Source: Hahella chejuensis KCTC 2396 (GTDB lineage Bacteria > Pseudomonadota > Gammaproteobacteria > Pseudomonadales > Oleiphilaceae). From it: a DNA stretch of 64,000 bases. Below are positions 1 through 64,000 of the stretch, piece by piece. Position 1 is the stretch's first letter. Every line of letters begins with the position of its first letter. The notes below the pieces were generated by a model, which saw nothing but the letters and a program-made list of their open reading frames with translations, did not search any database and was not told where the DNA came from. The stretch lies in assembly GCF_000012985.1 (NCBI RefSeq), contig NC_007645.1, forward strand, positions 5,106,581-5,170,580. Direction: 5' to 3'. The translations under genes were made by a program, and so were the position numbers.

Positions 1-752
1 GAGAATCCTCGCCACCATAGCCACAACAAACGCAGCGCCAACAACGTCAGCACCCATTTGAACAGTGATTTAAAACGCGCTTCGGGCAATTTACCGAGAA
101 TTTTTAAGCCAGCTTTAGTGCCTAGAAACCCGGCCAGCACCATTAAACCGAGCAAAGGAAGCCAAGGGGTGAAAACGAACCCCGCCATCCCGAACACCAT
201 AATTTTCAACAAATGTTGCGCCGTCATACAGCTGGAGAAGTTAGCGGTGTAGGTCCAGCGGTCAACGCCGCTACGTCCAAGCCAGGCCGACACGAGGGGA
301 CCGGTTGCGCCGACGATCATTGTGGCCAGCGTCGTCAATAAACCACCGCAGAACAGGCCTACTTTAGTTTTTCCCAATCCCAGTTCAGGAATGGGCCCCC
401 AGCACAGCCAGATGATGAATAGCGCCACCATCGGAGGAATCCAGGAGGGATCGACGCGTCCCAGTAACCAAGCGGCGGCGAGCGCCGCAATAAAAGCGCC
501 GCTTAAAAAGAATGCGATTGTACGCAGTTGAATGTGCTTACGGGTTAAGGCCGCCCGGCTGGCGTTGGAGCCCATTTGCACAATACCATGCAAAGGGATC
601 AGGGCTAACGGCGGCACAATATCCGCCATCACTGCGATCAGAAAGGCGCCGCCGCCAACACCAAGCGCGGCGGTCAGCATCGACCCCAGGAAACTGCTCC
701 CTAACAGCGTTGCGACTTCGAGCCAGGAAAGGCCCGCAAACCATTCCGTCAT
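1..752 (-). CDS. TauE/SafE family membrane permease (3' end off window)
   Basis: The reading frame opens with ATG at 752 and runs without a stop to the left edge, so the C-terminus is missing. The first residues, MTEWFAGLSWLEVATLLGSS, lead into a hydrophobic segment and the turn AALGVGGGAFLIAV, which is the hallmark of the TauE/SafE (DUF81) family. Later hydrophobic stretches and a second repeat (MIVGATGPLVSAWLGR) fit the family's two-fold repeat of 7-9 membrane segments. Members are inner-membrane transporters for small organosulfur anions or sulfite; the substrate here cannot be told. The start codon overlaps the rmuC stop by four bases (ATGA), so the gene is probably translationally coupled to rmuC. 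Confidence 0.85.
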   Translation of the reverse strand, partial: MTEWFAGLSWLEVATLLGSSFLGSMLTAALGVGGGAFLIAVMADIVPPLALIPLHGIVQMGSNASRAALTRKHIQLRTIAFFLSGAFIAALAAAWLLGRVDPSWIPPMVALFIIWLCWGPIPELGLGKTKVGLFCGGLLTTLATMIVGATGPLVSAWLGRSGVDRWTYTANFSSCMTAQHLLKIMVFGMAGFVFTPWLPLLGLMVLAGFLGTKAGLKILGKLPEARFKSLFKWVLTLLALRLLWLWWRGF

Positions 753-2272
753 AAACCGGCGCCGTCACCGAGTGAGAGAGACACCGTTCGGGAGTCGCCC
801 TCTTCTGACATTTGCGCCCGTTGCAGAGTTGACTCGCTCAGTTGTTTACCAGCGCGCGCGCCCAACTGCTTCAGCTTCTCCACTCGGGTAATCAAATTAC
901 CTCGCCCCGTGGCCAAACGCCCCATCGCGGTATCATAGGCGCCTTGCGTCTGCTGCAAGCGCTGGCCGACCTCCTCCAGATCCTGCACAAAATTAACGAA
1001 CTTGTCGTACAGATAGCCGGCCTGCCGGGCGATTTCCTGCGCATTTTGAGACTGATGCTCATAGCGCCAGATATTGTGAATGGTGCGCAAAGTAGCGAGT
1101 AACGTCGAAGGAGAAACGATCACCACATTCAGTTGAAACGCTTCGTTAAACAGGCTTTGGTCTCCCTGCACCGCAGCCGCAAAGGCCCCCTCAATAGGAA
1201 TAAACAACAGTACAAAGTCCAGTGAATTCAGCCCTAACGCGTCTTGATATCGTTTCCCGCTCAGCCCCTTTATATGCTGTCGCACCGACAACACATGCTG
1301 CTTCAGGTAATCAATCCGCGCGCTGTCGTCGCTGGCGTTATGATACTGCTCGTAGGCCACAAGACTGACTTTCGAGTCAACAACGACATTTTTGTTTTCT
1401 GGAAGGCGAATAATCACATCTGGTTGTATACGGCGCCCAGCTTCATTTCTTTGCGCGCTCTGCACCTCGTACTCGCGCCCCTTCACCAACCCCGAACGTT
1501 CCAGAATGCGCTCCAGTATGACTTCGCCCCAGGTTCCAGCGGCCTTGTTGTCGCCTTTCAGCGCATTGGTCAGCTTGATAGCGTCGTCACTGATACGCTC
1601 GTTCAGCGTCTGGAGCTTCTTAATTTCCGCAGACAACGAGAAACGCTGCTGCGCTTCCTTGTCGTAGACGTCCTCAACTTTCTTGCGAAAGTCATTCAGC
1701 TGCGTATTTAAGGGGTCGAGAATAGTCTTCAGATTATTCTGACTAAATTCGGACAGTTTCTGTGTACTACTTTCGAAGATGCGATTGGCGAGCAGTTGAA
1801 ACTCTTGCGTCAGCGCCTCACGCGAGGCTTCCAACAACTTCAGTTTCTCCTGGTGATGCAACTGTTCTTTTGCTGCGGCGGTTTTCAAAGACGCCAGCTC
1901 GCTCTGAGCAGCGCTGAGCGCCTGCGTTAACTCAGACAAGTTTGCGTCTTTGTCTTTGGCCGCCGCCTCCACTTGGACATAGCGCTCATGGATTGACTCC
2001 ATTCGCGCCCTCACGGCAGCGTTACTTTGCTGCAGCACGCCCACTTCCCGCTGCATAGACTCACATCGCTGCGTTTTCTCAGCGCACGCTTCCTGAAGGC
2101 GCGCCACTTCCTCCTCACGAGCCAGCAGCTTTTCGATTATCTGGGCGTTGCGCAGCTCAAGGTCTCTACGCTGGCGACGCTGCCTCATCATTCCTATTAG
2201 CGCCAGAAGCGCGACGGCAAGCCCTATCCCCCCCGCCGCCAGGTAGGGCCAATATAGTTGTAATAACGCCAT
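749..2272 (-). CDS. rmuC: DNA recombination protein RmuC
   Basis: This 507-residue protein starts with one membrane anchor (about residues 5-28, ending in a basic MRQRRQRR stretch). A long coiled coil follows to about residue 230. The conserved RmuC domain (about 240-450) contains DVIIRLPENKNVVVDSKVSL and FVLLFIPIEGAFAAAV, and is related to restriction-endonuclease-like folds. RmuC limits recombination at inverted repeats in E. coli, but its biochemical activity is not settled. The length is normal. It lies 11 nt downstream of uvrB and overlaps the permease behind it, so the three genes probably form one transcript. An RmuC beside a repair nuclease subunit fits a genome-maintenance role. Confidence 0.95.
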   Translation of the reverse strand: MALLQLYWPYLAAGGIGLAVALLALIGMMRQRRQRRDLELRNAQIIEKLLAREEEVARLQEACAEKTQRCESMQREVGVLQQSNAAVRARMESIHERYVQVEAAAKDKDANLSELTQALSAAQSELASLKTAAAKEQLHHQEKLKLLEASREALTQEFQLLANRIFESSTQKLSEFSQNNLKTILDPLNTQLNDFRKKVEDVYDKEAQQRFSLSAEIKKLQTLNERISDDAIKLTNALKGDNKAAGTWGEVILERILERSGLVKGREYEVQSAQRNEAGRRIQPDVIIRLPENKNVVVDSKVSLVAYEQYHNASDDSARIDYLKQHVLSVRQHIKGLSGKRYQDALGLNSLDFVLLFIPIEGAFAAAVQGDQSLFNEAFQLNVVIVSPSTLLATLRTIHNIWRYEHQSQNAQEIARQAGYLYDKFVNFVQDLEEVGQRLQQTQGAYDTAMGRLATGRGNLITRVEKLKQLGARAGKQLSESTLQRAQMSEEGDSRTVSLSLGDGAGL

Positions 2273-2283
2273 TACTTCTTCTT

Positions 2284-4296
2284 TTATTGCAGGCCTTTTT
2301 CTTTCAGTTCTTTTAATTGATCTCGCAACTGCGCCGCTTTTTCAAATTCCAGATTGCGGGCGGCTTCGTACATAGCGGTTTCCAGCTTCTGCAGCATCTT
2401 CGCGTATTCTTGCGGGGTTCTCGCTTCAGCTTCCACATTATAGGAAGAGGCCGTTTCCGCCACCCTGCGCTGCGAGGCGCCTTTCTTGGAGCCCGGCACT
2501 CGCGCACCTTCCATAATGTCGGCGACTTTTTTGTCCAGGCCGCGCGGAATGACGCCGTGTTCTTCGTTATAGCTGATCTGTTTATTACGCCGCCGCTCGG
2601 TTTCATCCATCGCTCGCTGCATGGAGCCGGTGATTTTATCCGCATACAGGATCGCTTTGCCGCGTACGTTCCGCGCCGCCCGGCCGATAGTCTGGATCAG
2701 TGAACGATCCGAACGCAGGAAACCTTCTTTGTCCGCGTCCAAAATGGCGACCAGGGAAACTTCCGGCATGTCCAAACCTTCACGCAGCAGGTTGATGCCC
2801 ACCAGTACGTCAAACTCGCCCAGACGCAAATCTCGAATGATTTCAACCCGCTCTACGGTCTCCACATCAGAGTGCAGGTAACGCACACGAACGCCTTTGT
2901 CCAACAGGAAGTCCGTCAGATCTTCCGCCATTCTCTTGGTCAAAGTGGTCACCAGCACCCGCTCGTTACGCTCCACCCGATCATGGATCTGCCCTAACAG
3001 ATCATCAACCTGAGTAGACGCCGGCAGCACCTCAATGTCCGGATCAACCAGACCTGTGGGACGCACCACCTGCTCCACTACTTGTCCTTGATGGTCCGCC
3101 TCGTAGTTTCCGGGCGTCGCCGACACAAAAATCATCTGTGGCGCCAGACGCTCCCACTCGTCAAAGCGTAAAGGACGATTATCCAACGCGGACGGCAATC
3201 GGAACCCGTAAGACACCAATGTTTCCTTACGGGAACGGTCCCCGCGATACATGGCGCCGATCTGTGGAATCGTTACGTGAGACTCGTCAATAAACAGCAG
3301 CGCATCAGAAGGCAGGTAGTCAAATAAAGTAGGCGGTGGTTCTCCCGCCTGACGACCAGAGAGATACCGAGAGTAATTCTCGATGCCGTTGCAATAGCCC
3401 AGCTCGTACATCATCTCCAGATCATATCTGGTGCGCTCTTCCAACCGCTGAGCCTCCAGCAATTTGCTGGAGCCGCGAAACTGCTGCAAACGCTCCTGCA
3501 GCTCCGTCTTTATCTGTTCCGTCGCATCCAGTATGACCTGACGCGGCGTGGCGTAGTGAGTTTTCGGATAGATCGTCGCCCGCGGTACGCGCCGGTAAAC
3601 CTCACCGGTTAAAGGATCAAACCAGGACAGCGATTCGATTTCGTCGTCAAACAGCTCGATGCGCAGCGCATCTGACTCAGATTCCGCAGGAAATACATCA
3701 ATAACGTCGCCTCTCACCCGGTAGTTAGCACGGTGTAACTCCAAGTCATTACGGGTGTATTGCAATTCAGCCAAACGGCGCAGCAGAGAACGCTGATCAA
3801 CCTTGTCGCCCCGATCCAGATGCAACATCATCTTTTTGTAGGACTGCGGATCGCCCAAACCATAGATCGCAGAGACAGTGGCGACGATCACCACATCTTT
3901 ACGCTCCATCAGCGCTTTGGTCGCCGACAGACGCATTTGCTCAATGTGGTCGTTAATGGAGGAATCTTTTTCGATATAGGTGTCGGAAGACGGTACATAG
4001 GCTTCCGGCTGATAGTAATCGTAGTAGGAAACAAAGTATTCCACTGCGTTATCAGGGAAAAACTCTTTGAACTCTCCGTACAGCTGCGCCGCCAGGGTTT
4101 TGTTGTGAGCCATCACCATAGCGGGGCGCTGCATTTCCGCAATCACGTTGGCCATGGTGAACGTTTTCCCTGAACCGGTAACCCCCAGCAATGTCTGATG
4201 CAGCAGGCCGTCGCGCAGTCCATCCACTAACCCGGCGATGGCGCCAGGCTGATCGCCCGCCGGTTGATAATTCGCTTTAAGCTGAAACTTTTGCAT
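2284..4296 (-). CDS. uvrB: UvrABC excinuclease subunit B
   Basis: UvrB is the damage-verifying helicase-like subunit of nucleotide excision repair, loading on DNA with UvrA and recruiting UvrC. The 670-residue length is typical. Seen in order: Walker [10 protein letters not shown] near residue 40; the beta-hairpin region [21 protein letters not shown]; the DEAD-like box [13 protein letters not shown] near 340; helicase motifs including QTIGRAARN near 540; and a C-terminal UVR domain (about 630-665) that contacts UvrC. The start ATG at 4296 matches the family N-terminus ([17 protein letters not shown]). The 133-bp gap to the divergent aminotransferase must hold both promoters. I see no convincing LexA box there. 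Confidence 0.98.
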
Positions 4297-4415
4297 TACT
4301 CACTTACGTATGAATCGACGACATTGTAGAATTATACCGTTTGGCCATTGATTGGGCGCGCCGTTCGCCTTCATTCAAGCCATTGGCCAACTTACCAAGC
4401 TTAACCACCAAAATC

Positions 4416-4420
4416 GAGGA
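4416..4420 (+). promoter_or_regulatory. Ribosome binding site deciding a TTG start
   Basis: GAGGA ends nine bases before TTG at 4430. No comparable Shine-Dalgarno sequence precedes the in-frame ATG at 4352. This favours the TTG as the translation start of the aminotransferase. Confidence 0.7.
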
Positions 4421-4429
4421 ATTACTCCG

Positions 4430-5614
4430 TTGGAAATCGATCTCTCACGCCGTGTTCAAGCAATCAAACCCTCTCCCACTCTGGCTGTCACCAACCGCGC
4501 GGCGGAACTTAAAGCCGCCGGGAAAGATATTATTGGTTTAGGCGCCGGAGAACCTGATTTTGACACCCCCCAGCATATCAAGGACGCAGCTATCGCCGCG
4601 ATTAACGCAGGCCAGACCAAATATACCGCAGTCGATGGAACCCCTGCACTAAAGAACGCGATTATCAGCAAATTCCAACGCGATAATAATCTGAATTACG
4701 AAGCCAACCAGATTCTGGTCTCCAGCGGGGGCAAGCAAAGCTTTTTCAATCTGGCGTTGGCGCTGCTGAACGAAGGCGATGAGGTTATTATCCCTGCGCC
4801 TTATTGGGTGTCCTATCCTGATATGGTGATCGTCGCTGACGGCAAACCCGTCATCATTGAAACCAGCGAAGCGACGCGCTTTAAAATCACCGCAGAGCAA
4901 CTAGACGCCGCTATCACCAGCAAAACCAAGCTGGTTGTATTGAACAGCCCGTCTAACCCAACCGGTATGGCGTACAGTAAAGATGAGCTGGCTGCGCTGG
5001 GCGAGGTGCTGCGCAAGCATCCCTCTGTGATGGTGGCGACTGACGACATGTACGAGCATACGCTGTGGACTGGCGAGGACTTCGTCAATATCTTGAGTGT
5101 TTGCCCAGACCTTTATGATCGCACTTTTGTTCTGAATGGCGTTTCCAAAGCTTATTCCATGACTGGCTGGCGCATCGGTTACGCGGCAGGGCCCGCCAAG
5201 GCGATTGCGGCCATGAAAAAAGTGCAGTCGCAAAGCACGTCTAATCCCTGCTCCGTCTCCCAAGCCGCTGCAGTCGCCGCGCTGAACGGCCCACAGGAAT
5301 GCATTGGAGAAATGGTAAAAGAGTTCAAGAAACGCCATGATTTTGTCGTTAAAGCGTTTAACGACATGCCCGGCGTAACCTGCCTGCCCGTAGATGGAAC
5401 CTTTTACGCATTCCCAGGGTTCCAAGGCGTGATCGACCGCATGGAAAACATCTACAACGACCTGGACCTGGCGGAATACCTGCTGACGGAAGCGGGCGTC
5501 GCCCTGGTTCCCGGCTCAGCTTTTGGCGCGCCCGGGCATTTGCGCATCTCCTTCGCCACCAGCATGCAGAATCTGGAACAAGCCATGGAGCGCATCGCGA
5601 AAGCGATCAAATAA
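4430..5614 (+). CDS. Aspartate/aromatic aminotransferase, class I (TTG start)
   Basis: This PLP-dependent aminotransferase interconverts aspartate and 2-oxoglutarate with oxaloacetate and glutamate. Motifs seen are LGAGEPDFDTPQHI near the N-terminus, VLNSPSNPTG, the PLP-lysine region VLNGVSKAYSMTGWRIGY, and a C-terminal arginine motif HLRISFATS. An ATG 78 bases upstream (4352) would add 26 residues without family resemblance. I prefer TTG at 4430 because GAGGA at 4416-4420 sits nine bases before it and the protein then starts LEIDLSRRVQAIKPSPT, giving 394 residues, the usual size. It is followed by a strong terminator. The sequence fits the alpha/gamma-I aspartate aminotransferase type better than E. 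coli AspC; specificity is inferred. Confidence 0.93.
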   Translation: MEIDLSRRVQAIKPSPTLAVTNRAAELKAAGKDIIGLGAGEPDFDTPQHIKDAAIAAINAGQTKYTAVDGTPALKNAIISKFQRDNNLNYEANQILVSSGGKQSFFNLALALLNEGDEVIIPAPYWVSYPDMVIVADGKPVIIETSEATRFKITAEQLDAAITSKTKLVVLNSPSNPTGMAYSKDELAALGEVLRKHPSVMVATDDMYEHTLWTGEDFVNILSVCPDLYDRTFVLNGVSKAYSMTGWRIGYAAGPAKAIAAMKKVQSQSTSNPCSVSQAAAVAALNGPQECIGEMVKEFKKRHDFVVKAFNDMPGVTCLPVDGTFYAFPGFQGVIDRMENIYNDLDLAEYLLTEAGVALVPGSAFGAPGHLRISFATSMQNLEQAMERIAKAIK

Positions 5615-5641
5615 ACGCTTAAGGCAGTCTTCAAAAGCGTT

Positions 5642-5669
5642 AAAAAGCCCGCGGTTCAGCGGGCTTTTT
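5642..5669 (+). terminator. Rho-independent terminator after the aminotransferase
   Basis: An 11-bp perfect stem (AAAAAGCCCGC with GCGGGCTTTTT) closes a 6-nt loop 28 bases after the stop codon and ends in a T run. It separates the aminotransferase from the tRNA promoter. Confidence 0.93.
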
Positions 5670-5708
5670 ATTTGCTGAAAACACTAAAGAAAAACCACTT
5701 CCGAAGTG

Positions 5709-5737
5709 TTGACCTTTAAATTAAAGGTCATTATTAT
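5709..5737 (+). promoter_or_regulatory. Sigma70 promoter of tRNA-Asn with embedded palindrome
   Basis: TTGACC (5709-5714) and TATTAT (5732-5737) are spaced by 17 bp, a near-consensus sigma70 promoter ending 21 bases before the tRNA. The spacer is almost wholly occupied by a perfect inverted repeat, TGACCTTTAA-A-TTAAAGGTCA (5710-5730), which could be an operator. Confidence 0.75.
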
Positions 5738-5758
5738 ACGCGCCACTAACGGTTTCAT

Positions 5759-5834
5759 TCCCTGATAGCTCAGTTGGTAGAGCAAATGACTGTTAATCAT
5801 TGGGTCGCTGGTTCGAGTCCAGCTCGGGGAGCCA
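5759..5834 (+). tRNA. tRNA-Asn (anticodon GTT)
   Basis: This 76-nt sequence folds as a standard cloverleaf. The acceptor stem TCCCTGA pairs with TCGGGGA (one T-G pair). The D stem is GCTC/GAGC, and the anticodon stem AATGA/TCATT encloses the loop CTGTTAA, giving anticodon GTT. The variable loop is GGGTC and the T arm is GCTGG-TTCGAGT-CCAGC. CCA is encoded (5832-5834). It has its own promoter upstream and terminator downstream, so it appears to be a single-gene transcription unit. Confidence 0.98.
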
Positions 5835-5839
5835 AATTT

Positions 5840-5866
5840 AAAAAGGCTGGTTTTACCAGCCTTTTT
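5840..5866 (+). terminator. Rho-independent terminator after tRNA-Asn
   Basis: AAAAAGGCTGG (5840-5850) pairs with CCAGCCTTTTT (5856-5866) across a 5-nt loop, ending in a T run only a few bases past the tRNA CCA end. Confidence 0.93.
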
Positions 5867-5952
5867 TATTGCCTGAATTAAGCCCTCTTTTTATACACAC
5901 CATCGGTCGACGAGAAGAATACCTCCTCGCCCACCAACAAACAACCTCACAA

Positions 5953-6669
5953 TCAGACCGACTCAACCTCTTTGACGATTTGCTGCAATGCATCGAGAGG
6001 ATTTAACGCCCGGGTAATAGGCCTTCCCACGACCAAATATGAGCTCCCATCAGTAATCGCCTGAGCTGGAGTAACAATTCGCGTCTGATCATCCGCCGCT
6101 GCCGCCGCAGGCCTGATGCCAGGCGTCACCAAACAAAACTCCTCACCGTGCGCACGGCGCAACAATGGAGCCTCCTGCGCAGAACAAACTACGCCATCCA
6201 TTCCACTACTTTGCGCCAAGACCGCAAGCCTGCCAACCATCTCTTGGGCTGAGCAGGGAAACCCTATCTCGACGATCTCCTCATCACTCAAGCTGGTTAG
6301 CATCGTAACAGCAATCAGCAACGGCGCATGCGACTCTTGCTCCAACACCTCACGACACGCCTCCATCATTCTTCTACCACCGGACGCATGCACATTCACC
6401 ATCCATACCCCCAAACCAGCCGCCGCTTTCACCGCCTGCGCCGTCGTATTGGGAATATCATGAAACTTAAGGTCTAAAAATACCTCAAAACCGCGCGCCT
6501 GCAACTGCTCAACTATAGCGGGCCCAAATGTTGTAAACAGCTCTTTGCCAACCTTAAGCCGACATAAACCTGGATCAAGTTTGGCGACAAACTCATCAAG
6601 CTGCTTTCTATCAGAAAAGTCCAAAGCCACTACGACTCTTGGCCCACCAACCATCGTCTCACCTTTCAC
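5953..6669 (-). CDS. pyrF: Orotidine 5'-phosphate decarboxylase
   Basis: PyrF converts orotidine monophosphate to UMP, the last step of de novo pyrimidine synthesis. The protein has 238 residues. The catalytic D-K-x-x-D array is seen in FLDLKFHDIPNTTAQAV, with an upstream lysine in LKVGKELFTTFG and the phosphate-binding end LVVGRPITRALNP. The first ATG gives MKGETMVGGPRVVVALDFS; the second ATG (6654) is a possible alternative start and would trim five residues. It follows lapB by 43 bp. Linkage lapA-lapB-pyrF is common in gammaproteobacteria, so this is the end of that operon. Confidence 0.97.
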   Translation of the reverse strand: MKGETMVGGPRVVVALDFSDRKQLDEFVAKLDPGLCRLKVGKELFTTFGPAIVEQLQARGFEVFLDLKFHDIPNTTAQAVKAAAGLGVWMVNVHASGGRRMMEACREVLEQESHAPLLIAVTMLTSLSDEEIVEIGFPCSAQEMVGRLAVLAQSSGMDGVVCSAQEAPLLRRAHGEEFCLVTPGIRPAAAAADDQTRIVTPAQAITDGSSYLVVGRPITRALNPLDALQQIVKEVESV

Positions 6670-6712
6670 TCATATCACCTATTACCATTATCCAGCCAGT
6701 AGCCATACAGAC

Positions 6713-7873
6713 TTACACCCAAGGCAACGGCTTCACCACACCCCACTTTTTGCAACTGGGGCACTGCCAGTGCAAATGACGCCCCGAAAAGCCGCAACTT
6801 TCACATAAATAAGAGTGATTCTTTTCAAGAAGCGCCTCCAGCACTCCTTTCACAATCATAATCCAACGTTTGGGCTCAGGGTCCGCATAAGGCCCCAACA
6901 ACACCAGCAACGCCTTCACTCCACCAAGCGTGGGATGAGCATTCAATTGCTGCAAAAGAAATTCTATCGCTTCCTCGGTATTCTCATTTTCATTAAGCGC
7001 GCCAGACAACGCGATCATTACTTTTGCTGACGGCTGCAGTTCCCACATTCTTTGGAGTATTTTCAGCAGTCGCTCCCGCTCGTTGAGCTTTTCGCATATC
7101 TCTCTCACCAACCCAACCACTTCCGAGAGAAACACCGGATTCTGCTGCTCAATACGCTTCAGTTCCGCCAACGCCTCAGGATACTGCTCCGTAGCGACAC
7201 ACACCTGAGCCACCTGAATACTCGCCCGAGCACAAAACTTGTCATACGTTAGCGCTTCTCGAAGATGACGCGTCGCATCCGAATATTCCTTGCGTCGCAT
7301 GCTGCGCTCAGCCATCTCACAACAGTATTGAGCCAGCCGTATTTGCACCTCTCGATCACGCTTCACGTCCAGCGTCAAGGCGCGCTCACGGGCAACCCCC
7401 CACTCCTTTTCGTGCTCGTATATCTCGAGAAGGCACTCAGTACTGAGCTTACGCCACTGCCGGGACGCCGTCAGCTCAATAAAGAGAGCTTCCGCCCTGT
7501 CGTACAGGCCGACAAACATATAGTCCTGCGCCAACTCATAGGTGAGCTGCTCACCGTGTTTGATTCTCGCATCTGGATGCGAAAGAAGATTCTGATGGAT
7601 CGCCGTCGCTTTTTCGATTTCGCCTTTGCGACGAAAGAAGTTGGCGATTGAAAGATGAAGCTGGACCGTGTGCTGATTTATTTCCAGCTCCTGAACAAAA
7701 GAGTCCAGAGTCGGCGCATCATACGCTTCAAAAAGATACTGCAAGGACTTTGGATATTCGCCGCCCCGCTTGATGGCTCTGGCAGTCTGGCCAACTCGCC
7801 CCTGAATGAAACAAATCAGCCAACCGATGCCTATTGCGACGGCAATTAACAACAATTGGCCAAGATATTCCAT
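6713..7873 (-). CDS. lapB: Lipopolysaccharide assembly protein B
   Basis: LapB (YciM) adapts the LpxC deacetylase for FtsH proteolysis and so limits LPS synthesis. The 386-residue protein begins with a membrane anchor (about residues 5-23, LLLIAVAIGIGWLICFIQG). TPR helices cover about 45-340. It ends in a rubredoxin-type metal site, CESCGF and CPSCKKWG, with CxxC pairs near residues 357 and 373. This order is the LapB signature. It lies six bases after lapA, with which it acts in the inner membrane, and ahead of pyrF. Confidence 0.97.
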   Translation of the reverse strand: MEYLGQLLLIAVAIGIGWLICFIQGRVGQTARAIKRGGEYPKSLQYLFEAYDAPTLDSFVQELEINQHTVQLHLSIANFFRRKGEIEKATAIHQNLLSHPDARIKHGEQLTYELAQDYMFVGLYDRAEALFIELTASRQWRKLSTECLLEIYEHEKEWGVARERALTLDVKRDREVQIRLAQYCCEMAERSMRRKEYSDATRHLREALTYDKFCARASIQVAQVCVATEQYPEALAELKRIEQQNPVFLSEVVGLVREICEKLNERERLLKILQRMWELQPSAKVMIALSGALNENENTEEAIEFLLQQLNAHPTLGGVKALLVLLGPYADPEPKRWIMIVKGVLEALLEKNHSYLCESCGFSGRHLHWQCPSCKKWGVVKPLPWV

Positions 7874-7879
7874 AAGCCC

Positions 7880-8164
7880 TTATGATTTGCTGGCGACAAC
7901 CTGCGTAGATGACTTTACGGAGCGATCACGCCCTTTTTTACCGAATATTTTCAACTTTAGAACGGTCAAGCTGGTTACAGCCATTCCCATTAGAAACCCA
8001 ACAGCAAACGCCAATCCAATCAGAATTGAAACATTCACTGGCCCCGTATGGTAGAACAAGAGGTCTAACTCTAGCTTGGAATTGTTAAGCAATACAAACA
8101 CTACACCAACAACCACCATCAGGAAGATAAGGCATAGCAAAAAGATTTTTTTAAGCTTGGACAT
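7880..8164 (-). CDS. lapA: Lipopolysaccharide assembly protein A domain protein
   Basis: This small 94-residue inner-membrane protein has two hydrophobic segments, residues about 7-29 (IFLLCLIFLMVVVGVVFVLL) and about 43-68 (NVSILIGLAFAVGFLMGMAV), and a basic cytoplasmic tail. It matches the LapA (YciS, DUF1049) family and sits six bases before lapB, the canonical pairing. LapA supports LapB function in balancing LPS and phospholipid synthesis. The start is ATG at 8164. Confidence 0.93.
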   Translation of the reverse strand: MSKLKKIFLLCLIFLMVVVGVVFVLLNNSKLELDLLFYHTGPVNVSILIGLAFAVGFLMGMAVTSLTVLKLKIFGKKGRDRSVKSSTQVVASKS

Positions 8165-8274
8165 TAGCGCACCCGAACCGGTCTAATTGGGTGCACTATC
8201 TTACCATACCTGGATTTGATGTCAGGCATAGAAAAACGTGCACTTACAATTAATTAGCGGTTTGACGCCGGCTA

Positions 8275-8571
8275 TCAATATCCGGCTTTGAGACTTGCGT
8301 TAACCTCATCTCTCAATTCCTTACCAGGCTTGAAGTGCGGCACATACTTCGCAGGAAGATGAACAGTCTCACCTGTTTTGGGATTTCGCCCTACCCGTGG
8401 AGCGCGATAGTGGAGACTGAAACTGCCGAATCCCCGTATTTCTATACGCTGCCCCTGGGACAGAGATTGTGACATGTACTCTATGATCGTTTTAACCGCG
8501 AGCTCAACGTCTTTTATCGAAAGTTGTGGTTGTTTTTGCGCAATAATCTCGACTAACTCTGATTTGGTCAT
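8275..8571 (-). CDS. ihfB: Integration host factor beta subunit
   Basis: IhfB pairs with IhfA to form a sequence-specific DNA-bending protein used in recombination, replication and transcription. The 98-residue protein has the HU/IHF fold. The arm motif is [20 protein letters not shown], with the intercalating proline in RNPKTG, and [14 protein letters not shown] precedes it. The start [10 protein letters not shown] is the normal IhfB start. The gene lies between the rpsA terminator and lapA, the conserved rpsA-ihfB-lapAB order. The terminator suggests it has its own promoter in 8572-8630. Confidence 0.97.
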
Positions 8572-8630
8572 AGAAGCTTCCTTATCGTAGCTTTCGTCAG
8601 AAGTTTAGTTAAAGATTTAAAAAAACACAA

Positions 8631-8657
8631 AAAAAACGGGCATATAGCCCGTTTTTT
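8631..8657 (-). terminator. Rho-independent terminator after rpsA
   Basis: On the minus strand the stem AAAAAACGGGC pairs with GCCCGTTTTTT across a 5-nt loop, 22 bases past the rpsA stop, ending in a long T run. The mirrored A run makes it potentially bidirectional, but only minus-strand genes flank it. Confidence 0.9.
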
Positions 8658-8679
8658 TAGAGAATATATCTAAGAGATA

Positions 8680-10359
8680 TTACTGCTGTTGCTGCAACTG
8701 CTCTTTGATCAGATCACCGATAGTGGTCGGACCTTGAGCTTCAGTTTGCTTCTCTTTGACGTCGCGAATCGCCTGCTTCTCTTCATCAATGTCTTTAGAC
8801 TTGATGGAGAGGTTGATCACGCGGTTCTTACGGTCAACGCTGATGATTTTCGCTTCTACTTCGTCGCCTTCTTTCAGCACGTTGCGAGCATCTTCAACTT
8901 TGTCACGGCTGATTTCAGACGCCTTCAAAGTCGCTTCAACGTCGTCGTTTAGAGCAATCACAGCAGCTTTAGCGTCAACAGACTTAACCGTACCGGTAAC
9001 GATAGAGCCTTTCTCGTTCAATTGAGTGAACTCAGCGAACGGATCGCTCTCCAACTGCTTGATACCCAGAGAAATGCGCTCACGCTCAGGATCGATAGAC
9101 AGGATTACTGTTTCCAGATCGTCGCCTTTCTTGTACTTGCGAACAGCTTCTTCGCCTGGCTCGTTCCAAGAGATGTCGGACAGGTGAACCAGACCGTCAA
9201 TGCCGCCTTCCAGTCCAAGGAAGATACCGAAGTCAGTAATAGACTTGATCTTACCGGAGATACGGTCACCCTTGTTGAACTTACCAGAGAATTCTTCCCA
9301 AGGATTAGCGTGGCACTGCTTGATACCCAGGGAAATACGACGACGCTCTTCGTCGATATCCAGAACCATCACTTCCAGCTCGTCACCCAGTTGAACAACT
9401 TTAGATGGGTGAATGTTCTTGTTGGTCCAATCCATTTCTGAAACGTGGACCAGACCTTCAACACCTTCTTCCAGCTCAGCGAAGCAGCCGTAATCAGTCA
9501 GATTGGTGACGCGCGCAGTAACGCGTGTGTTCTCTGGATAACGCTCTTTAATAGCAACCCATGGGTCTTCACCCAGTTGCTTCAGACCCAGAGATACGCG
9601 GTTACGCTCGCGATCGAACTTCAATACCTTAACGGTAATTTCGTCACCAACGTTAACGATTTCGCTAGGATGCTTGATACGCTTCCAAGCCATGTCAGTA
9701 ATGTGCAACAGACCGTCAACACCACCCAGATCCACGAACGCGCCGTAGTCAGTCAGGTTCTTAACGATACCCTTGACTTCCATACCTTCCTGCAAAGTCT
9801 GCAGCAGAGCGTCACGCTCAGCGCTATTTTCAGCTTCCAGAACAGCACGACGTGAAACAACTACGTTGTTACGCTTCTGATCCAGCTTGATAACTTTGAA
9901 TTCGAGATCCTTTCCTTCCAGATGCGCCGTGTCGCGAATCGGACGCACATCTACTAAGGAGCCAGGAAGGAATGCGCGGATGCCGCCCAGTTCAACAGTG
10001 AAACCACCTTTGACCTTGCCGTTGATAACGCCGTTAACAACTTCGTTTGCTTCGAAAGCTTTTTCAAGATCTTTCCAGGCTTCCGCGCGCTTCGCTTTTT
10101 CGCGAGACAGGCGGGTTTCGCCAAAGCCGTCTTCAACTGCGTCGAGAGCAACCTCAACTTCGTCGCCGACTTGCAGATTCAGTTCCCCTTTCTCGTTCAG
10201 GAACTGTGCTACAGGGATTACACCCTCGGACTTAAGGCCTGCGTTTACAGTAACCCAGTCTTCATCGATATCAACCACTACGCCCTTAACGATAGAGCCG
10301 GGTTTCATATCAATTTGTTTTAAACTTTCTTCAAAAAGCTCAGCAAAGCTCTCGCTCAT
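8680..10359 (-). CDS. rpsA: 30S ribosomal protein S1
   Basis: S1 binds mRNA leaders at the 30S subunit and is needed to start translation on structured messages. The 559-residue protein has six S1 (OB-fold) repeats, recognised by recurrent cores such as [41 protein letters not shown] and [21 protein letters not shown]. The start [21 protein letters not shown] is the family start, preceded by CAGGAAA eight bases upstream. It is separated from cmk by 135 bp that probably hold its own promoter, and from ihfB by a strong terminator. S1 usually represses its own translation through its leader. Confidence 0.99.
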
Positions 10360-10494
10360 TGTGTTTCCTGTTGAACATTTTCATCCGCGCGGCCAGCAAG
10401 CACGGTCTGTTCGATTAAAATCTTAATTCGGGCATTACTGGCATACTCCCGAAAAAAGATCACCGGTTAATTAATTTACCGCAGTGACGGACAC

Positions 10495-11184
10495 TCAGGA
10501 TTGACGGGAAGACCAGATCTGGAGTACTTTCTCCAACACCTCATCCACCGAAAAGTCAGAAGTATCAAGGACTACGGCGTCATCCGCAGGTCGCAGAGGA
10601 GCGTTTGACCGATTCATGTCACGCTCATCGCGTTCCTTTATCTCATTTAAAAGGTGCGAAATTTTAACACTCTCGCCTTGCTGCTTCAACTGATCATATC
10701 TTCGCCGCGCCCTCACTTCGGCGCTTGCGGTCATAAATATCTTACATGGGGCGTCAGGAAATACGACCGTCCCCATATCGCGCCCATCGGCCACCAACCC
10801 CGGAGCGGACTGAAAATCCCGCTGCCGCTGCAACAAGGCGGCTCGCACCAAAGGATACGCGGCAACCCGCGAAGCCATAGCGCCACAGGTTTCCGTCCTG
10901 ATTTCCAGAGTCACGTCGTCGCCCATTAAAATAACGGACACCGGCTGACCGGGAGTTCTCGCTTCAAAGCGCACATCCAAGGTTTCAGCGACCTTCGCTA
11001 CAGCGTTTTCATCCGCCAAATCAACGCCCTGTCGCTCAGCGCTCAAGGCGGTCAGGCGATACAGTGCGCCGGAGTCCAAAATATTCCATCCCAACGCCTG
11101 CGCAGTAAGCTGCGCAATGGTCCCCTTACCTGAACCTGAGGGACCATCAAGGGTGATGACAGGAATGCCGGAGCTCACCTTCAT
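10495..11184 (-). CDS. cmk: Cytidylate kinase
   Basis: Cmk phosphorylates CMP and dCMP to the diphosphates. The 229-residue protein has the P-loop [12 protein letters not shown] near residue 16, the CMP-site motif [15 protein letters not shown], and the lid region [13 protein letters not shown]. The length is normal for the short bacterial form. Its start overlaps the stop of the tyrA-aroA fusion by four bases (ATGA), so coupling is likely. The order aroA-cmk-rpsA is widely conserved in proteobacteria. Confidence 0.98.
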
Positions 11185-13397
11185 GCCGTCTCCTCAGCCC
11201 GAAGATTAAAACCAACCTCATTCGCCAAAGCAGTGAACCCCGGGAATGATGTAGCGACGTTGGCGCAATCTTTAATAACAATAGCGCCGGTCGCTCTCAA
11301 AGAGGCCACGGCAAACGCCATTGCAATACGGTGATCGCCATGACTATCCACTGTGCCGCCGCCAATTTCAGCGCTGCGCAACACAATACCATCTTCTTTC
11401 ACTTCACTGCTGACGCCTAACGCAGCCAAGCCATCAGCCATGGTTTGAATACGGTCGCTCTCTTTGACGCGCAGCTCTTCCGCGCCACTCAGAACAGTTT
11501 CTCCCTCAGCGCACACCGCTGCGATAAACAGGACCGGAAACTCATCAATGGCCAAAGGCACCTGCTCCTCTGGAATACGAATTCCTTTCAAGGGAGCATA
11601 GCGCACACGAATATCCGCTACCGGCTCGCCGCCCACTTCTTTGTGGTTAGATAGCTCAATGTCGGCGCCCATCATTTTAAGAATACTAATTACTCCAACC
11701 CGAGTCGGGTTGACGCCCACATGACGCAAGGTCAGGTCTGACCCAGGAGTAATGCTCGCAGCAACCAGGAAAAAAGCCGCGGAAGAGATATCAGAAGGGA
11801 CGTCAATTTTGGTGGCGCTCAGCTTATGTCCGCCCTTAATCGTCACCTTGGAGCCATTTACATCTACAGGATAACCAAAACCACGCAGCATTCGTTCGCT
11901 ATGATCACGAGTTGGCGCAGGCTCTGTCACCGAGGTTTCCCCCTCCGCATAAAGACCTGCGAGGACCAGACTGGACTTTACCTGGGCGCTGGCGACAGGC
12001 ATATCATAATGAATACCATGAAGTCTGGAGCCGCCCTTAATTTTGACCGGAGGGCGCCCACCTTCAGAAGTGGAAATCTCCGCCCCCATTTCCCGCAACG
12101 GCTTTGCAACACGCTCCATAGGGCGTTTGGACAAGGATTCATCACCAGTGAGTTCGACATCGAACGACTGCCCGCTCAACAAACCTGCAAGCAAACGCAT
12201 GGAGGTTCCAGAGTTCCCCAAATACAATGGCCCTGGCGGCTGCTTCAGACCATGCATACCCACGCCATTTATTGTTACCGAGCCACGGTCAGGCCCCTCA
12301 ATGACGACCCCCATATCCCGGAACGCCTGCAGGGTGGCCAGAGCATCTTCCCCTTCAAGAAAACCTTCAATTTCCGTAACGCCTTCCGCCAGCGAACCCA
12401 ACATGATGGAGCGGTGGGACATCGATTTATCTCCGGGCACGCGAATATCGCCGCATACCGGACCGCCTTTCCCGGCAACATAGGTCACATTGTTAGCCAT
12501 ATCAGTCTTGTAAGCCTTTCCTTCAAGCATTTTTGTGAAATGTTCGCGGGCCGCCCGGGCCCGGGTGAACACACCAAGTAAAGTTTGTCCGTCCCCATCA
12601 GCAATAGCGTTGCGCAGCTTTTTTAAATCCGCATCGAACGCATTCAGCACTTTCAGCACCGCGTCCCGGTTGGTCAGGTACACATCCCGCCACATCACCG
12701 GATCGCTGGCGGCAATACGGGTGAAGTCCCGAAAACCGCCCGCTGCATAGCGAAATATTTCTTTATTATCGTCCGCCCCCGCCAGCGTATCGACCAGCGA
12801 AAAGGCGATCAAGTGAGGCAGATGACTGGTTGCAGCCAACACCTCATCATGATGAGCCACCGACATGAAAAGCACTTCAGCCCCCATGCCACGCCACAGA
12901 GCCGCCACCACCCCCAGCGCCTGGGAGTCCGTCACCGGAAGCGGCGTCAATATGGTTTTGTGATTCTCAAACAGAGCACTATTGGCGGCCTGAACGCCAC
13001 TCTTCTCAGAGCCGGCGATAGGATGCCCCAACACAGCATTTGCCGGCATTTCACCAAATACAGAGACAAAGGCTTTTTCTATTTCGCCTTTAACACTCCC
13101 TACATCGGTAAGGATGTGATCGCTCCGCAAAGCGGGCTTCATTTCCTCCAACACTGGCGCAACCGCTCCCACCGGCACAGCCAACACGATAACATCCGCC
13201 CGTGAAGCGAGAGTGACAAGATCCGGGGCAGACTCATCAACCACCCCCATACGCACGGCTAACGCAGCCTCAGTATCGCGCCGGTCATAACCAATTACCT
13301 TCTCCGCCAAACCGCGTTCTTTCACAGCTTTGGCGAGCGAACCGCCGATCAGACCCAGCCCGACAACGGCCAAACATTTAACTTGGGATTGCAACAT
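11181..13397 (-). CDS. tyrA-aroA: Fused prephenate dehydrogenase / EPSP synthase
   Basis: This 738-residue bifunctional protein of aromatic amino acid synthesis has two domains. Residues 1 to about 290 are a TyrA-type dehydrogenase oxidising prephenate, with the Rossmann motif [17 protein letters not shown] and [14 protein letters not shown]. Residues about 300-738 are AroA, 5-enolpyruvylshikimate-3-phosphate synthase, with [18 protein letters not shown], the substrate motif [16 protein letters not shown] and [18 protein letters not shown] joint TyrA-AroA polypeptide is known in pseudomonads and relatives. It lies 111 bp after pheA and overlaps cmk by four bases. In pseudomonads a hisC paralogue often sits between pheA and tyrA; none is present here. 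Confidence 0.96.
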
Positions 13398-13508
13398 TAT
13401 TAATCAGGCGCGTTTGACGGCCATGTCCGTAAAAAATATAAATTGAAACGCCCTTAAAGAGCCAAGACATCACAAAAGCCAAACTTCTGAGACCAGCAGA
13501 TGGCGCGC

Positions 13509-14606
13509 TTAAAGCACGCCTTTGGGATAGGACCCCAGACATCGCACGTCGAGAGCATCCCGGGACAACTCCTGAATCGCCGCACCGACCTCTGGCAGGT
13601 CTTTATGGCCGATAAAGTCCACAAAGAAGTGATAACGACGCGCGCCACTCAGGGCCGGGCGCGAATCAATTCTTGTCAGGCTCAGATTTTGACGATGAAA
13701 CACACCCAGCATCTTGTACAGAGCGCCCGGCTCGTCGCGAATGGTAACCATTAGAGATGTTTTGTCATCCCCACTTGGAGGAGCCGAATTTTTACCAATA
13801 ATCAAATACCTGGCGATCTGATCTGGATGATCTTCGATATTTTTCGCCAGAACTTTCATACCATACAGCCTGGCGCAGTGCTCACCAGCCACCGCCGCCG
13901 CATCCTGGCGTTCAGACGCCCTTTTTACAGCGTCCGCATGACTCGGAACCGCAATGCGCTCCACTCCCGGCCATCTTTCGTCCAGCCATTGCCGACACAA
14001 AGAAAATGACTGCGCCAAAGAATAAACAACCTTGATATCAGCGGCGTCCACTTGCTCTGGCGCAATTAAGAAGTGGTGAGTACGCACTTCCACTTCGCCA
14101 CATATTAGCAAAGGCGAATTAACAAACACATCAAGCGTGTGACTTATTACCCCTTCATTAGAGGTTTCCACCGGGACCACGCCGTAGTGAGCAGACCCCG
14201 CCTCAACCTCTCGGAAGACCTCATCAATAGCGTAATGAGGCAAGCAAACGCCGGAGTGCCCAAAATGCTTGAGCGCGGCGGCATGCGTAAAGGCGCCTTC
14301 CGGTCCCAGAAACGCAATATGTAAGGGCGCCTCTAAAGCAAGACACGCCGACATAACTTCCCGGAACAGCCTGGCCACTTCTTCATCACTTAAAGGCCCT
14401 GGGTTCTCGTGCATGATTTTCCGCAAAACCTGAGCTTCCCGCTCCGGGCGATAAAAGACGACATCCTGCCCTGAATTGCCGCGCATTTTTACTTCCGCGA
14501 CACTTTGCGCGCACTTGGCTCGTTCGCAAATCAACGCCAGCAACTGACGATCAATCTGGTCTATTCGTTCACGCAGCCTGGCGAGTTCGGTCTGCTCAGT
14601 GGTCAT
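13509..14606 (-). CDS. pheA: Chorismate mutase / prephenate dehydratase (P-protein)
   Basis: This bifunctional enzyme converts chorismate to prephenate and then phenylpyruvate, committing flux to phenylalanine. Its 365 residues contain a chorismate mutase domain (about 5-85; LRERIDQIDRQLLALICERA), a dehydratase domain (about 92-270; FLGPEGAFTHAAALKHFG and VVPVETSNEGVISHTLD) and a C-terminal ACT domain (about 275-360). The ACT domain has the GALYKMLGVF and SLTRIDSRPA motifs that bind phenylalanine for feedback control. It lies three bases downstream of serC, so co-transcription is certain in practice. No leader peptide or attenuator stands out. Confidence 0.97.
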   Translation of the reverse strand: MTTEQTELARLRERIDQIDRQLLALICERAKCAQSVAEVKMRGNSGQDVVFYRPEREAQVLRKIMHENPGPLSDEEVARLFREVMSACLALEAPLHIAFLGPEGAFTHAAALKHFGHSGVCLPHYAIDEVFREVEAGSAHYGVVPVETSNEGVISHTLDVFVNSPLLICGEVEVRTHHFLIAPEQVDAADIKVVYSLAQSFSLCRQWLDERWPGVERIAVPSHADAVKRASERQDAAAVAGEHCARLYGMKVLAKNIEDHPDQIARYLIIGKNSAPPSGDDKTSLMVTIRDEPGALYKMLGVFHRQNLSLTRIDSRPALSGARRYHFFVDFIGHKDLPEVGAAIQELSRDALDVRCLGSYPKGVL

Positions 14607-14609
14607 GAA

Positions 14610-15695
14610 TCAGGCATTCCTCCCAGCAAAATCTTGCATAAACCCAATCAGCGCATCCACCGCCTCTTCAGGCAATGCGTTATACAAACTGGCGCGCATT
14701 CCTCCAACCGAACGATGCCCCTGCAGATTAAGCAGACCCGCCCCTTCCGCCTCTTGCAGAAACTTCTGATCCAGGCGGTCATCTTTCAGTGTAAAGGGCA
14801 CATTCATCCAGGAACGACAAGACAGATCTATCGGGTTCGCATAAAACTCGCTGTCGTCTATGTATGAATAAAGTTTGTCAGCTTTGCGGCAGTTAATCGC
14901 CTCCATAGCCTGCACACCGCCTTTTCCTTTCAGCCACTTAAATACCAGGCCAGCCAAGTACCAAGAAAAAGTAGGCGGAGTATTGACCATGGAGTCGTTT
15001 TCACTGGCCACTTTATAGTTCAGCATAGTGGGCAGACTGTCGGAAGCATATCCCAGCAAGTCTTCCCGCACGATAACCAGCGTCAGGCCAGCGGGACCAA
15101 TATTCTTTTGGGCGCCGGCGTATATCACCCCGAAGCGACTGATATCCACGGGACGGGACAATATGGTGGAGGACATATCCGCCACCAAAGGCTTATCGCC
15201 TACGTCAGGAATATCGAGAAACTCAACGCCGCCAATTGTTTCATTGGGCGTATAGTGCACATAACCTGCGCTCTCGCTCAAACGCCACTCGCTACGAGCA
15301 GGAATGCAGGCATAGCCATTATCTTTGGCGGAAGCAGCGACATTTACCTTAAGGTAGCGCCCCGCCTCCGCAATGGCTTTCTTCGACCAGATACCCGTAT
15401 CGATATAATCCGCTTCGGCGCCGAGCTTCAGCAAATTAAGCGGCACAGAAGCGAACTGAGTGGCGGCCCCACCCTGCACAAAGAGAACTTTGTAATTGTC
15501 GGGCACAGACATCAGCTCACGAAAGTCACGCTCAGCTTCAACCGCCACAGCAACAAAATCGTCACTGCGATGACTCATCTCCATAATTGACAGACCTTTA
15601 CCCCGCCAATCGAGCAGTTCCGCCTGAGCCTGCAACAACACTTCCGTAGGCAGCGCGGAAGGGCCCGCGCAAAAATTAAACTTTCTATCAGCCAT
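14610..15695 (-). CDS. serC: Phosphoserine aminotransferase
   Basis: SerC makes 3-phosphoserine (serine pathway) and also serves pyridoxal phosphate synthesis. I place the start at ATG 15695, giving MADRKFNFCAGPSALPTEV and 361 residues. GGAGAG lies eight bases upstream and the family starts there. An in-frame ATG at 15722 would add nine unrelated residues. Seen: the PLP-lysine region IYAGAQKNIGPAGLTLVIV, the phosphate-site motif QGGAATQFASVP, and the C-terminal GHRSVGGMRASLYNALP. It lies 61 bp after gyrA and three before pheA, the conserved gyrA-serC-pheA order. Confidence 0.97.
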   Translation of the reverse strand: MADRKFNFCAGPSALPTEVLLQAQAELLDWRGKGLSIMEMSHRSDDFVAVAVEAERDFRELMSVPDNYKVLFVQGGAATQFASVPLNLLKLGAEADYIDTGIWSKKAIAEAGRYLKVNVAASAKDNGYACIPARSEWRLSESAGYVHYTPNETIGGVEFLDIPDVGDKPLVADMSSTILSRPVDISRFGVIYAGAQKNIGPAGLTLVIVREDLLGYASDSLPTMLNYKVASENDSMVNTPPTFSWYLAGLVFKWLKGKGGVQAMEAINCRKADKLYSYIDDSEFYANPIDLSCRSWMNVPFTLKDDRLDQKFLQEAEGAGLLNLQGHRSVGGMRASLYNALPEEAVDALIGFMQDFAGRNA

Positions 15696-15756
15696 ACAGG
15701 CCGCTCTCCGGTATTTGGTCAACCAAACTTCTTAGACAAGCCAACCGAAGCGAAAG

Positions 15757-18396
<2,640 letters not shown>

Positions 18397-18710
18397 AATA
18401 TAGCAATAACCTATTCTAGAAAGGATAGTTCGGTTCTTGTTCTACCCACAGTCTGTCCAAACCCTGGTTCGCTCGTTTTGCAGTCGTTGAACCCGGCGGG
18501 GAGTCAGTTCAAGCGGCATATAATCGCACACTCTTTACTCGACCAAGGGCTGCGCCACAAGCGGTCAAGTCTAGCATAGAAGGCGGCGGCAACGAAGTTA
18601 ATTAGGGTGAGAATAAGATATTTTTTAGGCGTTAAAGGCATTCTCCCGGGGACGAGAGAAGCAGGTTGGCGACGCGCATCAGCAGGCGCGCGCCAATCGT
18701 TTATAGCGAA
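18397..18710. other. Intergenic region upstream of gyrA
   Basis: This 314-bp gap lies between gyrA and the CBS protein and has no convincing reading frame. It should contain the gyrA promoter on the minus strand, but I cannot pin one hexamer pair with confidence. No clear T-tailed hairpin was seen. Confidence 0.5.
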
Positions 18711-19139
18711 TCAGGCAGACTGATGAAACCGCTGAGGGGCGACGAAGTCTGAAACAGCGCGCAGTACGTCCTTACGACTGATCTGCCCCACCAATTTTCC
18801 CTCTTCAACCACAGGAAACCGACGCCGGCGATTATTAATGAAGCGCTCACTCACCGCCAGAATATCTTCCTCCGGCCCGACAACATCCACATCCACGGTC
18901 ATATATTCAGCGACAGTGCCGCCCAAAGATTCATAGTCATAGTAACTGCCGCTCAGAATACTTTTCAGGCAGTCCACTTCCGACAGCATCCCCACAAGGT
19001 TTCCCCTGCCATCTACCACAGGAGCGCCGGAGATACTGTTTTTAAGGAGTTTATGAATCGCTTCAAACAACTCTGTTTCAGGGGAAAACACAACCAAGTT
19101 GGTTGTCATATAATCACGCACTTTCACGGATCGCAGCAT
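18711..19139 (-). CDS. Paired CBS-domain protein
   Basis: This 142-residue cytoplasmic protein consists of two CBS domains (about residues 8-62 and 80-133). Characteristic phrases are VRDYMTTNLVVFSPETELFEAI, PVVDGRGNLVGMLSEVDCLK and FPVVEEGKLVGQISRKDVLRAV. CBS pairs bind adenine nucleotides and act as energy or redox sensors, but stand-alone proteins like this have no assigned partner. The gene is isolated, with 163 bp to purU upstream and over 300 bp to gyrA downstream. Function is not known beyond likely ligand sensing. Confidence 0.9.
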   Translation of the reverse strand: MLRSVKVRDYMTTNLVVFSPETELFEAIHKLLKNSISGAPVVDGRGNLVGMLSEVDCLKSILSGSYYDYESLGGTVAEYMTVDVDVVGPEEDILAVSERFINNRRRRFPVVEEGKLVGQISRKDVLRAVSDFVAPQRFHQSA

Positions 19140-19302
19140 GGGACTCTCCTAAGGCAGGCATTTGCTGATGGTTATTGTTAACCGCCCTGTCAGCGTACTC
19201 CTTTCATTACACTGATACCTTAAAGATACGCCCATATGCCGGAAACGCCAACCAATGAGCCCGGAGCGAGCGCCCCGGGTTTGATGTCAGTCCAACATGA
19301 CC

Positions 19303-20157
19303 TTATTCAAATACGATGGTCTTGTTCTCATGAACAATCACCCGGTCTTCCAAGTGATAGCGCAAGCCCCGGGCAAGCACTTGTTTCTCTACGTCTTTCC
19401 CCAGCCGCACCATGTCTTCGATGGTGTCGCTGTGATTCACCCTGATCACATCCTGCTCAATAATTGGGCCTTCATCCAGATCCTGAGTGACGTAATGGCA
19501 GGTGGCGCCGATCAGCTTGACGCCACGCTTGTACGCCTGATGATAGGGGCGGGCGCCAGCGAAAGACGGCAGGAAGCTGTGATGGATATTGATAATGCGT
19601 CCCGTATATCTGTCGCACAGCTCCGGCGGCAGAATCTGCATGTAACGCGCAAGAACGATCACTTCCGCATCCAGAGCATCCACCAGTCGCTCAACCTCAG
19701 CAAATGCGACGGACTTGTCATCAGGGTCCACCGGCACGTGATAGTAGGGAATGTCATGCCACTCCACCATGCGGCGCAGGTCATCATGATTGGAGATAAC
19801 TCCGACGATCTCCCCATCCATCTCCTTTGCGTGCCAACGGTGCAACAAGTCCGCCAGACAGTGAGACTCCTTACTCGCCATCAGAACAATTCGCTTGGGT
19901 TGCTGCGAATCCGCCACATGCCAGCACATCTGAAACTCACGGGCAATCGGTTCGAACGCAATACGAAATGAGTTCAGATCAAAAGGGAGCGAACTCGCCT
20001 TTATCTCATTCCGCATATAGAACCAACCGTTGGTCGGGTCCGAATGATGGCTCGCTTCGGTTAGCCACCCATTATAAGTAGCCAGAAACGTGGTTACCTT
20101 CGCAACAATACCCACCCGATCAGGGCAGGCGATTACCAGTCGATATGTTCTTTCCAT
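19303..20157 (-). CDS. purU: Formyltetrahydrofolate deformylase
   Basis: PurU hydrolyses 10-formyl-THF to formate and THF, balancing one-carbon pools. The 284-residue protein has an N-terminal ACT regulatory domain (about 1-80; RLVIACPDRVGIVAKVTTFL) and a formyl transferase domain. The catalytic Asn-His-Asp set is in RIINIHHSFLPSFAGARPYH and VTQDLDEGPIIEQ. Length is normal. A GC-rich imperfect hairpin (about 19258-19280) follows the stop but lacks a T run. phhB lies 45 bp upstream on the same strand, so the two may be co-transcribed, and both act on pterin or folate compounds. Confidence 0.96.
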   Translation of the reverse strand: MERTYRLVIACPDRVGIVAKVTTFLATYNGWLTEASHHSDPTNGWFYMRNEIKASSLPFDLNSFRIAFEPIAREFQMCWHVADSQQPKRIVLMASKESHCLADLLHRWHAKEMDGEIVGVISNHDDLRRMVEWHDIPYYHVPVDPDDKSVAFAEVERLVDALDAEVIVLARYMQILPPELCDRYTGRIINIHHSFLPSFAGARPYHQAYKRGVKLIGATCHYVTQDLDEGPIIEQDVIRVNHSDTIEDMVRLGKDVEKQVLARGLRYHLEDRVIVHENKTIVFE

Positions 20158-20202
20158 TATTTTCCTACCAGCTGTGAGACGCCAGCGGGATGCGACAGAC
20201 CT

Positions 20203-20541
20203 CTATGCGTTAAAGACTGCTTCGCACCGCTTAGCCATCGCAAAGTCCAACTCATGCAGACCTTTAATAGTATGACTCCACCAGGTAACCCTGACCTTGC
20301 CCCACTCGGTCACCAGTTCAGGGTGGTGGTTAATTTCTTCGGCAATAGCGCCAACCTTGTTGGTGAACTCTAACGCCAAAGCGAAGTTTTTGAATTTGTA
20401 GTCACGGCTGATCATTTGCACGCCGTTACGCTCTTCCAAACGCCACTCAGGCACCTGACTCAAGTACTTCTCAAGTTTCGCCGGATCTACTTTTTCAGCG
20501 TCAGGTCTACAGGCCTCGCAACTTGGAATTGTATCGCTCAT
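20203..20541 (-). CDS. phhB: Pterin-4a-carbinolamine dehydratase
   Basis: This enzyme dehydrates 4a-hydroxy-tetrahydropterin formed by phenylalanine hydroxylase, allowing cofactor recycling. The 112-residue protein carries the family signature EEINHHPELVTEWGKVRV with the active-site histidines, then WWSHTIKGLHELDFAMAK. An N-terminal CEACRPDAEKV segment with two cysteines precedes the fold, as in several bacterial homologues. No phenylalanine hydroxylase gene (phhA) lies nearby in the window. Its neighbours are purU (folate) and fumarase. A role with a distant phhA, or in another pterin pathway such as molybdopterin, is possible. Confidence 0.94.
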   Translation of the reverse strand: MSDTIPSCEACRPDAEKVDPAKLEKYLSQVPEWRLEERNGVQMISRDYKFKNFALALEFTNKVGAIAEEINHHPELVTEWGKVRVTWWSHTIKGLHELDFAMAKRCEAVFNA

Positions 20542-20638
20542 GCTTTTTCTCCTTGTTTTGAATTAAGCGTTTGCCGGGGCGCTCGCCCCAGCGTCGCTGT
20601 AGCCTAACTCTACAAGAAAGAGATCGCCAACATTTATC

Positions 20639-22162
20639 TTAGCCGACTATTTTCACAGCGCTTTCAGCAATGCGCTTACGCCATTCCGCTGGACCGGTTT
20701 GATGCACAGACTCGCCGTTTACATCCACCGCCACGGTAACCGGCATATCTTTCACTTCGAACTCATAGATTGCTTCCATTCCCAGCTCAGGGAAAGCCAC
20801 GACATTGGAAGAACGAATCGCTTTAGAAACCAGGTAGGCGGCGCCGCCCACGGCCATCAGATAAACTGCTTTATTGTCGCGAATCGCTTCAATCGCCACC
20901 GGGCCGCGTTCGGCTTTGCCGATCATACCCATAAGACCGGTCTGCTCCAGCATAGTGCGAGTGAACTTATCCATACGTGTGGATGTGGTCGGCCCGGCAG
21001 GCCCAACCACCTCATCGCCCACAGGATCAACAGGACCTACGTAATAAATGAAGCGGTTATTCAAATCTACTGGCAAGGATTCGCCGCGAGCGAGCATATC
21101 CACCATTTTTTTGTGGGCGGCGTCACGGCCCGTCAGCATTTTTCCAGACAAAAGCACCGTATCGCCGGGACGCCAGGACGCGATTTCATCCCGTGTGACA
21201 GTATCCATATTCACTCGCTTAACGTTGGCGCCCACCTCCCAGGTGATTTCCGGCCACTCATCCAGATTGGGCGGCGTTTGCAATGCGGGACCACTGCCAT
21301 CCAGCACAAAATGCGCATGGCGAGTCGCAGCGCAGTTGGGAATGATAGCGACGGGCTTGTTGGCGGCATGGGTCGGATAGTCTTTTACTTTGACGTCCAG
21401 TACAGTTGTCAAACCACCCAGACCTTGCGCCCCGATACCCAACGCATTGACTTTCTCGAACAGCTCCAGACGCAACTCCTCGCTACGGTTAGCCGCGCCA
21501 CGCGCCTGCAAGTCCTGGATATCGATAGGATCAAGCAACGCCTCTTTGGCTAACTCCATTGCTTTCTCCGCCGTGCCGCCGATACCTATCCCCAACATGC
21601 CGGGCGGACACCAGCCAGCGCCCATCTTCGGCACCTGCTCCAGCACCCATTCTGCAACAGAGTCGGACGGGTTAAGCATCGCAAACTTGGACTTAGCCTC
21701 AGAACCGCCGCCTTTGGCCGCAACATGCACTTCGACTTTGTCGCCAGGAACGACTTTCATGTGGATGATAGCGGGGGTGTTGTCTTTCGTGTTCTTGCGC
21801 GCACCGTCAGGATCAGCCAGAACAGACGCCCGCAGAATATTGTCGGGATGCAGATACGCGCGACGTACGCCTTCATTAACCATATCCTCGACGCTCATGT
21901 TCGCCTCCCAGCGCACGTCCATTCCGATATTTAAAAACACAGTCACGATACCGGTGTCCTGACAGATGGGACGACGCCCCTCTGCGCACATGCGGGAGTT
22001 GATCAAAATTTGCGCCAGTGCATCCTTGGCGGCAGTGGACTCTTCGCGCTCATAGGCAGCATGAACCGCTTTAATAAAGTCGACGGGATGGTAATAGGAG
22101 ATAAACTGCAGCGCGTCGAATACGCTGTCGATGAGATCGTCTTGACGGATCACGGTGGTCAT
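20639..22162 (-). CDS. fum: Class I (iron-sulfur) fumarate hydratase
   Basis: This class I fumarase interconverts fumarate and malate with a 4Fe-4S cluster. The 507-residue length and a single polypeptide fit the FumA/B type. Conserved cysteine motifs are seen in GRRPICQDTGIVTVF, GAGWCPPGMLG and IPNCAATRHAHFVLDG. The C-terminal beta domain has GKMLTGRDAAHKKMVD and GPTTSTRMDKFTRTML. Oxygen-sensitive class I enzymes are often paired with a stable class II FumC, which is not in this window. The upstream 471-bp gap should carry its promoter; I see no clear FNR or Fur site. Confidence 0.97.
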   Translation of the reverse strand: MTTVIRQDDLIDSVFDALQFISYYHPVDFIKAVHAAYEREESTAAKDALAQILINSRMCAEGRRPICQDTGIVTVFLNIGMDVRWEANMSVEDMVNEGVRRAYLHPDNILRASVLADPDGARKNTKDNTPAIIHMKVVPGDKVEVHVAAKGGGSEAKSKFAMLNPSDSVAEWVLEQVPKMGAGWCPPGMLGIGIGGTAEKAMELAKEALLDPIDIQDLQARGAANRSEELRLELFEKVNALGIGAQGLGGLTTVLDVKVKDYPTHAANKPVAIIPNCAATRHAHFVLDGSGPALQTPPNLDEWPEITWEVGANVKRVNMDTVTRDEIASWRPGDTVLLSGKMLTGRDAAHKKMVDMLARGESLPVDLNNRFIYYVGPVDPVGDEVVGPAGPTTSTRMDKFTRTMLEQTGLMGMIGKAERGPVAIEAIRDNKAVYLMAVGGAAYLVSKAIRSSNVVAFPELGMEAIYEFEVKDMPVTVAVDVNGESVHQTGPAEWRKRIAESAVKIVG

Positions 22163-22633
22163 GCACGCACTCTCTTTTTACATGGTTCTTGGAGTAGTCA
22201 CAGCTTTGGCCGACAGCGACGCCTCCCAAGGGACGCCAAGTGCCCGCCTTATTTGATTTAGGCGGAAATTGTACCTAATTCGCCCCCCAAGTTCAGCCTT
22301 AAACTGTTAACGAATACGGCGCCTTTGCAACCGCAGCAGCCAGGGCCAGGTCTAATCTATTTTTCCCATTTGTGAATTAGAGAGTCCAACCACAGGAAAA
22401 ATGAGCTAAACTCCTGACGATGCATGAGAAAATCACCAAACGCCTGCGCCTGAACGCCACTATTGCATCGGGCGAAAGGCTTATTTTATTGTGCGGCGTA
22501 TGATTTCACGGCTTTCAGGCCGATGAAATCTAACCTATGCTGATAAAACTTTTTTGGCGAAGAACTGGAGCGAATAATTCAGTCACGCCGGGAACATTCT
22601 GAAAGCAATAATAAAAGGAAGAAGGTCCTACCT
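22163..22633. other. Divergent intergenic region, fumarase / lipase
   Basis: This 471-bp region carries the divergent promoters of the fumarase (minus) and lipase (plus) genes. No convincing coding frame was found. A good ribosome binding site (AAGGAAGAAGG, 22615-22625) precedes the lipase ATG by eight bases. Promoter hexamers could not be set with confidence. Confidence 0.5.
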
Positions 22634-25600
22634 ATGTTCAAGAAAACCTTTCTCAGTCTGGCGGTAGCGTCGGCGGTCACTTTATCGGGGTGTGGAGGCG
22701 GAGGCGGCGGCAACGCCAATGCTGGAGCGCAAAATGAATATGATGGGGATTTGCCCGATTCGCTAGAGGGGCAGTTTGAAGGCAGAACTTGGCCACTGTT
22801 CAATCCTGTCGCCAGCCTGGTTCCCGTCCCCAATGATCTTCTACTTGATCAAACCGCCGCGGACGGCACATTTTCAGACTCAACCGCAAACCCGGTCCTG
22901 GCGGCCCTGGGGTCTTTAAGCGGCGCATCCACCATTGCCCCAATAGACATATCATTCTCCGGCGAGCTGGATGGCGACAGTTTAAGCACAGACTCGTTTA
23001 TTTCTTCTGACGGAAGCTTGGTCCCCAACCCGAATCAGAATGTCTTCTTGCTTGAATTGGCCTACGCCAGCAGGGAGCCGATTCAAGGTCTGTCCATTTC
23101 TGAGCCGCCCACTATACCTTTGGCAGCCGGCGCGCTATTGGCCGCCGCAGAGAGCGACCCAGCAACCGCAGCCGCCATTCTCGGGGCGGCAATTGCGGAT
23201 GCGCCAGCCATTAAGGCTTCTGTTATTGAGTTATCAGGCGCCAGCACGCTAAGAATTCAACCAACCAAGCCCCTTAAACCAAAAACTCGCTATCTGGTTA
23301 TAGTCACCAACGAAGTTGAGGACGCTACGGGGCAAGCCATAACCATGGACCCTAATTACTACCTGTTAACCGGCAGCGGCAATCTCCCCTCCTCCCAGCT
23401 TGAGCCTGTTCGCACCATTATCAACAGCTTCTGGGAACCTGTTGCGCAATCATATTTCGCATTGAACAACACTACCCGCTCAGCTCTGAGCATGAACCCG
23501 CTCTCTGCGAGCAATATCGCACTTACCTACTCTTTCACCACATCAGGGGACGAGAAGGTAATGGAGTATATCGCCAACCCGGCGGAATGGTTTAGCGATC
23601 AATTAACGGGCTTTATTCGCATCAGCGCCGCCAAAGCGGTCGTCGAATCGGGAACCAGTGTGGACAGCGATTCTGACGTAGATTATTCCGACATAAAAAT
23701 CGCTGCGGACGGCGCAGTGGCGGCATTTCCCACTGCAGCACAAAAAGCCGCATTTACACCAATATTCGACTCCCCTCCCTGCAATGACAAAAGCGGAGCC
23801 GAGGCAATAGGTTGCGCATCGGCAGTCCTTGCAAGCAGTTTTTCAGCCTTGTTGCCCACTCCGCAGGCGCGGACCGTCACCAATACCAGCTCCAGCGTTC
23901 ACGTGAACCTGATCTCGGCGCTAACCAGCTCATTCCTCGACGGGAGTAATGAGATCGAGCCGTTGGTCTCCCAGGGAACCATTACTGTCCCCTACTACTT
24001 GGGCGTTCCCACGGATTCGGACGGCACCCCCATCCAATCAAGCGCCTGGACCGCCAATAAAACTCTGGCGGATACGCTTAACACCACCTTCAGCTCTGCG
24101 GGACTGGCTCTGCCGCAAGGCGACACCAGCACCCGGGAAGCCACCTCATCAGTGGTAAATTACGTGTTCCCATTCCCGCAGCAAGTGGACGCCCTGCCTA
24201 TTCCCTGGCTGGCGATATATCCCGACAATACCTCAGCCTGCCCCAAACCGCTAAAAACCGTCATTTTCCAACACGGCATCACTACGGATAGAAGCGCAGC
24301 GTTGTCCGTAGGAACAGCCCTGGCTGAAAAATGTTTCGCCACCATCGCTATAGACCAAGTCGTACATGGCGTAGCTCCCGCTTCGACTGCGAAAAAGCTT
24401 GGCTTGGCGGCCACTCTATTGGCGGCAGGTCAAGAAAGTGGACTGCCAGCATCGCTAGCTCCGAATGACGAAAACAACCAAGCTGTCGTGGACAAGATAC
24501 TCAACCTCGGCACCGTTATGGCGACATTAAAAGTTGACGCTGCTGCAGCCCAGACCACAATCAATAACGTTGTTGCTGGCGGCTCAAGTGGGGACACTGA
24601 GTTGGACAAAGCGATTCGCGCGTTAGCTTCCTTCGAAAACACCGTCGCCAACGCCGGCAGCACCATCCCCGGCATCGCCCACACGGATAACGAGCGCCAC
24701 TTCGATTACACTTCCAACGCCGCACAGCAAGCGGTAGCGATGAATTTTGATCCTGACAGCGCCTCTGGCTCATCCGGCAGCCTGTTTATCAATCTGACAG
24801 GCTTCATCAATAGCCGCGACAAGAATCGCCAAGGCGTCATTGACCTGTTAAACCTGAGACAAACCATCAGCTCGATTGATTTGGACGGTCCCAGCGGCGG
24901 CCTATATGCTGCGGGTGACCTGGATAACAACAACGTGTTCTTTATGGGCCACTCTCTGGGCACGCTCATCGGCACCCCGTTTGTGAGCGTCGCCAACAGC
25001 ACGCCGATGGACAACATAAAAGCCGCTGTGCTATTAACGCCCTCCTCAGGCATTGTACGCATGCTGGAGAACTCTCCGTCATTCGCGCCTACCATTATCG
25101 GCGGTTTGTCCGCAGCCGGAATCGCCCAGGGAACCACCAGCTATGAAACCTTCCTGGGAGTGTTTCAGGCCGCGCTGGACGCCGTGGACCCCATCAGCTT
25201 CGCTGACAACTTGAATACGTCGATCAACTATAGCGGGAACTATCAAACTTCCGCTGACGATACCGGCGTATTGATGATTGAACTGGCTGGCCGCCCTGAT
25301 GTGAACGGCAACGCACAAATCGGCTATGTGAGCGATCAAACCAACGTAATAGAAACGGAAACCACCCAATTAACGACCGGTTTTGGAACGCCTTATCCAG
25401 ACCTGTTATCCGGTGTGGATAAACTGGCCGAACAAATGGGAGCGACCAATACGCTTGACGCCGCTGCCCCTTCAGGCTCTCCCGACACATTAATCAGCCG
25501 TCTCAGCTATGGCTCTCACGCCATGTATGTACTGCCGATCGTCTCGTCGTCGGAAGCCTCCTCTTACCCGGATGTAGCCGCGGAAACCGCGCGCCGCCAA

Positions 25601-25771
25601 GCATCCTTTGCAGAGGGCGTAACGGAGTCCGTTGCATTCTTCACGCTAGGCGGTGAGATTTCATCCGCCGCCGTGGACACTACTGCAGCATTGGCGGGCG
25701 AGACTACCGGCCTGGAGACGGAAGCAGACTATCAAGCCAGAACCAACAAGCAGCTGAACCTTAGCAACTAA
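22634..25771 (+). CDS. Surface lipase lipoprotein, VolA / Pla-1-cef type
   Basis: This 1045-residue extracytoplasmic lipase starts with a lipoprotein signal (MFKKTFLSLAVASAVTLSGC), whose lipobox LSGC is followed by a poly-Gly linker, so it should be membrane-anchored. The N-terminal half holds the Ig-like 'virulence factor lipase N-terminal' region (PVPNDLLLDQTAADGTF; PTKPLKPKTRYLVIVTNEV). The C-terminal half is an alpha/beta hydrolase with HGIT near residue 550 and the nucleophile elbow FMGHSLG, Ser about 774. Relatives such as Vibrio VolA are surface lysophospholipases that release fatty acids from exogenous lipid. That would suit a genome with wax and TAG storage. A double hairpin terminator follows. 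Confidence 0.9.
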   Translation: MFKKTFLSLAVASAVTLSGCGGGGGGNANAGAQNEYDGDLPDSLEGQFEGRTWPLFNPVASLVPVPNDLLLDQTAADGTFSDSTANPVLAALGSLSGASTIAPIDISFSGELDGDSLSTDSFISSDGSLVPNPNQNVFLLELAYASREPIQGLSISEPPTIPLAAGALLAAAESDPATAAAILGAAIADAPAIKASVIELSGASTLRIQPTKPLKPKTRYLVIVTNEVEDATGQAITMDPNYYLLTGSGNLPSSQLEPVRTIINSFWEPVAQSYFALNNTTRSALSMNPLSASNIALTYSFTTSGDEKVMEYIANPAEWFSDQLTGFIRISAAKAVVESGTSVDSDSDVDYSDIKIAADGAVAAFPTAAQKAAFTPIFDSPPCNDKSGAEAIGCASAVLASSFSALLPTPQARTVTNTSSSVHVNLISALTSSFLDGSNEIEPLVSQGTITVPYYLGVPTDSDGTPIQSSAWTANKTLADTLNTTFSSAGLALPQGDTSTREATSSVVNYVFPFPQQVDALPIPWLAIYPDNTSACPKPLKTVIFQHGITTDRSAALSVGTALAEKCFATIAIDQVVHGVAPASTAKKLGLAATLLAAGQESGLPASLAPNDENNQAVVDKILNLGTVMATLKVDAAAAQTTINNVVAGGSSGDTELDKAIRALASFENTVANAGSTIPGIAHTDNERHFDYTSNAAQQAVAMNFDPDSASGSSGSLFINLTGFINSRDKNRQGVIDLLNLRQTISSIDLDGPSGGLYAAGDLDNNNVFFMGHSLGTLIGTPFVSVANSTPMDNIKAAVLLTPSSGIVRMLENSPSFAPTIIGGLSAAGIAQGTTSYETFLGVFQAALDAVDPISFADNLNTSINYSGNYQTSADDTGVLMIELAGRPDVNGNAQIGYVSDQTNVIETETTQLTTGFGTPYPDLLSGVDKLAEQMGATNTLDAAAPSGSPDTLISRLSYGSHAMYVLPIVSSSEASSYPDVAAETARRQASFAEGVTESVAFFTLGGEISSAAVDTTAALAGETTGLETEADYQARTNKQLNLSN

Positions 25772-25789
25772 GGTAAACATCGAAGAAAA

Positions 25790-25811
25790 GCGCCCCGCCT
25801 TGCAAGGGCGC
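25790..25811. other. GC-rich hairpin between lipase and argG
   Basis: GCGCCC and GGGCGC (6 bp) flank a ten-base spacer just upstream of the main terminator. It has no T run and may only assist termination. Confidence 0.45.
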
Positions 25812-25822
25812 TGAACCGACAT

Positions 25823-25851
25823 AAAAAAACCGCCAACATGGCGGTTTTTTT
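25823..25851. terminator. Bidirectional terminator, lipase / argG
   Basis: AAAAAAACCGCC (25823-25834) pairs with GGCGGTTTTTTT (25840-25851) over a 5-nt loop, with A and T runs on both sides. It lies between the converging lipase and argG genes and can end both transcripts. Confidence 0.93.
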
Positions 25852-25866
25852 GAGCCGAATTCGGCG

Positions 25867-27081
25867 TTATTTCATGCTACGGCCTTTATCAGCGGCAATG
25901 CGCATACGCAGGGCGTTTAGCTTGATGAAGCCTTCCGCATCACGTTGGTTGTAAACGCCGCCGTCATCTTCAAAAGTGGCGATGCGGTCGTCGAACAGGC
26001 TGTCTTCGGACTTACGTCCCGCTACGATTACGTTGCCCTTGTACAGCTTGACCCGCACCACGCCATTGACGTGTTGCTGCGATTCATCGATCAACTTCTG
26101 CAGAGCCAGACGCTCCGGCGACCACCAATAGCCGTTATAAATCAGTTCCGCGTACTTCGGCATCAGGCTGTCTTTCAGGTGAGCCAGCTCTTTGTCCAAA
26201 GTAATGGACTCAATGGCGCGATGGGCGCGCAACATGATGGTTCCCCCTGGCGTTTCATAACAGCCGCGAGACTTCATCCCCACATAGCGGTTCTCAACGA
26301 TATCCAGACGTCCCACGCCATTGACGCCGCCAACCTTGTTTAATCTCTCAATGACTTCATGCGGAGCCAGGGCTTCGCCGTCAATAGCGACGATATCGCC
26401 ATTTTGATAGGTCAATTCCAGATAGGTGGCCTGATCCGGCGCAGCTTCCGGAGATACAGACCAGCGCCACATATCTTCTTCCGCTTCCTCCCAGGGATCT
26501 TCCAGAATGCCGCCCTCATAGGAAATGTGCAGCAAGTTAGCGTCCATGGAGTAAGGAGATTTGCCTTTCTTTTTTTCCACCGCGATGTCATGCGTATCGC
26601 AATAGGTCAGCAGTTTCTCTCTTGAGGTCAGATCCCACTCACGCCAGGGCGCTATCACTTTAATGCCCGGCTTCAATGCATAGGCGCCCAGCTCGAAGCG
26701 CACTTGGTCGTTGCCTTTACCTGTAGCTCCATGAGAAATGGCGTCGGCGCCAGTCTCATTGGCGATTTCCACCAAACGTTTGGCGATCAGGGGACGCGCG
26801 ATGGAGGTGCCCAACAGGTACTCGCCTTCATAAATGGTATTGGCGCGGAACATTGGAAAAACAAAGTCACGTGCGAACTCTTCGCGCAGGTCTTCAATGA
26901 AAATCTGTTTGACGCCGAGTTTCTCAGCCTTGGCGCGAGCGGGCTCAACTTCTTCGCCCTGACCGATATCAGCAGTAAAGGTCACCACTTCACAGTCATA
27001 GTTTTCTTGCAGCCACTTAACGATTACCGAGGTGTCCAACCCGCCGGAATAGGCGAGTACGACTTTGTTGACCTTAGACAT
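25867..27081 (-). CDS. argG: Argininosuccinate synthase
   Basis: ArgG condenses citrulline and aspartate with ATP in arginine synthesis. The 404-residue protein has the ATP pyrophosphatase P-loop [18 protein letters not shown] at the N-terminus, [20 protein letters not shown], and the citrulline-binding region [16 protein letters not shown]. Length is that of the common bacterial type 1 enzyme. It stands alone with a strong terminator behind it. I looked for ArgR boxes in the 140 bp upstream and saw none that were convincing. Confidence 0.98.
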
Positions 27082-27221
27082 GACGATGCTCCCAAGAGAT
27101 TACGAAAGGCGGTTATTCTAGGCCCTTCGTACAAAGTTTTCTATGGCTGAGCAAAGGCGCGTGCGTCTCATCGCCAGGGCGGAGACGCATAATGGAGAGA
27201 CTCGCTTGAGAACAGACCTGA

Positions 27222-28130
27222 TTACAATTCTTCTTCCATTGAGATATCCAACAGATCCTCTTTGGCTGGCGGCTGCGTTCCCCTTTCCAGACGCACAGTC
27301 GCGCGGCGGTTGCGCGCCAGATTCTTGGGACCGGCATTCTGAACCACCGGATACCGCTCGCCATGATAGCGAGTGGTGATTTTTTCCGACGCCACGCCCT
27401 TATCCATCAGATAGGCGGTCACCGCTTCCGCGCGATCTTTGGATAGTCTGCGGTTATAGATTCTACGTCCTGTGGAATCCGTGTGCCCGTCGACAAAGAT
27501 CGCCGTCACAGAAGGGTCCGCCTTCACGTACAAGACCACCTTGTCCAACTCTCTTTTATCCTGATCCGTCAGCACAGACTCATCCAATTTGAAAAATACC
27601 GCCGTCCGCTCAACCTGACGAAAATTCACGGGCAGCAGACCTGATACACAAGACAGATAGTCCTCGTAATACCTGGCGAAGTTAATGGAGGAGACCTCCA
27701 CTCTGACCGTGTCGTCGTTAAAGCGGGCGCGACGCGTAAAGGTCGGCATCATCCCTTCCAGCAGGCTATCCATCATTTGCGATGCCTTTGGATTGTCCAC
27801 GCTGATCGGATGCGGCTTGTCCAAAACCGCCACATACCCCAAATCCCGGACGCCGACTCCAGGACGCCAACGGGGCGCTTCAAGCACCAGAGCCGCCTCC
27901 CCTTCCCTCATGGGGTTGCGGGCGGTATCGAGATAAAACCTCAATGCTTCGCCCGCTTCATGATAGAACACAGCCCTACCATACTGCGGAATGTTGTGCG
28001 TCAACGCGCACTCAAATATGGAAGAGGACAAGTACCACTGGCTTTTCTCGATACCTGCGGAGAAAGTCGCGGCTTGACTGGATGCAGCCCAGGAGAGGGC
28101 GATGACGGAGGCGATTGTTAGTTTGCGCAC
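27222..28130 (-). CDS. motY: Flagellar sodium-motor protein MotY-like (OmpA family)
   Basis: MotY forms the T-ring around the flagellar basal body of sodium-driven motors and anchors stators to peptidoglycan. I start it at GTG 28130, giving a clean signal peptide (VRKLTIASVIALSWAASSQA) and 302 residues; the longer frame (to 28262) adds 44 residues without signal character. The N-terminal MotY domain (about 22-160) includes FSAGIEKSQWYLSSSIFECA. The C-terminal OmpA domain (about 175-290) has IFVDGHTDSTGRRIYNRRLS and NLARNRRATVRLER, the peptidoglycan-binding motifs. No other flagellar gene is nearby, which is usual for motY. Confidence 0.92.
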   Translation of the reverse strand: MRKLTIASVIALSWAASSQAATFSAGIEKSQWYLSSSIFECALTHNIPQYGRAVFYHEAGEALRFYLDTARNPMREGEAALVLEAPRWRPGVGVRDLGYVAVLDKPHPISVDNPKASQMMDSLLEGMMPTFTRRARFNDDTVRVEVSSINFARYYEDYLSCVSGLLPVNFRQVERTAVFFKLDESVLTDQDKRELDKVVLYVKADPSVTAIFVDGHTDSTGRRIYNRRLSKDRAEAVTAYLMDKGVASEKITTRYHGERYPVVQNAGPKNLARNRRATVRLERGTQPPAKEDLLDISMEEEL

Positions 28131-28220
28131 AATAATCCCACTAACACTGTGATCACAACATACGTTAACGATATTATCGGCCTGGCGCGGGAATTCTTTA
28201 CCCTGAATCCTGTTCCGTTC

Positions 28221-28229
28221 TGGTATACT
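28221..28229 (+). promoter_or_regulatory. Extended -10 promoter candidate for pyrC
   Basis: TGGTATACT is an extended -10 element 54 bases before the pyrC start. The -35 position (28201-28206) is poor, as is common for extended -10 promoters. Confidence 0.5.
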
Positions 28230-28283
28230 TGCGTGCAGTTTTGTAACCCTGCTTTTCTGCATTGCCCTGGCGGTTGATACCCT

Positions 28284-29321
28284 ATGTCCGACTTAGTCAT
28301 TACCCGGCCCGATGATTGGCACCTTCACCTGCGCGACGGCGACGCCCTTGCGACAACAGTACCCGCGACAGCGCGCCTGTTTTCCCGCGCTATCGTCATG
28401 CCCAATCTGGTTCCTCCAGTCACCCACACAGCGCAGGCGGAAGCCTATCGCCATCGCATCCTGAGCCATGTTCCGGCAGGTGCGGCATTCGATCCACTGA
28501 TGACGCTTTATCTGACCAACAACACCTCTCCAGAAGAAATTGTCGCCGCCAGACAGAGTGGAATCGTTTATGGCTGCAAGCTTTATCCCGCAGGCGCGAC
28601 CACCAATTCCGATGCGGGCGTTACCGATGTCGCCAATGTCTTCTCCGTATTGGAGAAAATGAGTGATATGGGCATGCCGTTATTAATTCACGGCGAGGTA
28701 GTGCAGGCGGACGTGGATATTTTCGACCGGGAGAAACGTTTCATCGACGAAACGCTAACGCCCCTAACCGAACGCTTCCCGAACTTAAAAATTGTACTAG
28801 AGCACATCACCACCCGGGACGCTGTTGAGTTTGTAAATCAGGCAGGCTCAAATGTCGGCGCTACGATTACTGCGCACCACCTGCTCTACAATCGCAACCA
28901 CATGCTGGTTGGCGGCATTCGACCGCACTTCTACTGCCTGCCCATCCTGAAGCGATCAGAGCATCAACTTGCTTTGCGCGACGCCGCCGCTTCCGGCAGC
29001 GATAGATTTTTTCTGGGCACAGATTCCGCCCCGCACCCCAAAGAAAAGAAAGAAGCGGCTTGCGGCTGCGCCGGCTGCTTCACCGCACCCTCCGCGCTGG
29101 AGTTATATGCGGAAGCCTTCGATGAACTGGGCGCACTGGACAAACTGGAAGGTTTCGCCAGTCTGCACGGCCCGACGTTTTACGGCCTGCCCATCAATAG
29201 CGGCAAAGTACGCTTGAGTAAACAGGAGTGGACGATGCCGGCCAGTATGGCGCTGGGCGACTCATCGATAGTTCCCTTTCGCGCGGGAGAGACTATTCGC
29301 TGGAAAGCTGAGCTGCTCTGA
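28284..29321 (+). CDS. pyrC: Dihydroorotase
   Basis: PyrC closes carbamoyl aspartate to dihydroorotate, the third step of pyrimidine synthesis. The 345-residue protein is the E. coli PyrC type (class II). The zinc ligands are seen as [11 protein letters not shown] (His13, His15), the carbamylated lysine in [18 protein letters not shown], then IHGEV, LEHITT and the catalytic aspartate in [13 protein letters not shown]. All metal ligands are present, so it should be an active enzyme and not a PyrC' pseudo-subunit. pyrF lies elsewhere in this window. rnt follows on the same strand after 101 bp. Confidence 0.98.
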
Positions 29322-29422
29322 CGCAGCTCCTCGCGCGCGCCTGTCGCGCAAAACCTTTATTTCTCATAACAGTACAGCCGTGGCGGGAGTCGTTCGCCAC
29401 CCCAACCAAAAGTAGATAACCA

Positions 29423-30079
29423 GTGTCTGAATCGCAAAACCGCCCCAAATCCCCTCTCGCCAGACGTTTCCGCGGCTTTCTGCCTGTTGTGGTGGATGTC
29501 GAGACCGCCGGCTTTAACTCCAAGACCGATGCGCTGTTGGAGGTCTCCGCCGTCATTATCAGCATGGAGGATGACGGGATGCTCTATCCCGAGCCGCCAG
29601 TCAGCTTCAATGTAGAGCCCTTCGCCGGGGCCAACATCGAACAGGCGGCGCTGGAGTTCACAGGCATCGACCCATTCAACCCTTTGCGCGACGCAAAGCC
29701 CGAAGCCGATGCTTTAAACGAGTTGTTCCGCCCTATTCGCAAGTCCGTGAAGTCCAACGGTTGCAATCGTGCGATCCTGGTCGGCCATAACGCCACTTTC
29801 GATCATTCGTTCCTGTTCGCCGCCGCCGAGAGAGGAGACGTGAAACGCAATCCGTTTCACCCGTTTTCCACATTCGACACAGCGACATTGGCCGCACTGG
29901 CCTATGGACATACCGTATTATCCAGAGCTTGTCAGTTGGCGGGTATACCCTTCGACAACAAAGAAGCGCACTCCGCAGAATATGACGCGATGAAAACGGC
30001 GGAGTTATTCTGTTCAATCGTGAATCGCTGGAAAGAACTAGGGGGATGGACCACCGATCAGCAGGACTACGCAGACTGA
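29423..30079 (+). CDS. rnt: Ribonuclease T
   Basis: RNase T is a DEDD-family 3'-5' exonuclease that trims the 3' ends of tRNA and other stable RNAs. The start is GTG at 29423; the resulting N-terminus ([20 protein letters not shown]) aligns well with the family. The 218-residue protein shows Exo[21 protein letters not shown], the second Asp in [13 protein letters not shown], and Exo[17 protein letters not shown] with His and Asp. The Shine-Dalgarno sequence is weak. It is followed by a strong bidirectional terminator shared with the converging peroxiredoxin gene. Confidence 0.97.
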
Positions 30080-30154
30080 TCTTTGACCGCCCCGCATTCT
30101 CATCGTGTCTAGTCCCAGAATGAGTCAACTCTATTCAGAACAGGCCATAGACAC

Positions 30155-30181
30155 AAAAAAGGCCGCAAAAGCGGCCTTTTT
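30155..30181. terminator. Bidirectional terminator, rnt / peroxiredoxin
   Basis: AAAAAAGGCCGC (30155-30166) pairs with GCGGCCTTTTT (30171-30181) over an AAAA loop. A and T runs flank both sides, and the neighbouring genes converge on it. Confidence 0.93.
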
Positions 30182-30198
30182 CGTTAACTCGACAGTAA

Positions 30199-30801
30199 TT
30201 AAAGCTTGTCGGAGTTTTGAGACAGGTAGTTAGCTACGCCTTCTGGAGAAGCCTGCATACCTTTGTCGCCTTTCTTCCAGCCAGCAGGACACACTTCGCC
30301 GTGCTCTTCGTGGAATTGCAGCGCGTCAACCAGACGAATCAGCTCGTCTACGTTACGGCCCAGCGGCAGGTCGTTAACGATTTGCGAACGCACAACGCCG
30401 TCTTTGTCGATCAGGAATGCGCCGCGGAACGCAACGCCGCCAGCGGACTCAACGTCAAACGCTTTACAGATTTCGTGGTTCAGGTCAGCCGCCAGAGTGT
30501 ACTTGACTGGGCCGATGCCGCCTTTGTCCACAGGGGTGTTGCGCCATGCGTTGTGAGTGAAGTGTGAGTCAATGGAAACGCCGATCACTTCTACGCCACG
30601 CTCTTTGAACTGCTCTACACGGTGATCCAGTGCGATCAGCTCGGAAGGACATACGAAGGTGAAGTCCAGAGGATAGAAGAAAATCAGAGCATACTTGCCT
30701 TTGATTGCTTCAGACAGCTTGTATTCGTCTACGATCTGACCGTCAGCCAGAACAGCGGGAACGGTAAAGTCGGGAGCAGGTTTTCCTACTAGAACGCCCA
30801 T
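30199..30801 (-). CDS. Typical 2-Cys peroxiredoxin (Prx1/AhpC type)
   Basis: This 200-residue thiol peroxidase reduces hydrogen peroxide and organic peroxides. The peroxidatic cysteine is in PLDFTFVCPSELIAL (about residue 50), and the resolving cysteine in HEEHGEVCPAGWKKG (about residue 170). It resembles the longer Prx1 subgroup more than E. coli AhpC. The GGIG loop and a C-terminal GVANYL replace the GGLG and YF of eukaryotic sensitive enzymes, so it may sit between robust and sensitive forms; that is inference. The start ATG is preceded by AGGAG. A perfect palindrome lies 30-47 bp upstream and may be an operator. No AhpF is adjacent. Confidence 0.95.
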   Translation of the reverse strand: MGVLVGKPAPDFTVPAVLADGQIVDEYKLSEAIKGKYALIFFYPLDFTFVCPSELIALDHRVEQFKERGVEVIGVSIDSHFTHNAWRNTPVDKGGIGPVKYTLAADLNHEICKAFDVESAGGVAFRGAFLIDKDGVVRSQIVNDLPLGRNVDELIRLVDALQFHEEHGEVCPAGWKKGDKGMQASPEGVANYLSQNSDKL

Positions 30802-31207
30802 CGTTGTTTCTCCTAAATTACATTATCTGATTTGATGCAAGCATCAAAATGCGCTTGTTATTTCAACAAATTATTGCAGCGATATGTTGCTGCGTTCAGA
30901 GGGTGAAAGCCACCACACAAAAGTGGCGTAATCATACCTTTTCCTCTGAACCAAGCCTATTGTCGCGCCATTTAATTTATTAATGGCGCACATAGGTCCG
31001 CCCTATAAAAATCACGGGGAACCTCCGAACCGAAATAATGCTGAAAAATTTTCGGGTTACGCAGCCTGAGCCAGCAAGTGTAGGTGTTTTACCGCTAACT
31101 TTCTAATGCGCAACGGCTTGATTTGCGCAGGCTGGATAGATATTTGATTAGCGAGATACAAGGCCCCGGCGTCAAGACCGGGGCCCGATTCCCGACAACG
31201 ATAGAAG
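30802..31207. other. Intergenic region upstream of the peroxiredoxin
   Basis: This 406-bp gap carries the minus-strand promoter of the peroxiredoxin gene and the 3' flank of the acyl-CoA reductase. It contains a perfect palindrome (30831-30848) and a GC-rich hairpin GGCCCCGG/CCGGGGCC (about 31162-31185) after the reductase stop; the hairpin has no T run. No convincing gene was found. Confidence 0.5.
30831..30848. promoter_or_regulatory. Palindrome upstream of the peroxiredoxin, candidate operator
   Basis: TTTGATGC-AA-GCATCAAA is a perfect 8-bp inverted repeat with a 2-bp centre, 30-47 bp before the peroxiredoxin start. Its position suits a regulator site. It does not match the OxyR pattern I know. 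Confidence 0.5.
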
Positions 31208-33193
31208 TTACCAGTGAATTCCCCGCATGATCGCCGCAAAAGCAACCTGCTCTGTGGAAACCTTGGGCTTCTCACCGTCTTTACCGCCCGTGGCTGCGCT
31301 GGAGTCCGGGAACATCTTGAAGCCAGTATTCATGATGATCTCACTGAACTTCGGCGCCATAGAATGCAACACCTGCGCAAACACGCCCAATCGCGTAGCT
31401 ATGCGCTTGGGCCGATGAATGATCGCTTCCGCCACCAGGTCCGCCGCTTCCTCCGGCGTCAGCGTCGGCACCGAGTCATAAATCTTGGTAGGACTGATCA
31501 TTGGCGTCCGCACCAACGGCATATTGATAGTGGTGAAGGTCACGTTCTTATCGGAAAACTCCGCCGCCGCACAGCGGGAAAACGCATCCAGCGCCGCCTT
31601 GGAAGCCACATAGGCGGAGAAGCGAGGGGCATTGGTCAGTACACCGATAGAGGAGATATTCACAATGTGCCCACGCCTGCGCTCCAGCATACTTGGCGCA
31701 AACCCCATAATCAGCCGCAATGAGCCAAAGTAATTGAGCTGCATGGTGCGCTCAAAATCATGGAAACGGTCGAAGGCGTGCTGAATGGAACGGCGAATGG
31801 AGCGGCCGGCGTTATTCACCAACACATCGACATGCCCCAGATCTTTAAGGACATTGGCGACAAAGCGATCGCAATCCTCCAAGTCGGAAAGATCGACGGA
31901 ATATTCATAAACTTCACCGCCCAGCTCTTCCAGTTCTTTCTTCACTTCCTGCAGCTTTTCCAATGTGCGGGCGGCGATCACCACTTTCGCGCCAGCTTCA
32001 GCCAACTTGCGGGCGGCGCTCAAACCAATGCCGGACGTCGCGCCGGTGATGACGCAAACCCGTCCCTCTACTGCTCCACGCAGTGTGCGATCCTTGTGTA
32101 AATCCGGGTCCAGGTGACGTTCCCAGTAATCCCAAATCGCTGGCGAATAATCCTGCAAACGAGGCACAGCAATAGCAGTCCCTTTGAGCAGGCGTTCAGT
32201 TTCGCGATTATCGAAACGGGTCGGATAATTAATAAAGCTCATCACCTCATCCGGAATTCCGAGATCGTTAAGCACAGCGTTTTTCATCCGCTGCACTGGT
32301 GGCAGACGCGCGATTCCCTGACGGATCATAGGCGGGATAAAACCAAACATCCGCGCATCAATACGCATCGCCATTTTAGGAGCATGCCCGGCTTCAGCGA
32401 AAATGTTCAGGATTTCACCCACTTTGTAAGGGTCCGGATCAGTCAAATGAAAGCATTTGCCGTCTTCTCCCTCTGCATGCGCAATGTGATCCATCGCATC
32501 TACGACGAAATCCACCGGCACAATATTGATGCGTCCGCCTTCCAGGCCAACGGTGGGCATCCACTGCGGCAGTGCGCTACGCAGCTTCTGGATGAGCTTA
32601 AAGAAATAGTAGGGACCATCGATTTTATCGATTTCGCCGGTTTTAGAGTGACCGACGACCATACCCGGACGATAAACGCGCCAAGGCGTCTGGCATTCTT
32701 CCCGCACCACTTTTTCAGATTCATGCTTGGTGCGCAAATAAGGGTTATCCAGTTTTTCCGCTTCTTCGAACATATCTTCGCGGAAGATGCCGCGGTACAG
32801 ACCCGCCGCCGCGATGGAGCTGACATGATGGAAGCAGGCCGCCTTCAGGCTATCGGCCAGCTTAACCGCATTCCGCGTACCTTCGATATTCGCCTGCTCC
32901 TGACTTTCCGCCGAGGCCTGCATGTCGTAGATGGCCGCCAAATGGAAGAAATGACCCACTTTGCCCCGCAGCATCGCAGCGTCTTTCTCACTGACTCCAA
33001 GCATCGGCTGCGCCAGGTCGCCGACAACGCCGACTACCTGCTCATCCGACGCATTCCAGCGTTCACGCAGCTCATCAAGCTTGGGGAGAGACGCCTCCCG
33101 CACCAATAAATATACGGTTCCGCCGCGTTTTAATAATTTGGGAACCAGGAAACGACCGATAAATCCGGTGCCTCCTGTCACGAAGTAGTTCAT
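31208..33193 (-). CDS. Fatty acyl-CoA reductase, alcohol-forming, two SDR domains
   Basis: The protein is predicted to reduce fatty acyl-CoA to fatty alcohol. I start it at ATG 33193 (MNYFVTGGTGFIGRFLVPKL), preceded by GGAG at six bases; this gives 661 residues, the length of the characterised Marinobacter enzyme as I recall it. Residues 1 to about 370 are an extended-SDR/male-sterility-like domain with TGGTGFIG and an active-site YLRTK. Residues about 378-640 are a second SDR domain with TGATSGIGLSAARK, NISSIG and YVASK. The pair of domains is typical of that enzyme class. With the wax synthase at 57836 it would complete wax ester synthesis. phaB lies upstream on the same strand, 431 bp away. 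Confidence 0.88.
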   Translation of the reverse strand: MNYFVTGGTGFIGRFLVPKLLKRGGTVYLLVREASLPKLDELRERWNASDEQVVGVVGDLAQPMLGVSEKDAAMLRGKVGHFFHLAAIYDMQASAESQEQANIEGTRNAVKLADSLKAACFHHVSSIAAAGLYRGIFREDMFEEAEKLDNPYLRTKHESEKVVREECQTPWRVYRPGMVVGHSKTGEIDKIDGPYYFFKLIQKLRSALPQWMPTVGLEGGRINIVPVDFVVDAMDHIAHAEGEDGKCFHLTDPDPYKVGEILNIFAEAGHAPKMAMRIDARMFGFIPPMIRQGIARLPPVQRMKNAVLNDLGIPDEVMSFINYPTRFDNRETERLLKGTAIAVPRLQDYSPAIWDYWERHLDPDLHKDRTLRGAVEGRVCVITGATSGIGLSAARKLAEAGAKVVIAARTLEKLQEVKKELEELGGEVYEYSVDLSDLEDCDRFVANVLKDLGHVDVLVNNAGRSIRRSIQHAFDRFHDFERTMQLNYFGSLRLIMGFAPSMLERRRGHIVNISSIGVLTNAPRFSAYVASKAALDAFSRCAAAEFSDKNVTFTTINMPLVRTPMISPTKIYDSVPTLTPEEAADLVAEAIIHRPKRIATRLGVFAQVLHSMAPKFSEIIMNTGFKMFPDSSAATGGKDGEKPKVSTEQVAFAAIMRGIHW

Positions 33194-33624
33194 ATCCACT
33201 CCATTCCGGTTGATGTTTTTTAACTTTATTAATGAACCCAGCTCCACCGATTCAGTGCAAAGCTTTCCTGTTTTCCAGTTTTATAGCCTGATAAGTATGG
33301 CAAAGGTTTTTATTGTCGAATGCCTAGGCTATAAACCTTTACGAGTGTACTTATTTTTATTCCGCAACTCATTGTTTGTGTTAGAGCAATGGCTCGAAAT
33401 ATGGATTAGATCAAAATAACTACAACTTGATAATGGCAACACTGACGGAAGAGGCTCTTCCGATTCGTCCTAACCCGCATTGTAAGCGGGATGATGAGGT
33501 ATTGCGGAGCGTATAAACAACGGAGGCGAAATCAACGGATTTCGTGCAAGAAAATCACAAGGGGTTAGGATATTTGACCGACAAAGAGGCTCCGGCCGCC
33601 GCAGCGGCCGGTTCCATCGGGGCG
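33194..33624. other. Intergenic region, phaB / acyl-CoA reductase
   Basis: This 431-bp gap lies between two minus-strand genes. Near phaB is a strong hairpin, CCGGCCGC/GCGGCCGG (33592-33611), probably the phaB terminator although its T run is broken. Farther on is an odd palindrome, CGGAAGAG-G-CTCTTCCG (33446-33462), and a smaller repeat, CCCGC/GCGGG (33474-33490). The acyl-CoA reductase promoter must lie here. No gene was seen. Confidence 0.5.
33592..33611 (-). terminator. GC-rich hairpin after phaB, possible terminator
   Basis: CCGGCCGC and GCGGCCGG pair perfectly over a 4-nt loop, beginning 14 bases past the phaB stop. The following minus-strand sequence, AGCCTCTTTG, is only partly T-rich, so termination is plausible but not assured. 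Confidence 0.5.
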
Positions 33625-34371
33625 TCAGTACATGTGCTGGCCGCCATTGATAGACAGGTTGGAGCCGGTGATATATCCCGCCTCTTTCGCTGTCAAAAAG
33701 GATACCGCACGGGCGATTTCTTCCGGTTCGGCGAAACGCCCCACTGGAATCTGCGCTTTGATCTTTTCTCTGACTTCTTCCGCCACCGCCATCACCATTG
33801 CAGTGGCGACATAGCCGGGTGAGATGGTGTTCACCGTCACGCCCTTGCGCGCCACTTCCTGCGCGAGCGCTTTGGTGAAGCCGTGAATGCCCGCTTTGGC
33901 GGCGGAATAGTTCACTTGGCCGAACTGCCCTTTCTGGCCATTGATGGAGGAAATATTGACGATGCGACCGTACTGCCTTTCCAACATATCGTCAAGAAAC
34001 TGCTTGGTGACATTGAAGACGCTGCTGAGGTTGGTGTCGATGACATCCTTCCACTGCTCCATCTGCATTTTTTTCATTACTGCGTCGCGGGTGATGCCGG
34101 CGTTATTCACCAGTACCTCGACCACTCCGTATTTTTCACGAATATCCGCTGCGGCGGCGGCGCAACTTTCGAAACTGGAGACATCCATGAGTTCGATGGC
34201 GATATCAAACCCACGCTCCCTCTGCTCAGCCCGCCAGACTTCCGCATGAGTGCGCTTGGCCGGCGAGCTGTAGGTGGCGATCACCCGAAAGCCGTCTTCC
34301 GCCAAACGCCGAGAGATGGCGGTCCCGATACCCCCTGTGCCGCCAGTAACCAATGCAATGTGCTGTTCCAT
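33625..34371 (-). CDS. phaB: Acetoacetyl-CoA reductase
   Basis: PhaB reduces acetoacetyl-CoA to (R)-3-hydroxybutyryl-CoA with NADPH for polyhydroxybutyrate. I start it at ATG 34371 (MEQHIALVTGGTGGIGTAI) with AAGGAG seven bases upstream, giving 248 residues; the longer frame adds eight residues. SDR signatures are TGGTGGIG, NNAGITRD, NISSINGQ and the catalytic NYSAAKAGIHGF, ending in LSINGGQHMY. The sequence fits PhaB better than FabG, notably in the QFGQVNYSAAKAGIHGFTKAL stretch. phaA and phaC are not in the window, though a small helical protein divergent from it might be granule-associated. Confidence 0.9.
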   Translation of the reverse strand: MEQHIALVTGGTGGIGTAISRRLAEDGFRVIATYSSPAKRTHAEVWRAEQRERGFDIAIELMDVSSFESCAAAAADIREKYGVVEVLVNNAGITRDAVMKKMQMEQWKDVIDTNLSSVFNVTKQFLDDMLERQYGRIVNISSINGQKGQFGQVNYSAAKAGIHGFTKALAQEVARKGVTVNTISPGYVATAMVMAVAEEVREKIKAQIPVGRFAEPEEIARAVSFLTAKEAGYITGSNLSINGGQHMY

Positions 34372-34710
34372 GTCAATCTCCTTATTTCTTTCCAATGCGA
34401 GTTGCTGTCCAGTGCGAAAAATCGCATTTTGGATACTATTTATTCTATGTGACAGCTTAAATTAGACCTTCGCCGAGGGGCCCCGTCTTGACCAACGTCA
34501 AGAGTTGTCCTAAAGGCCGCATTCTATTTTTCACGTTGCCGCAATAGTCACTATTTGCGCGCCTCAAAGAGGCCCCTAAACCGGGCGATAACGTCGTAAA
34601 GGGAGAGATTTCAGCAAGCGGATGAGGTCTCACATTAAGATTCCTTAAGCAGGTCGGACTCAAGAACCATTGTGATATACTCGGCCCATGTTTAACCTGA
34701 TGTAGCCGCC
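34372..34710. other. Divergent intergenic region, phaB / small helical protein
   Basis: This 339-bp gap carries divergent promoters. An inverted repeat, TCTTGAC-CAAC-GTCAAGA (34486-34503), lies about 115 bp upstream of phaB, and a GGGGCCCC palindrome adjoins it. No gene was seen. Confidence 0.45.
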
Positions 34711-35007
34711 ATGACCAATAAAGACCAGAGATACATCCGCATCGCGCAAGCCTGTTTGCGCGCCATCAACGAAACCTCCACCGACAAGGACGCTCTGCAG
34801 GAAAACATCCGCAAAGTTTATGAAGCCATCGATATTGCGTTTAAAAAAGAGTTTCTGATCATTGAACAAAACGCCGGCATCGCTGAAAGCGCGTTGAAAA
34901 AAATCAGCGAACTCAGCGCCCGGGAATCCGTGAGCGAGGCCAAAACCATCGCCTCCTCCGCGCTGGAAGCCTTACAGCAAGCCAACCAACCCGCCAAGCA
35001 CCATTGA
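34711..35007 (+). CDS. Small helical protein of unknown function
   Basis: This 98-residue protein is not recognised. It is charged and predicted almost wholly alpha-helical, with no signal peptide or membrane segment. Phrases such as DALQENIRKVYEAIDIAFKK and SESVSEAKT-like heptads suggest a coiled coil or helical bundle. It is divergent from phaB and sits just before the pitrilysin gene. A phasin-like, PHB-granule-binding role is conceivable from the neighbourhood and the amphipathic helices, but nothing in the sequence proves it. The codon use resembles the neighbouring genes. Confidence 0.65.
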   Translation: MTNKDQRYIRIAQACLRAINETSTDKDALQENIRKVYEAIDIAFKKEFLIIEQNAGIAESALKKISELSARESVSEAKTIASSALEALQQANQPAKHH

Positions 35008-35129
35008 ACCAAGTCTTGGCGGGCGTGTCTCAGCTAACCGGATATTGGCTTCGCCGGCACAGCAAAAGACTGCAACGGCCCGCCAATTTATCCCGCAAAA
35101 CACCTATACTCAGTAAATGGCCTTAAGTT

Positions 35130-38027
35130 ATGCGATCAAGAACCCTTAGCGTTGCAGCCGCCGGCACTTTGATCCTGGTTTTTAGTTTTATTTCCGCTTG
35201 CAGCGTTCTCAATAAAAGTCCTAACACTATGCCCTCAGTGAACAACAACATAGCCAAGAGCCCGAATGATAAGCGTCAATACCGGGCTGTCACGCTGGAC
35301 AACGGTTTACAGGCGCTGTTGATATCCGACCCGGAAACCGACAAAGCCGCCGCCGCGATAGATGTGGACGTGGGCAGCGGGGCCGATCCGATTGGACGGG
35401 AGGGACTGGCGCACTTCCTGGAGCACATGCTGTTTCTGGGAACGGAAAAATACCCGCAGCCCGACGAGTATCAGTCTTTTATCAATCAGCATGGTGGCTC
35501 TCATAACGCCTTCACCGCGTTCGACCACACCAACTATTTCTTCGACGTAGATGCTGACGCACTGGAGCCGGCGCTGGACCGTTTCAGCCAGCAGTTTGTC
35601 GCGCCGTTGTTTTCCGAAGCCTATGTCGAGCGTGAGAAAAATGCGGTGCATTCGGAATACACCTCGAAATTGCGGGAAGACAGCCGTCGCTTTTTCGCTG
35701 CGGTGAAGCAAGCCATCAACCCCGCCCATCCCATGGCCAAGTTCGCTGTCGGCAATCTGGAAACCCTGGCGGACCGTCCTGGCGAAAATGTCCGCGACGC
35801 CCTGCTCAAGTTTTACGAGCAACACTATTCCGCAGACATCATGAAGCTGACCGTCTATGGCAAAGAGCCGTTGGACACGATGGAAGCCTGGGTGAAGGAA
35901 AAGTTCAGCGGCGTGAAAAAGCGCGATATCGAACACAACCAGAAACGGCCGCCGCTGTTCAAACCCGGCGCGGCGCCGACACTGTTGTCCATCAAACCGA
36001 TCAAGGAAAAGCGCTCGTTGCACCTGATGTTTGAGGCGCCGCCGATTGAGCCCTACTTCCACGCCAAACCGGTGTATTACCTGACCAACCTCATCGGTCA
36101 CGAAGGCGAAGGCAGCCTGCTTTCCTGGTTGAAACAGCAGAATCTGGCGGAGGGGCTCTCTTCCGGTCTGTTCACCAGCGAGGAAGACAGCTCCGTGGTC
36201 AGCGTCTCCATCACTCTGACGGAGAAAGGCCAGAAGAACTGGATCAAGGTGATCCGTGATGTATTCACTTACATCAACCTGATCAAGCAGCAGGGCATTG
36301 AGGAGTGGCGCTTTCAGGAACAGGCGAAGATGCTGGATATCGCCTATCGCTTCCAGGATCAGGCGGCGCCCATTCACTATGTAAGCAGTCTGGCTGGGCG
36401 TTTGCAGGACCACTCCCCTGATCAGGTGCTGCGCGCGCCTTACGCCATGGACGACTATGACGCCAAGGTGCTGAAAGAGTTCGCCGACCGCTTGAGCCCG
36501 GAAAATATGCTGGCGGTGCTGTCCGCGCCTGAAGTCGCCACCGATAAAACTGAGCGTTGGTACGAGACGCCCTACAGCGTGCGCGCCTTCACCACAGAAG
36601 AAGACGCCGAGATCCGTACTCCGGACCAACAGGCCGCCATTCATCTGCCAGGGCCCAACGAATTTATTCCGGACGATCTCGATTTGCTGGCCGGCCCGGA
36701 CATGGCTGTACCCGAGAAGATCTATGCAAAACCGGGATATGATGTCTGGTTCGCCAGAGATCGGTCTTTCGACTCTCCAAAATCCAGCTTTTACCTGAGC
36801 ATCCGCTCGCAACTGGCCAACAAGAGCCCAAGAGATCAGGCGCTGACTGAACTTTTTATCTCCCTGGCCCGTGACGAGTTAAGCGAATATTCCTACCCCG
36901 CCTACCTTGCCGGGTTGGATTTCAAACTCTACAAGCATTTGCGCGGCATAACGCTTCGCATAGACGGCTTTAGCGACAAGCAGCCCGTATTGCTGGAACG
37001 TATTTTGACCACGTTAAAGCAGCCAGAGCTGCGCGAAGACCGCTTCAACCAGTTCAAGAAGGACATGCTGCGCGATCTGAAAAACGCCATACAGGACAAG
37101 CCGTTTGAGCGTCTCGCCTCAGAAGCGCGGACTTGGTTGCTGCAACCTTACTGGACCGAAAAGCAGCAGATTGATGCGCTGAAGAATATCACGCTGGACG
37201 ACGTACGCGCCTTTGCTCCCACTGCGCTCAAGGATATCAATCTGGTCGCTCTCGCCCACGGCAATATTTCTCGTGAGCAAGCGCTGCACGCAGCCAATGT
37301 AGTGGAGAAGCAGTTACTGGCCGACGCCAATATCGTTGAAGTGCAGAAAAGCGCTGTGGTGGACATTCAAGGCGGCGACTGGTTTAAAGAAATCAACACT
37401 CCCCATCAGGACTCCGCCTATCTCTATTATGTCCAGGGCCCCGGGAAAACCTATGCTGACCGCGCAGCGTTCGGCATGATCGCACAGATCATTTCGCCGG
37501 AATATTACAACGATATCCGCACAGAAGCGCAGATGGGCTATGTCGTGTTCGCCACACCTTATACGCTGCTGGATACACCGGCTCTGGCCTTTATCGTGCA
37601 GTCTCCGTCACACACGCCAAAGCAAATCCATACCGCCACCGAGGACTTTATCGCTCGTTTTGCGAAAGAGTTGCGTTTACTGCCCGAAGCGGAATTTGAG
37701 AAACACAAAGCCGCACTGAAGGCGCGCCTGATGGAGAAAGATCAAACCCTGGAGCAGCGCTCCGACCGATTCTGGACGGAAATTGACGTTGGCAATGAGC
37801 AGTTCGACACCCTGAACCAGATCGCCAGCGAAGTGGACAAGCTCAGCCTTGAACTGCTGGCGGACTACTTCGACAAGCAGTTTGTGACGGATAAGAGCGC
37901 GCTGCTGGTGGTCACTGACGGCGACAAAAACGGCGTACACTGGCGTCCTGGAAAAGCGGAGCCGTTGAAGGACAAAGAGAGCTGGCTCAACGCAAACAAG
38001 CTGTTTCCGCTTCGAGTCAAATACTGA
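35130..38027 (+). CDS. Pitrilysin-family (M16) zinc protease, predicted lipoprotein
   Basis: This 965-residue M16A metalloprotease resembles E. coli protease III (PtrA) in length and domain plan: four M16 repeats, of which only the first is catalytic. The inverted zinc motif HFLEH is at residues 95-99, within AHFLEHMLFLGTEKYP. The distal glutamate probably lies in the VEREKNAVHSEYTSKL segment. The substrate-binding region FVTDKSALLVVTDG lies at the C-terminus. The N-terminus (SFISAC) reads as a lipoprotein signal, unlike the soluble periplasmic E. coli enzyme, so it may be membrane-anchored. It would degrade small peptides in the periplasm. The Shine-Dalgarno sequence is weak. A bidirectional terminator follows. 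Confidence 0.93.
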   Translation: MRSRTLSVAAAGTLILVFSFISACSVLNKSPNTMPSVNNNIAKSPNDKRQYRAVTLDNGLQALLISDPETDKAAAAIDVDVGSGADPIGREGLAHFLEHMLFLGTEKYPQPDEYQSFINQHGGSHNAFTAFDHTNYFFDVDADALEPALDRFSQQFVAPLFSEAYVEREKNAVHSEYTSKLREDSRRFFAAVKQAINPAHPMAKFAVGNLETLADRPGENVRDALLKFYEQHYSADIMKLTVYGKEPLDTMEAWVKEKFSGVKKRDIEHNQKRPPLFKPGAAPTLLSIKPIKEKRSLHLMFEAPPIEPYFHAKPVYYLTNLIGHEGEGSLLSWLKQQNLAEGLSSGLFTSEEDSSVVSVSITLTEKGQKNWIKVIRDVFTYINLIKQQGIEEWRFQEQAKMLDIAYRFQDQAAPIHYVSSLAGRLQDHSPDQVLRAPYAMDDYDAKVLKEFADRLSPENMLAVLSAPEVATDKTERWYETPYSVRAFTTEEDAEIRTPDQQAAIHLPGPNEFIPDDLDLLAGPDMAVPEKIYAKPGYDVWFARDRSFDSPKSSFYLSIRSQLANKSPRDQALTELFISLARDELSEYSYPAYLAGLDFKLYKHLRGITLRIDGFSDKQPVLLERILTTLKQPELREDRFNQFKKDMLRDLKNAIQDKPFERLASEARTWLLQPYWTEKQQIDALKNITLDDVRAFAPTALKDINLVALAHGNISREQALHAANVVEKQLLADANIVEVQKSAVVDIQGGDWFKEINTPHQDSAYLYYVQGPGKTYADRAAFGMIAQIISPEYYNDIRTEAQMGYVVFATPYTLLDTPALAFIVQSPSHTPKQIHTATEDFIARFAKELRLLPEAEFEKHKAALKARLMEKDQTLEQRSDRFWTEIDVGNEQFDTLNQIASEVDKLSLELLADYFDKQFVTDKSALLVVTDGDKNGVHWRPGKAEPLKDKESWLNANKLFPLRVKY

Positions 38028-38055
38028 CAGGCTCTGCAGCGAAACTCGCTCCAAT

Positions 38056-38085
38056 AAAAAAGACCCGCATCATGCGGGTCTTTTT
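38056..38085. terminator. Bidirectional terminator, pitrilysin / sbcB
   Basis: AAAAAAGACCCGCA (38056-38069) pairs with TGCGGGTCTTTTT (38073-38085) over a 3-nt loop. It lies between two converging genes and has A and T runs on both sides. Confidence 0.93.
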
Positions 38086-38140
38086 CGTTACGCTATCCAC
38101 TGGCAAGAGTCAGGCGCCGTGGCTATGGCGCTGTCCGGGA

Positions 38141-39592
38141 TCAGAAGTCCATGGGAATAATGGACTCACCGTATAAGTGCAGATCCTGAAGAATGGACAA
38201 CTGAAACGGCGTGATATCCGGGTTAGCGGCGAGCTGCTCCAGCTTCTTGAAATACGCCTGGAAGCTGATTGAGGCTCCGCTGGATTCCCCGGCTAAACGG
38301 TGATAGCGATACCGCTCCCACTTCTCCATTTCCTCTTCGTTCAACGTTCCGGGAAAGTTCCTGGCGCGATAACGGAACAGCATCTCCTGCAGCCGTGGAT
38401 CTTCAAAAGGCAGCTCCAGCTCCCCCAGCACTTCCGGCGACTGCTCGTGAATGAAAGTCATCAGTTCACGGTCGTTGTTGCTGAAAAAGCCGCCGCTGTA
38501 GAGCATCAGGTCCGGATCGGTCTCGCTGTCGTCCATGGGTTCGTTGAACACTTCCGCCACCCGTTGCTGAATATTCTCCGCCTGACGCAACGCCTGCAGG
38601 TGCGATCTCAGCTTGTCGCCGTCCAGCTGAAAACCGCGCAATCTCTCCGGGTCCATGGTTTTGAGGATTTTGCTTTCAACCAGAATGGGGCATTTGTTCA
38701 GATGCACGACTTTCAGCGGGATACGTTCCGCGCCTTCCGGGAGGTCTTCATTCGACGTGAAGATGCGCTCTCGAATCTTCTCCACTGGCAAGTGCGTCCA
38801 GGTGGAGGGATCAGCGCGCAGATCATAGACGATCACGCCGTTGGGATTGGTTGGATGACGCGCAATGGGCGCCACCATGGCGCAGCAGCCTAAAGCCGCC
38901 GGAAATTTGGAAGACACATGAAACAGGGGTTTCATGCGTTCGATATCCACCAGCCCTTCCAGAACTTTCTTATTGCGATGGCCGAGCACGTAGTCATACA
39001 ACTTGGGTTGCGCCGTCTTGATCAGACGCGCCACAGCGATGGTGGCGTACACATCAGACATAGCGTCATGCGCCGCCTCGTGGGTCACGCCATTGGCCTT
39101 GGTCAGCTCTTCCAGGCGAAAACTGGGGACGCCTTCTGCGTTCATGGGCCAGTTTATGCCGTCGGGCCGCATGGCGTAGGTAAGCCGCACCATATCGATG
39201 ACGTCCCAGCGGGAATTGCCGTTGCGCCACTCCCGGCTGTATGGATCGTAGAAGTTGCGGTACAGCGTGTTGCGGGTGACTTCATCGTCGAAGCGGATGC
39301 TGTTGTAGCCGACCACACAGGTTCCCGGACGCGAGAACTGCTCATGGATCAGGCGGATAAATTCCGCTTCGCTCACGCCCTCGGACAGCGCCTTCTGTGG
39401 CGTGATGCCGGTGATCAGGCAGGCTTCCGGTTGCGGCAATACGTCTTCCGCCGGCATGCAATACATCACCAGCGGCTTTTCGATGGGGTTGAGATCCAAG
39501 TCCGTGCGCACGCCCGCAAACTGAGAAGGTCTGTCTCTGCGGGGATCTGCGCCCCAGGTCTCGAAATCGTACCAATAAAAGGTGTCAGCCAT
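38141..39592 (-). CDS. sbcB: Exodeoxyribonuclease I
   Basis: SbcB is a processive 3'-5' exonuclease on single-stranded DNA, used in recombination and mismatch repair. The 483-residue protein has the DEDD nuclease domain at the N-terminus (TFYWYDFETWGADPRRDR with Asp and Glu; VVGYNSIRFDDEVTRN; HEAAHDAMSDVYATI). An SH3-like domain and the C-terminal ExoI domain follow (about 370-483; RYRARNFPGTLNEEEMEKW). Length is close to the 475-residue E. coli enzyme. It is a single gene and its neighbours give no added context. Confidence 0.97.
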   Translation of the reverse strand: MADTFYWYDFETWGADPRRDRPSQFAGVRTDLDLNPIEKPLVMYCMPAEDVLPQPEACLITGITPQKALSEGVSEAEFIRLIHEQFSRPGTCVVGYNSIRFDDEVTRNTLYRNFYDPYSREWRNGNSRWDVIDMVRLTYAMRPDGINWPMNAEGVPSFRLEELTKANGVTHEAAHDAMSDVYATIAVARLIKTAQPKLYDYVLGHRNKKVLEGLVDIERMKPLFHVSSKFPAALGCCAMVAPIARHPTNPNGVIVYDLRADPSTWTHLPVEKIRERIFTSNEDLPEGAERIPLKVVHLNKCPILVESKILKTMDPERLRGFQLDGDKLRSHLQALRQAENIQQRVAEVFNEPMDDSETDPDLMLYSGGFFSNNDRELMTFIHEQSPEVLGELELPFEDPRLQEMLFRYRARNFPGTLNEEEMEKWERYRYHRLAGESSGASISFQAYFKKLEQLAANPDITPFQLSILQDLHLYGESIIPMDF

Positions 39593-39765
39593 TTAACTAC
39601 TCTGAGTCGTCAATCAGGCGCCCATGTTAGCCAATAGCGCCCCGTTCGTCATGTTGGATTCCCGGCCGATTGCTGGCACAGCATTTGAATAAGTTCTGAA
39701 TATGTCAGGAATACGCGCTTTCCAATGCCGGAAACAACGCACTCAGAAATTACAAGGTAGCCGTC

Positions 39766-40380
39766 ATGGGTTTAATTCGCACTTTATTTGAATATGGAAA
39801 TCAGGCGTACGAAGGCCTGAAACAGCCCACCGCCGCCCAGCAGACAAAGGCCGACGCGGCCATGGACAATCTTCCTGAGCCAGGAACCGTGACCCTGTCG
39901 GGTCAGCAGCAGGAACAAAGCTCCCGTCCCCGGGTCATGATCAAAGAGTTCCAACAAGGAGTCGGGCAAGATACTGCCTTTGTGCAGCAGACGCTCAGGC
40001 AAAAGCTTGCCGAGTATGGCGTCACCAGCGTACGCGGACAGGTTCGCCTGGGACGCAGCGAAACCGGCGCGCTGGAAATTTCCGGCGCGATTCCGACAGA
40101 GGCCAAACAAAAGATTGAAGCGGATATCAATCGCAACCCGGATATCAAGCAAACATTCGTACGTCTGAGCAATCAGAAGCCCGCACTGGATTACGTGCAG
40201 AACGTCATGCGTCTGCAGAATGCCTATGGGGGCGACAACTCGCTATTCAGTTCGTTGCTTTCCTCCAACCCACAGAACAATTCCCTGCAGGACATCGTAC
40301 AGCGCTTTCACAAAATGGGGTCCGCCGCCGCGGAGATGACCGCAAACTCCGGCTCCGCCTTCTCCATCTCCATCAGCTGA
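39766..40380 (+). CDS. Hypothetical protein, 204 residues
   Basis: I do not recognise this protein. It has no signal peptide and no membrane segment. The N-terminal 45 residues are Gln-rich and likely disordered (AAQQTKADAAMDNL; SGQQQEQSS). The middle (about 50-135) alternates strands and helices, with VRGQVRLGRSETGALEISG, and may be one small domain. The C-terminus is Asn/Ser-rich (SLLSSNPQNNSLQDIVQRF). This composition, with Q/N/S bias and few charged clusters, resembles secreted or surface-associated proteins. Its own promoter must lie in the 173-bp gap to sbcB. Codon use is like its neighbours. Confidence 0.75.
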   Translation: MGLIRTLFEYGNQAYEGLKQPTAAQQTKADAAMDNLPEPGTVTLSGQQQEQSSRPRVMIKEFQQGVGQDTAFVQQTLRQKLAEYGVTSVRGQVRLGRSETGALEISGAIPTEAKQKIEADINRNPDIKQTFVRLSNQKPALDYVQNVMRLQNAYGGDNSLFSSLLSSNPQNNSLQDIVQRFHKMGSAAAEMTANSGSAFSISIS

Positions 40381-40417
40381 TCACGTCAGCCGCCGGCGAT
40401 ACCGGCGGCGCATTCTC

Positions 40418-41035
40418 TCAGAAACTGGAAACGTCGCCCGCGCCTTCCCGCAAGATCACCGGCGCATCGTCGGTCAGGTCAACGACGGAGGTGGGCTCCA
40501 TGCCGCAGAAACCGCCATCGATGATCAAGTCCACCGCATGCTCCAGCATCTGACGGATCTCATAGGGATCGGTCATCGGCATTTCTTCGCCGGGCATAAT
40601 CAAGGTAGAGCTCATCAACGGAGCCCCTAACTCCTCCAACAACGCCTGCGCAATGCGGTTATCAGGCACCCGGATGCCGATTTGACGCCGCTTCGGATGC
40701 AGCAACCTGCGCGGCACTTCCGAAGTCGCCGTCAAAATAAAGGTATAAGCGCCGGGGGTATGGTTTTTCAGCAGTCGATAAGTGCTGTTGTCCACCTTGG
40801 CGTAGGTGGAGATATCGCTCAAATCCCGGCACACCAGCGTAAAGTTATGCTTATCGTCCAGGCGGCGAATGCTCTTGATGCGGTCGGCGGCGTTTTTATC
40901 GCCGATGGCGCATCCCAGCGCATAACCGGAATCCGTGGGGTAAACGATAACGCCGCCGCTGTGGATGATTTCCACCGCCTGGCGAACCAGGCGGGCCTGC
41001 GGGTTATCCTGATGAATCTGGAAGAACTGGCTCAT
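40418..41035 (-). CDS. yciO: YciO/Sua5-family protein, threonylcarbamoyl-AMP synthase-like
   Basis: This 205-residue protein has the Sua5/YrdC/YciO fold. The nucleotide-binding start GGVIVYPTDSGYALGCAIGD, the central IKSIRRLDDKHNFTLVCRDL and the ending PTSVVDLTDDAPVILREGAGD are clear. The KRRQIGIRVPDNRIAQALLEEL stretch fits YciO more than TsaC. True TsaC makes threonylcarbamoyl-AMP for t6A in tRNA; YciO proteins are close paralogues with weak or different activity. I therefore favour the paralogue, with the true tsaC probably elsewhere. bolA follows upstream after eight bases on the same strand, so the two are likely co-transcribed. Confidence 0.88.
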   Translation of the reverse strand: MSQFFQIHQDNPQARLVRQAVEIIHSGGVIVYPTDSGYALGCAIGDKNAADRIKSIRRLDDKHNFTLVCRDLSDISTYAKVDNSTYRLLKNHTPGAYTFILTATSEVPRRLLHPKRRQIGIRVPDNRIAQALLEELGAPLMSSTLIMPGEEMPMTDPYEIRQMLEHAVDLIIDGGFCGMEPTSVVDLTDDAPVILREGAGDVSSF

Positions 41036-41043
41036 TGACCGCC

Positions 41044-41367
41044 CTACTCCGTTTTGGCTTTTTTACTACCGCCCATGCAATTGGGCGAGTCTGGGGCCTG
41101 GCCTTTTTCCAGCCATTCCTGCGGGGTGAAGGTATGCAGCGCCAGCGCGTGAATGCCTTGCTGCATCAACTCGCCCAGCACTGCATATACTTTCTGGTGC
41201 CGTTGCACGGAACGCATGTCGGTAAATTGCGGCGTCACCAACACCACTTTGAAATGGGTTTCCGAATTAGGGGGGACGCTGTGCATGTGGCTTTCATTGA
41301 TCACCTCCAGGTGCGTCGGAGTGAAAGCCTCTTTTAACTTATTCTCAACAGAGATCTGGATTTTCAT
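41044..41367 (-). CDS. bolA: BolA-family regulator
   Basis: BolA is a stress- and stationary-phase morphology regulator that binds glutaredoxins through Fe-S clusters. The 107-residue protein has the class motifs HLEVINESHMHSVPPNSETH and FKVVLVTPQF, and the conserved block GIHALALHTFTPQEW. The SETHFKV form marks it as BolA proper and not IbaG. The C-terminal tail (CMGGSKKAKTE) is basic. It is the first gene of a two-gene unit with the YciO-like gene. Confidence 0.94.
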   Translation of the reverse strand: MKIQISVENKLKEAFTPTHLEVINESHMHSVPPNSETHFKVVLVTPQFTDMRSVQRHQKVYAVLGELMQQGIHALALHTFTPQEWLEKGQAPDSPNCMGGSKKAKTE

Positions 41368-41484
41368 ATTTTATTCAGCAGATAGGATTAGACAGCAAGC
41401 CGCCGCGACGGGACCCGTCGCGGCGTAGATAATGACTACACTATAAACCACTCCGCCGCATTCGACGAGCGGAGCGACCACCGC

Positions 41485-43614
41485 TTATCTCACTGTGACG
41501 CCGGCCACCACTGGATAAGGCTCCGCGCGATTGGCCGCATAGTCCCGCATCCACACTTTAAAGATGTACTTTCCCGGCGCGACGACATTCCCTGTGCCGG
41601 AACGTCCGTCCCAGTCTATCGCGACACGGCGTTCGCCAATCAAAGGCTCCCGATACAGCTCTCGCACCAGAGAACCGCCTCGCGCCTCGTAGACATATAC
41701 TGTCGTCAACGCGCCTTCATTGAGATCAAACTCCAGGCGCGCCTTGTCGTCTGATTGATCTCCATTGGGTGTAATCACTTCCGGCGTGACGCTGATATTC
41801 GCCCATTGCGGGGCGACGGTGTCCACAATCACCCGCAACTCGCCATTTACACTGATTCCCTGGGTGTCTGTGGCTGACAACGCAATCACATAACGATCAT
41901 CCGCCACCTTAACGCCGCTGAAATCACGGCCGTCCCACACTTTATCAAGCGAAACGCCGCTGCCTTGTTGACGAAACAATTCCACTCCATCCCGGTTTTG
42001 ATAACTAAGCGTCCAATCGAGATTCTTGTTGAAGCTTGCTTTAAGCGTGACGTTATCGCGCCGTCCATCGCCATCTGGACCAAATTCCGCATAGTTGGAC
42101 TCATAGCTCAACAATTGCGGCGGTTCCGAGTCTGATACGGTGTTCACGCTGAAATACACTTCTGCCGGAGCCGCCGCCACGCCGTCCAGATCCACGCCAG
42201 TAATCAAGAACCGATAAGAGCCGTCCGGAGTGACTACGCCATTGTGGTCCAGCCCATCCCAAGTCAAGTCGAAGCGCTCTCCATTGCCGCGAAACACGTT
42301 CACCGGCTCATCCTCCGGCGTGAGGACAGAGGCCTCCCATTGCAGCGGAGCGGTGAAATCGGCGCGTACTCTCAACGTGTCATTGGAGCCGTCGCCGTTT
42401 GGACTGAAGGGAGAGGGCTTGGCGGTGGCGTTCTTGATCGCCGCCAAGCCCTGCATCCCTCGCGCCACGATAATCTCAAAATTGCCACTGCGATTATCGT
42501 CCCAGGCGACGAATATGCCGCCGGACTCATTGACCGCCACCCTGGTCACCAGGGACCCCAATTCACTGGGAGATATATTGGCGGCGGGGGAAAACGTCAG
42601 GGCTCTGTCTGTGGAGTAGGCGAACATCGCTTCGTAGTTGCCCGGGGTCGTATCCTGCCAAACGACATACAACACGCCGTCGGTATCCGTGGTCAAATCC
42701 GGGCCGATTGAGGAACCCGGATTACGGCTGATGTTGCCGGGCGGCGCAAAATGCTGCCCGCCATCCTCAGATCGCGCCACATATATCTCCGCCTCATCAT
42801 TGATCTGCTCACTCCAACCGATGTAAACATTGCTGCCCGCATCCGCCGCCAGCGAAACGGAAGATGACGCCGCACTGCTAGCGGAAATACTCACCGGCCG
42901 GGAGAAGCTGCGCCCGCCGTTTCTGGAATACATGTGATAGATATTCTGTGCGTTGGTCCAGGCCACGTGGATACGCCGATCTCCTCCCGCCGTCATACGC
43001 ACGCTGGAGACAAAGTTGGCTTTCATCTTGGCGACTTGCTGAAAACTGTCGCCTCCGTCCACGCTCTGGGTCACTATCACTTCTTCCGTCCCGGTGTCGG
43101 TCCAGGCCACATAGATCACGTTCCCCGAGTCCACCAGAATATCCGCCCGCACCGAGGCGCTGTCGTCCCCAGAAAGGCTGACGGCCTGGGAAAAAGTTTT
43201 GCCGCCATCCTCCGAACGCACGTAAAGAATCGTAGAGGCGCCGTACAAAGTATCCTGCCACACCACATGCACTCGACCGTGAGAGTCCACCGCCACATCC
43301 GGCGCGCTGGATTGGCCGGAGGACGACGACAATTGCTTCGGCGGCGTGTAGTTTTCACCTTTATCGCGAGAGCGCGCGAACATCACTTCCTTCACCCCGG
43401 AACTGTTATCGTCCCAGGTTACAAAGAGATTATCGCCTTGGGTCACCAGGCTGGGGTTAAAACTCAAACCATCTGAATAGGACAGATTTACAGGCGGGTA
43501 AAAATTAATCTCCGCAAGAGTGGGTACAGCAAAGGCCGTCAACAATGCAAAAAGGGCCAGACGCAAATGAAGTTTACATCCTGTTTCTCGCTTAAAAGTC
43601 CTTATTACTTTCAT
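41485..43614 (-). CDS. Secreted Asp-box (BNR) and FlgD-Ig repeat protein
   Basis: This 709-residue exported protein has a signal peptide (LRLALFALLTAFAVPTLA). Residues about 35-400 contain at least six Asp-box/BNR units of the form SxDxGxxF (SRDKGENY, SEDGGKTF, SVDGGDSF, SRNGGRSF, SEDGGQHF, STDRALTF), predicting a six-bladed sialidase-like propeller. Residues about 405-705 hold three FlgD-like Ig domains, each beginning PNGDG or similar (PFSPNGDGSNDTLRV, FGPDGDGRRDNV, ITPNGDQSDDKARLEF). I see no sialidase catalytic triad evidence such as an FRIP motif, so a binding or scaffold role is as likely as hydrolysis. It is divergent from a sensor operon at 44167. Confidence 0.85.
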   Translation of the reverse strand: MKVIRTFKRETGCKLHLRLALFALLTAFAVPTLAEINFYPPVNLSYSDGLSFNPSLVTQGDNLFVTWDDNSSGVKEVMFARSRDKGENYTPPKQLSSSSGQSSAPDVAVDSHGRVHVVWQDTLYGASTILYVRSEDGGKTFSQAVSLSGDDSASVRADILVDSGNVIYVAWTDTGTEEVIVTQSVDGGDSFQQVAKMKANFVSSVRMTAGGDRRIHVAWTNAQNIYHMYSRNGGRSFSRPVSISASSAASSSVSLAADAGSNVYIGWSEQINDEAEIYVARSEDGGQHFAPPGNISRNPGSSIGPDLTTDTDGVLYVVWQDTTPGNYEAMFAYSTDRALTFSPAANISPSELGSLVTRVAVNESGGIFVAWDDNRSGNFEIIVARGMQGLAAIKNATAKPSPFSPNGDGSNDTLRVRADFTAPLQWEASVLTPEDEPVNVFRGNGERFDLTWDGLDHNGVVTPDGSYRFLITGVDLDGVAAAPAEVYFSVNTVSDSEPPQLLSYESNYAEFGPDGDGRRDNVTLKASFNKNLDWTLSYQNRDGVELFRQQGSGVSLDKVWDGRDFSGVKVADDRYVIALSATDTQGISVNGELRVIVDTVAPQWANISVTPEVITPNGDQSDDKARLEFDLNEGALTTVYVYEARGGSLVRELYREPLIGERRVAIDWDGRSGTGNVVAPGKYIFKVWMRDYAANRAEPYPVVAGVTVR

Positions 43615-44166
43615 TTTCCTTCTCCACAGCGACCATTGCGGTCACCGCTATTTCCTTATATTCGCCGTCCATCCCTTGTTCAGGAAGTCGCGAAAGGCGA
43701 ACTGCGCGCTTCGCTTGCATACTGGAGACCCTGATCGCCGGTCCCCGCGGCCACTGCGCCCCTCGCCTTTGGACGGTTCCATTACCTGCTTGTTCGCCTG
43801 CCACCACAGCGAACGCTCTGGCGCGGAATGCTGCGGCCATCCCTGGGATTGGTCCACGCCATGGCAGGGTTTTCGGGACAGTCGCCAGCGCCAATAATAT
43901 ATCCAACTTGCCCACGAGGACCATGGCTACGGCCTGCGATGCAAAAAGTAGCTTGTTGTTACATTTTTAAATTGCTCACAAAATCCATTTCAGTTGAAGT
44001 AGACCTTGCCCTAGTCCGGCTTTTCGCAAGGTTTGCAGTCTTCTGAAAAAGTCTCCGAAACTGGTGCGGTTCAACCCTGTACGCACATTTTTCGGCAAAA
44101 GTTAGCGAGATTGGTGGTTTACTGCCAAACTTAGATATACATCAAACAGTTAGACGAACGCAGACT
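43615..44166. other. Intergenic region, Asp-box protein / response regulator
   Basis: This 552-bp gap carries divergent promoters. Frames such as 43592-43924 (minus, 110 residues) and 43648-43857 (minus) exist, but they lack homology I can name, overlap each other in different frames and run into the Asp-box gene. The GC-rich portion (43660-43900) could be a dispersed intergenic repeat. AGAAGGAAA precedes the Asp-box ATG. Confidence 0.45.
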
Positions 44167-44853
44167 ATGAAAATCGGACTTCTAGAAGACGACCAGAATC
44201 TGGCGGACCAGCTATTGCTAAATCTGCGGAACTCAGATTTTCAATGCCGCCATTACAATACGGGGAAAGATTTTTTATTCGCCGTCACCCATGACAGCTT
44301 CGATTTGCTCATTATGGACTGGCAACTGCCGGATATGGACGGCATCGACATCCTCCGCAAAGTGCGGCAGCAGCAGGAATGGCCAATCCCGGTGCTATTC
44401 CTGACCCAGCGCGAAGCGGAGGAAGATATTATTGAGGCGCTGGAGGCCGGCGCCGACGATTACATGGTGAAGCCGGCGCGACCCGGCGAACTCATCGCCC
44501 GGCTCAAGGCGTTGAGTCGGAGAAACCGCACGGAGGAGAGCGATGCCGAAGAAGCCAGCTACGGCCCCTTCAGCATCAACCACAAGAAACGGACCATTCA
44601 ACTGAACGGCGAGCCGCTGACGTTGACGGACAAAGACTTCGACCTGACCACGTTTTTGTTCGAAAACAAAGGCCGCCTGCTGTCGCGCAAGTACCTGCTG
44701 GAGCGGGTCTGGGGCGTTAGCAGCGACATCAATACCCGCACCGTAGACACGCATATGAGCCGTCTGCGGCGAAAACTGGGAATCAAACCGGAAAACGGAT
44801 TTCGCATTAAAACCATTTACCAGCACGGTTATCGGCTGGAGGAAGTGGAATAG
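44167..44853 (+). CDS. OmpR-family response regulator
   Basis: This 228-residue protein has an N-terminal receiver domain (about 1-118) and a C-terminal winged-helix DNA-binding domain (about 130-226). The acidic pocket is LLEDDQN, the phospho-acceptor is Asp51 in LLIMDWQLPDMDG, and the conserved lysine is in YMVKPARPGE. The output domain ends RRKLGIKPENGFRIKTIYQHGYRL. It is the first gene of a probable operon with the FecR-LysM protein (62 bp later) and the CHASE2 kinase. This placement predicts it as the kinase's partner. Target genes are unknown; the divergent Asp-box gene is a natural candidate. Confidence 0.95.
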   Translation: MKIGLLEDDQNLADQLLLNLRNSDFQCRHYNTGKDFLFAVTHDSFDLLIMDWQLPDMDGIDILRKVRQQQEWPIPVLFLTQREAEEDIIEALEAGADDYMVKPARPGELIARLKALSRRNRTEESDAEEASYGPFSINHKKRTIQLNGEPLTLTDKDFDLTTFLFENKGRLLSRKYLLERVWGVSSDINTRTVDTHMSRLRRKLGIKPENGFRIKTIYQHGYRLEEVE

Positions 44854-44914
44854 GTCGGCTTTGTCCGGGTATCGCGGCCAACGATTGACAACACTGCGAA
44901 TATTGGGAGTCTGA

Positions 44915-46495
44915 TTGAAACAGAGCAAACGCCACTTGCTGTGGTTGTGGTTCCTGTGCTGGTTCTCCTGCGCCGGGTTGGCTCAAGAGCCCGACAAGAT
45001 GGAATGGACCTACACCACCCGCCCCAACGACAGTCTGCAAAGCATCGGTGAGCGCTTTCTTGCGCCTAATCGCGGCTGGGATGCGCTCATGCGTTATAAC
45101 AGTCTCAACGACGCCTGGTCGCTGACGCCCGGCACTCAGCTGAGGATTCCTGTGGCCTGGCTGCGCCATTATCCGCAATCCGCGTCACTGCTTAATCTGC
45201 GCGGCAAAGTATGGCTGCGTAAAGCGCACACCTCCCATTATGTGTTGGCGACACAGGAAGCCAAACTGGAAATCGGCGACGAAATCAAAACTGACGAGGG
45301 GGCGGCGCTGGTCGGTTTCGCGGACGGCAGCGAACTGACTGTCTCCCGCCAGTCCATCGTGATCTTCAATACTCTGACTCATTACGGCGATACCGGCATG
45401 GTGGATACGCGGTTGCGTCTGCTGCGAGGCAAAATGCAGCAGAAAGTGACGCCCCGCCGAGGCCCTGCTTCCCGCTATGAAGTCTCCACGCCGTCCGCCG
45501 TAGCGGCGGTGCGCGGCACAGCTTTCCGCTTGCGGGCGACCTCTGAGGTTACGGTGGCGGAAGTCACCGAGGGCGTGGTGGAAGTCTCCAACGCCACCGC
45601 CTCCCGCAAACTGTATAAAGGACAGGGCGCCACGGTGGGCTCCGGTTCCGCCTTCTATGAAATTCAACTACCGGAAGCCCCGGAGGTATCCGCTTCAGCG
45701 GTGTATAACGCCGCGCCAGTGAAGTTGAGCTGGGCCCCAGTGACAAACGCGACGGCTTACGTTATCGAAGTGTTTAAAGGCGATGGCAAGGAGCTGCCGG
45801 TTTTTTCCCAGCAAATTGACGCTCCCCTGGTTGAATTGCCCGACCTGGGCAATGGCGACTACCGTTTACTGCTTCGCGCGGTGGACCCGGGAGGATTGGA
45901 GGGCGTGGATACGGAAGTGCGCTTCAGGGTGGAGCAAAAGGCGGAGCCGGCGCAGCTGATTACGCCGCTGACCGGGGCGTTGCTGCGAGAGCCGCGCCCC
46001 GTCTTCCGCTGGCGACTGGACACGCCAACTCAGATGTCCAGCCTTGAAATCTCCGCCGATCCTCAGTTCACCGCCCTCTACACCCGCACCCCCTTCTCTT
46101 CCATCTCCAGCGCCCAAGCCGAACGTAACCTGAACGCAGGCGAATATTTCTGGCGCATCGCCACCCTGGCCGGCGGTGACGACTTTTCCTATAGCGAGTC
46201 GCGGAGATTCACCATTCTGGGAAAGCTTGACGACACCCACGTCATAGCGGTGAATTATTTTGAAGAAAAAGCGAAAGTGTTCTGGAAAAGCGTGGCCAAT
46301 GCAGACCGGTATATACTTCAGTTGGCGGAAGACGAATTTTTCAACCGGGTCATCGAAGAGCAACAGGTGGAGAAAACCTCCGCCAACCTCCGTCTGACTC
46401 CGGAAAAGACATACTGGATTCGCATCAGACCGGTGGCGGGACCACTCTACTCCTCCAACTTCGGCGCGACCCAGGCAGTCAGAATAGAGCCGTAG
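44915..46495 (+). CDS. LysM-FecR domain periplasmic protein (TTG start)
   Basis: This 526-residue exported protein starts at TTG 44915, with GGGAG five bases upstream, and has a signal peptide (KQSKRHLLWLWFLCWFSCAGLA). A LysM-like domain (about 30-75; YTTRPNDSLQSIGERFLAP) would bind peptidoglycan. A FecR domain (about 95-205) follows, with GDEIKTDEGAALVGFADGSE and STPSAVAAVRGTAFRL. Two or three Ig/FN3-like domains complete it (about 225-520; PVKLSWAPVTNATAYVIEVF). FecR domains usually relay envelope signals. Lying between a response regulator and a CHASE2 kinase, it is probably the sensory or accessory part of the system. Confidence 0.9.
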   Translation: MKQSKRHLLWLWFLCWFSCAGLAQEPDKMEWTYTTRPNDSLQSIGERFLAPNRGWDALMRYNSLNDAWSLTPGTQLRIPVAWLRHYPQSASLLNLRGKVWLRKAHTSHYVLATQEAKLEIGDEIKTDEGAALVGFADGSELTVSRQSIVIFNTLTHYGDTGMVDTRLRLLRGKMQQKVTPRRGPASRYEVSTPSAVAAVRGTAFRLRATSEVTVAEVTEGVVEVSNATASRKLYKGQGATVGSGSAFYEIQLPEAPEVSASAVYNAAPVKLSWAPVTNATAYVIEVFKGDGKELPVFSQQIDAPLVELPDLGNGDYRLLLRAVDPGGLEGVDTEVRFRVEQKAEPAQLITPLTGALLREPRPVFRWRLDTPTQMSSLEISADPQFTALYTRTPFSSISSAQAERNLNAGEYFWRIATLAGGDDFSYSESRRFTILGKLDDTHVIAVNYFEEKAKVFWKSVANADRYILQLAEDEFFNRVIEEQQVEKTSANLRLTPEKTYWIRIRPVAGPLYSSNFGATQAVRIEP

Positions 46496-46585
46496 GCTCC
46501 GCCCGCCCCGTTATCCGCATGAGGCGTACAGGGCGCAATCAACGTCAGGAATAATTAACTCACAACAATAAAGGGCCCTTATGGG

Positions 46586-49192
46586 ATGACCCCAGGCAAA
46601 CCTGATGCGCAGCCCAACCCGCCCCCCAAGCGGGACAACGTTTCCCAAGTTCGCCACAGCCGCGGCTTCCCCGTCACCGAGCGTTATCTCTTCGCCGCTA
46701 TTCTTGTGGGTCTCTGCTTCCTGCTGATTTCCAGCGGCTGGATGCAGCGGCTGGACTACCTGTTTTACGACTTCTGTCTCAAGGTGCGCCCCATCAGCAC
46801 CAGCACCTCCAGCGTCATCGTCGCCATTGATGAAAAGAGCCTGCTGGAATATGGTCGCTGGCCCTGGCCGCGAGACCGTCACGCCGCTTTGATCAAACGC
46901 CTGCGCAACTCCGGCGCCCGCGCCGTGGCGTTCGACCTGCTGCTGTCCGAACCCAGTTCTCCTGAAGCAGACCAGGCTTTCGCCCAAGCCATGGCGGAGG
47001 CAGGCAAAGTGTTTCTACCTTTGCATATTGATCATGTCGGCAATACCGGCCGCCTCACCGAGATTCTTCCCATCGCTCAGTTCATCGATACCGCGGAGGG
47101 CCTGGGACACGCACAGATGGAATTGGACGCCGACGGCATCGCCCGCGGGCTGTATCTGTATCAGGGCCTGGGAGACAGTCATTGGCCAAGTCTGGCGCTA
47201 TCGGTGCACCAAAACCTGTATCCTGACAAGCGCCAGAAGAAAGAAGAACAGGATAACGGCGGCGCCTTCAACATCCGCGAACAGTACCGCCTGATCCCGT
47301 TTATTGGAGCGCCAGGCAGCTTCCCGACGTTATCTTACAGCGAGGTCATGCATGGCGAGCTTCCTCCTGACTATTTCCAGAACCGGGTCGTATTTGTGGG
47401 CGCCACCGCCGCCGGCCTGGGCGACATCCTGCCGACGCCGGTGTCCGGCGCTTCCACCAGCATGGCGGGTGTGGAAGTGCACGCCAACGTCTTCGAAGGT
47501 CTGGTGCGCAATAATATGCATCGCCTGATTTCCCCCACCTGGCAATATCTGTTGTCGCTCAGCCTGGTGCTGATCGCCGCACTGGTGTATCCACGGGTGT
47601 CGCCGGAAAAAAATCTTCCGTTAACTCTCGCCCTGGCGTTGTCAGTGCTGGTGTTCAGTTACTTGCTGCTGGCGCTGGACCACCAATGGTATCCACCGGC
47701 GTCGGTCGTACTCTCCCTGATATTCGCCTATCCATTCTGGAGCTGGCGACGCCTGAGTCGCCTCAATCAGTTTCTGAATCAGGAATTGAAGCGACTGGAG
47801 GAAGAGCCGCGTCTGCAACAAGGCGACATCTATGACTCTCCCCAACAGTGGGCGCAACAAGTCACCCGCCTGCTCAAGCCCGCCCTGTGGGAGTTTCGCG
47901 AAATCGCCCCGGGAGGGCAGCAGCGCATCGATATAAACGCCGATGCGGGCATGATGGAAATCCTTCTGCCGGTATCCGACGCCGTCGGCAAAATGGCGCT
48001 ATACATGCGTTTCGAAGATCACCCGGACCAGCTCCAGCAGGCCGCAGACTATCTGCAGCGTCTATATCCCCGGCTGATGCAGAAAACCACTCTCCGCCAG
48101 CCATCCAGCGAGCTTATTGACCGTCGCATCTCTCAGGTGCGCTTCGCCATCGCCGCCATCCGCGACATGCGCAAGTTCGTTTCCGAAACCATCGCCAACA
48201 TGCCCGACGGCGTGCTGGTGGGCGATGAGGTCGGCCGCATCCTGTACCTGAATGAACACGCCAGCCGTTGGCTGAGCGCCAATGCGACCACCAACGCCTA
48301 TATCGCCGAATGCATGCCTATCGCCAATAAGTTCACGCCGGCGCTGTGGGATTCGGTGGTGCGCAAAGTGCTGGTGGAAGGCGAAGCCCAGTCCATGGAA
48401 TTGCACACCCGCAATACCGCCGTACTGATCTCTCTGGCGCCGATGCGCTTCACTCACTTGAACGCCAACGGCATTATCGTCAATTTCTCCGACATCACGC
48501 CGATCCATGAGGCCCAGCAAAAACGTCTGGAGACCATTCACTTCATCTCTCACGATCTGCGCGCGCCGCTGGCCTCGCAACTGGCGTTGCTGGACACCCT
48601 GAGCGCAGCGTTGCCTGACGCCAAACTGGCGGCCAAAATCGACGCCGCCCGCGAACTCACGCAAAAGAGTCTGGCCATGGCGGAGGCGTTCCTGCAACTG
48701 GCGCGGGTGGAAGCGGCGGATCATATTCATTTTTACGATTGCGAGCTGTTGGACATCGTGGATAACGCGGTGGACTCTATCTCTCCCAGCGCCCTCACCC
48801 GCGGCATTGCGGTGCAGGTGTACTGCGAAGAGGACTCACTGCCCATTAAAGCCAATGCGGACCTGTTGGAGCGGGCCCTGGTCAACCTGTTACAGAACGC
48901 CGTCAAATTCACGCCGCAGAATCACAGCATCGAATTGAAGCTGGAAAAAACCGACGCAGGCACGTTGATCTACTTACGCGATCAGGGGCCTGGCATCGCC
49001 GCATCAGAAATCCCCTACCTGTTCGAACGTTTTCGCCGCACCCATGCTTCCGAACAGCAGGGCGTGCAAGGCAGCGGCTTGGGGTTGCGCTTCGTCAAAC
49101 TGGTTATCGACCGTCATGGCGGAGCCATCCGAGTAAACAGCGTGTTGGGGCAAGGGACGGAGTTCGTGATCGAGCTACCTGACGCAGTGTGA
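46586..49192 (+). CDS. CHASE2-PAS sensor histidine kinase
   Basis: This 868-residue inner-membrane kinase has, in order: a membrane segment (about 30-50); an extracytoplasmic CHASE2 domain (about 50-315; SSVIVAIDEKSLLEYGRWPWPR and PTPVSGASTSMAGVEVHANVFEGL); three closely spaced membrane segments (about 318-395); a PAS-like region (about 530-650; IANMPDGVLVGDEVGRILYLNEHA); the HisKA box FISHDLRAPLASQ with the phospho-acceptor His near 656; and an ATPase domain with NLLQNAVKFTP, RDQGPGIA and GSGLGLRFVKLVIDRHGG. CHASE2 ligands are unknown. It is the third gene after the response regulator and the FecR protein. Confidence 0.94.
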   Translation: MTPGKPDAQPNPPPKRDNVSQVRHSRGFPVTERYLFAAILVGLCFLLISSGWMQRLDYLFYDFCLKVRPISTSTSSVIVAIDEKSLLEYGRWPWPRDRHAALIKRLRNSGARAVAFDLLLSEPSSPEADQAFAQAMAEAGKVFLPLHIDHVGNTGRLTEILPIAQFIDTAEGLGHAQMELDADGIARGLYLYQGLGDSHWPSLALSVHQNLYPDKRQKKEEQDNGGAFNIREQYRLIPFIGAPGSFPTLSYSEVMHGELPPDYFQNRVVFVGATAAGLGDILPTPVSGASTSMAGVEVHANVFEGLVRNNMHRLISPTWQYLLSLSLVLIAALVYPRVSPEKNLPLTLALALSVLVFSYLLLALDHQWYPPASVVLSLIFAYPFWSWRRLSRLNQFLNQELKRLEEEPRLQQGDIYDSPQQWAQQVTRLLKPALWEFREIAPGGQQRIDINADAGMMEILLPVSDAVGKMALYMRFEDHPDQLQQAADYLQRLYPRLMQKTTLRQPSSELIDRRISQVRFAIAAIRDMRKFVSETIANMPDGVLVGDEVGRILYLNEHASRWLSANATTNAYIAECMPIANKFTPALWDSVVRKVLVEGEAQSMELHTRNTAVLISLAPMRFTHLNANGIIVNFSDITPIHEAQQKRLETIHFISHDLRAPLASQLALLDTLSAALPDAKLAAKIDAARELTQKSLAMAEAFLQLARVEAADHIHFYDCELLDIVDNAVDSISPSALTRGIAVQVYCEEDSLPIKANADLLERALVNLLQNAVKFTPQNHSIELKLEKTDAGTLIYLRDQGPGIAASEIPYLFERFRRTHASEQQGVQGSGLGLRFVKLVIDRHGGAIRVNSVLGQGTEFVIELPDAV

Positions 49193-49320
49193 CATCAGCC
49201 CACATTTGACAGTGTTTCACAGAAGCCCGCTTTCGCATTGGGTGTTTTCGGAGATACTTGAAGGAAGCCTCCTGCAAACAGCGCTTAGATACACATATGT
49301 CAGCGCCCGAAAGTCCTTTT

Positions 49321-49602
49321 ATGATCCGATTTTCATTTTACAAAACGGCCCTGATTGGCCTGAGCATCATACTGGCGAGCGCAATCGTGTCCAAACTGCA
49401 AGGAACGCCGCCAATCAAGGAACAGAGATACGATTTCAGCCTGCCTCAGGCGAATCTGGAAAAAGCGACGCCGGTTAGCGCAGTGTCGTCCGCATGCGCT
49501 TATTCAGAAACCTGCAGTGAAGAAGTGAAATGGTCGCGTGCGCCAGCCGTCGCCCAATCCAAGCCAGCCCCTCCCATCAAAGCGGACAATCCGATCCGTT
49601 AG
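49321..49602 (+). CDS. Small single-pass membrane protein, unknown
   Basis: From ATG 49321 this gives 93 residues (MIRFSFYKTALIGLSIILAS...) with one membrane segment at about 6-23 and a polar, proline-rich outer tail with two cysteines (SSACAYSETCSEE). In-frame upstream starts exist at 49258 (TTG, with GGAG four bases before it) and 49297 (ATG), so the start is uncertain. No family is recognised. It may be a real small envelope protein, since a hydrophobic start plus a secreted-type tail is not a typical random frame. Confidence is modest. Confidence 0.5.
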   Translation: MIRFSFYKTALIGLSIILASAIVSKLQGTPPIKEQRYDFSLPQANLEKATPVSAVSSACAYSETCSEEVKWSRAPAVAQSKPAPPIKADNPIR

Positions 49603-49643
49603 AAACGCGGCGCGGAGTCTGTTAACCCCGCGCCACGCCATTA

Positions 49644-50462
49644 TCAGCTTTGCAGCAGTTTTATCAGTTCCGTCATGGCGCGACTCAGTTCATCCACCGC
49701 GTTTTTGTTTTCCGTAATCATCAGCCATTTCTCATCCTGATTTTCAGGGTTCCATAGCCAACAGGCGCGCTGATTCAAGTCGCAACCGGAGCGAACGTAG
49801 GGGTCCACGCCAAATACTTTAAAGCGAGAAATATTGTGGCTGACGTTCGCACTCAGGTAATTGGTTTCCTGCAGTACGATTTCATTGCGTGTATTAACGC
49901 TGACGCGATAAACAATACCTTCCTCTTCATTCAGTTTGCGTATGCGGGAAGGCGTGTAAACGTTGGCGGCCAACAAACTGTTGATGTGCTGCACCAGCGC
50001 GCTCTGGTCGGAGCCCGCCAGATAAAGTCCTCGCAGCTTTTGCAGGTATTCGCCGCTGCCGTTATCCACCACTTTGCTCCAATCGATGGACGTGGATTCC
50101 GCAGTCTGCCTGGCCGGCTTGAGCTGATCGTCCAGGCGAGTAATGGAGCGCAGGCTCTCTTCGTAATACTCGCCTTCACCGCCAGCGAGGTTGACGTAGC
50201 GAACAAAGGCTTCGCGCGCTTTTTCGTATTCACCCGACTTCATGGCCACACGTCCCCGATAAAAGTAGTATTGAACCGTTGGCGTGATGTTGAGTTCAGA
50301 AACCTTATCCAACGCTTCCTGCGCCTGGGCGAACCTTTCCGCTTCGATGCTCTCTTCGGCGACAAATAACAATCTGCGCATTTCATGCTCCGGCGCCAGG
50401 GAGTCCGCGTTAGCCTGACAGGCGAAGCTGAGCGCTAAAATCAATAACGTCCGACGAAACAT
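49644..50462 (-). CDS. Exported TPR-like protein of unknown function
   Basis: I start this at ATG 50462 (MFRRTLLILALSFACQANAD), with GAGGTG six bases upstream, giving 272 residues and a clean signal peptide. The 5' frame extends to 50480. Residues about 28-110 look like two TPR hairpins (AERFAQAQEALDKVSELNITP; YYFYRGRVAMKSGEYEKAREAFVRYVNL). The C-terminal half is a strand-rich domain with two cysteines (CDLNQRACWLWNPE), probably a disulfide. The family is not recognised. A periplasmic adaptor role is plausible. It is divergent from the M14-like peptidase gene. Confidence 0.8.
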   Translation of the reverse strand: MFRRTLLILALSFACQANADSLAPEHEMRRLLFVAEESIEAERFAQAQEALDKVSELNITPTVQYYFYRGRVAMKSGEYEKAREAFVRYVNLAGGEGEYYEESLRSITRLDDQLKPARQTAESTSIDWSKVVDNGSGEYLQKLRGLYLAGSDQSALVQHINSLLAANVYTPSRIRKLNEEEGIVYRVSVNTRNEIVLQETNYLSANVSHNISRFKVFGVDPYVRSGCDLNQRACWLWNPENQDEKWLMITENKNAVDELSRAMTELIKLLQS

Positions 50463-50667
50463 TCTATACACCTCATACATACTTACTACCGAATTATAAG
50501 CATAGTTACAGATCGGCGGCTAAGGTTTAACGCAATTTTCATTCTTTCAGGCGATTACGTCACAGTACTTTCATGTTTACAGCATAGGCTCTACCCTTTC
50601 TTGAAAGGATGTGACGCTGTTTCCCTCCTGACGATTGCGTTACAACGCTTGGCGGACGTCTGACTGA

Positions 50668-51708
50668 ATGGGACCTCTCAGCTTTATGTATCCGAAAATA
50701 CATTTTCCGGTTAATGAACTGAATAAAATCCAGCAGTTAATTGAACTTGGCGGGGGCAATGTCCAGCATGAAATCCTGGATACCGTTGAATTCCGCGGCT
50801 ACAGACTGCCGCTGTACCTGATCAAAGTCGGCGCTGCCGGCCCTGACAAACCCGCGCTGGCCCTCACCGGCGGCGTTCACGGTCTGGAGAAAATCGGCAC
50901 GCAGGTTATCCTGGCCTTCATGGAATCCCTGCTGAAGCAGTTGACCTGGGATGAGGGACTGAAGGAAGAACTGAATCATCTACAGCTTTATTTTCTTCCC
51001 GCCCTCAACCCTGCCGGCATGATGCGTAAGACCCGCGCCAACGGCAATGGGATTGATCTGATGCGCAATGCGCCGGTGGACGCCGAAGCCCGCGTCCCGC
51101 CATTACTGGGCGGCCACCGCCTGACCACGCGCATCCCCTGGTATCGCGGCCAGAAGGGTCAGTCTATGGAGAAAGAAGCCGTCGCTCTTTGCGACTTTAT
51201 CCGTGAACGCCTGTTTCCGGCGCCGTTCAGCATGGCGCTGGACTGTCACTCCGGCTTCGGTTTCAACGATCAGATCTGGTTCCCATACGCATACAGCAAA
51301 GAACCGATTTTTCACCTGCCGGAAATTTTCGCACTGCGCAACTTACTGTTCGAAACCTATCCAAATCACGTCTACACCTTCGAACCGCAGTCCCGGGTCT
51401 ATACCTCCCACGGCGATTTATGGGACTACCTGTATATGGAGGCGAAAACCGCCAACCGTTTGTTCTTGCCCATCACTATGGAAATGGGGTCCTGGCTTTG
51501 GATCAAAAAGAATCCGCGCCAGCTCATCCAGTTGCTGGGATTTTTCCACCCCGTACTTCCGCATCGACTACGCCGCGTATTGCGCCGCCACCTCATATTC
51601 ATCGACTTTCTGAAAAACGCCGTGCGTTCTTACGGCAACTGGCTGCCGGACAAACGCCAACGCAAGCACTATGAACTGGCGGCCTTATCCCTGTGGTATG
51701 AGTCCTGA
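50668..51708 (+). CDS. M14-like zinc carboxypeptidase family protein
   Basis: The 346-residue protein has carboxypeptidase A-type zinc residues: GGVHGLEKIG (His and Glu), GNGIDLMRNAP (the Asn-Arg substrate site) and ALDCHSGFGFNDQ (His). The general-base glutamate is probably in LPITMEMGSW. No signal peptide is seen, so it is cytoplasmic or exported otherwise. A second ATG at 50686 is a possible start. M14 members of this kind include peptidoglycan amidases, succinylglutamate desuccinylases and amino acid deacylases; the substrate is not known. It lies two bases before the alpha/beta hydrolase, so the pair is almost certainly co-transcribed. Confidence 0.85.
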   Translation: MGPLSFMYPKIHFPVNELNKIQQLIELGGGNVQHEILDTVEFRGYRLPLYLIKVGAAGPDKPALALTGGVHGLEKIGTQVILAFMESLLKQLTWDEGLKEELNHLQLYFLPALNPAGMMRKTRANGNGIDLMRNAPVDAEARVPPLLGGHRLTTRIPWYRGQKGQSMEKEAVALCDFIRERLFPAPFSMALDCHSGFGFNDQIWFPYAYSKEPIFHLPEIFALRNLLFETYPNHVYTFEPQSRVYTSHGDLWDYLYMEAKTANRLFLPITMEMGSWLWIKKNPRQLIQLLGFFHPVLPHRLRRVLRRHLIFIDFLKNAVRSYGNWLPDKRQRKHYELAALSLWYES

Positions 51709-51710
51709 TT

Positions 51711-52529
51711 ATGAACCAGGCCCATGATTTCCCGGCGCACGATCAATATGATTTGATCCTGCTGCGGGGATGGATGCGCGACGGCCGTCACTGGGAGGGC
51801 TTCGACACCCTGTTGCAGGACGCCATTAATGAAAACGGCCTGGACGTGCGCGTGCAGACCCTGGATATCCCGGGTAATGGCGTCCGTAACACAGAAACCA
51901 CTCCGGCCACTATCGCCGGCATGATCTCCAGTCTGCGGGAGCGCTGGGAAATGCGTCGTCCTCTGGTGTTGGTGGGTTTATCCATGGGCGGCATGCTGGC
52001 GACGCAATGGACCTACGATCATCCTGAGGAAGTTGCGGGACTGGCGCTGATCAACGCCAGCATGCGGCCCTACGGTGCGCCTTGGAACCGGCTGCGGCTG
52101 CGGGTATGGCCCAAGGTTGTGCAAGGGGTCGGCGTCACCGCCGCCCGTCGGGAGAAACTGATCATGCAGCTCACGCTCTCTCCCTTACTGCGCACCCGTG
52201 ACCGCTTGCGTCTCTGGACTGGTTGGAGCCGGGGGCGTCCGGTGCGCACCGTTAACGGACTACGTCAACTAACAGCGGCGGCGCGATTTAGCTGTCCGTT
52301 TGATTTTGCGCCCCATCGTCCCTGCCTGATTGTATGCAGCCTTGGCGACAAGCTGGTGGACCCAAAATGCTCCATCGCCATGGCGCAGGCCTGGCAAACC
52401 CGTTGCGTCACTCATCCCACCGCCGGCCACGACCTGCCAGTGGAAGATCCGCACTGGTTACGTCAACAGTTGCTCAATTGGCTCACGCCGTTGTGCGCGC
52501 AGGCAGAGGCCACACAGCTTCTCACTTGA
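51711..52529 (+). CDS. Alpha/beta hydrolase
   Basis: This 272-residue alpha/beta hydrolase has an oxyanion-hole region near LLRGWMRDGRHW, the nucleophile elbow VLVGLSMGGMLATQW (Ser about 90), the acid in CSLGDKLVDPKCS and the histidine in HPTAGHDLPVEDPHW. All three catalytic residues are present, so it should be active. It is related broadly to BioH-like esterases, but substrate and pathway are unknown. It is paired with the M14-like peptidase gene by two bases; together they suggest stepwise hydrolysis of one compound. There is no signal peptide. Confidence 0.85.
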   Translation: MNQAHDFPAHDQYDLILLRGWMRDGRHWEGFDTLLQDAINENGLDVRVQTLDIPGNGVRNTETTPATIAGMISSLRERWEMRRPLVLVGLSMGGMLATQWTYDHPEEVAGLALINASMRPYGAPWNRLRLRVWPKVVQGVGVTAARREKLIMQLTLSPLLRTRDRLRLWTGWSRGRPVRTVNGLRQLTAAARFSCPFDFAPHRPCLIVCSLGDKLVDPKCSIAMAQAWQTRCVTHPTAGHDLPVEDPHWLRQQLLNWLTPLCAQAEATQLLT

Positions 52530-52678
52530 GCAGACAAGCAGCCCTCCCATTCATAGTTCATAGCGTCCGCCACATTTGGTCATGATTCGTCAGCGCATTG
52601 CCCTGGAGCCCCCATCCCCACGCCTGATTTCGTTGTTGTAATGACAATCACAAAGCAACAACAGAACAGGACAGAGAC

Positions 52679-53503
52679 ATGAAACACCCCGTACTGACCC
52701 CCAATAAATTCACCCGCATCAGCGCCACTTTGTTTTCCGTGGCCATGATCGCAGCCTGCAGCTCGCAAAATCTAACGCCAGAGGCTTCACCTTCCGAAGA
52801 CTTTGCTGTAAAGTCAGCGGCCCATAACGTGGAAGTCGCCGACAATAATAGGGATGTGTCAACTTCGGAAGCCGATGAGCTGTACAGCTACGGTTTATCC
52901 CAGGCCGATGACAACCCAGAAATAACGACATCGAAAGCCGCTGAAACAATAAACGCCGCCGGAACACCCACCGACAGCACAACAACCGAAGTAACAAGCG
53001 CCTCGACCACGGAGGGAAATGATATGACTGTTCTAGTACTTGACGATGCGACAGCCGCAGCCCTGGAAAAAGAGTATGGCGGCGCAAACCAGTTCGCAGG
53101 CGTCGAACCACCTCAACCCCGCGTTATCTTCTACCCATTGGAGAAATCCAACCTGAACCAGGAAGACATGGCGGCTCTGAAGCAGCATGCGGATTTCCTC
53201 AGCGTGCATCCCAACTACCAGATTCAAATTCACGGCCACACCGACGCATCCGGCCAGGCGACATACAATGAACGTCTGTCAGAGGAACGCGCCCTGCGTG
53301 TAGCGGATTATCTGTTGAACAACGGCGCTCGCCCCGAGCAGGTGGAAGTCTTCGGCTGGGGAAGTCGCGAGCCGTTACTGACCTCTTCTCATCATGAGAA
53401 GAACCGTCGCGTCGAGTTGATTTACCTGAACGATCAGGTGGCTGTGTTCGGCGCGCCCCAGATCATGGAGCATAACGCCCCGGAAGTCAGCGAGACATTC
53501 TAA
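52679..53503 (+). CDS. OmpA-family lipoprotein
   Basis: The 274-residue protein has a lipoprotein signal (MKHPVLTPNKFTRISATLFS... with lipobox MIAAC, Cys about 27), a Thr/Ser/Ala/Asp-rich linker (about 30-135) and a C-terminal OmpA/Pal-like peptidoglycan-binding domain (about 150-255; IQIHGHTDASGQATYNERLS and NRRVELIYLND). It would tether the outer membrane to the cell wall. It resembles Pal but has a longer, repetitive linker and is not next to tolB, so it is not the main Pal. A single-gene unit is likely. Confidence 0.9.
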   Translation: MKHPVLTPNKFTRISATLFSVAMIAACSSQNLTPEASPSEDFAVKSAAHNVEVADNNRDVSTSEADELYSYGLSQADDNPEITTSKAAETINAAGTPTDSTTTEVTSASTTEGNDMTVLVLDDATAAALEKEYGGANQFAGVEPPQPRVIFYPLEKSNLNQEDMAALKQHADFLSVHPNYQIQIHGHTDASGQATYNERLSEERALRVADYLLNNGARPEQVEVFGWGSREPLLTSSHHEKNRRVELIYLNDQVAVFGAPQIMEHNAPEVSETF

Positions 53504-53552
53504 GTTCTATTGAACGGCGCCTGGCGGTTATCATTGGCCGCCAACGCCCGCT

Positions 53553-56099
53553 TCAACTCCCCTTGCCTTTTGCGATCGGCCCCATGGGTTGGGGCCGGTC
53601 ATAAAAGAAGCCCTGCAAAACCGGAATCCCCAGCTTCACCATTCGGCAGGCGATATCCCGGCTTTCCACACACTCAGCAATACAATGCATGCTGCGTAAG
53701 CGGGCGATTTTAACCAGAGACTCAATCACAATTTCCGCAGATGGATCTTCCAATACCCGACGCACGAAACCGCCATCCAGCTTGACGTAGTTCACCGGCA
53801 ATTCACTCAGATAGCCGTAGCTGGCGGAGCCGCTGCCAAAGTCGTCCAGAGCGAAGCGGTAGCCCTTCTGCGCCATGCTGCGAATGATCTCTCGCGTCTG
53901 GGCGATATCGGCCAGCGCCACGCTTTCCGTCACTTCAAAGCAGACGCGGGAGCGATCAATACGATATTTCTCCGCCCAGCCTTCCACCTCTTTGAAAAAG
54001 CCATGGTCGTTAAATGTGGCGCCACTTAAATTGACGTTATAGATAAACTCCAGCCCTACGCTGCTGGACATACGTCGGAACAATGTTTCCGTCACCCAGC
54101 GATCAATGATGGGCATAAATCCGAAACGCTCCGCCACCGGAATGAAACTGCCCGGACTGACCATTTCATCCTGTCGCCGCAGGCGAATCAATACTTCACA
54201 CCCCGGCATGTCCACCGCGTCGCCGTTCTCATCAACACAAAAGATACCCTGTTGATACAACTCAAAGTGACCAAGCTGAATGGCGTTTTTCAACTGCGAC
54301 AACCACTCCAGTTCACCGTGATAACGCATCATGACCGTATCGCCGGCATGGTAGACCCTGACTCTGTCGCGTCCGCTCTCCTTGGCCTGATAGCAGGCGA
54401 TATCCGCGCGGGACAGCACCGCGTGACGGCTGTTGTCCTGATCCGTGATGAAGGTGACGCCAATGCTGGCGCCTACGGAAAACACCAGGTCTTCGTAGGC
54501 TAGCTGGTAGTGTGAAATGGTCTGTCGCACCTGCTCCGCCACCGCCAGCGTCTGCGCCTCAGTGACGCCTTCAATCACCAGCGCGAATTCATCGCCGCTG
54601 ATGCGCGCCAGCATGCCGCGCTCCGGCGTGCTCTTGCGCAGCAATGACGACAGTTTTTTCAGCAACAAGTCGCCCACTTCGTGACCGCAGGTGTCATTAA
54701 TCAGTTTGAACTGATCCAGGTCAATGTACAGCAGCCCCGACACCAAATGAGTGTCATTTTCGCTCAGCAGCCGATGTAAATAGTTGTCCAGGGCGCGTCG
54801 ATTGGGCAGGTCAGTCAGGGGATCGTGCAACGCCTGATGCTCCAATTGTCGACGCAACCGCACTTCATCGCTGATATCCCGCAACACAATCACCGCGCCA
54901 TTGCAGAGTCGATCTCCTCTGCCGCCACCCCCTACGACGCGGCGAATGCGAATTTCCAGGGTTCGGGAGCCATCTTCGGCGGACTCGAAGGCATAACTCT
55001 CTATCTGCGCATCGCGCTGGGTCTGCGCCAGGAAAAACTCCACCGGATTGGCGGGATGTCTGGGCTCTTTCAGGGTCTTGAGAGGACAAATCACCACGAA
55101 GGGCTTCTCCATGGCCGCGCGCTCGCTCCACCCGGTCAGTTGCTCCGCCATAGGATTCATAAACATCACATGGGCGCGCTCATCGACTTTGATCACGCCA
55201 TCGCTGATCGACATCAGCGTGGTGCGCAGCCGGTTACGCTCTGTCGCCAGCATGCTGCGGATAGTGCGGTTGGTTTCGAAGTTGGCGGTCACCACATAGG
55301 CCAGCAACGTACAGGTTCCGACGAACGCCATTTTCACGCTGATCATAAAGTCGCTGGAAACGCCTTGCGCACCCTCGCCCAACACCAGCGCCGCCAGAGC
55401 CGTCAGGCTAAGACTGGCGCCCTGCTTACCCAAAGTGATGGAGGTATAGACGACATAGGGCAACAGCAGAAAAAACAAAGTCCACGCCTTGTCGGGAATA
55501 ATCACGAATGCGGCGGTGAAGAACATCGCCACCCAGGAAGTCTGAGTCAGCCAGCGCAACACCAGTCGGTAGCCGGATGGCGGTTCTATCCACCAGAATC
55601 GAATCAATGGGGTGAGAATCATGATGCCGATGGAGTCGCCCAGCCACCAGGTGATCCAGGTCGCTCCGGCCTGACTGGGAGTGATCAGCCCACTGGAGAG
55701 TTGTCCCGCCACGCCTAATCCCGCGCCGAACAACGGCGCCAGCAAGGCGGCCAGTCCAATGAAGCGCAGACTGTCGCCAACGCTGCTGAGATAAGGGGTG
55801 ATGCCGAAGTAACGGATCATCAGCATCGCGCAGGCCACTTCACTGAGCTGGCCAATGCCGCCGATAACGCCGTTGAGTATGGATTGATGCAGGGACATCG
55901 CCGCCAGCAATTCGCCTGCGATGATGACCGGCGACCAGCGCCAACCGCTGAACCAGATCATCGCCAGCGCCAGTCCTGAAGGCGGCCACAAAGGCGTAAC
56001 GCCGCCGTAGTACACATCCAGCAGCAGCCCCAGGCGTCCCCCCAGGTAATACAGCGCAAGCAATAGGACAAAGTTGATGGAGTAGCGAATTAGCTGCAT
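53553..56099 (-). CDS. MASE1-PAS-GGDEF-EAL cyclic di-GMP protein
   Basis: The 848-residue membrane protein has an N-terminal MASE1 sensor (about 1-290; some eight hydrophobic segments; GGVTPLWPPSGLALAMIWF), a PAS domain (about 295-400; ISDGVIKVDERAHVMFMNPM), a GGDEF domain (about 425-585) and an EAL domain (about 595-835). The GGDEF motif reads SGDEF and the inhibitory RxxD site appears lost (PERG). The EAL motif reads EVL (GCEVLIRLRR), while other metal residues are kept (FEVTES; ALDDFGSGSASYGYL; VKLDG). It may act as a phosphodiesterase, a weak cyclase or both. It is divergent from pilU, which suits control of motility. Confidence 0.93.
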   Translation of the reverse strand: MQLIRYSINFVLLLALYYLGGRLGLLLDVYYGGVTPLWPPSGLALAMIWFSGWRWSPVIIAGELLAAMSLHQSILNGVIGGIGQLSEVACAMLMIRYFGITPYLSSVGDSLRFIGLAALLAPLFGAGLGVAGQLSSGLITPSQAGATWITWWLGDSIGIMILTPLIRFWWIEPPSGYRLVLRWLTQTSWVAMFFTAAFVIIPDKAWTLFFLLLPYVVYTSITLGKQGASLSLTALAALVLGEGAQGVSSDFMISVKMAFVGTCTLLAYVVTANFETNRTIRSMLATERNRLRTTLMSISDGVIKVDERAHVMFMNPMAEQLTGWSERAAMEKPFVVICPLKTLKEPRHPANPVEFFLAQTQRDAQIESYAFESAEDGSRTLEIRIRRVVGGGGRGDRLCNGAVIVLRDISDEVRLRRQLEHQALHDPLTDLPNRRALDNYLHRLLSENDTHLVSGLLYIDLDQFKLINDTCGHEVGDLLLKKLSSLLRKSTPERGMLARISGDEFALVIEGVTEAQTLAVAEQVRQTISHYQLAYEDLVFSVGASIGVTFITDQDNSRHAVLSRADIACYQAKESGRDRVRVYHAGDTVMMRYHGELEWLSQLKNAIQLGHFELYQQGIFCVDENGDAVDMPGCEVLIRLRRQDEMVSPGSFIPVAERFGFMPIIDRWVTETLFRRMSSSVGLEFIYNVNLSGATFNDHGFFKEVEGWAEKYRIDRSRVCFEVTESVALADIAQTREIIRSMAQKGYRFALDDFGSGSASYGYLSELPVNYVKLDGGFVRRVLEDPSAEIVIESLVKIARLRSMHCIAECVESRDIACRMVKLGIPVLQGFFYDRPQPMGPIAKGKGS

Positions 56100-56386
56100 G
56101 AGCCGTTGATTTCTTTCTCCGGGAAAATCATGCGTTATAAAAACTATATGTCATACAGCCAACTTTTCTAACTTTACGCTCCCTGTTTCTCCAGTCTGCG
56201 AAAAATCATTGCAAGCTCAGCCGCAACAGGCCGTAGATTTACATAGCGGCCAGCGCTGCTCAATAGGCCATTTTGTGGTGGCGGGAAGGATAATTTTCGT
56301 CTATCTGTTAAAGACGCGCCCTTTGAAAAAATCAAAAAGCCGACAATGCTCCAAACCAACCGGACATCACTTCGGGAGACTTCTGC

Positions 56387-57601
56387 ATGGAATTCAACCA
56401 GTATCTGACCGTTCTGGCCAAGAATGACGGCTCCGATCTCTACTTGAGCACCGGCGCGCCCCCTTGCGCCAAGTTTCATGGCAAATTGAAGCCTATCGAC
56501 AAGACGCCCCTTCCACCTGGCAGAATCATGGAAATCGCCAACGCCATCATGGACGAAGAGCAGCGCGAGCAATTCGCCCATGAGCTGGAAATGAACCTGG
56601 CGTACAGCATCCCTCAGGTTGGCCGTTTCCGGGTCAATATCTTCAAGCAGCGAAATGAAGTATCCATCGTCGCCCGTAATATCGTGACGGATATTCCCAA
56701 CGCTGACAGCCTGGGGCTGCCCCCTATCCTGAAAGAAGTATTGATGTCGAAGCGGGGGCTGATTCTGTTCGTCGGCGCCACCGGCTCCGGCAAGTCAACC
56801 TCTCTGGCGGCGCTGATTGACCACCGCAACAGCAACAGCGGCGGCCACATCATCACGATCGAAGACCCGGTGGAATTCATCCACAAACACAAGAAAAGCA
56901 TCATCAACCAGCGCGAAGTGGGCGTCGACACGCGCAGTTACCACAATGCGCTGAAAAACACCCTGCGGCAGGCGCCGGATGTCATTTTGATCGGCGAGAT
57001 CCGCGACCGGGAAACCATGGAGCACGCCCTGGCCTTCGCGGAAACCGGACATCTGTGTATCTCCACCCTGCACGCCAACAACTCTAACCAGGCGCTGGAC
57101 CGCATCATTAACTTTTTCCCAGAGGAGCGCCGCAACCAGTTGCTGATGGATTTGTCGCTTAACTTAAGGGCCTTCGTGTCGCAACGACTGGTGCCCACCA
57201 TTGACGGCAAGCGCACCGCCGCCATTGAGATTCTGCTGGGCACGCCCACGGTCAGCGAGCTGATCCTGCGGGGCGATATCGACGGCATCAAAGAGATCAT
57301 GCAGAAGTCGGAAAACATAGGCATGCAGACCTTCGACGCCGCTCTGTTCAAGCTGGTGCAGCAGGAAAAGATCAGCGTGGAGGAAGCCCTGAAAAACGCC
57401 GACTCCGCCAACAACCTGCGCCTGCGCATCAAACTGCACGCAGGGGTGGAGGTTCCCGCCAGTCTGGGCGATGAGAAAGTCGAGGACTCAGGTCCGGAAG
57501 AGTTGGCCGCCAAGAAACCCAGCGGCGGTTTTTCTCTCAGTCTGCAGGAATTTGAAGAGGACAACGAAGAAGGCAACGATCCTTTCAAGCCTAAAAATTG
57601 A
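56387..57601 (+). CDS. pilU: Type IV pilus retraction ATPase PilU
   Basis: PilU is an accessory retraction motor for type IV pili and twitching. The 404-residue PilT/PilU-family protein has Walker A GATGSGKSTSLAAL (about residue 130), the Asp box IEDPVEFIHKHKK, Walker B VILIGEIRDRETMEHAL, and the His box GHLCISTLHANNS. The N-terminus (MEFNQYLTVLAKNDGSDLYL) and long C-terminus favour PilU over PilT. The acidic tail (about 370-404) is longer than I expect. No pilT is adjacent, whereas the two are often neighbours. The start has GGGAG upstream. A 10-bp hairpin follows at 57624-57652. Confidence 0.9.
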   Translation: MEFNQYLTVLAKNDGSDLYLSTGAPPCAKFHGKLKPIDKTPLPPGRIMEIANAIMDEEQREQFAHELEMNLAYSIPQVGRFRVNIFKQRNEVSIVARNIVTDIPNADSLGLPPILKEVLMSKRGLILFVGATGSGKSTSLAALIDHRNSNSGGHIITIEDPVEFIHKHKKSIINQREVGVDTRSYHNALKNTLRQAPDVILIGEIRDRETMEHALAFAETGHLCISTLHANNSNQALDRIINFFPEERRNQLLMDLSLNLRAFVSQRLVPTIDGKRTAAIEILLGTPTVSELILRGDIDGIKEIMQKSENIGMQTFDAALFKLVQQEKISVEEALKNADSANNLRLRIKLHAGVEVPASLGDEKVEDSGPEELAAKKPSGGFSLSLQEFEEDNEEGNDPFKPKN

Positions 57602-57623
57602 CGCCCCACCAGCCACCTGTTTT

Positions 57624-57652
57624 CCCGCAAGCGACATCCAGCCGCTTGCGGG
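57624..57652 (+). other. Perfect 10-bp hairpin after pilU
   Basis: CCCGCAAGCG pairs with CGCTTGCGGG over a 9-nt loop, 23 bases past the pilU stop. No T run follows, so this may be an RNA-stabilising or Rho-assisted structure, not a classic terminator. Confidence 0.6.
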
Positions 57653-57740
57653 CTGCGATAGCGGTTGTCAGCCGTTCCGGCTTCCGCCAAACTGAACCGC
57701 CTCAAAGACTTAGCTTTAGCTCCGTGAGTGGGCTACAGAC

Positions 57741-57774
57741 TTTGTAGTGGCAATTAATTTGTAGCGACAATTAA
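57741..57774 (+). repeat. Tandem 17-bp direct repeat upstream of wax synthase
   Basis: TTTGTAGTGGCAATTAA (57741-57757) is followed at once by TTTGTAGCGACAATTAA (57758-57774), 15 of 17 bases identical. It lies 62-95 bp before the wax synthase start and could be a pair of regulator-binding sites. Confidence 0.85.
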
Positions 57775-57835
57775 ATTCAATAACAACGAACTTGTATAAC
57801 AACTAAAAAGCACATCACACCAGGAAGTAGACGTT

Positions 57836-59212
57836 ATGACCCCACTCAGTCCAGTCGACCAGATATTCCTCTGGCTGGAAAAACGCCAACAGCCTATGCA
57901 TGTCGGCGGCCTTCATATTTTCAGTTTCCCCGACGACGCCGACGCCAAGTACATGACGGAATTGGCGCAGCAATTACGCGCCTACGCCACGCCACAAGCG
58001 CCGTTCAACCGTCGCCTGCGCCAGCGCTGGGGACGTTATTACTGGGACACCGACGCTCAGTTCGACCTTGAGCATCATTTCCGCCACGAAGCGCTGCCCA
58101 AGCCCGGCCGCATCAGAGAGCTGCTGGCGCATGTGTCCGCAGAGCACAGCAACCTGATGGACCGCGAGCGTCCCATGTGGGAGTGCCATCTCATTGAGGG
58201 GATTCGCGGCCGCCGCTTCGCGGTGTATTACAAAGCGCACCATTGCATGCTGGACGGCGTCGCCGCCATGCGCATGTGCGTGAAGTCTTACTCCTTTGAC
58301 CCCACTGCGACAGAGATGCCGCCAATCTGGGCGATTTCAAAAGACGTCACGCCGGCGCGCGAAACCCAGGCGCCCGCCGCAGGCGATCTGGTTCACAGCC
58401 TGTCGCAACTGGTGGAAGGCGCCGGCAGACAACTCGCCACCGTCCCCACGCTGATCAGGGAACTTGGTAAAAACCTGCTGAAAGCGCGGGATGACAGCGA
58501 CGCCGGCCTGATCTTCCGCGCGCCGCCGAGCATTCTCAATCAACGCATTACCGGCTCGCGTCGTTTCGCCGCCCAGTCCTACGCACTGGAGCGTTTCAAA
58601 GCCATCGGCAAAGCGTTCCAGGCCACGGTCAACGATGTGGTGCTGGCGGTATGCGGCAGCGCCTTGCGCAATTATTTGCTCAGCCGTCAGGCGTTGCCCG
58701 ATCAGCCTTTGATCGCCATGGCGCCCATGTCCATCCGCCAGGATGACAGCGACAGCGGTAATCAAATCGCCATGATTCTGGCTAATCTCGGCACTCACAT
58801 CGCCGACCCGGTGCGACGTCTGGAATTGACGCAGGCGTCCGCGCGGGAGTCCAAAGAGCGTTTTCGCCAGATGACGCCGGAGGAAGCGGTCAATTACACC
58901 GCGCTCACTCTGGCTCCCTCCGGCTTGAATCTGCTGACCGGACTGGCCCCCAAATGGCAGGCGTTCAATGTGGTGATTTCAAACGTGCCCGGCCCGAACA
59001 AACCGCTGTACTGGAACGGAGCGCGTCTGGAGGGCATGTATCCGGTGTCGATTCCGGTGGATTACGCCGCGTTGAACATTACGCTGGTAAGCTATCGGGA
59101 TCAGCTGGAGTTCGGCTTCACCGCCTGCCGCAGAACCCTGCCCTCCATGCAGCGTTTGCTGGACTATATCGAGCAGGGCATCGCCGAGCTGGAGAAAGCA
59201 GCGGGAGTCTGA
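57836..59212 (+). CDS. Wax ester synthase / acyl-CoA:diacylglycerol acyltransferase
   Basis: This 458-residue WS/DGAT-family enzyme esterifies fatty alcohols, or diacylglycerol, with acyl-CoA, making wax esters or triacylglycerol. The catalytic motif HHxxxDG is at residues 135-141 (KAHHCMLDGVAAMRM). Other family marks are the start MTPLSPVDQIFLWLEKRQQPMH, the ATVNDVVLAVCGSALR motif, PLIAMAPMSIRQDD, and NVPGPNKPLYWNGARLEGMYP. Length and motifs are those of functional enzymes. The acyl-CoA reductase at 31208 supplies a plausible alcohol substrate. It is preceded by a tandem repeat in the promoter area and is a single-gene unit. Confidence 0.93.
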   Translation: MTPLSPVDQIFLWLEKRQQPMHVGGLHIFSFPDDADAKYMTELAQQLRAYATPQAPFNRRLRQRWGRYYWDTDAQFDLEHHFRHEALPKPGRIRELLAHVSAEHSNLMDRERPMWECHLIEGIRGRRFAVYYKAHHCMLDGVAAMRMCVKSYSFDPTATEMPPIWAISKDVTPARETQAPAAGDLVHSLSQLVEGAGRQLATVPTLIRELGKNLLKARDDSDAGLIFRAPPSILNQRITGSRRFAAQSYALERFKAIGKAFQATVNDVVLAVCGSALRNYLLSRQALPDQPLIAMAPMSIRQDDSDSGNQIAMILANLGTHIADPVRRLELTQASARESKERFRQMTPEEAVNYTALTLAPSGLNLLTGLAPKWQAFNVVISNVPGPNKPLYWNGARLEGMYPVSIPVDYAALNITLVSYRDQLEFGFTACRRTLPSMQRLLDYIEQGIAELEKAAGV

Positions 59213-59333
59213 GCCGCGATCAAGTGAAGGCGCCGCAGTTGGCGCGCGCCTTTGCTTCGGCTACCATGTGCGCTCTCACCGCCGGTTATATCCGGCAATA
59301 GGAGAAGTAACTACATCACTAAGGAAGTGAATA

Positions 59334-59987
59334 ATGAAAATCAAAGATATTAAAACCACCCCCTACCTCGAACAAACCTCTCTCTGGCCCGCCAGCGGCA
59401 GACATATTCTCGCTCACCAGGATCAAGACACGCTCATCGTTTATCAGGCCTATCGACCGGAAATCGGCGAGTACGCCATCAAACACGGGCGTTTCGGCGG
59501 CGCATACAGCTACTCCCGCATGAGTTGGATTAAACCCAACTTTCTGTGGATGATGTATCGTTGCGGCTGGGGCATGAAGGAAGGCCAGGAAGTTGTGCTG
59601 GGCCTGAGAATACGCCGTCAGTTTTTCGAGGACATCCTGAGCCAGGCGGTTCCCTCTTCCTACAATCCCGAGGAGTTCGCAACACAGGAAACCTGGAAAG
59701 AGGCAGTGCAAAACTCCAACGTGCGTCTGCAATGGGACCCGGATCATACGCCGAACGGCGCCAAATGCGAGCGTCGCGCCATTCAGTTGGGCTTACGTGG
59801 AGACATGCTCGCCCGTTATGGTAAAGAGGAAATTCTGGAAGTCATCGACTTCAGAGAGTTCATCGCTGAGCAACGCGCTCAGGCTACTCCGGATCGCTAC
59901 GCGGAACTGCTGACGCCGCAGGAGCAGGTTTTCATCCCCTCCGACGACGCCATCGGCGCCCGCTTGCGTCTGGACTCGCCAGACTGA
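59334..59987 (+). CDS. DUF4291 domain protein
   Basis: The 217-residue protein matches DUF4291. It is cytoplasmic with no signal. Family phrases are VYQAYRPEIGEYAIKHG, RMSWIKPNFLWMMYRCGW and QEVVLGLRIRRQFFEDIL, plus the later CERRAIQLGLRGDML. Homologues are scattered across bacteria and fungi, and the function is unknown; an ADP-ribosyl-related fold has been suggested for some distant families, but I cannot support it from this sequence. AAGGAAGTGA before the ATG is a good ribosome binding site. Neighbours (wax synthase, methyltransferase-like) give no clear link. Confidence 0.8.
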   Translation: MKIKDIKTTPYLEQTSLWPASGRHILAHQDQDTLIVYQAYRPEIGEYAIKHGRFGGAYSYSRMSWIKPNFLWMMYRCGWGMKEGQEVVLGLRIRRQFFEDILSQAVPSSYNPEEFATQETWKEAVQNSNVRLQWDPDHTPNGAKCERRAIQLGLRGDMLARYGKEEILEVIDFREFIAEQRAQATPDRYAELLTPQEQVFIPSDDAIGARLRLDSPD

Positions 59988-60027
59988 CCCACGCTTGCCG
60001 GCGCTCCCGCCGCAGGCGCCTTCCCCC

Positions 60028-60624
60028 TCACTTATCGAACCGGAACACCAGCAACAAATTGTTCGCTGGCAACCGTTTGAGATTCTCCAGTTTGAAACCA
60101 TAGCCCACAGCCAGCGCTTCGATATCCGCCAGATCTTTCAGACCTGCGTCAGGATCTCGGGTTTTCACCCACTCATCCAACCCCTGATTACCCGGGCTGG
60201 TGAACGCTCCGTTTTCATTGAATGGACCATAAACGCAAAAGGGAGAACCCGCGCGCAAGCGCTTGGCGACGCCCGCAAACAAAGCTTCGACAGGCGTCCA
60301 TCCGATAAAATGCAACGTGTTCGACGTATAAGCCGCATCGAAGGTTTCAGTCAGCCCCCAATCTCCAGCCGTCACATCCAGCGCTTTTGGCGGTAAAAGA
60401 TTGTCCAGTCCCGACTCCTCCACCCAGGCGAAGATCCCCGGCAAGGCCTCCGCCAAATCCGTCGGCAACCATTGCAGATGAGGCATGCGCTCGGCGATAT
60501 ACACCGCGTGCTGCCCAGTGCCGGCGCCGACTTCCAATACGGTTGTCACATCGGCGAACGGCTCCCGCACCGCTTCCGCGATCGGGGCCTGATTCCGCAA
60601 ACAGGCTTCAGCGACAGGTTTCAC
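60028..60624 (-). CDS. DUF938 SAM-dependent methyltransferase-like protein
   Basis: The 198-residue protein belongs to the DUF938 family of class I methyltransferase folds. It has the SAM-binding motif I VLEVGAGTGQHAVYIAERMP, motif II LQWLPTDLAEALPGI, motif III-like FDAAYTSNTLHFIGW and the family mark YGPFNENGAFTSPGNQ. Substrate is unknown; animal relatives are METTL26. It converges on DUF4291 with a 40-bp gap, where no terminator is clear. AAGGAGACG lies just before the start. It is the last gene of the GC-rich backbone before the AT-rich right end. Confidence 0.85.
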   Translation of the reverse strand: MKPVAEACLRNQAPIAEAVREPFADVTTVLEVGAGTGQHAVYIAERMPHLQWLPTDLAEALPGIFAWVEESGLDNLLPPKALDVTAGDWGLTETFDAAYTSNTLHFIGWTPVEALFAGVAKRLRAGSPFCVYGPFNENGAFTSPGNQGLDEWVKTRDPDAGLKDLADIEALAVGYGFKLENLKRLPANNLLLVFRFDK

Positions 60625-60801
60625 AACAGCGTCTCCTTAATGTTTTATCCGGGTTGAATCATTTCCAAATCCTCCGGATATTGCAACCTATGCCGTTGGA
60701 TGGAAAAGAGACAGGCAGTCAGTCTAAAAAACACACTGATCATAAAATACCAAAATCTCCGCAATCCCTACGCAACAAAGGGCTCCCATCGTTTTCCAAA
60801 G

Positions 60802-60828
60802 AGATATCCACAGGATGTGTGGATATCT
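60802..60828. repeat. Perfect 11-bp inverted repeat with DnaA-box-like arms
   Basis: AGATATCCACA (60802-60812) and TGTGGATATCT (60818-60828) are exact inverted copies separated by GGATG. Each arm contains ATATCCACA, one base from the DnaA box TTATCCACA. It could be a protein-binding operator, a cruciform or a recombination site at the island edge. Confidence 0.75.
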
Positions 60829-60971
60829 GAACTGCATTCTCAGATTAATCAAATTTATCGTAATGCGATCAGACAGGGAAAGTGACCATAGTTTTAGCAT
60901 TTGCCAAAATTATGGTAACCCGGGAAACATAAGTTTGGCAGAAATAAGTTAAAACCTACCAGCCTAAAAAG

Positions 60972-61013
60972 AAAAAGACCCGATATATCAATAGGCTTGA
61001 TTTATCGGGTCTT
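60972..61013 (-). terminator. Rho-independent terminator of the helicase gene
   Basis: On the minus strand a 17-bp stem with one mismatch (AAGACCCGATA then ATCAA; complements TTGAT and TATCGGGTCTT) closes a 5-nt loop, and the strand continues TTTTTCTTTTT. It lies about 37 bases past the helicase stop and would end that operon. Confidence 0.93.
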
Positions 61014-61049
61014 CGCTACCAGTCCGGCTGTTCAGTTGGCCCAAGTTAA

Positions 61050-64000
61050 TCAGATTATCTTGCCGAATTCATTTACTTTATACACAGTAATTGTTGACTC
61101 ATAGCCCTCGTTCATCAAATTTGAAATACCGCCACTCAGCTCATAGACCACCGTTTCACTTGCCCCATCATTGTCGAGTAAAGTAAAAATAATTCGACGA
61201 TCGTGAAAGTCTTTCTTTTTTCTTACGGGGAAAACCTGCACGAGAACGTTCTTCAGGCCACATTCAATCTCTAACACCTGTTTTACAGATCGTTCGTACT
61301 CCCGATAGTCATCGCTATCTTCCATCAAACGGCAATCGACTGTTGTCTGTTCAATGTCTTGGGCAAGTGATTTAATACTTGCAGCCAAGACCTTTAGAAA
61401 TCGTAGCGTATTTGATGAAGCAGTATAGGGGTCTCGAATAGTCATCGCTTGAACAAACTTGCCCCGCATGCAACCGAATACGTCTTCAAAGTCTCTACGA
61501 TCCCCAGCATTGTATTTGTATACATTGATAGGTGCCCGAGCTCTGAAATAGCTAGCTTCATAACTATTGTTGTCGAAATCAGTTAGTAAACTTTCAACCA
61601 CTTTCGAAAATTTGGAAGGAGATAGTTTAAAGATTTCTCCAGTTAAAGAGTGGACATTAAGTGAAGTTAGACGGTTTTCGCAAAACCACAATTTGCCACC
61701 TTCATCAGAAGGATTGGCCATAGCAAGTGGAAGGCACAATAACTCAGAATCGTTAAGACTTGTTGATAAATATGAAACCGATAAAGCACCGTCTTTAATA
61801 TATGGCAACAGTACCTCTATTGCTCGCCTAAGTGATGTCGAAGTGTTCTCAAATCTCTCAGGCAATGGATTTAGCAATAGTAGTTTAATCTTTGTCGTAC
61901 TTAATAGATTAATAATCCATGAAATTTGTGAGACTTGGCTGTATTCATCATCGACTAGATGAGGCAATATTAGCGTCACCTCATTATATCCCTGCCAGCT
62001 GTCAACTAGTGCTGCTAGACTCGCATTCGAATCCAACACCGCGCCCAGCTTCTGCACAGGGTGTTTTATGGTCACATCTGCTAAAAGTTCCTCTAAATAA
62101 TCTATAGCTTCCCGTCTTCTAAAGGCATCCCAATGCTTCTGATTAGAGTAGTCGCAGATGCAGTTAACACACCCCGATTCGCATGCAGCAGAGCATCGTA
62201 GTCTTTCTAACATGCTTTTTAACAAGCCTGAAAAACCTATAGAGTCGAAAAGTCGCTTCACATATCCAGCGCCACCAGGAACTCCATCGTAAGCAATCAA
62301 TGTTAAGCAACCATTTTCAAATCGATGGAGACCACGTACTTCAGATACGGGTATATTTAGTGTGTCCACAATCGCCAGCCGCATTGCTTCCGATAGCGTA
62401 ACCGCGATACCAGATTTCAGCTCGACCCCTTCCTCAGTTGCTAAAATACTCAAAGGAATCTGGACAGGCTGATTAAGTCGGTAAATCACCACATCTGTGT
62501 GGTATTCGTGAGCCAGAGAGATTCTTTCTAAACGCGCAGTACTATTGCACCGTTTCCCAGTTTGAGGCACCTCATGTGATCTTGGACTTACTAATGAATC
62601 TGCAGGCGTCATAAAGTTGCAGTAGCTACAACGCCAATAACCGAGCTTTCTCATGCCCCTGTTAAGAACGAATAGCTTCCCATCTAATCCACAATCTGAG
62701 TATGCAGACATAAACGTCTTTTTGACTAAAGAGTGATCAGTATCTATGTAGCTTTCAAACGGCGGTACAACTATTAACTTTGCTTCATCTGCGGGAACGG
62801 ATCTTTTACGCGACGTAGTGGGATCTTTTCCTCGAGATTCCTTTAGTGCGGTGACGAAACCTTTGGGTTGTAGGAAAGAGATTGGTTGGTCATTTAACAC
62901 ATGCTGGCAATTCTCACACTCTGTTAGCCGATCCTCGAAGCATTCAGCAACATTTGCATGATTACAGTCGGAACAGATTGATACCACTCGGGTTGGCATA
63001 AATGCCCTGGGTGAGTAAGCCAAACCAGCACTGCGCCAGATCCTGCCATTAGCTATGACGTCAGAACCTGGTGCATACTCGGATATGCCTAATGAAGCAT
63101 CACGCACAAGCTCTATATCCGATTTTATATATTCATGCTTATATTCTCTTCTAGCCTGGGTTACCTCTAATGAAAGTGAGTGAATCGGAAAGCTGTATGT
63201 AGGAATCAGTCCATTTTCAGATAGTTTGGAAACTAAGTATTGGCCCAAATAGCTATCTCGCTGCTGTTTCCATCGGGAAAACTCTTTACTAGCATTATCA
63301 TCTCCGCCTGCGATTTTCTGTCTTGCTTGCTCCATCTTTTGTTGGTACCTACTGCAGCGGGTTTCGCAAAGCCACGCGAATTTCTCCATCTCATCAACAA
63401 ATACTTCTTGGATACGTTGCAATTGAGGCTTTAAGATCCCAGCCTCGTTTTTAGGTAGTGTATTTATTAGCGAATTGGCTTCATTCAAGGCAGCTTTACC
63501 ATCATCAGTTTCCAACCAAGCCTGCAATACTTTGCGAAACTCCTGGCTAAAGCCGTCAATGATTGCTGAGCCAAACAGATCAGCAAGCACAGGTGCCTTC
63601 AGCCGATCTTGTGCTACATTGGTCTGGAAAAACCTTGATAGCAATACGGAGATTTGATGGCGCTGAAAGATTGTCTTATTTGATAGACATACGGAAGGAT
63701 CAGCTGGAGACCTTTCCAGGTATTCCCTAAAGTTCGCGAACACCACACGATCATAATTGGAGTTTCTGGCAACCGTTACACAAAAAGGTGCTGCTTGCGC
63801 CCGACGTCCGGCCCGCCCGGTGCGTTGCTGATAATTGGCAATACCTGGTGGCACATTCAGATTCACAACCGCTTCAAGATCTCCCAAATCCACACCGACT
63901 TCCATGGTGGTCGTACAGCTAAGCACATTTATTTTTGAATCGAAAAACTCAGATTCAATGAATTCTCTCAGTTCTGTCGAGAGCGATGCTGTGTGCTCTC
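61050..64000 (-). CDS. Large SF2 helicase with DUF1998 and MIT_C-like C-terminus (5' end off window)
   Basis: The frame is open from the right edge to the stop at 61050, so about 983 C-terminal residues are seen and the start lies beyond 64000. An internal GTG at 63926 is not the real start: upstream codons continue the helicase fold ([16 protein letters not shown]). Next come [20 protein letters not shown] and helicase motif [17 protein letters not shown] (63800-63840). Zinc-type cysteine pairs follow (CSDCNHANV and CENCQHVL, 62900-63000; CSYCNF, near 62620). The DUF1998 cluster is [19 protein letters not shown] (62130-62205). The last 130 residues carry [19 protein letters not shown] and FHDRRIIF, a likely MIT_C phospholipase D-like domain. 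Such helicases belong to defence systems. AT-rich DNA suggests transfer. Confidence 0.9.

Follow-up and report, generated by a model that had tools for sequence, protein, structure and literature searches.

A divergent Druantia type III-like gene pair, probably of defensive function, on a genomic island of Hahella chejuensis KCTC 2396

A very large helicase gene and the gene directly adjoining it in Hahella chejuensis KCTC 2396 most likely constitute a divergent, horizontally acquired defence system of the Druantia type III-like kind, a reading to which we give a probability of about three in four. The pair looks like a divergent branch of Druantia III, not like a system of a new kind. The identity of the genes, their pairing across a clade of relatives, the kinship of the helicase C-terminus with phospholipase D (PLD)-like and MIT_C domains, and the boundaries of the island that carries them are directly supported by the comparisons below. 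The original prediction, made from the helicase fragment, had supposed that the fusion of helicase, DUF1998 and MIT_C might define a new system; this architecture is already that of published DruE proteins, and the solved DruE 9tu7 carries the end domain. The divergent element is the partner gene, which lay outside the view of that prediction.

The window, a stretch of 64,000 nucleotides, ends inside the helicase gene. The open frame at 61050-63998 (minus strand) is the 3′ half, residues 985-1966, of a 1966-residue open reading frame (ORF) at G000:C1:5167630-5173530, the 5′ end of which corresponds to window position 66950. The feature at 61050..64000 (minus strand) is assigned as druE-like from PADLOC matches of the full protein to DruE1 (614.9 bits, E 1.2e-184) and DruE3 (568.0 bits, E 1.6e-170), the best non-DruE model reaching 98.5 bits (E 1e-28). 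The higher score of DruE1 says little on the type of the system, because the Mycobacterium DruE of locus L047 behaves alike (607 vs 568 bits). In Pfam, the full protein matches DEAD (E 2e-17), Helicase_C (E 2.3e-13) and, above the cut-off, MZB (E 4.9e-11). MZB is Pfam's present name for PF09369 (DUF1998). The helicase with DUF1998 that had been proposed for 61050..64000 is recovered on the fragment itself, with Helicase_C (RecA2) at 63801..63992 (PF00271, E 1.1e-12, fragment residues 3-66) and the MZB zinc-binding domain at 62157..62396 (PF09369, E 1.7e-11, fragment residues 535-614), both on the minus strand. The motifs GTGSGKTE (from residue 115) and DEVH (262) and a ten-residue motif in Helicase_C (residues 1041-1050, minus strand) were read from the protein, and the SF2 core is common with YprA (6znp, E 7.4e-17). 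The zinc-type cysteines of the original prediction are likewise conserved: C1326, C1329, C1345, C1348, C1441, C1444, C1468, C1594 and C1597 are invariant in six aligned sequences, the Hahella protein included, and the pairs CSDC and CENC, which start at residues 1326 and 1345 and are encoded at 62907..62975 (minus strand), form a probable zinc site. Downstream of the stop codon, a terminator-like hairpin with a U-rich stretch behind it lies at 60975..61013 (minus strand); over 60 nt, the folding energy is -23.8 kcal/mol (z -5.16), a stability reached by 0 of 200 shuffles. As judged from these matches, the protein is confirmed as a YprA/DruE-type helicase with Helicase_C, MZB and a C-terminal MIT_C-like domain, and the Druantia DruE feature of a very large YprA-like SF2 helicase with DUF1998/MZB is present.

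The C-terminus ends in a second PLD-like domain (61185..61493, minus strand), PLDa-like and matching MIT_C, which is indicated by the MIT_C match, a tail profile and the predicted fold. MIT_C (PF16565) is sub-threshold on the fragment (E 0.003, 17.9 bits vs a curated cut-off of 25), remains under the cut-off on the 353-residue tail alone (E 7.9e-4), and is matched by 3 of 16 DruE tails at E ≤ 0.05; the Hahella genome is absent from the results of a six-frame MIT_C search of whole genomes at E ≤ 0.001. An alignment of these 16 tails (A5), used as a profile against the PDB, finds both MITD1 (4a5z, 2ymb; E 1.7e-4) and residues 1691-2067 of the solved Druantia DruE 9tu7 (E 4e-19). The AlphaFold2 model of the tail (mean pLDDT 81) has a predicted PLD-like fold, for which Foldseek ranks MITD1 best (2ymb, E 5.2e-8; 4a5z, TMt 0.65), followed by phosphatidylserine synthase, phospholipase D and Tdp1 and, lower, by the nucleases NucT and NgoAVII. 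The MIT_C-like end domain that had been proposed, sub-threshold in the single sequence, is borne out by the 16-row profile and agrees with the fold.

At five columns all 16 tails carry the same residue, namely a Pro, the Asp of IRDPY (residues 1838-1842; 61425..61439, minus strand), two residues of FHDRR (residues 1915-1919; 61194..61208, minus strand), which are its His and its first Arg, and a Gly; the Tyr of IRDPY is nearly invariant, and FHDRR holds a putative H-x-R active-site motif. Because the tail profile matches the solved DruE and the fold is PLD-like, IRDPY and FHDRR can be assigned as motifs of the Druantia DruE "PLDa" domain. The DruE proteins of Druantia III have two PLD-like C-terminal domains, the last of which is predicted to be active (PMC12458937; PMC13192584), and this feature is present here according to the 9tu7 profile match and the fold. 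The invariant H-x-R may be the catalytic site of a predicted nuclease.

The end domain appears related to the MIT_C domain of MITD1 (4a5z, 2ymb) and to the C-termini of BrxL and ZorD1. Seven of the 16 tails give a match to the ZorD1 model of PADLOC, and DPY-type and H-x-R-type motifs are seen in BrxL. In the class, 5 of 369 genomes contain matches to MIT_C that pass its cut-off, at six places with open frames of 675-731 residues, and the two examined of these are BrxL according to PADLOC. Unlike MITD1, the DruE end domain is fused to a helicase and is accompanied by no MIT domain, none having been matched by Pfam in the DruE-like protein. In the literature searched, BrxL and MITD1 are not treated together.

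The gene directly upstream of druE (L002:8532-11906), separated from it by a zero gap, encodes a protein of 1124 residues with no match in Pfam (E ≤ 0.1) or PADLOC (E ≤ 0.01) and a single, sub-threshold match in NCBIfam (MPN499, E 0.062). Single-sequence scans with this protein found no relatives outside the Hahella genome in the 369 genomes of the class, and none in the genome contigs, plasmids or viral contigs; these empty scans are misses of method or sampling, because relatives emerged once those of DruE were fetched. Three profiles were compared: the family of the Hahella partner (A2, 10 rows), 14 of the 41 members of the upstream-protein linkage family that includes the Mycobacterium L047 protein (A3), and canonical DruH (A7, 9 rows). 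A2 matches A3 over 314 N-terminal columns (E 1.5e-11, probability 97%; reversed-sequence controls, E 0.86-0.93), and A3 matches A7 at full length (E 2.9e-4, 40%) and with the N-termini alone (E 2.3e-5, 76%, vs 0.1 reversed). The direct comparison of A2 with A7 is weak, both at full length (E 0.082, 0.7%) and with the N-termini (E 0.0071, 5.5%; 0.57 for the corresponding reversed stretch). That the partner is directly homologous to canonical DruH was considered and set aside, only a chain via the intermediate family having been found. Eleven PADLOC DruH models match the canonical DruH of L036; at E ≤ 1, none matches any of the four other members of the Hahella partner family that were examined, or the L047 partner.

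The predicted structure of the partner, of modest confidence (pLDDT 67.7, pTM 0.48), has helices up to residue 226, beta strands at 242-782 and helices at 792-1123. Among the 50 fold matches listed, most are ectodomains with Ig/FN3 units in tandem, the query TM is 0.06-0.13, and the DruH structure 9tud, present in the PDB sequence set, is absent. DruH as published combines helical ends with three Ig-like domains (PMC13192584). The Hahella partner adjoins druE, matches DruH in size and architecture and is linked to it via the intermediate family, whereas PADLOC misses it and its own profile matches that of DruH only weakly. It is likely, as judged from these profiles, to be homologous to DruH through the intermediate family, and is best described as a diverged DruH-like partner, a candidate for DruH itself.

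Pairing of the two genes was followed across relatives. A scan with the DruE alignment kept the best 80 of at least 582 relatives, and a tree was computed by a quick method from 717 columns and 80 rows out of 87 DruE ORFs; six ORFs of fewer than 1380 residues and, for coverage, L080 were left out. On this tree, the Hahella DruE falls in a clade of 12 rows (SH-aLRT 100) that spans four phyla and includes Thiorhodococcus, a Desulfobacteraceae bacterium, Rhizobium, a Bryobacterales bacterium, two Verrucomicrobiota, and five rows of Rhodobacter kinship or Alphaproteobacteria. In this quick-method tree, the clade stands apart from canonical type III DruE (only three rows, support 100), and the Hahella DruE is about 25-26% identical to the canonical proteins of L035 and L036 over the aligned helicase core.

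In all 11 clade members with upstream sequence (L040, the contig of which begins inside druE, was excluded), the gene preceding druE is a member of one and the same family, built by single linkage at E < 1e-5, and adjoins or overlaps druE. The Hahella partner matches five of the ten other clade partners directly at E 1e-5 (L037, L059, L043, L048 and L038), most strongly those of L037 (22% identity, E 2e-66) and L059 (E 3e-64), and the remaining five join it via linkage. The partner of L059 is split over two ORFs. At L042, which has a short DruE ORF and lies outside the tree, a 114-residue piece matches the partner (E 6e-5). The PLD tail is present in 8 of the 11 members, and L041, L058 and L061 end after MZB. 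Identity to the Thiorhodococcus locus is 22% for the partner vs 42% for DruE; the partner evolves faster than DruE and is therefore the place to seek the infection signal being read. Viral contigs yielded nothing in scans with the single DruE protein or with the DruH alignment. The clade may lie within the Druantia III-like branch described in PMC12458937, the members of which carry PLD, Vsr or no nuclease, and it is not named in the parts of that article examined.

The helicase gene lies near one edge of an inserted island of about 20.5 kb, the left junction of which was placed at 60874..60875 of the window by alignment with three sibling species that have an empty site; the right junction lies beyond the window, near G000 5187948. 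Both flanks are present, and the island is absent, in three (G003, G004 and G006) of the six other genomes of the genus, which agrees with the expectation that the helicase would not be conserved at this place in relatives. The flanks are 89-91% identical and lie 9-19 bases apart in the siblings vs about 20,494 bases in the Hahella genome, and the empty site in G006 is between two ORFs. The GC content of the island is 0.457 (2301-22000 of the extracted region) vs 0.583 and 0.571 in the flanks. Full-length DruE occurs in one of the seven genomes of the genus, the other matches being partial helicases. No integrase was found among the island proteins scanned (ORFs of about 150 residues or more), and no exact 11-mer is common to the two junction regions compared.

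All genes of the island are on the minus strand, in the 5′ to 3′ order RtcR-like, hsdM, hsdS, hsdR, a 156-bp gap, an MBL gene (PDC-M48B-like), a 211-residue Csx27-like protein, the 1124-residue partner, druE and the hairpin terminator. The operon of defence type that had been foreseen to extend past 64000 with the helicase as its last gene is therefore found, with the partner, MBL and Hsd genes upstream on the minus strand. Its last block consists of four same-strand genes with 0-17 bp between them, after the 156-bp gap with a promoter-like site. In PADLOC, the MBL protein matches PDC-M48B (1.7e-94) and, more weakly, LmuA, RTasMBL and Avs1a, and the 211-residue membrane protein matches Csx27 (8.5e-5). 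The methylase matches HsdM/MAD2 far better than PglX and adjoins HsdS and HsdR. The island was probably acquired horizontally and is probably anti-phage.

Among known systems, the closest is Druantia type III of E. coli (DruE, 9tu7-9tuc; DruH, 9tud; PMC13192584), which has the same two-gene order with the partner directly upstream, a YprA/DruE helicase that carries MZB and, at its C-terminus, two PLD-like domains, a partner of about 1100 residues with helical ends and an Ig-like core, and type I RM nearby. Unlike in that system, the Hahella DruE belongs to a separate, fully supported clade and its partner is missed by the PADLOC DruH models. The pair arrangement is also like that of the III-like branch (PMC12458937) and of mycobacterial DruH-DruE (PMC13316683), and the N-terminus of the partner is homologous to that of L047, which, from genus, partner size and order, would be the published MSMEG_1253/1254 pair; unlike the Hahella protein, most DruE of the L047 group in the set analysed end soon after MZB, without a long tail. 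Druantia I and II were set aside, since no DruABCD or CoCoNuT-type partner was found at E ≤ 0.01 in a PADLOC scan of five proteins (DruE, partner, membrane protein, MBL and HsdR; HsdS, HsdM and RtcR lay outside it) and the tail is PLD-like, not Vsr-like. DISARM, with DrmA and DrmB on separate genes, was set aside because helicase and MZB are in one ORF; Dpd/BRIGADE was rejected, as no 7-deazaguanine synthesis genes occur among the island proteins scanned (Pfam, NCBIfam), and so was ARMADA, by its membership features. The locus also differs from an architecture with a Vsr tail, having a methylase closer to HsdM/MAD2 than to PglX, no separate BrxHII gene and a PLD-like tail.

The RtcR-like gene heading the island (L003:297-1868) encodes an activator of the CARF-sigma54 type that scores 319 bits against NCBIfam RtcR, under the equivalog cut-off of 650. 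An RtcR homologue with 44% identity stands divergently before ARPP-1, partner and druE in Thiorhodococcus (L037), another (41%) is cut by the contig end on L094, and the other loci searched gave no homologue at E 1e-10. The textbook sigma54 consensus, applied after a similar stretch had been noticed before MBL, so that the gap statistics are partly post hoc, gave exactly one match with one mismatch in each of L002, L003 and L037. All three are correctly oriented; one lies before MBL, one between rtcR and hsdM, and one before ARPP-1, those at hsdM and ARPP-1 being upstream only if translation starts downstream of the start of the longest ORF. The two sites of the island are at G000 5178690-5178705 and 5185274-5185289. 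Of 4000 mononucleotide shuffles of each gap, 3, 2 and 10 contained a match; two of the three sites keep GG-N10-GC, by eye, and that before MBL is without the GC of the -12 element. With two mismatches, L037 has 9 matches vs 10.1 expected and L002 has 4 vs 12.7; the island has 2 one-mismatch matches vs a shuffled mean of 0.7 (largest 3), and nine other clade loci scanned contain two further ones (L048, L058). What is unusual about these sites is their positions only, not their number. Expression of the island is probably under the RtcR-like activator, acting via sigma54-type promoters. The arrangement is not new as such, because PMC11090510 describes superoperons in which RtcR homologues head type I RM and CoCoNuT genes, sometimes followed by Druantia III. 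The island is like these in having the RtcR-like gene first, type I RM next, then MBL-fold and four-TM proteins, which are named in a figure legend of that article, and a Druantia III-like pair last, and unlike them in that no CoCoNuT gene turned up in the scans of the island proteins. In the literature searched, Druantia and RtcR occur together only in PMC11090510 and its preprint.

By analogy with E. coli, the DruH-like protein would sense an infection product and license the effector, the DruE-like helicase would load on phage replication intermediates containing single-stranded DNA, as expected from its family, and its two PLD-like domains in tandem, the last of which bears H-x-R, would cut DNA, as may be supposed from E. 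coli DruE; the RtcR-like activator would control expression of the island through its sigma54-type promoters. The same division of labour between DruH and DruE as in E. coli is presumed. There, DruE loads on 3′ single-stranded DNA, unwinds, assembles and cuts long DNA, and DruH, probably a sensor, has a nuclease activity that depends on dimer formation (PMC13192584). Defence in M. smegmatis depends on a DruH-DruE interaction (PMC13316683), and no stable DruH-DruE complex was seen in the E. coli study (PMC13192584). Of the two roles originally offered for the MIT_C-like domain, action on DNA is the likelier, given that the domain is akin to PLD and that DruE is reported to cleave DNA, and membrane targeting is the less likely.

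Enzymes of the PLD family follow the HKD rule, HxK(x4)D. The DruE tail has a single H-x-R motif instead, and MITD1, which is not known to be catalytic, tops the fold matches without being a nuclease; both points would suit an end domain used for assembly or docking, with the pair blocking replication by helicase-driven assembly on single-stranded DNA. The published DruE C-terminal region does mediate higher-order assembly, and mutants predicted to disrupt assembly lose defence (PMC13192584). The nuclease-pocket mutant named for DruE, R1258, is far from the tail in sequence, and no mutated H-x-R residue is reported in the parts of PMC13192584 examined. However, purified E. coli DruE cuts long DNA (PMC13192584), the Asp, His and Arg are invariant over 16 tails from distant lineages, and NucT and NgoAVII appear lower in the same fold list, so that a purely structural role seems unlikely.

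A nuclease-bearing pair might also be part of a larger unit, comprising the MBL-fold and small membrane-protein genes or even the whole RtcR-RM-MBL-Druantia island. The close packing of the four genes behind the gap with its promoter-like site and the PADLOC matches of the MBL and 211-residue proteins favour this idea, which is nevertheless somewhat less probable still, because the partner precedes DruE wherever upstream sequence is visible, whereas the MBL, Csx27-like and Hsd proteins are without a match at E 1e-5 in 12 other loci (the 11 clade members and L042), although such an absence is no proof where, as here, some flanks are short and the membrane protein is small. That the helicase is a DNA-repair enzyme of the YprA/MrfA type that happens to be on the island is very improbable: it shares the SF2 core of YprA and the Zn-binding domain of MrfA, but its 1966 residues, DruE type in PADLOC, PLD tail, fast-evolving partner, restriction neighbours and absence from the siblings argue for a defence protein.

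An MIT_C/PLD-like end domain common to DruE, BrxL, ZorD1 and eukaryotic MITD1 is a testable evolutionary link. More tentatively, the locus could represent a separate Druantia lineage with a fast-evolving sensor beyond current detection, placed under an RtcR-type CARF-sigma54 switch, so that RNA damage gates DNA destruction; if this were true, RNA ends arising in the infected cell, for instance from cleaved tRNA, would switch on both the type I restriction block and the block of MBL, membrane and DruH-DruE proteins. Finally, PADLOC would report DruE without DruH here, and PADLOC calls underlie the Druantia III census of PMC13192584. The number of such Druantia III-like pairs in Pseudomonadota, Verrucomicrobiota and Acidobacteriota is therefore probably underestimated.

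In the clade of the Hahella DruE, proteins that lack the PLD-like tail are followed by a gene of 2036-2068 amino acids in three loci (L041:14929-21072, L058:13082-19285 and L061:15014-21121), which may be the source of the effector missing from the tail-less DruE. The L041 product, the one of the three that was scanned, had no Pfam match and only a chance-level PADLOC match.

In cyanobacteria (L031-L033, L057, L060 and L062), genes for DruE-like proteins that end in a PLD-like tail lie behind a conserved gene of 307-312 amino acids, and the two genes together constitute another Druantia-like arrangement. A Ruminococcus phage record also carries a gene resembling the DruH-like partner and a DruE-like gene (L034:7224-14674), situated between an endolysin gene and exonuclease and polymerase genes. 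In an Akkermansiaceae bacterium, the partner-druE pair is directly preceded by genes for an N6-methylase (1206 amino acids) and a 430-amino-acid protein without a Pfam match (both within L075:1506-6333).

RtcR-like CARF-sigma54 activators are encoded on the minus strand close to DruE-like genes in the Hahella genome (L003:297-1868), in Thiorhodococcus (L037:3727-5292) and in a third locus (L094:2-1273); in the first two of these, gene blocks are preceded by sigma54-like sites. Genes for an MBL-fold protein (matches to PDC-M48B, LmuA and Avs1a) and then a Csx27-like protein of 211 amino acids (L002:11924-13671 for the two) lie between the restriction-modification genes and the Druantia pair of the Hahella island. 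Elsewhere in this genome, a second helicase partly similar to DruE, with a 1746-amino-acid open frame (G000:C1:3934512-3937478, plus strand), is shared with two other genomes of the genus (G003 and G004).

A strong MIT_C domain (145-180 bits) is located at BrxL C-termini in L024, L026 and other MIT_C-matching loci, BrxL identity having been confirmed at the two of six places checked, and the PADLOC ZorD1 model matched 7 of 16 DruE tails. The MIT_C/PLD-like end domains of BREX, Zorya and Druantia III are thus related.
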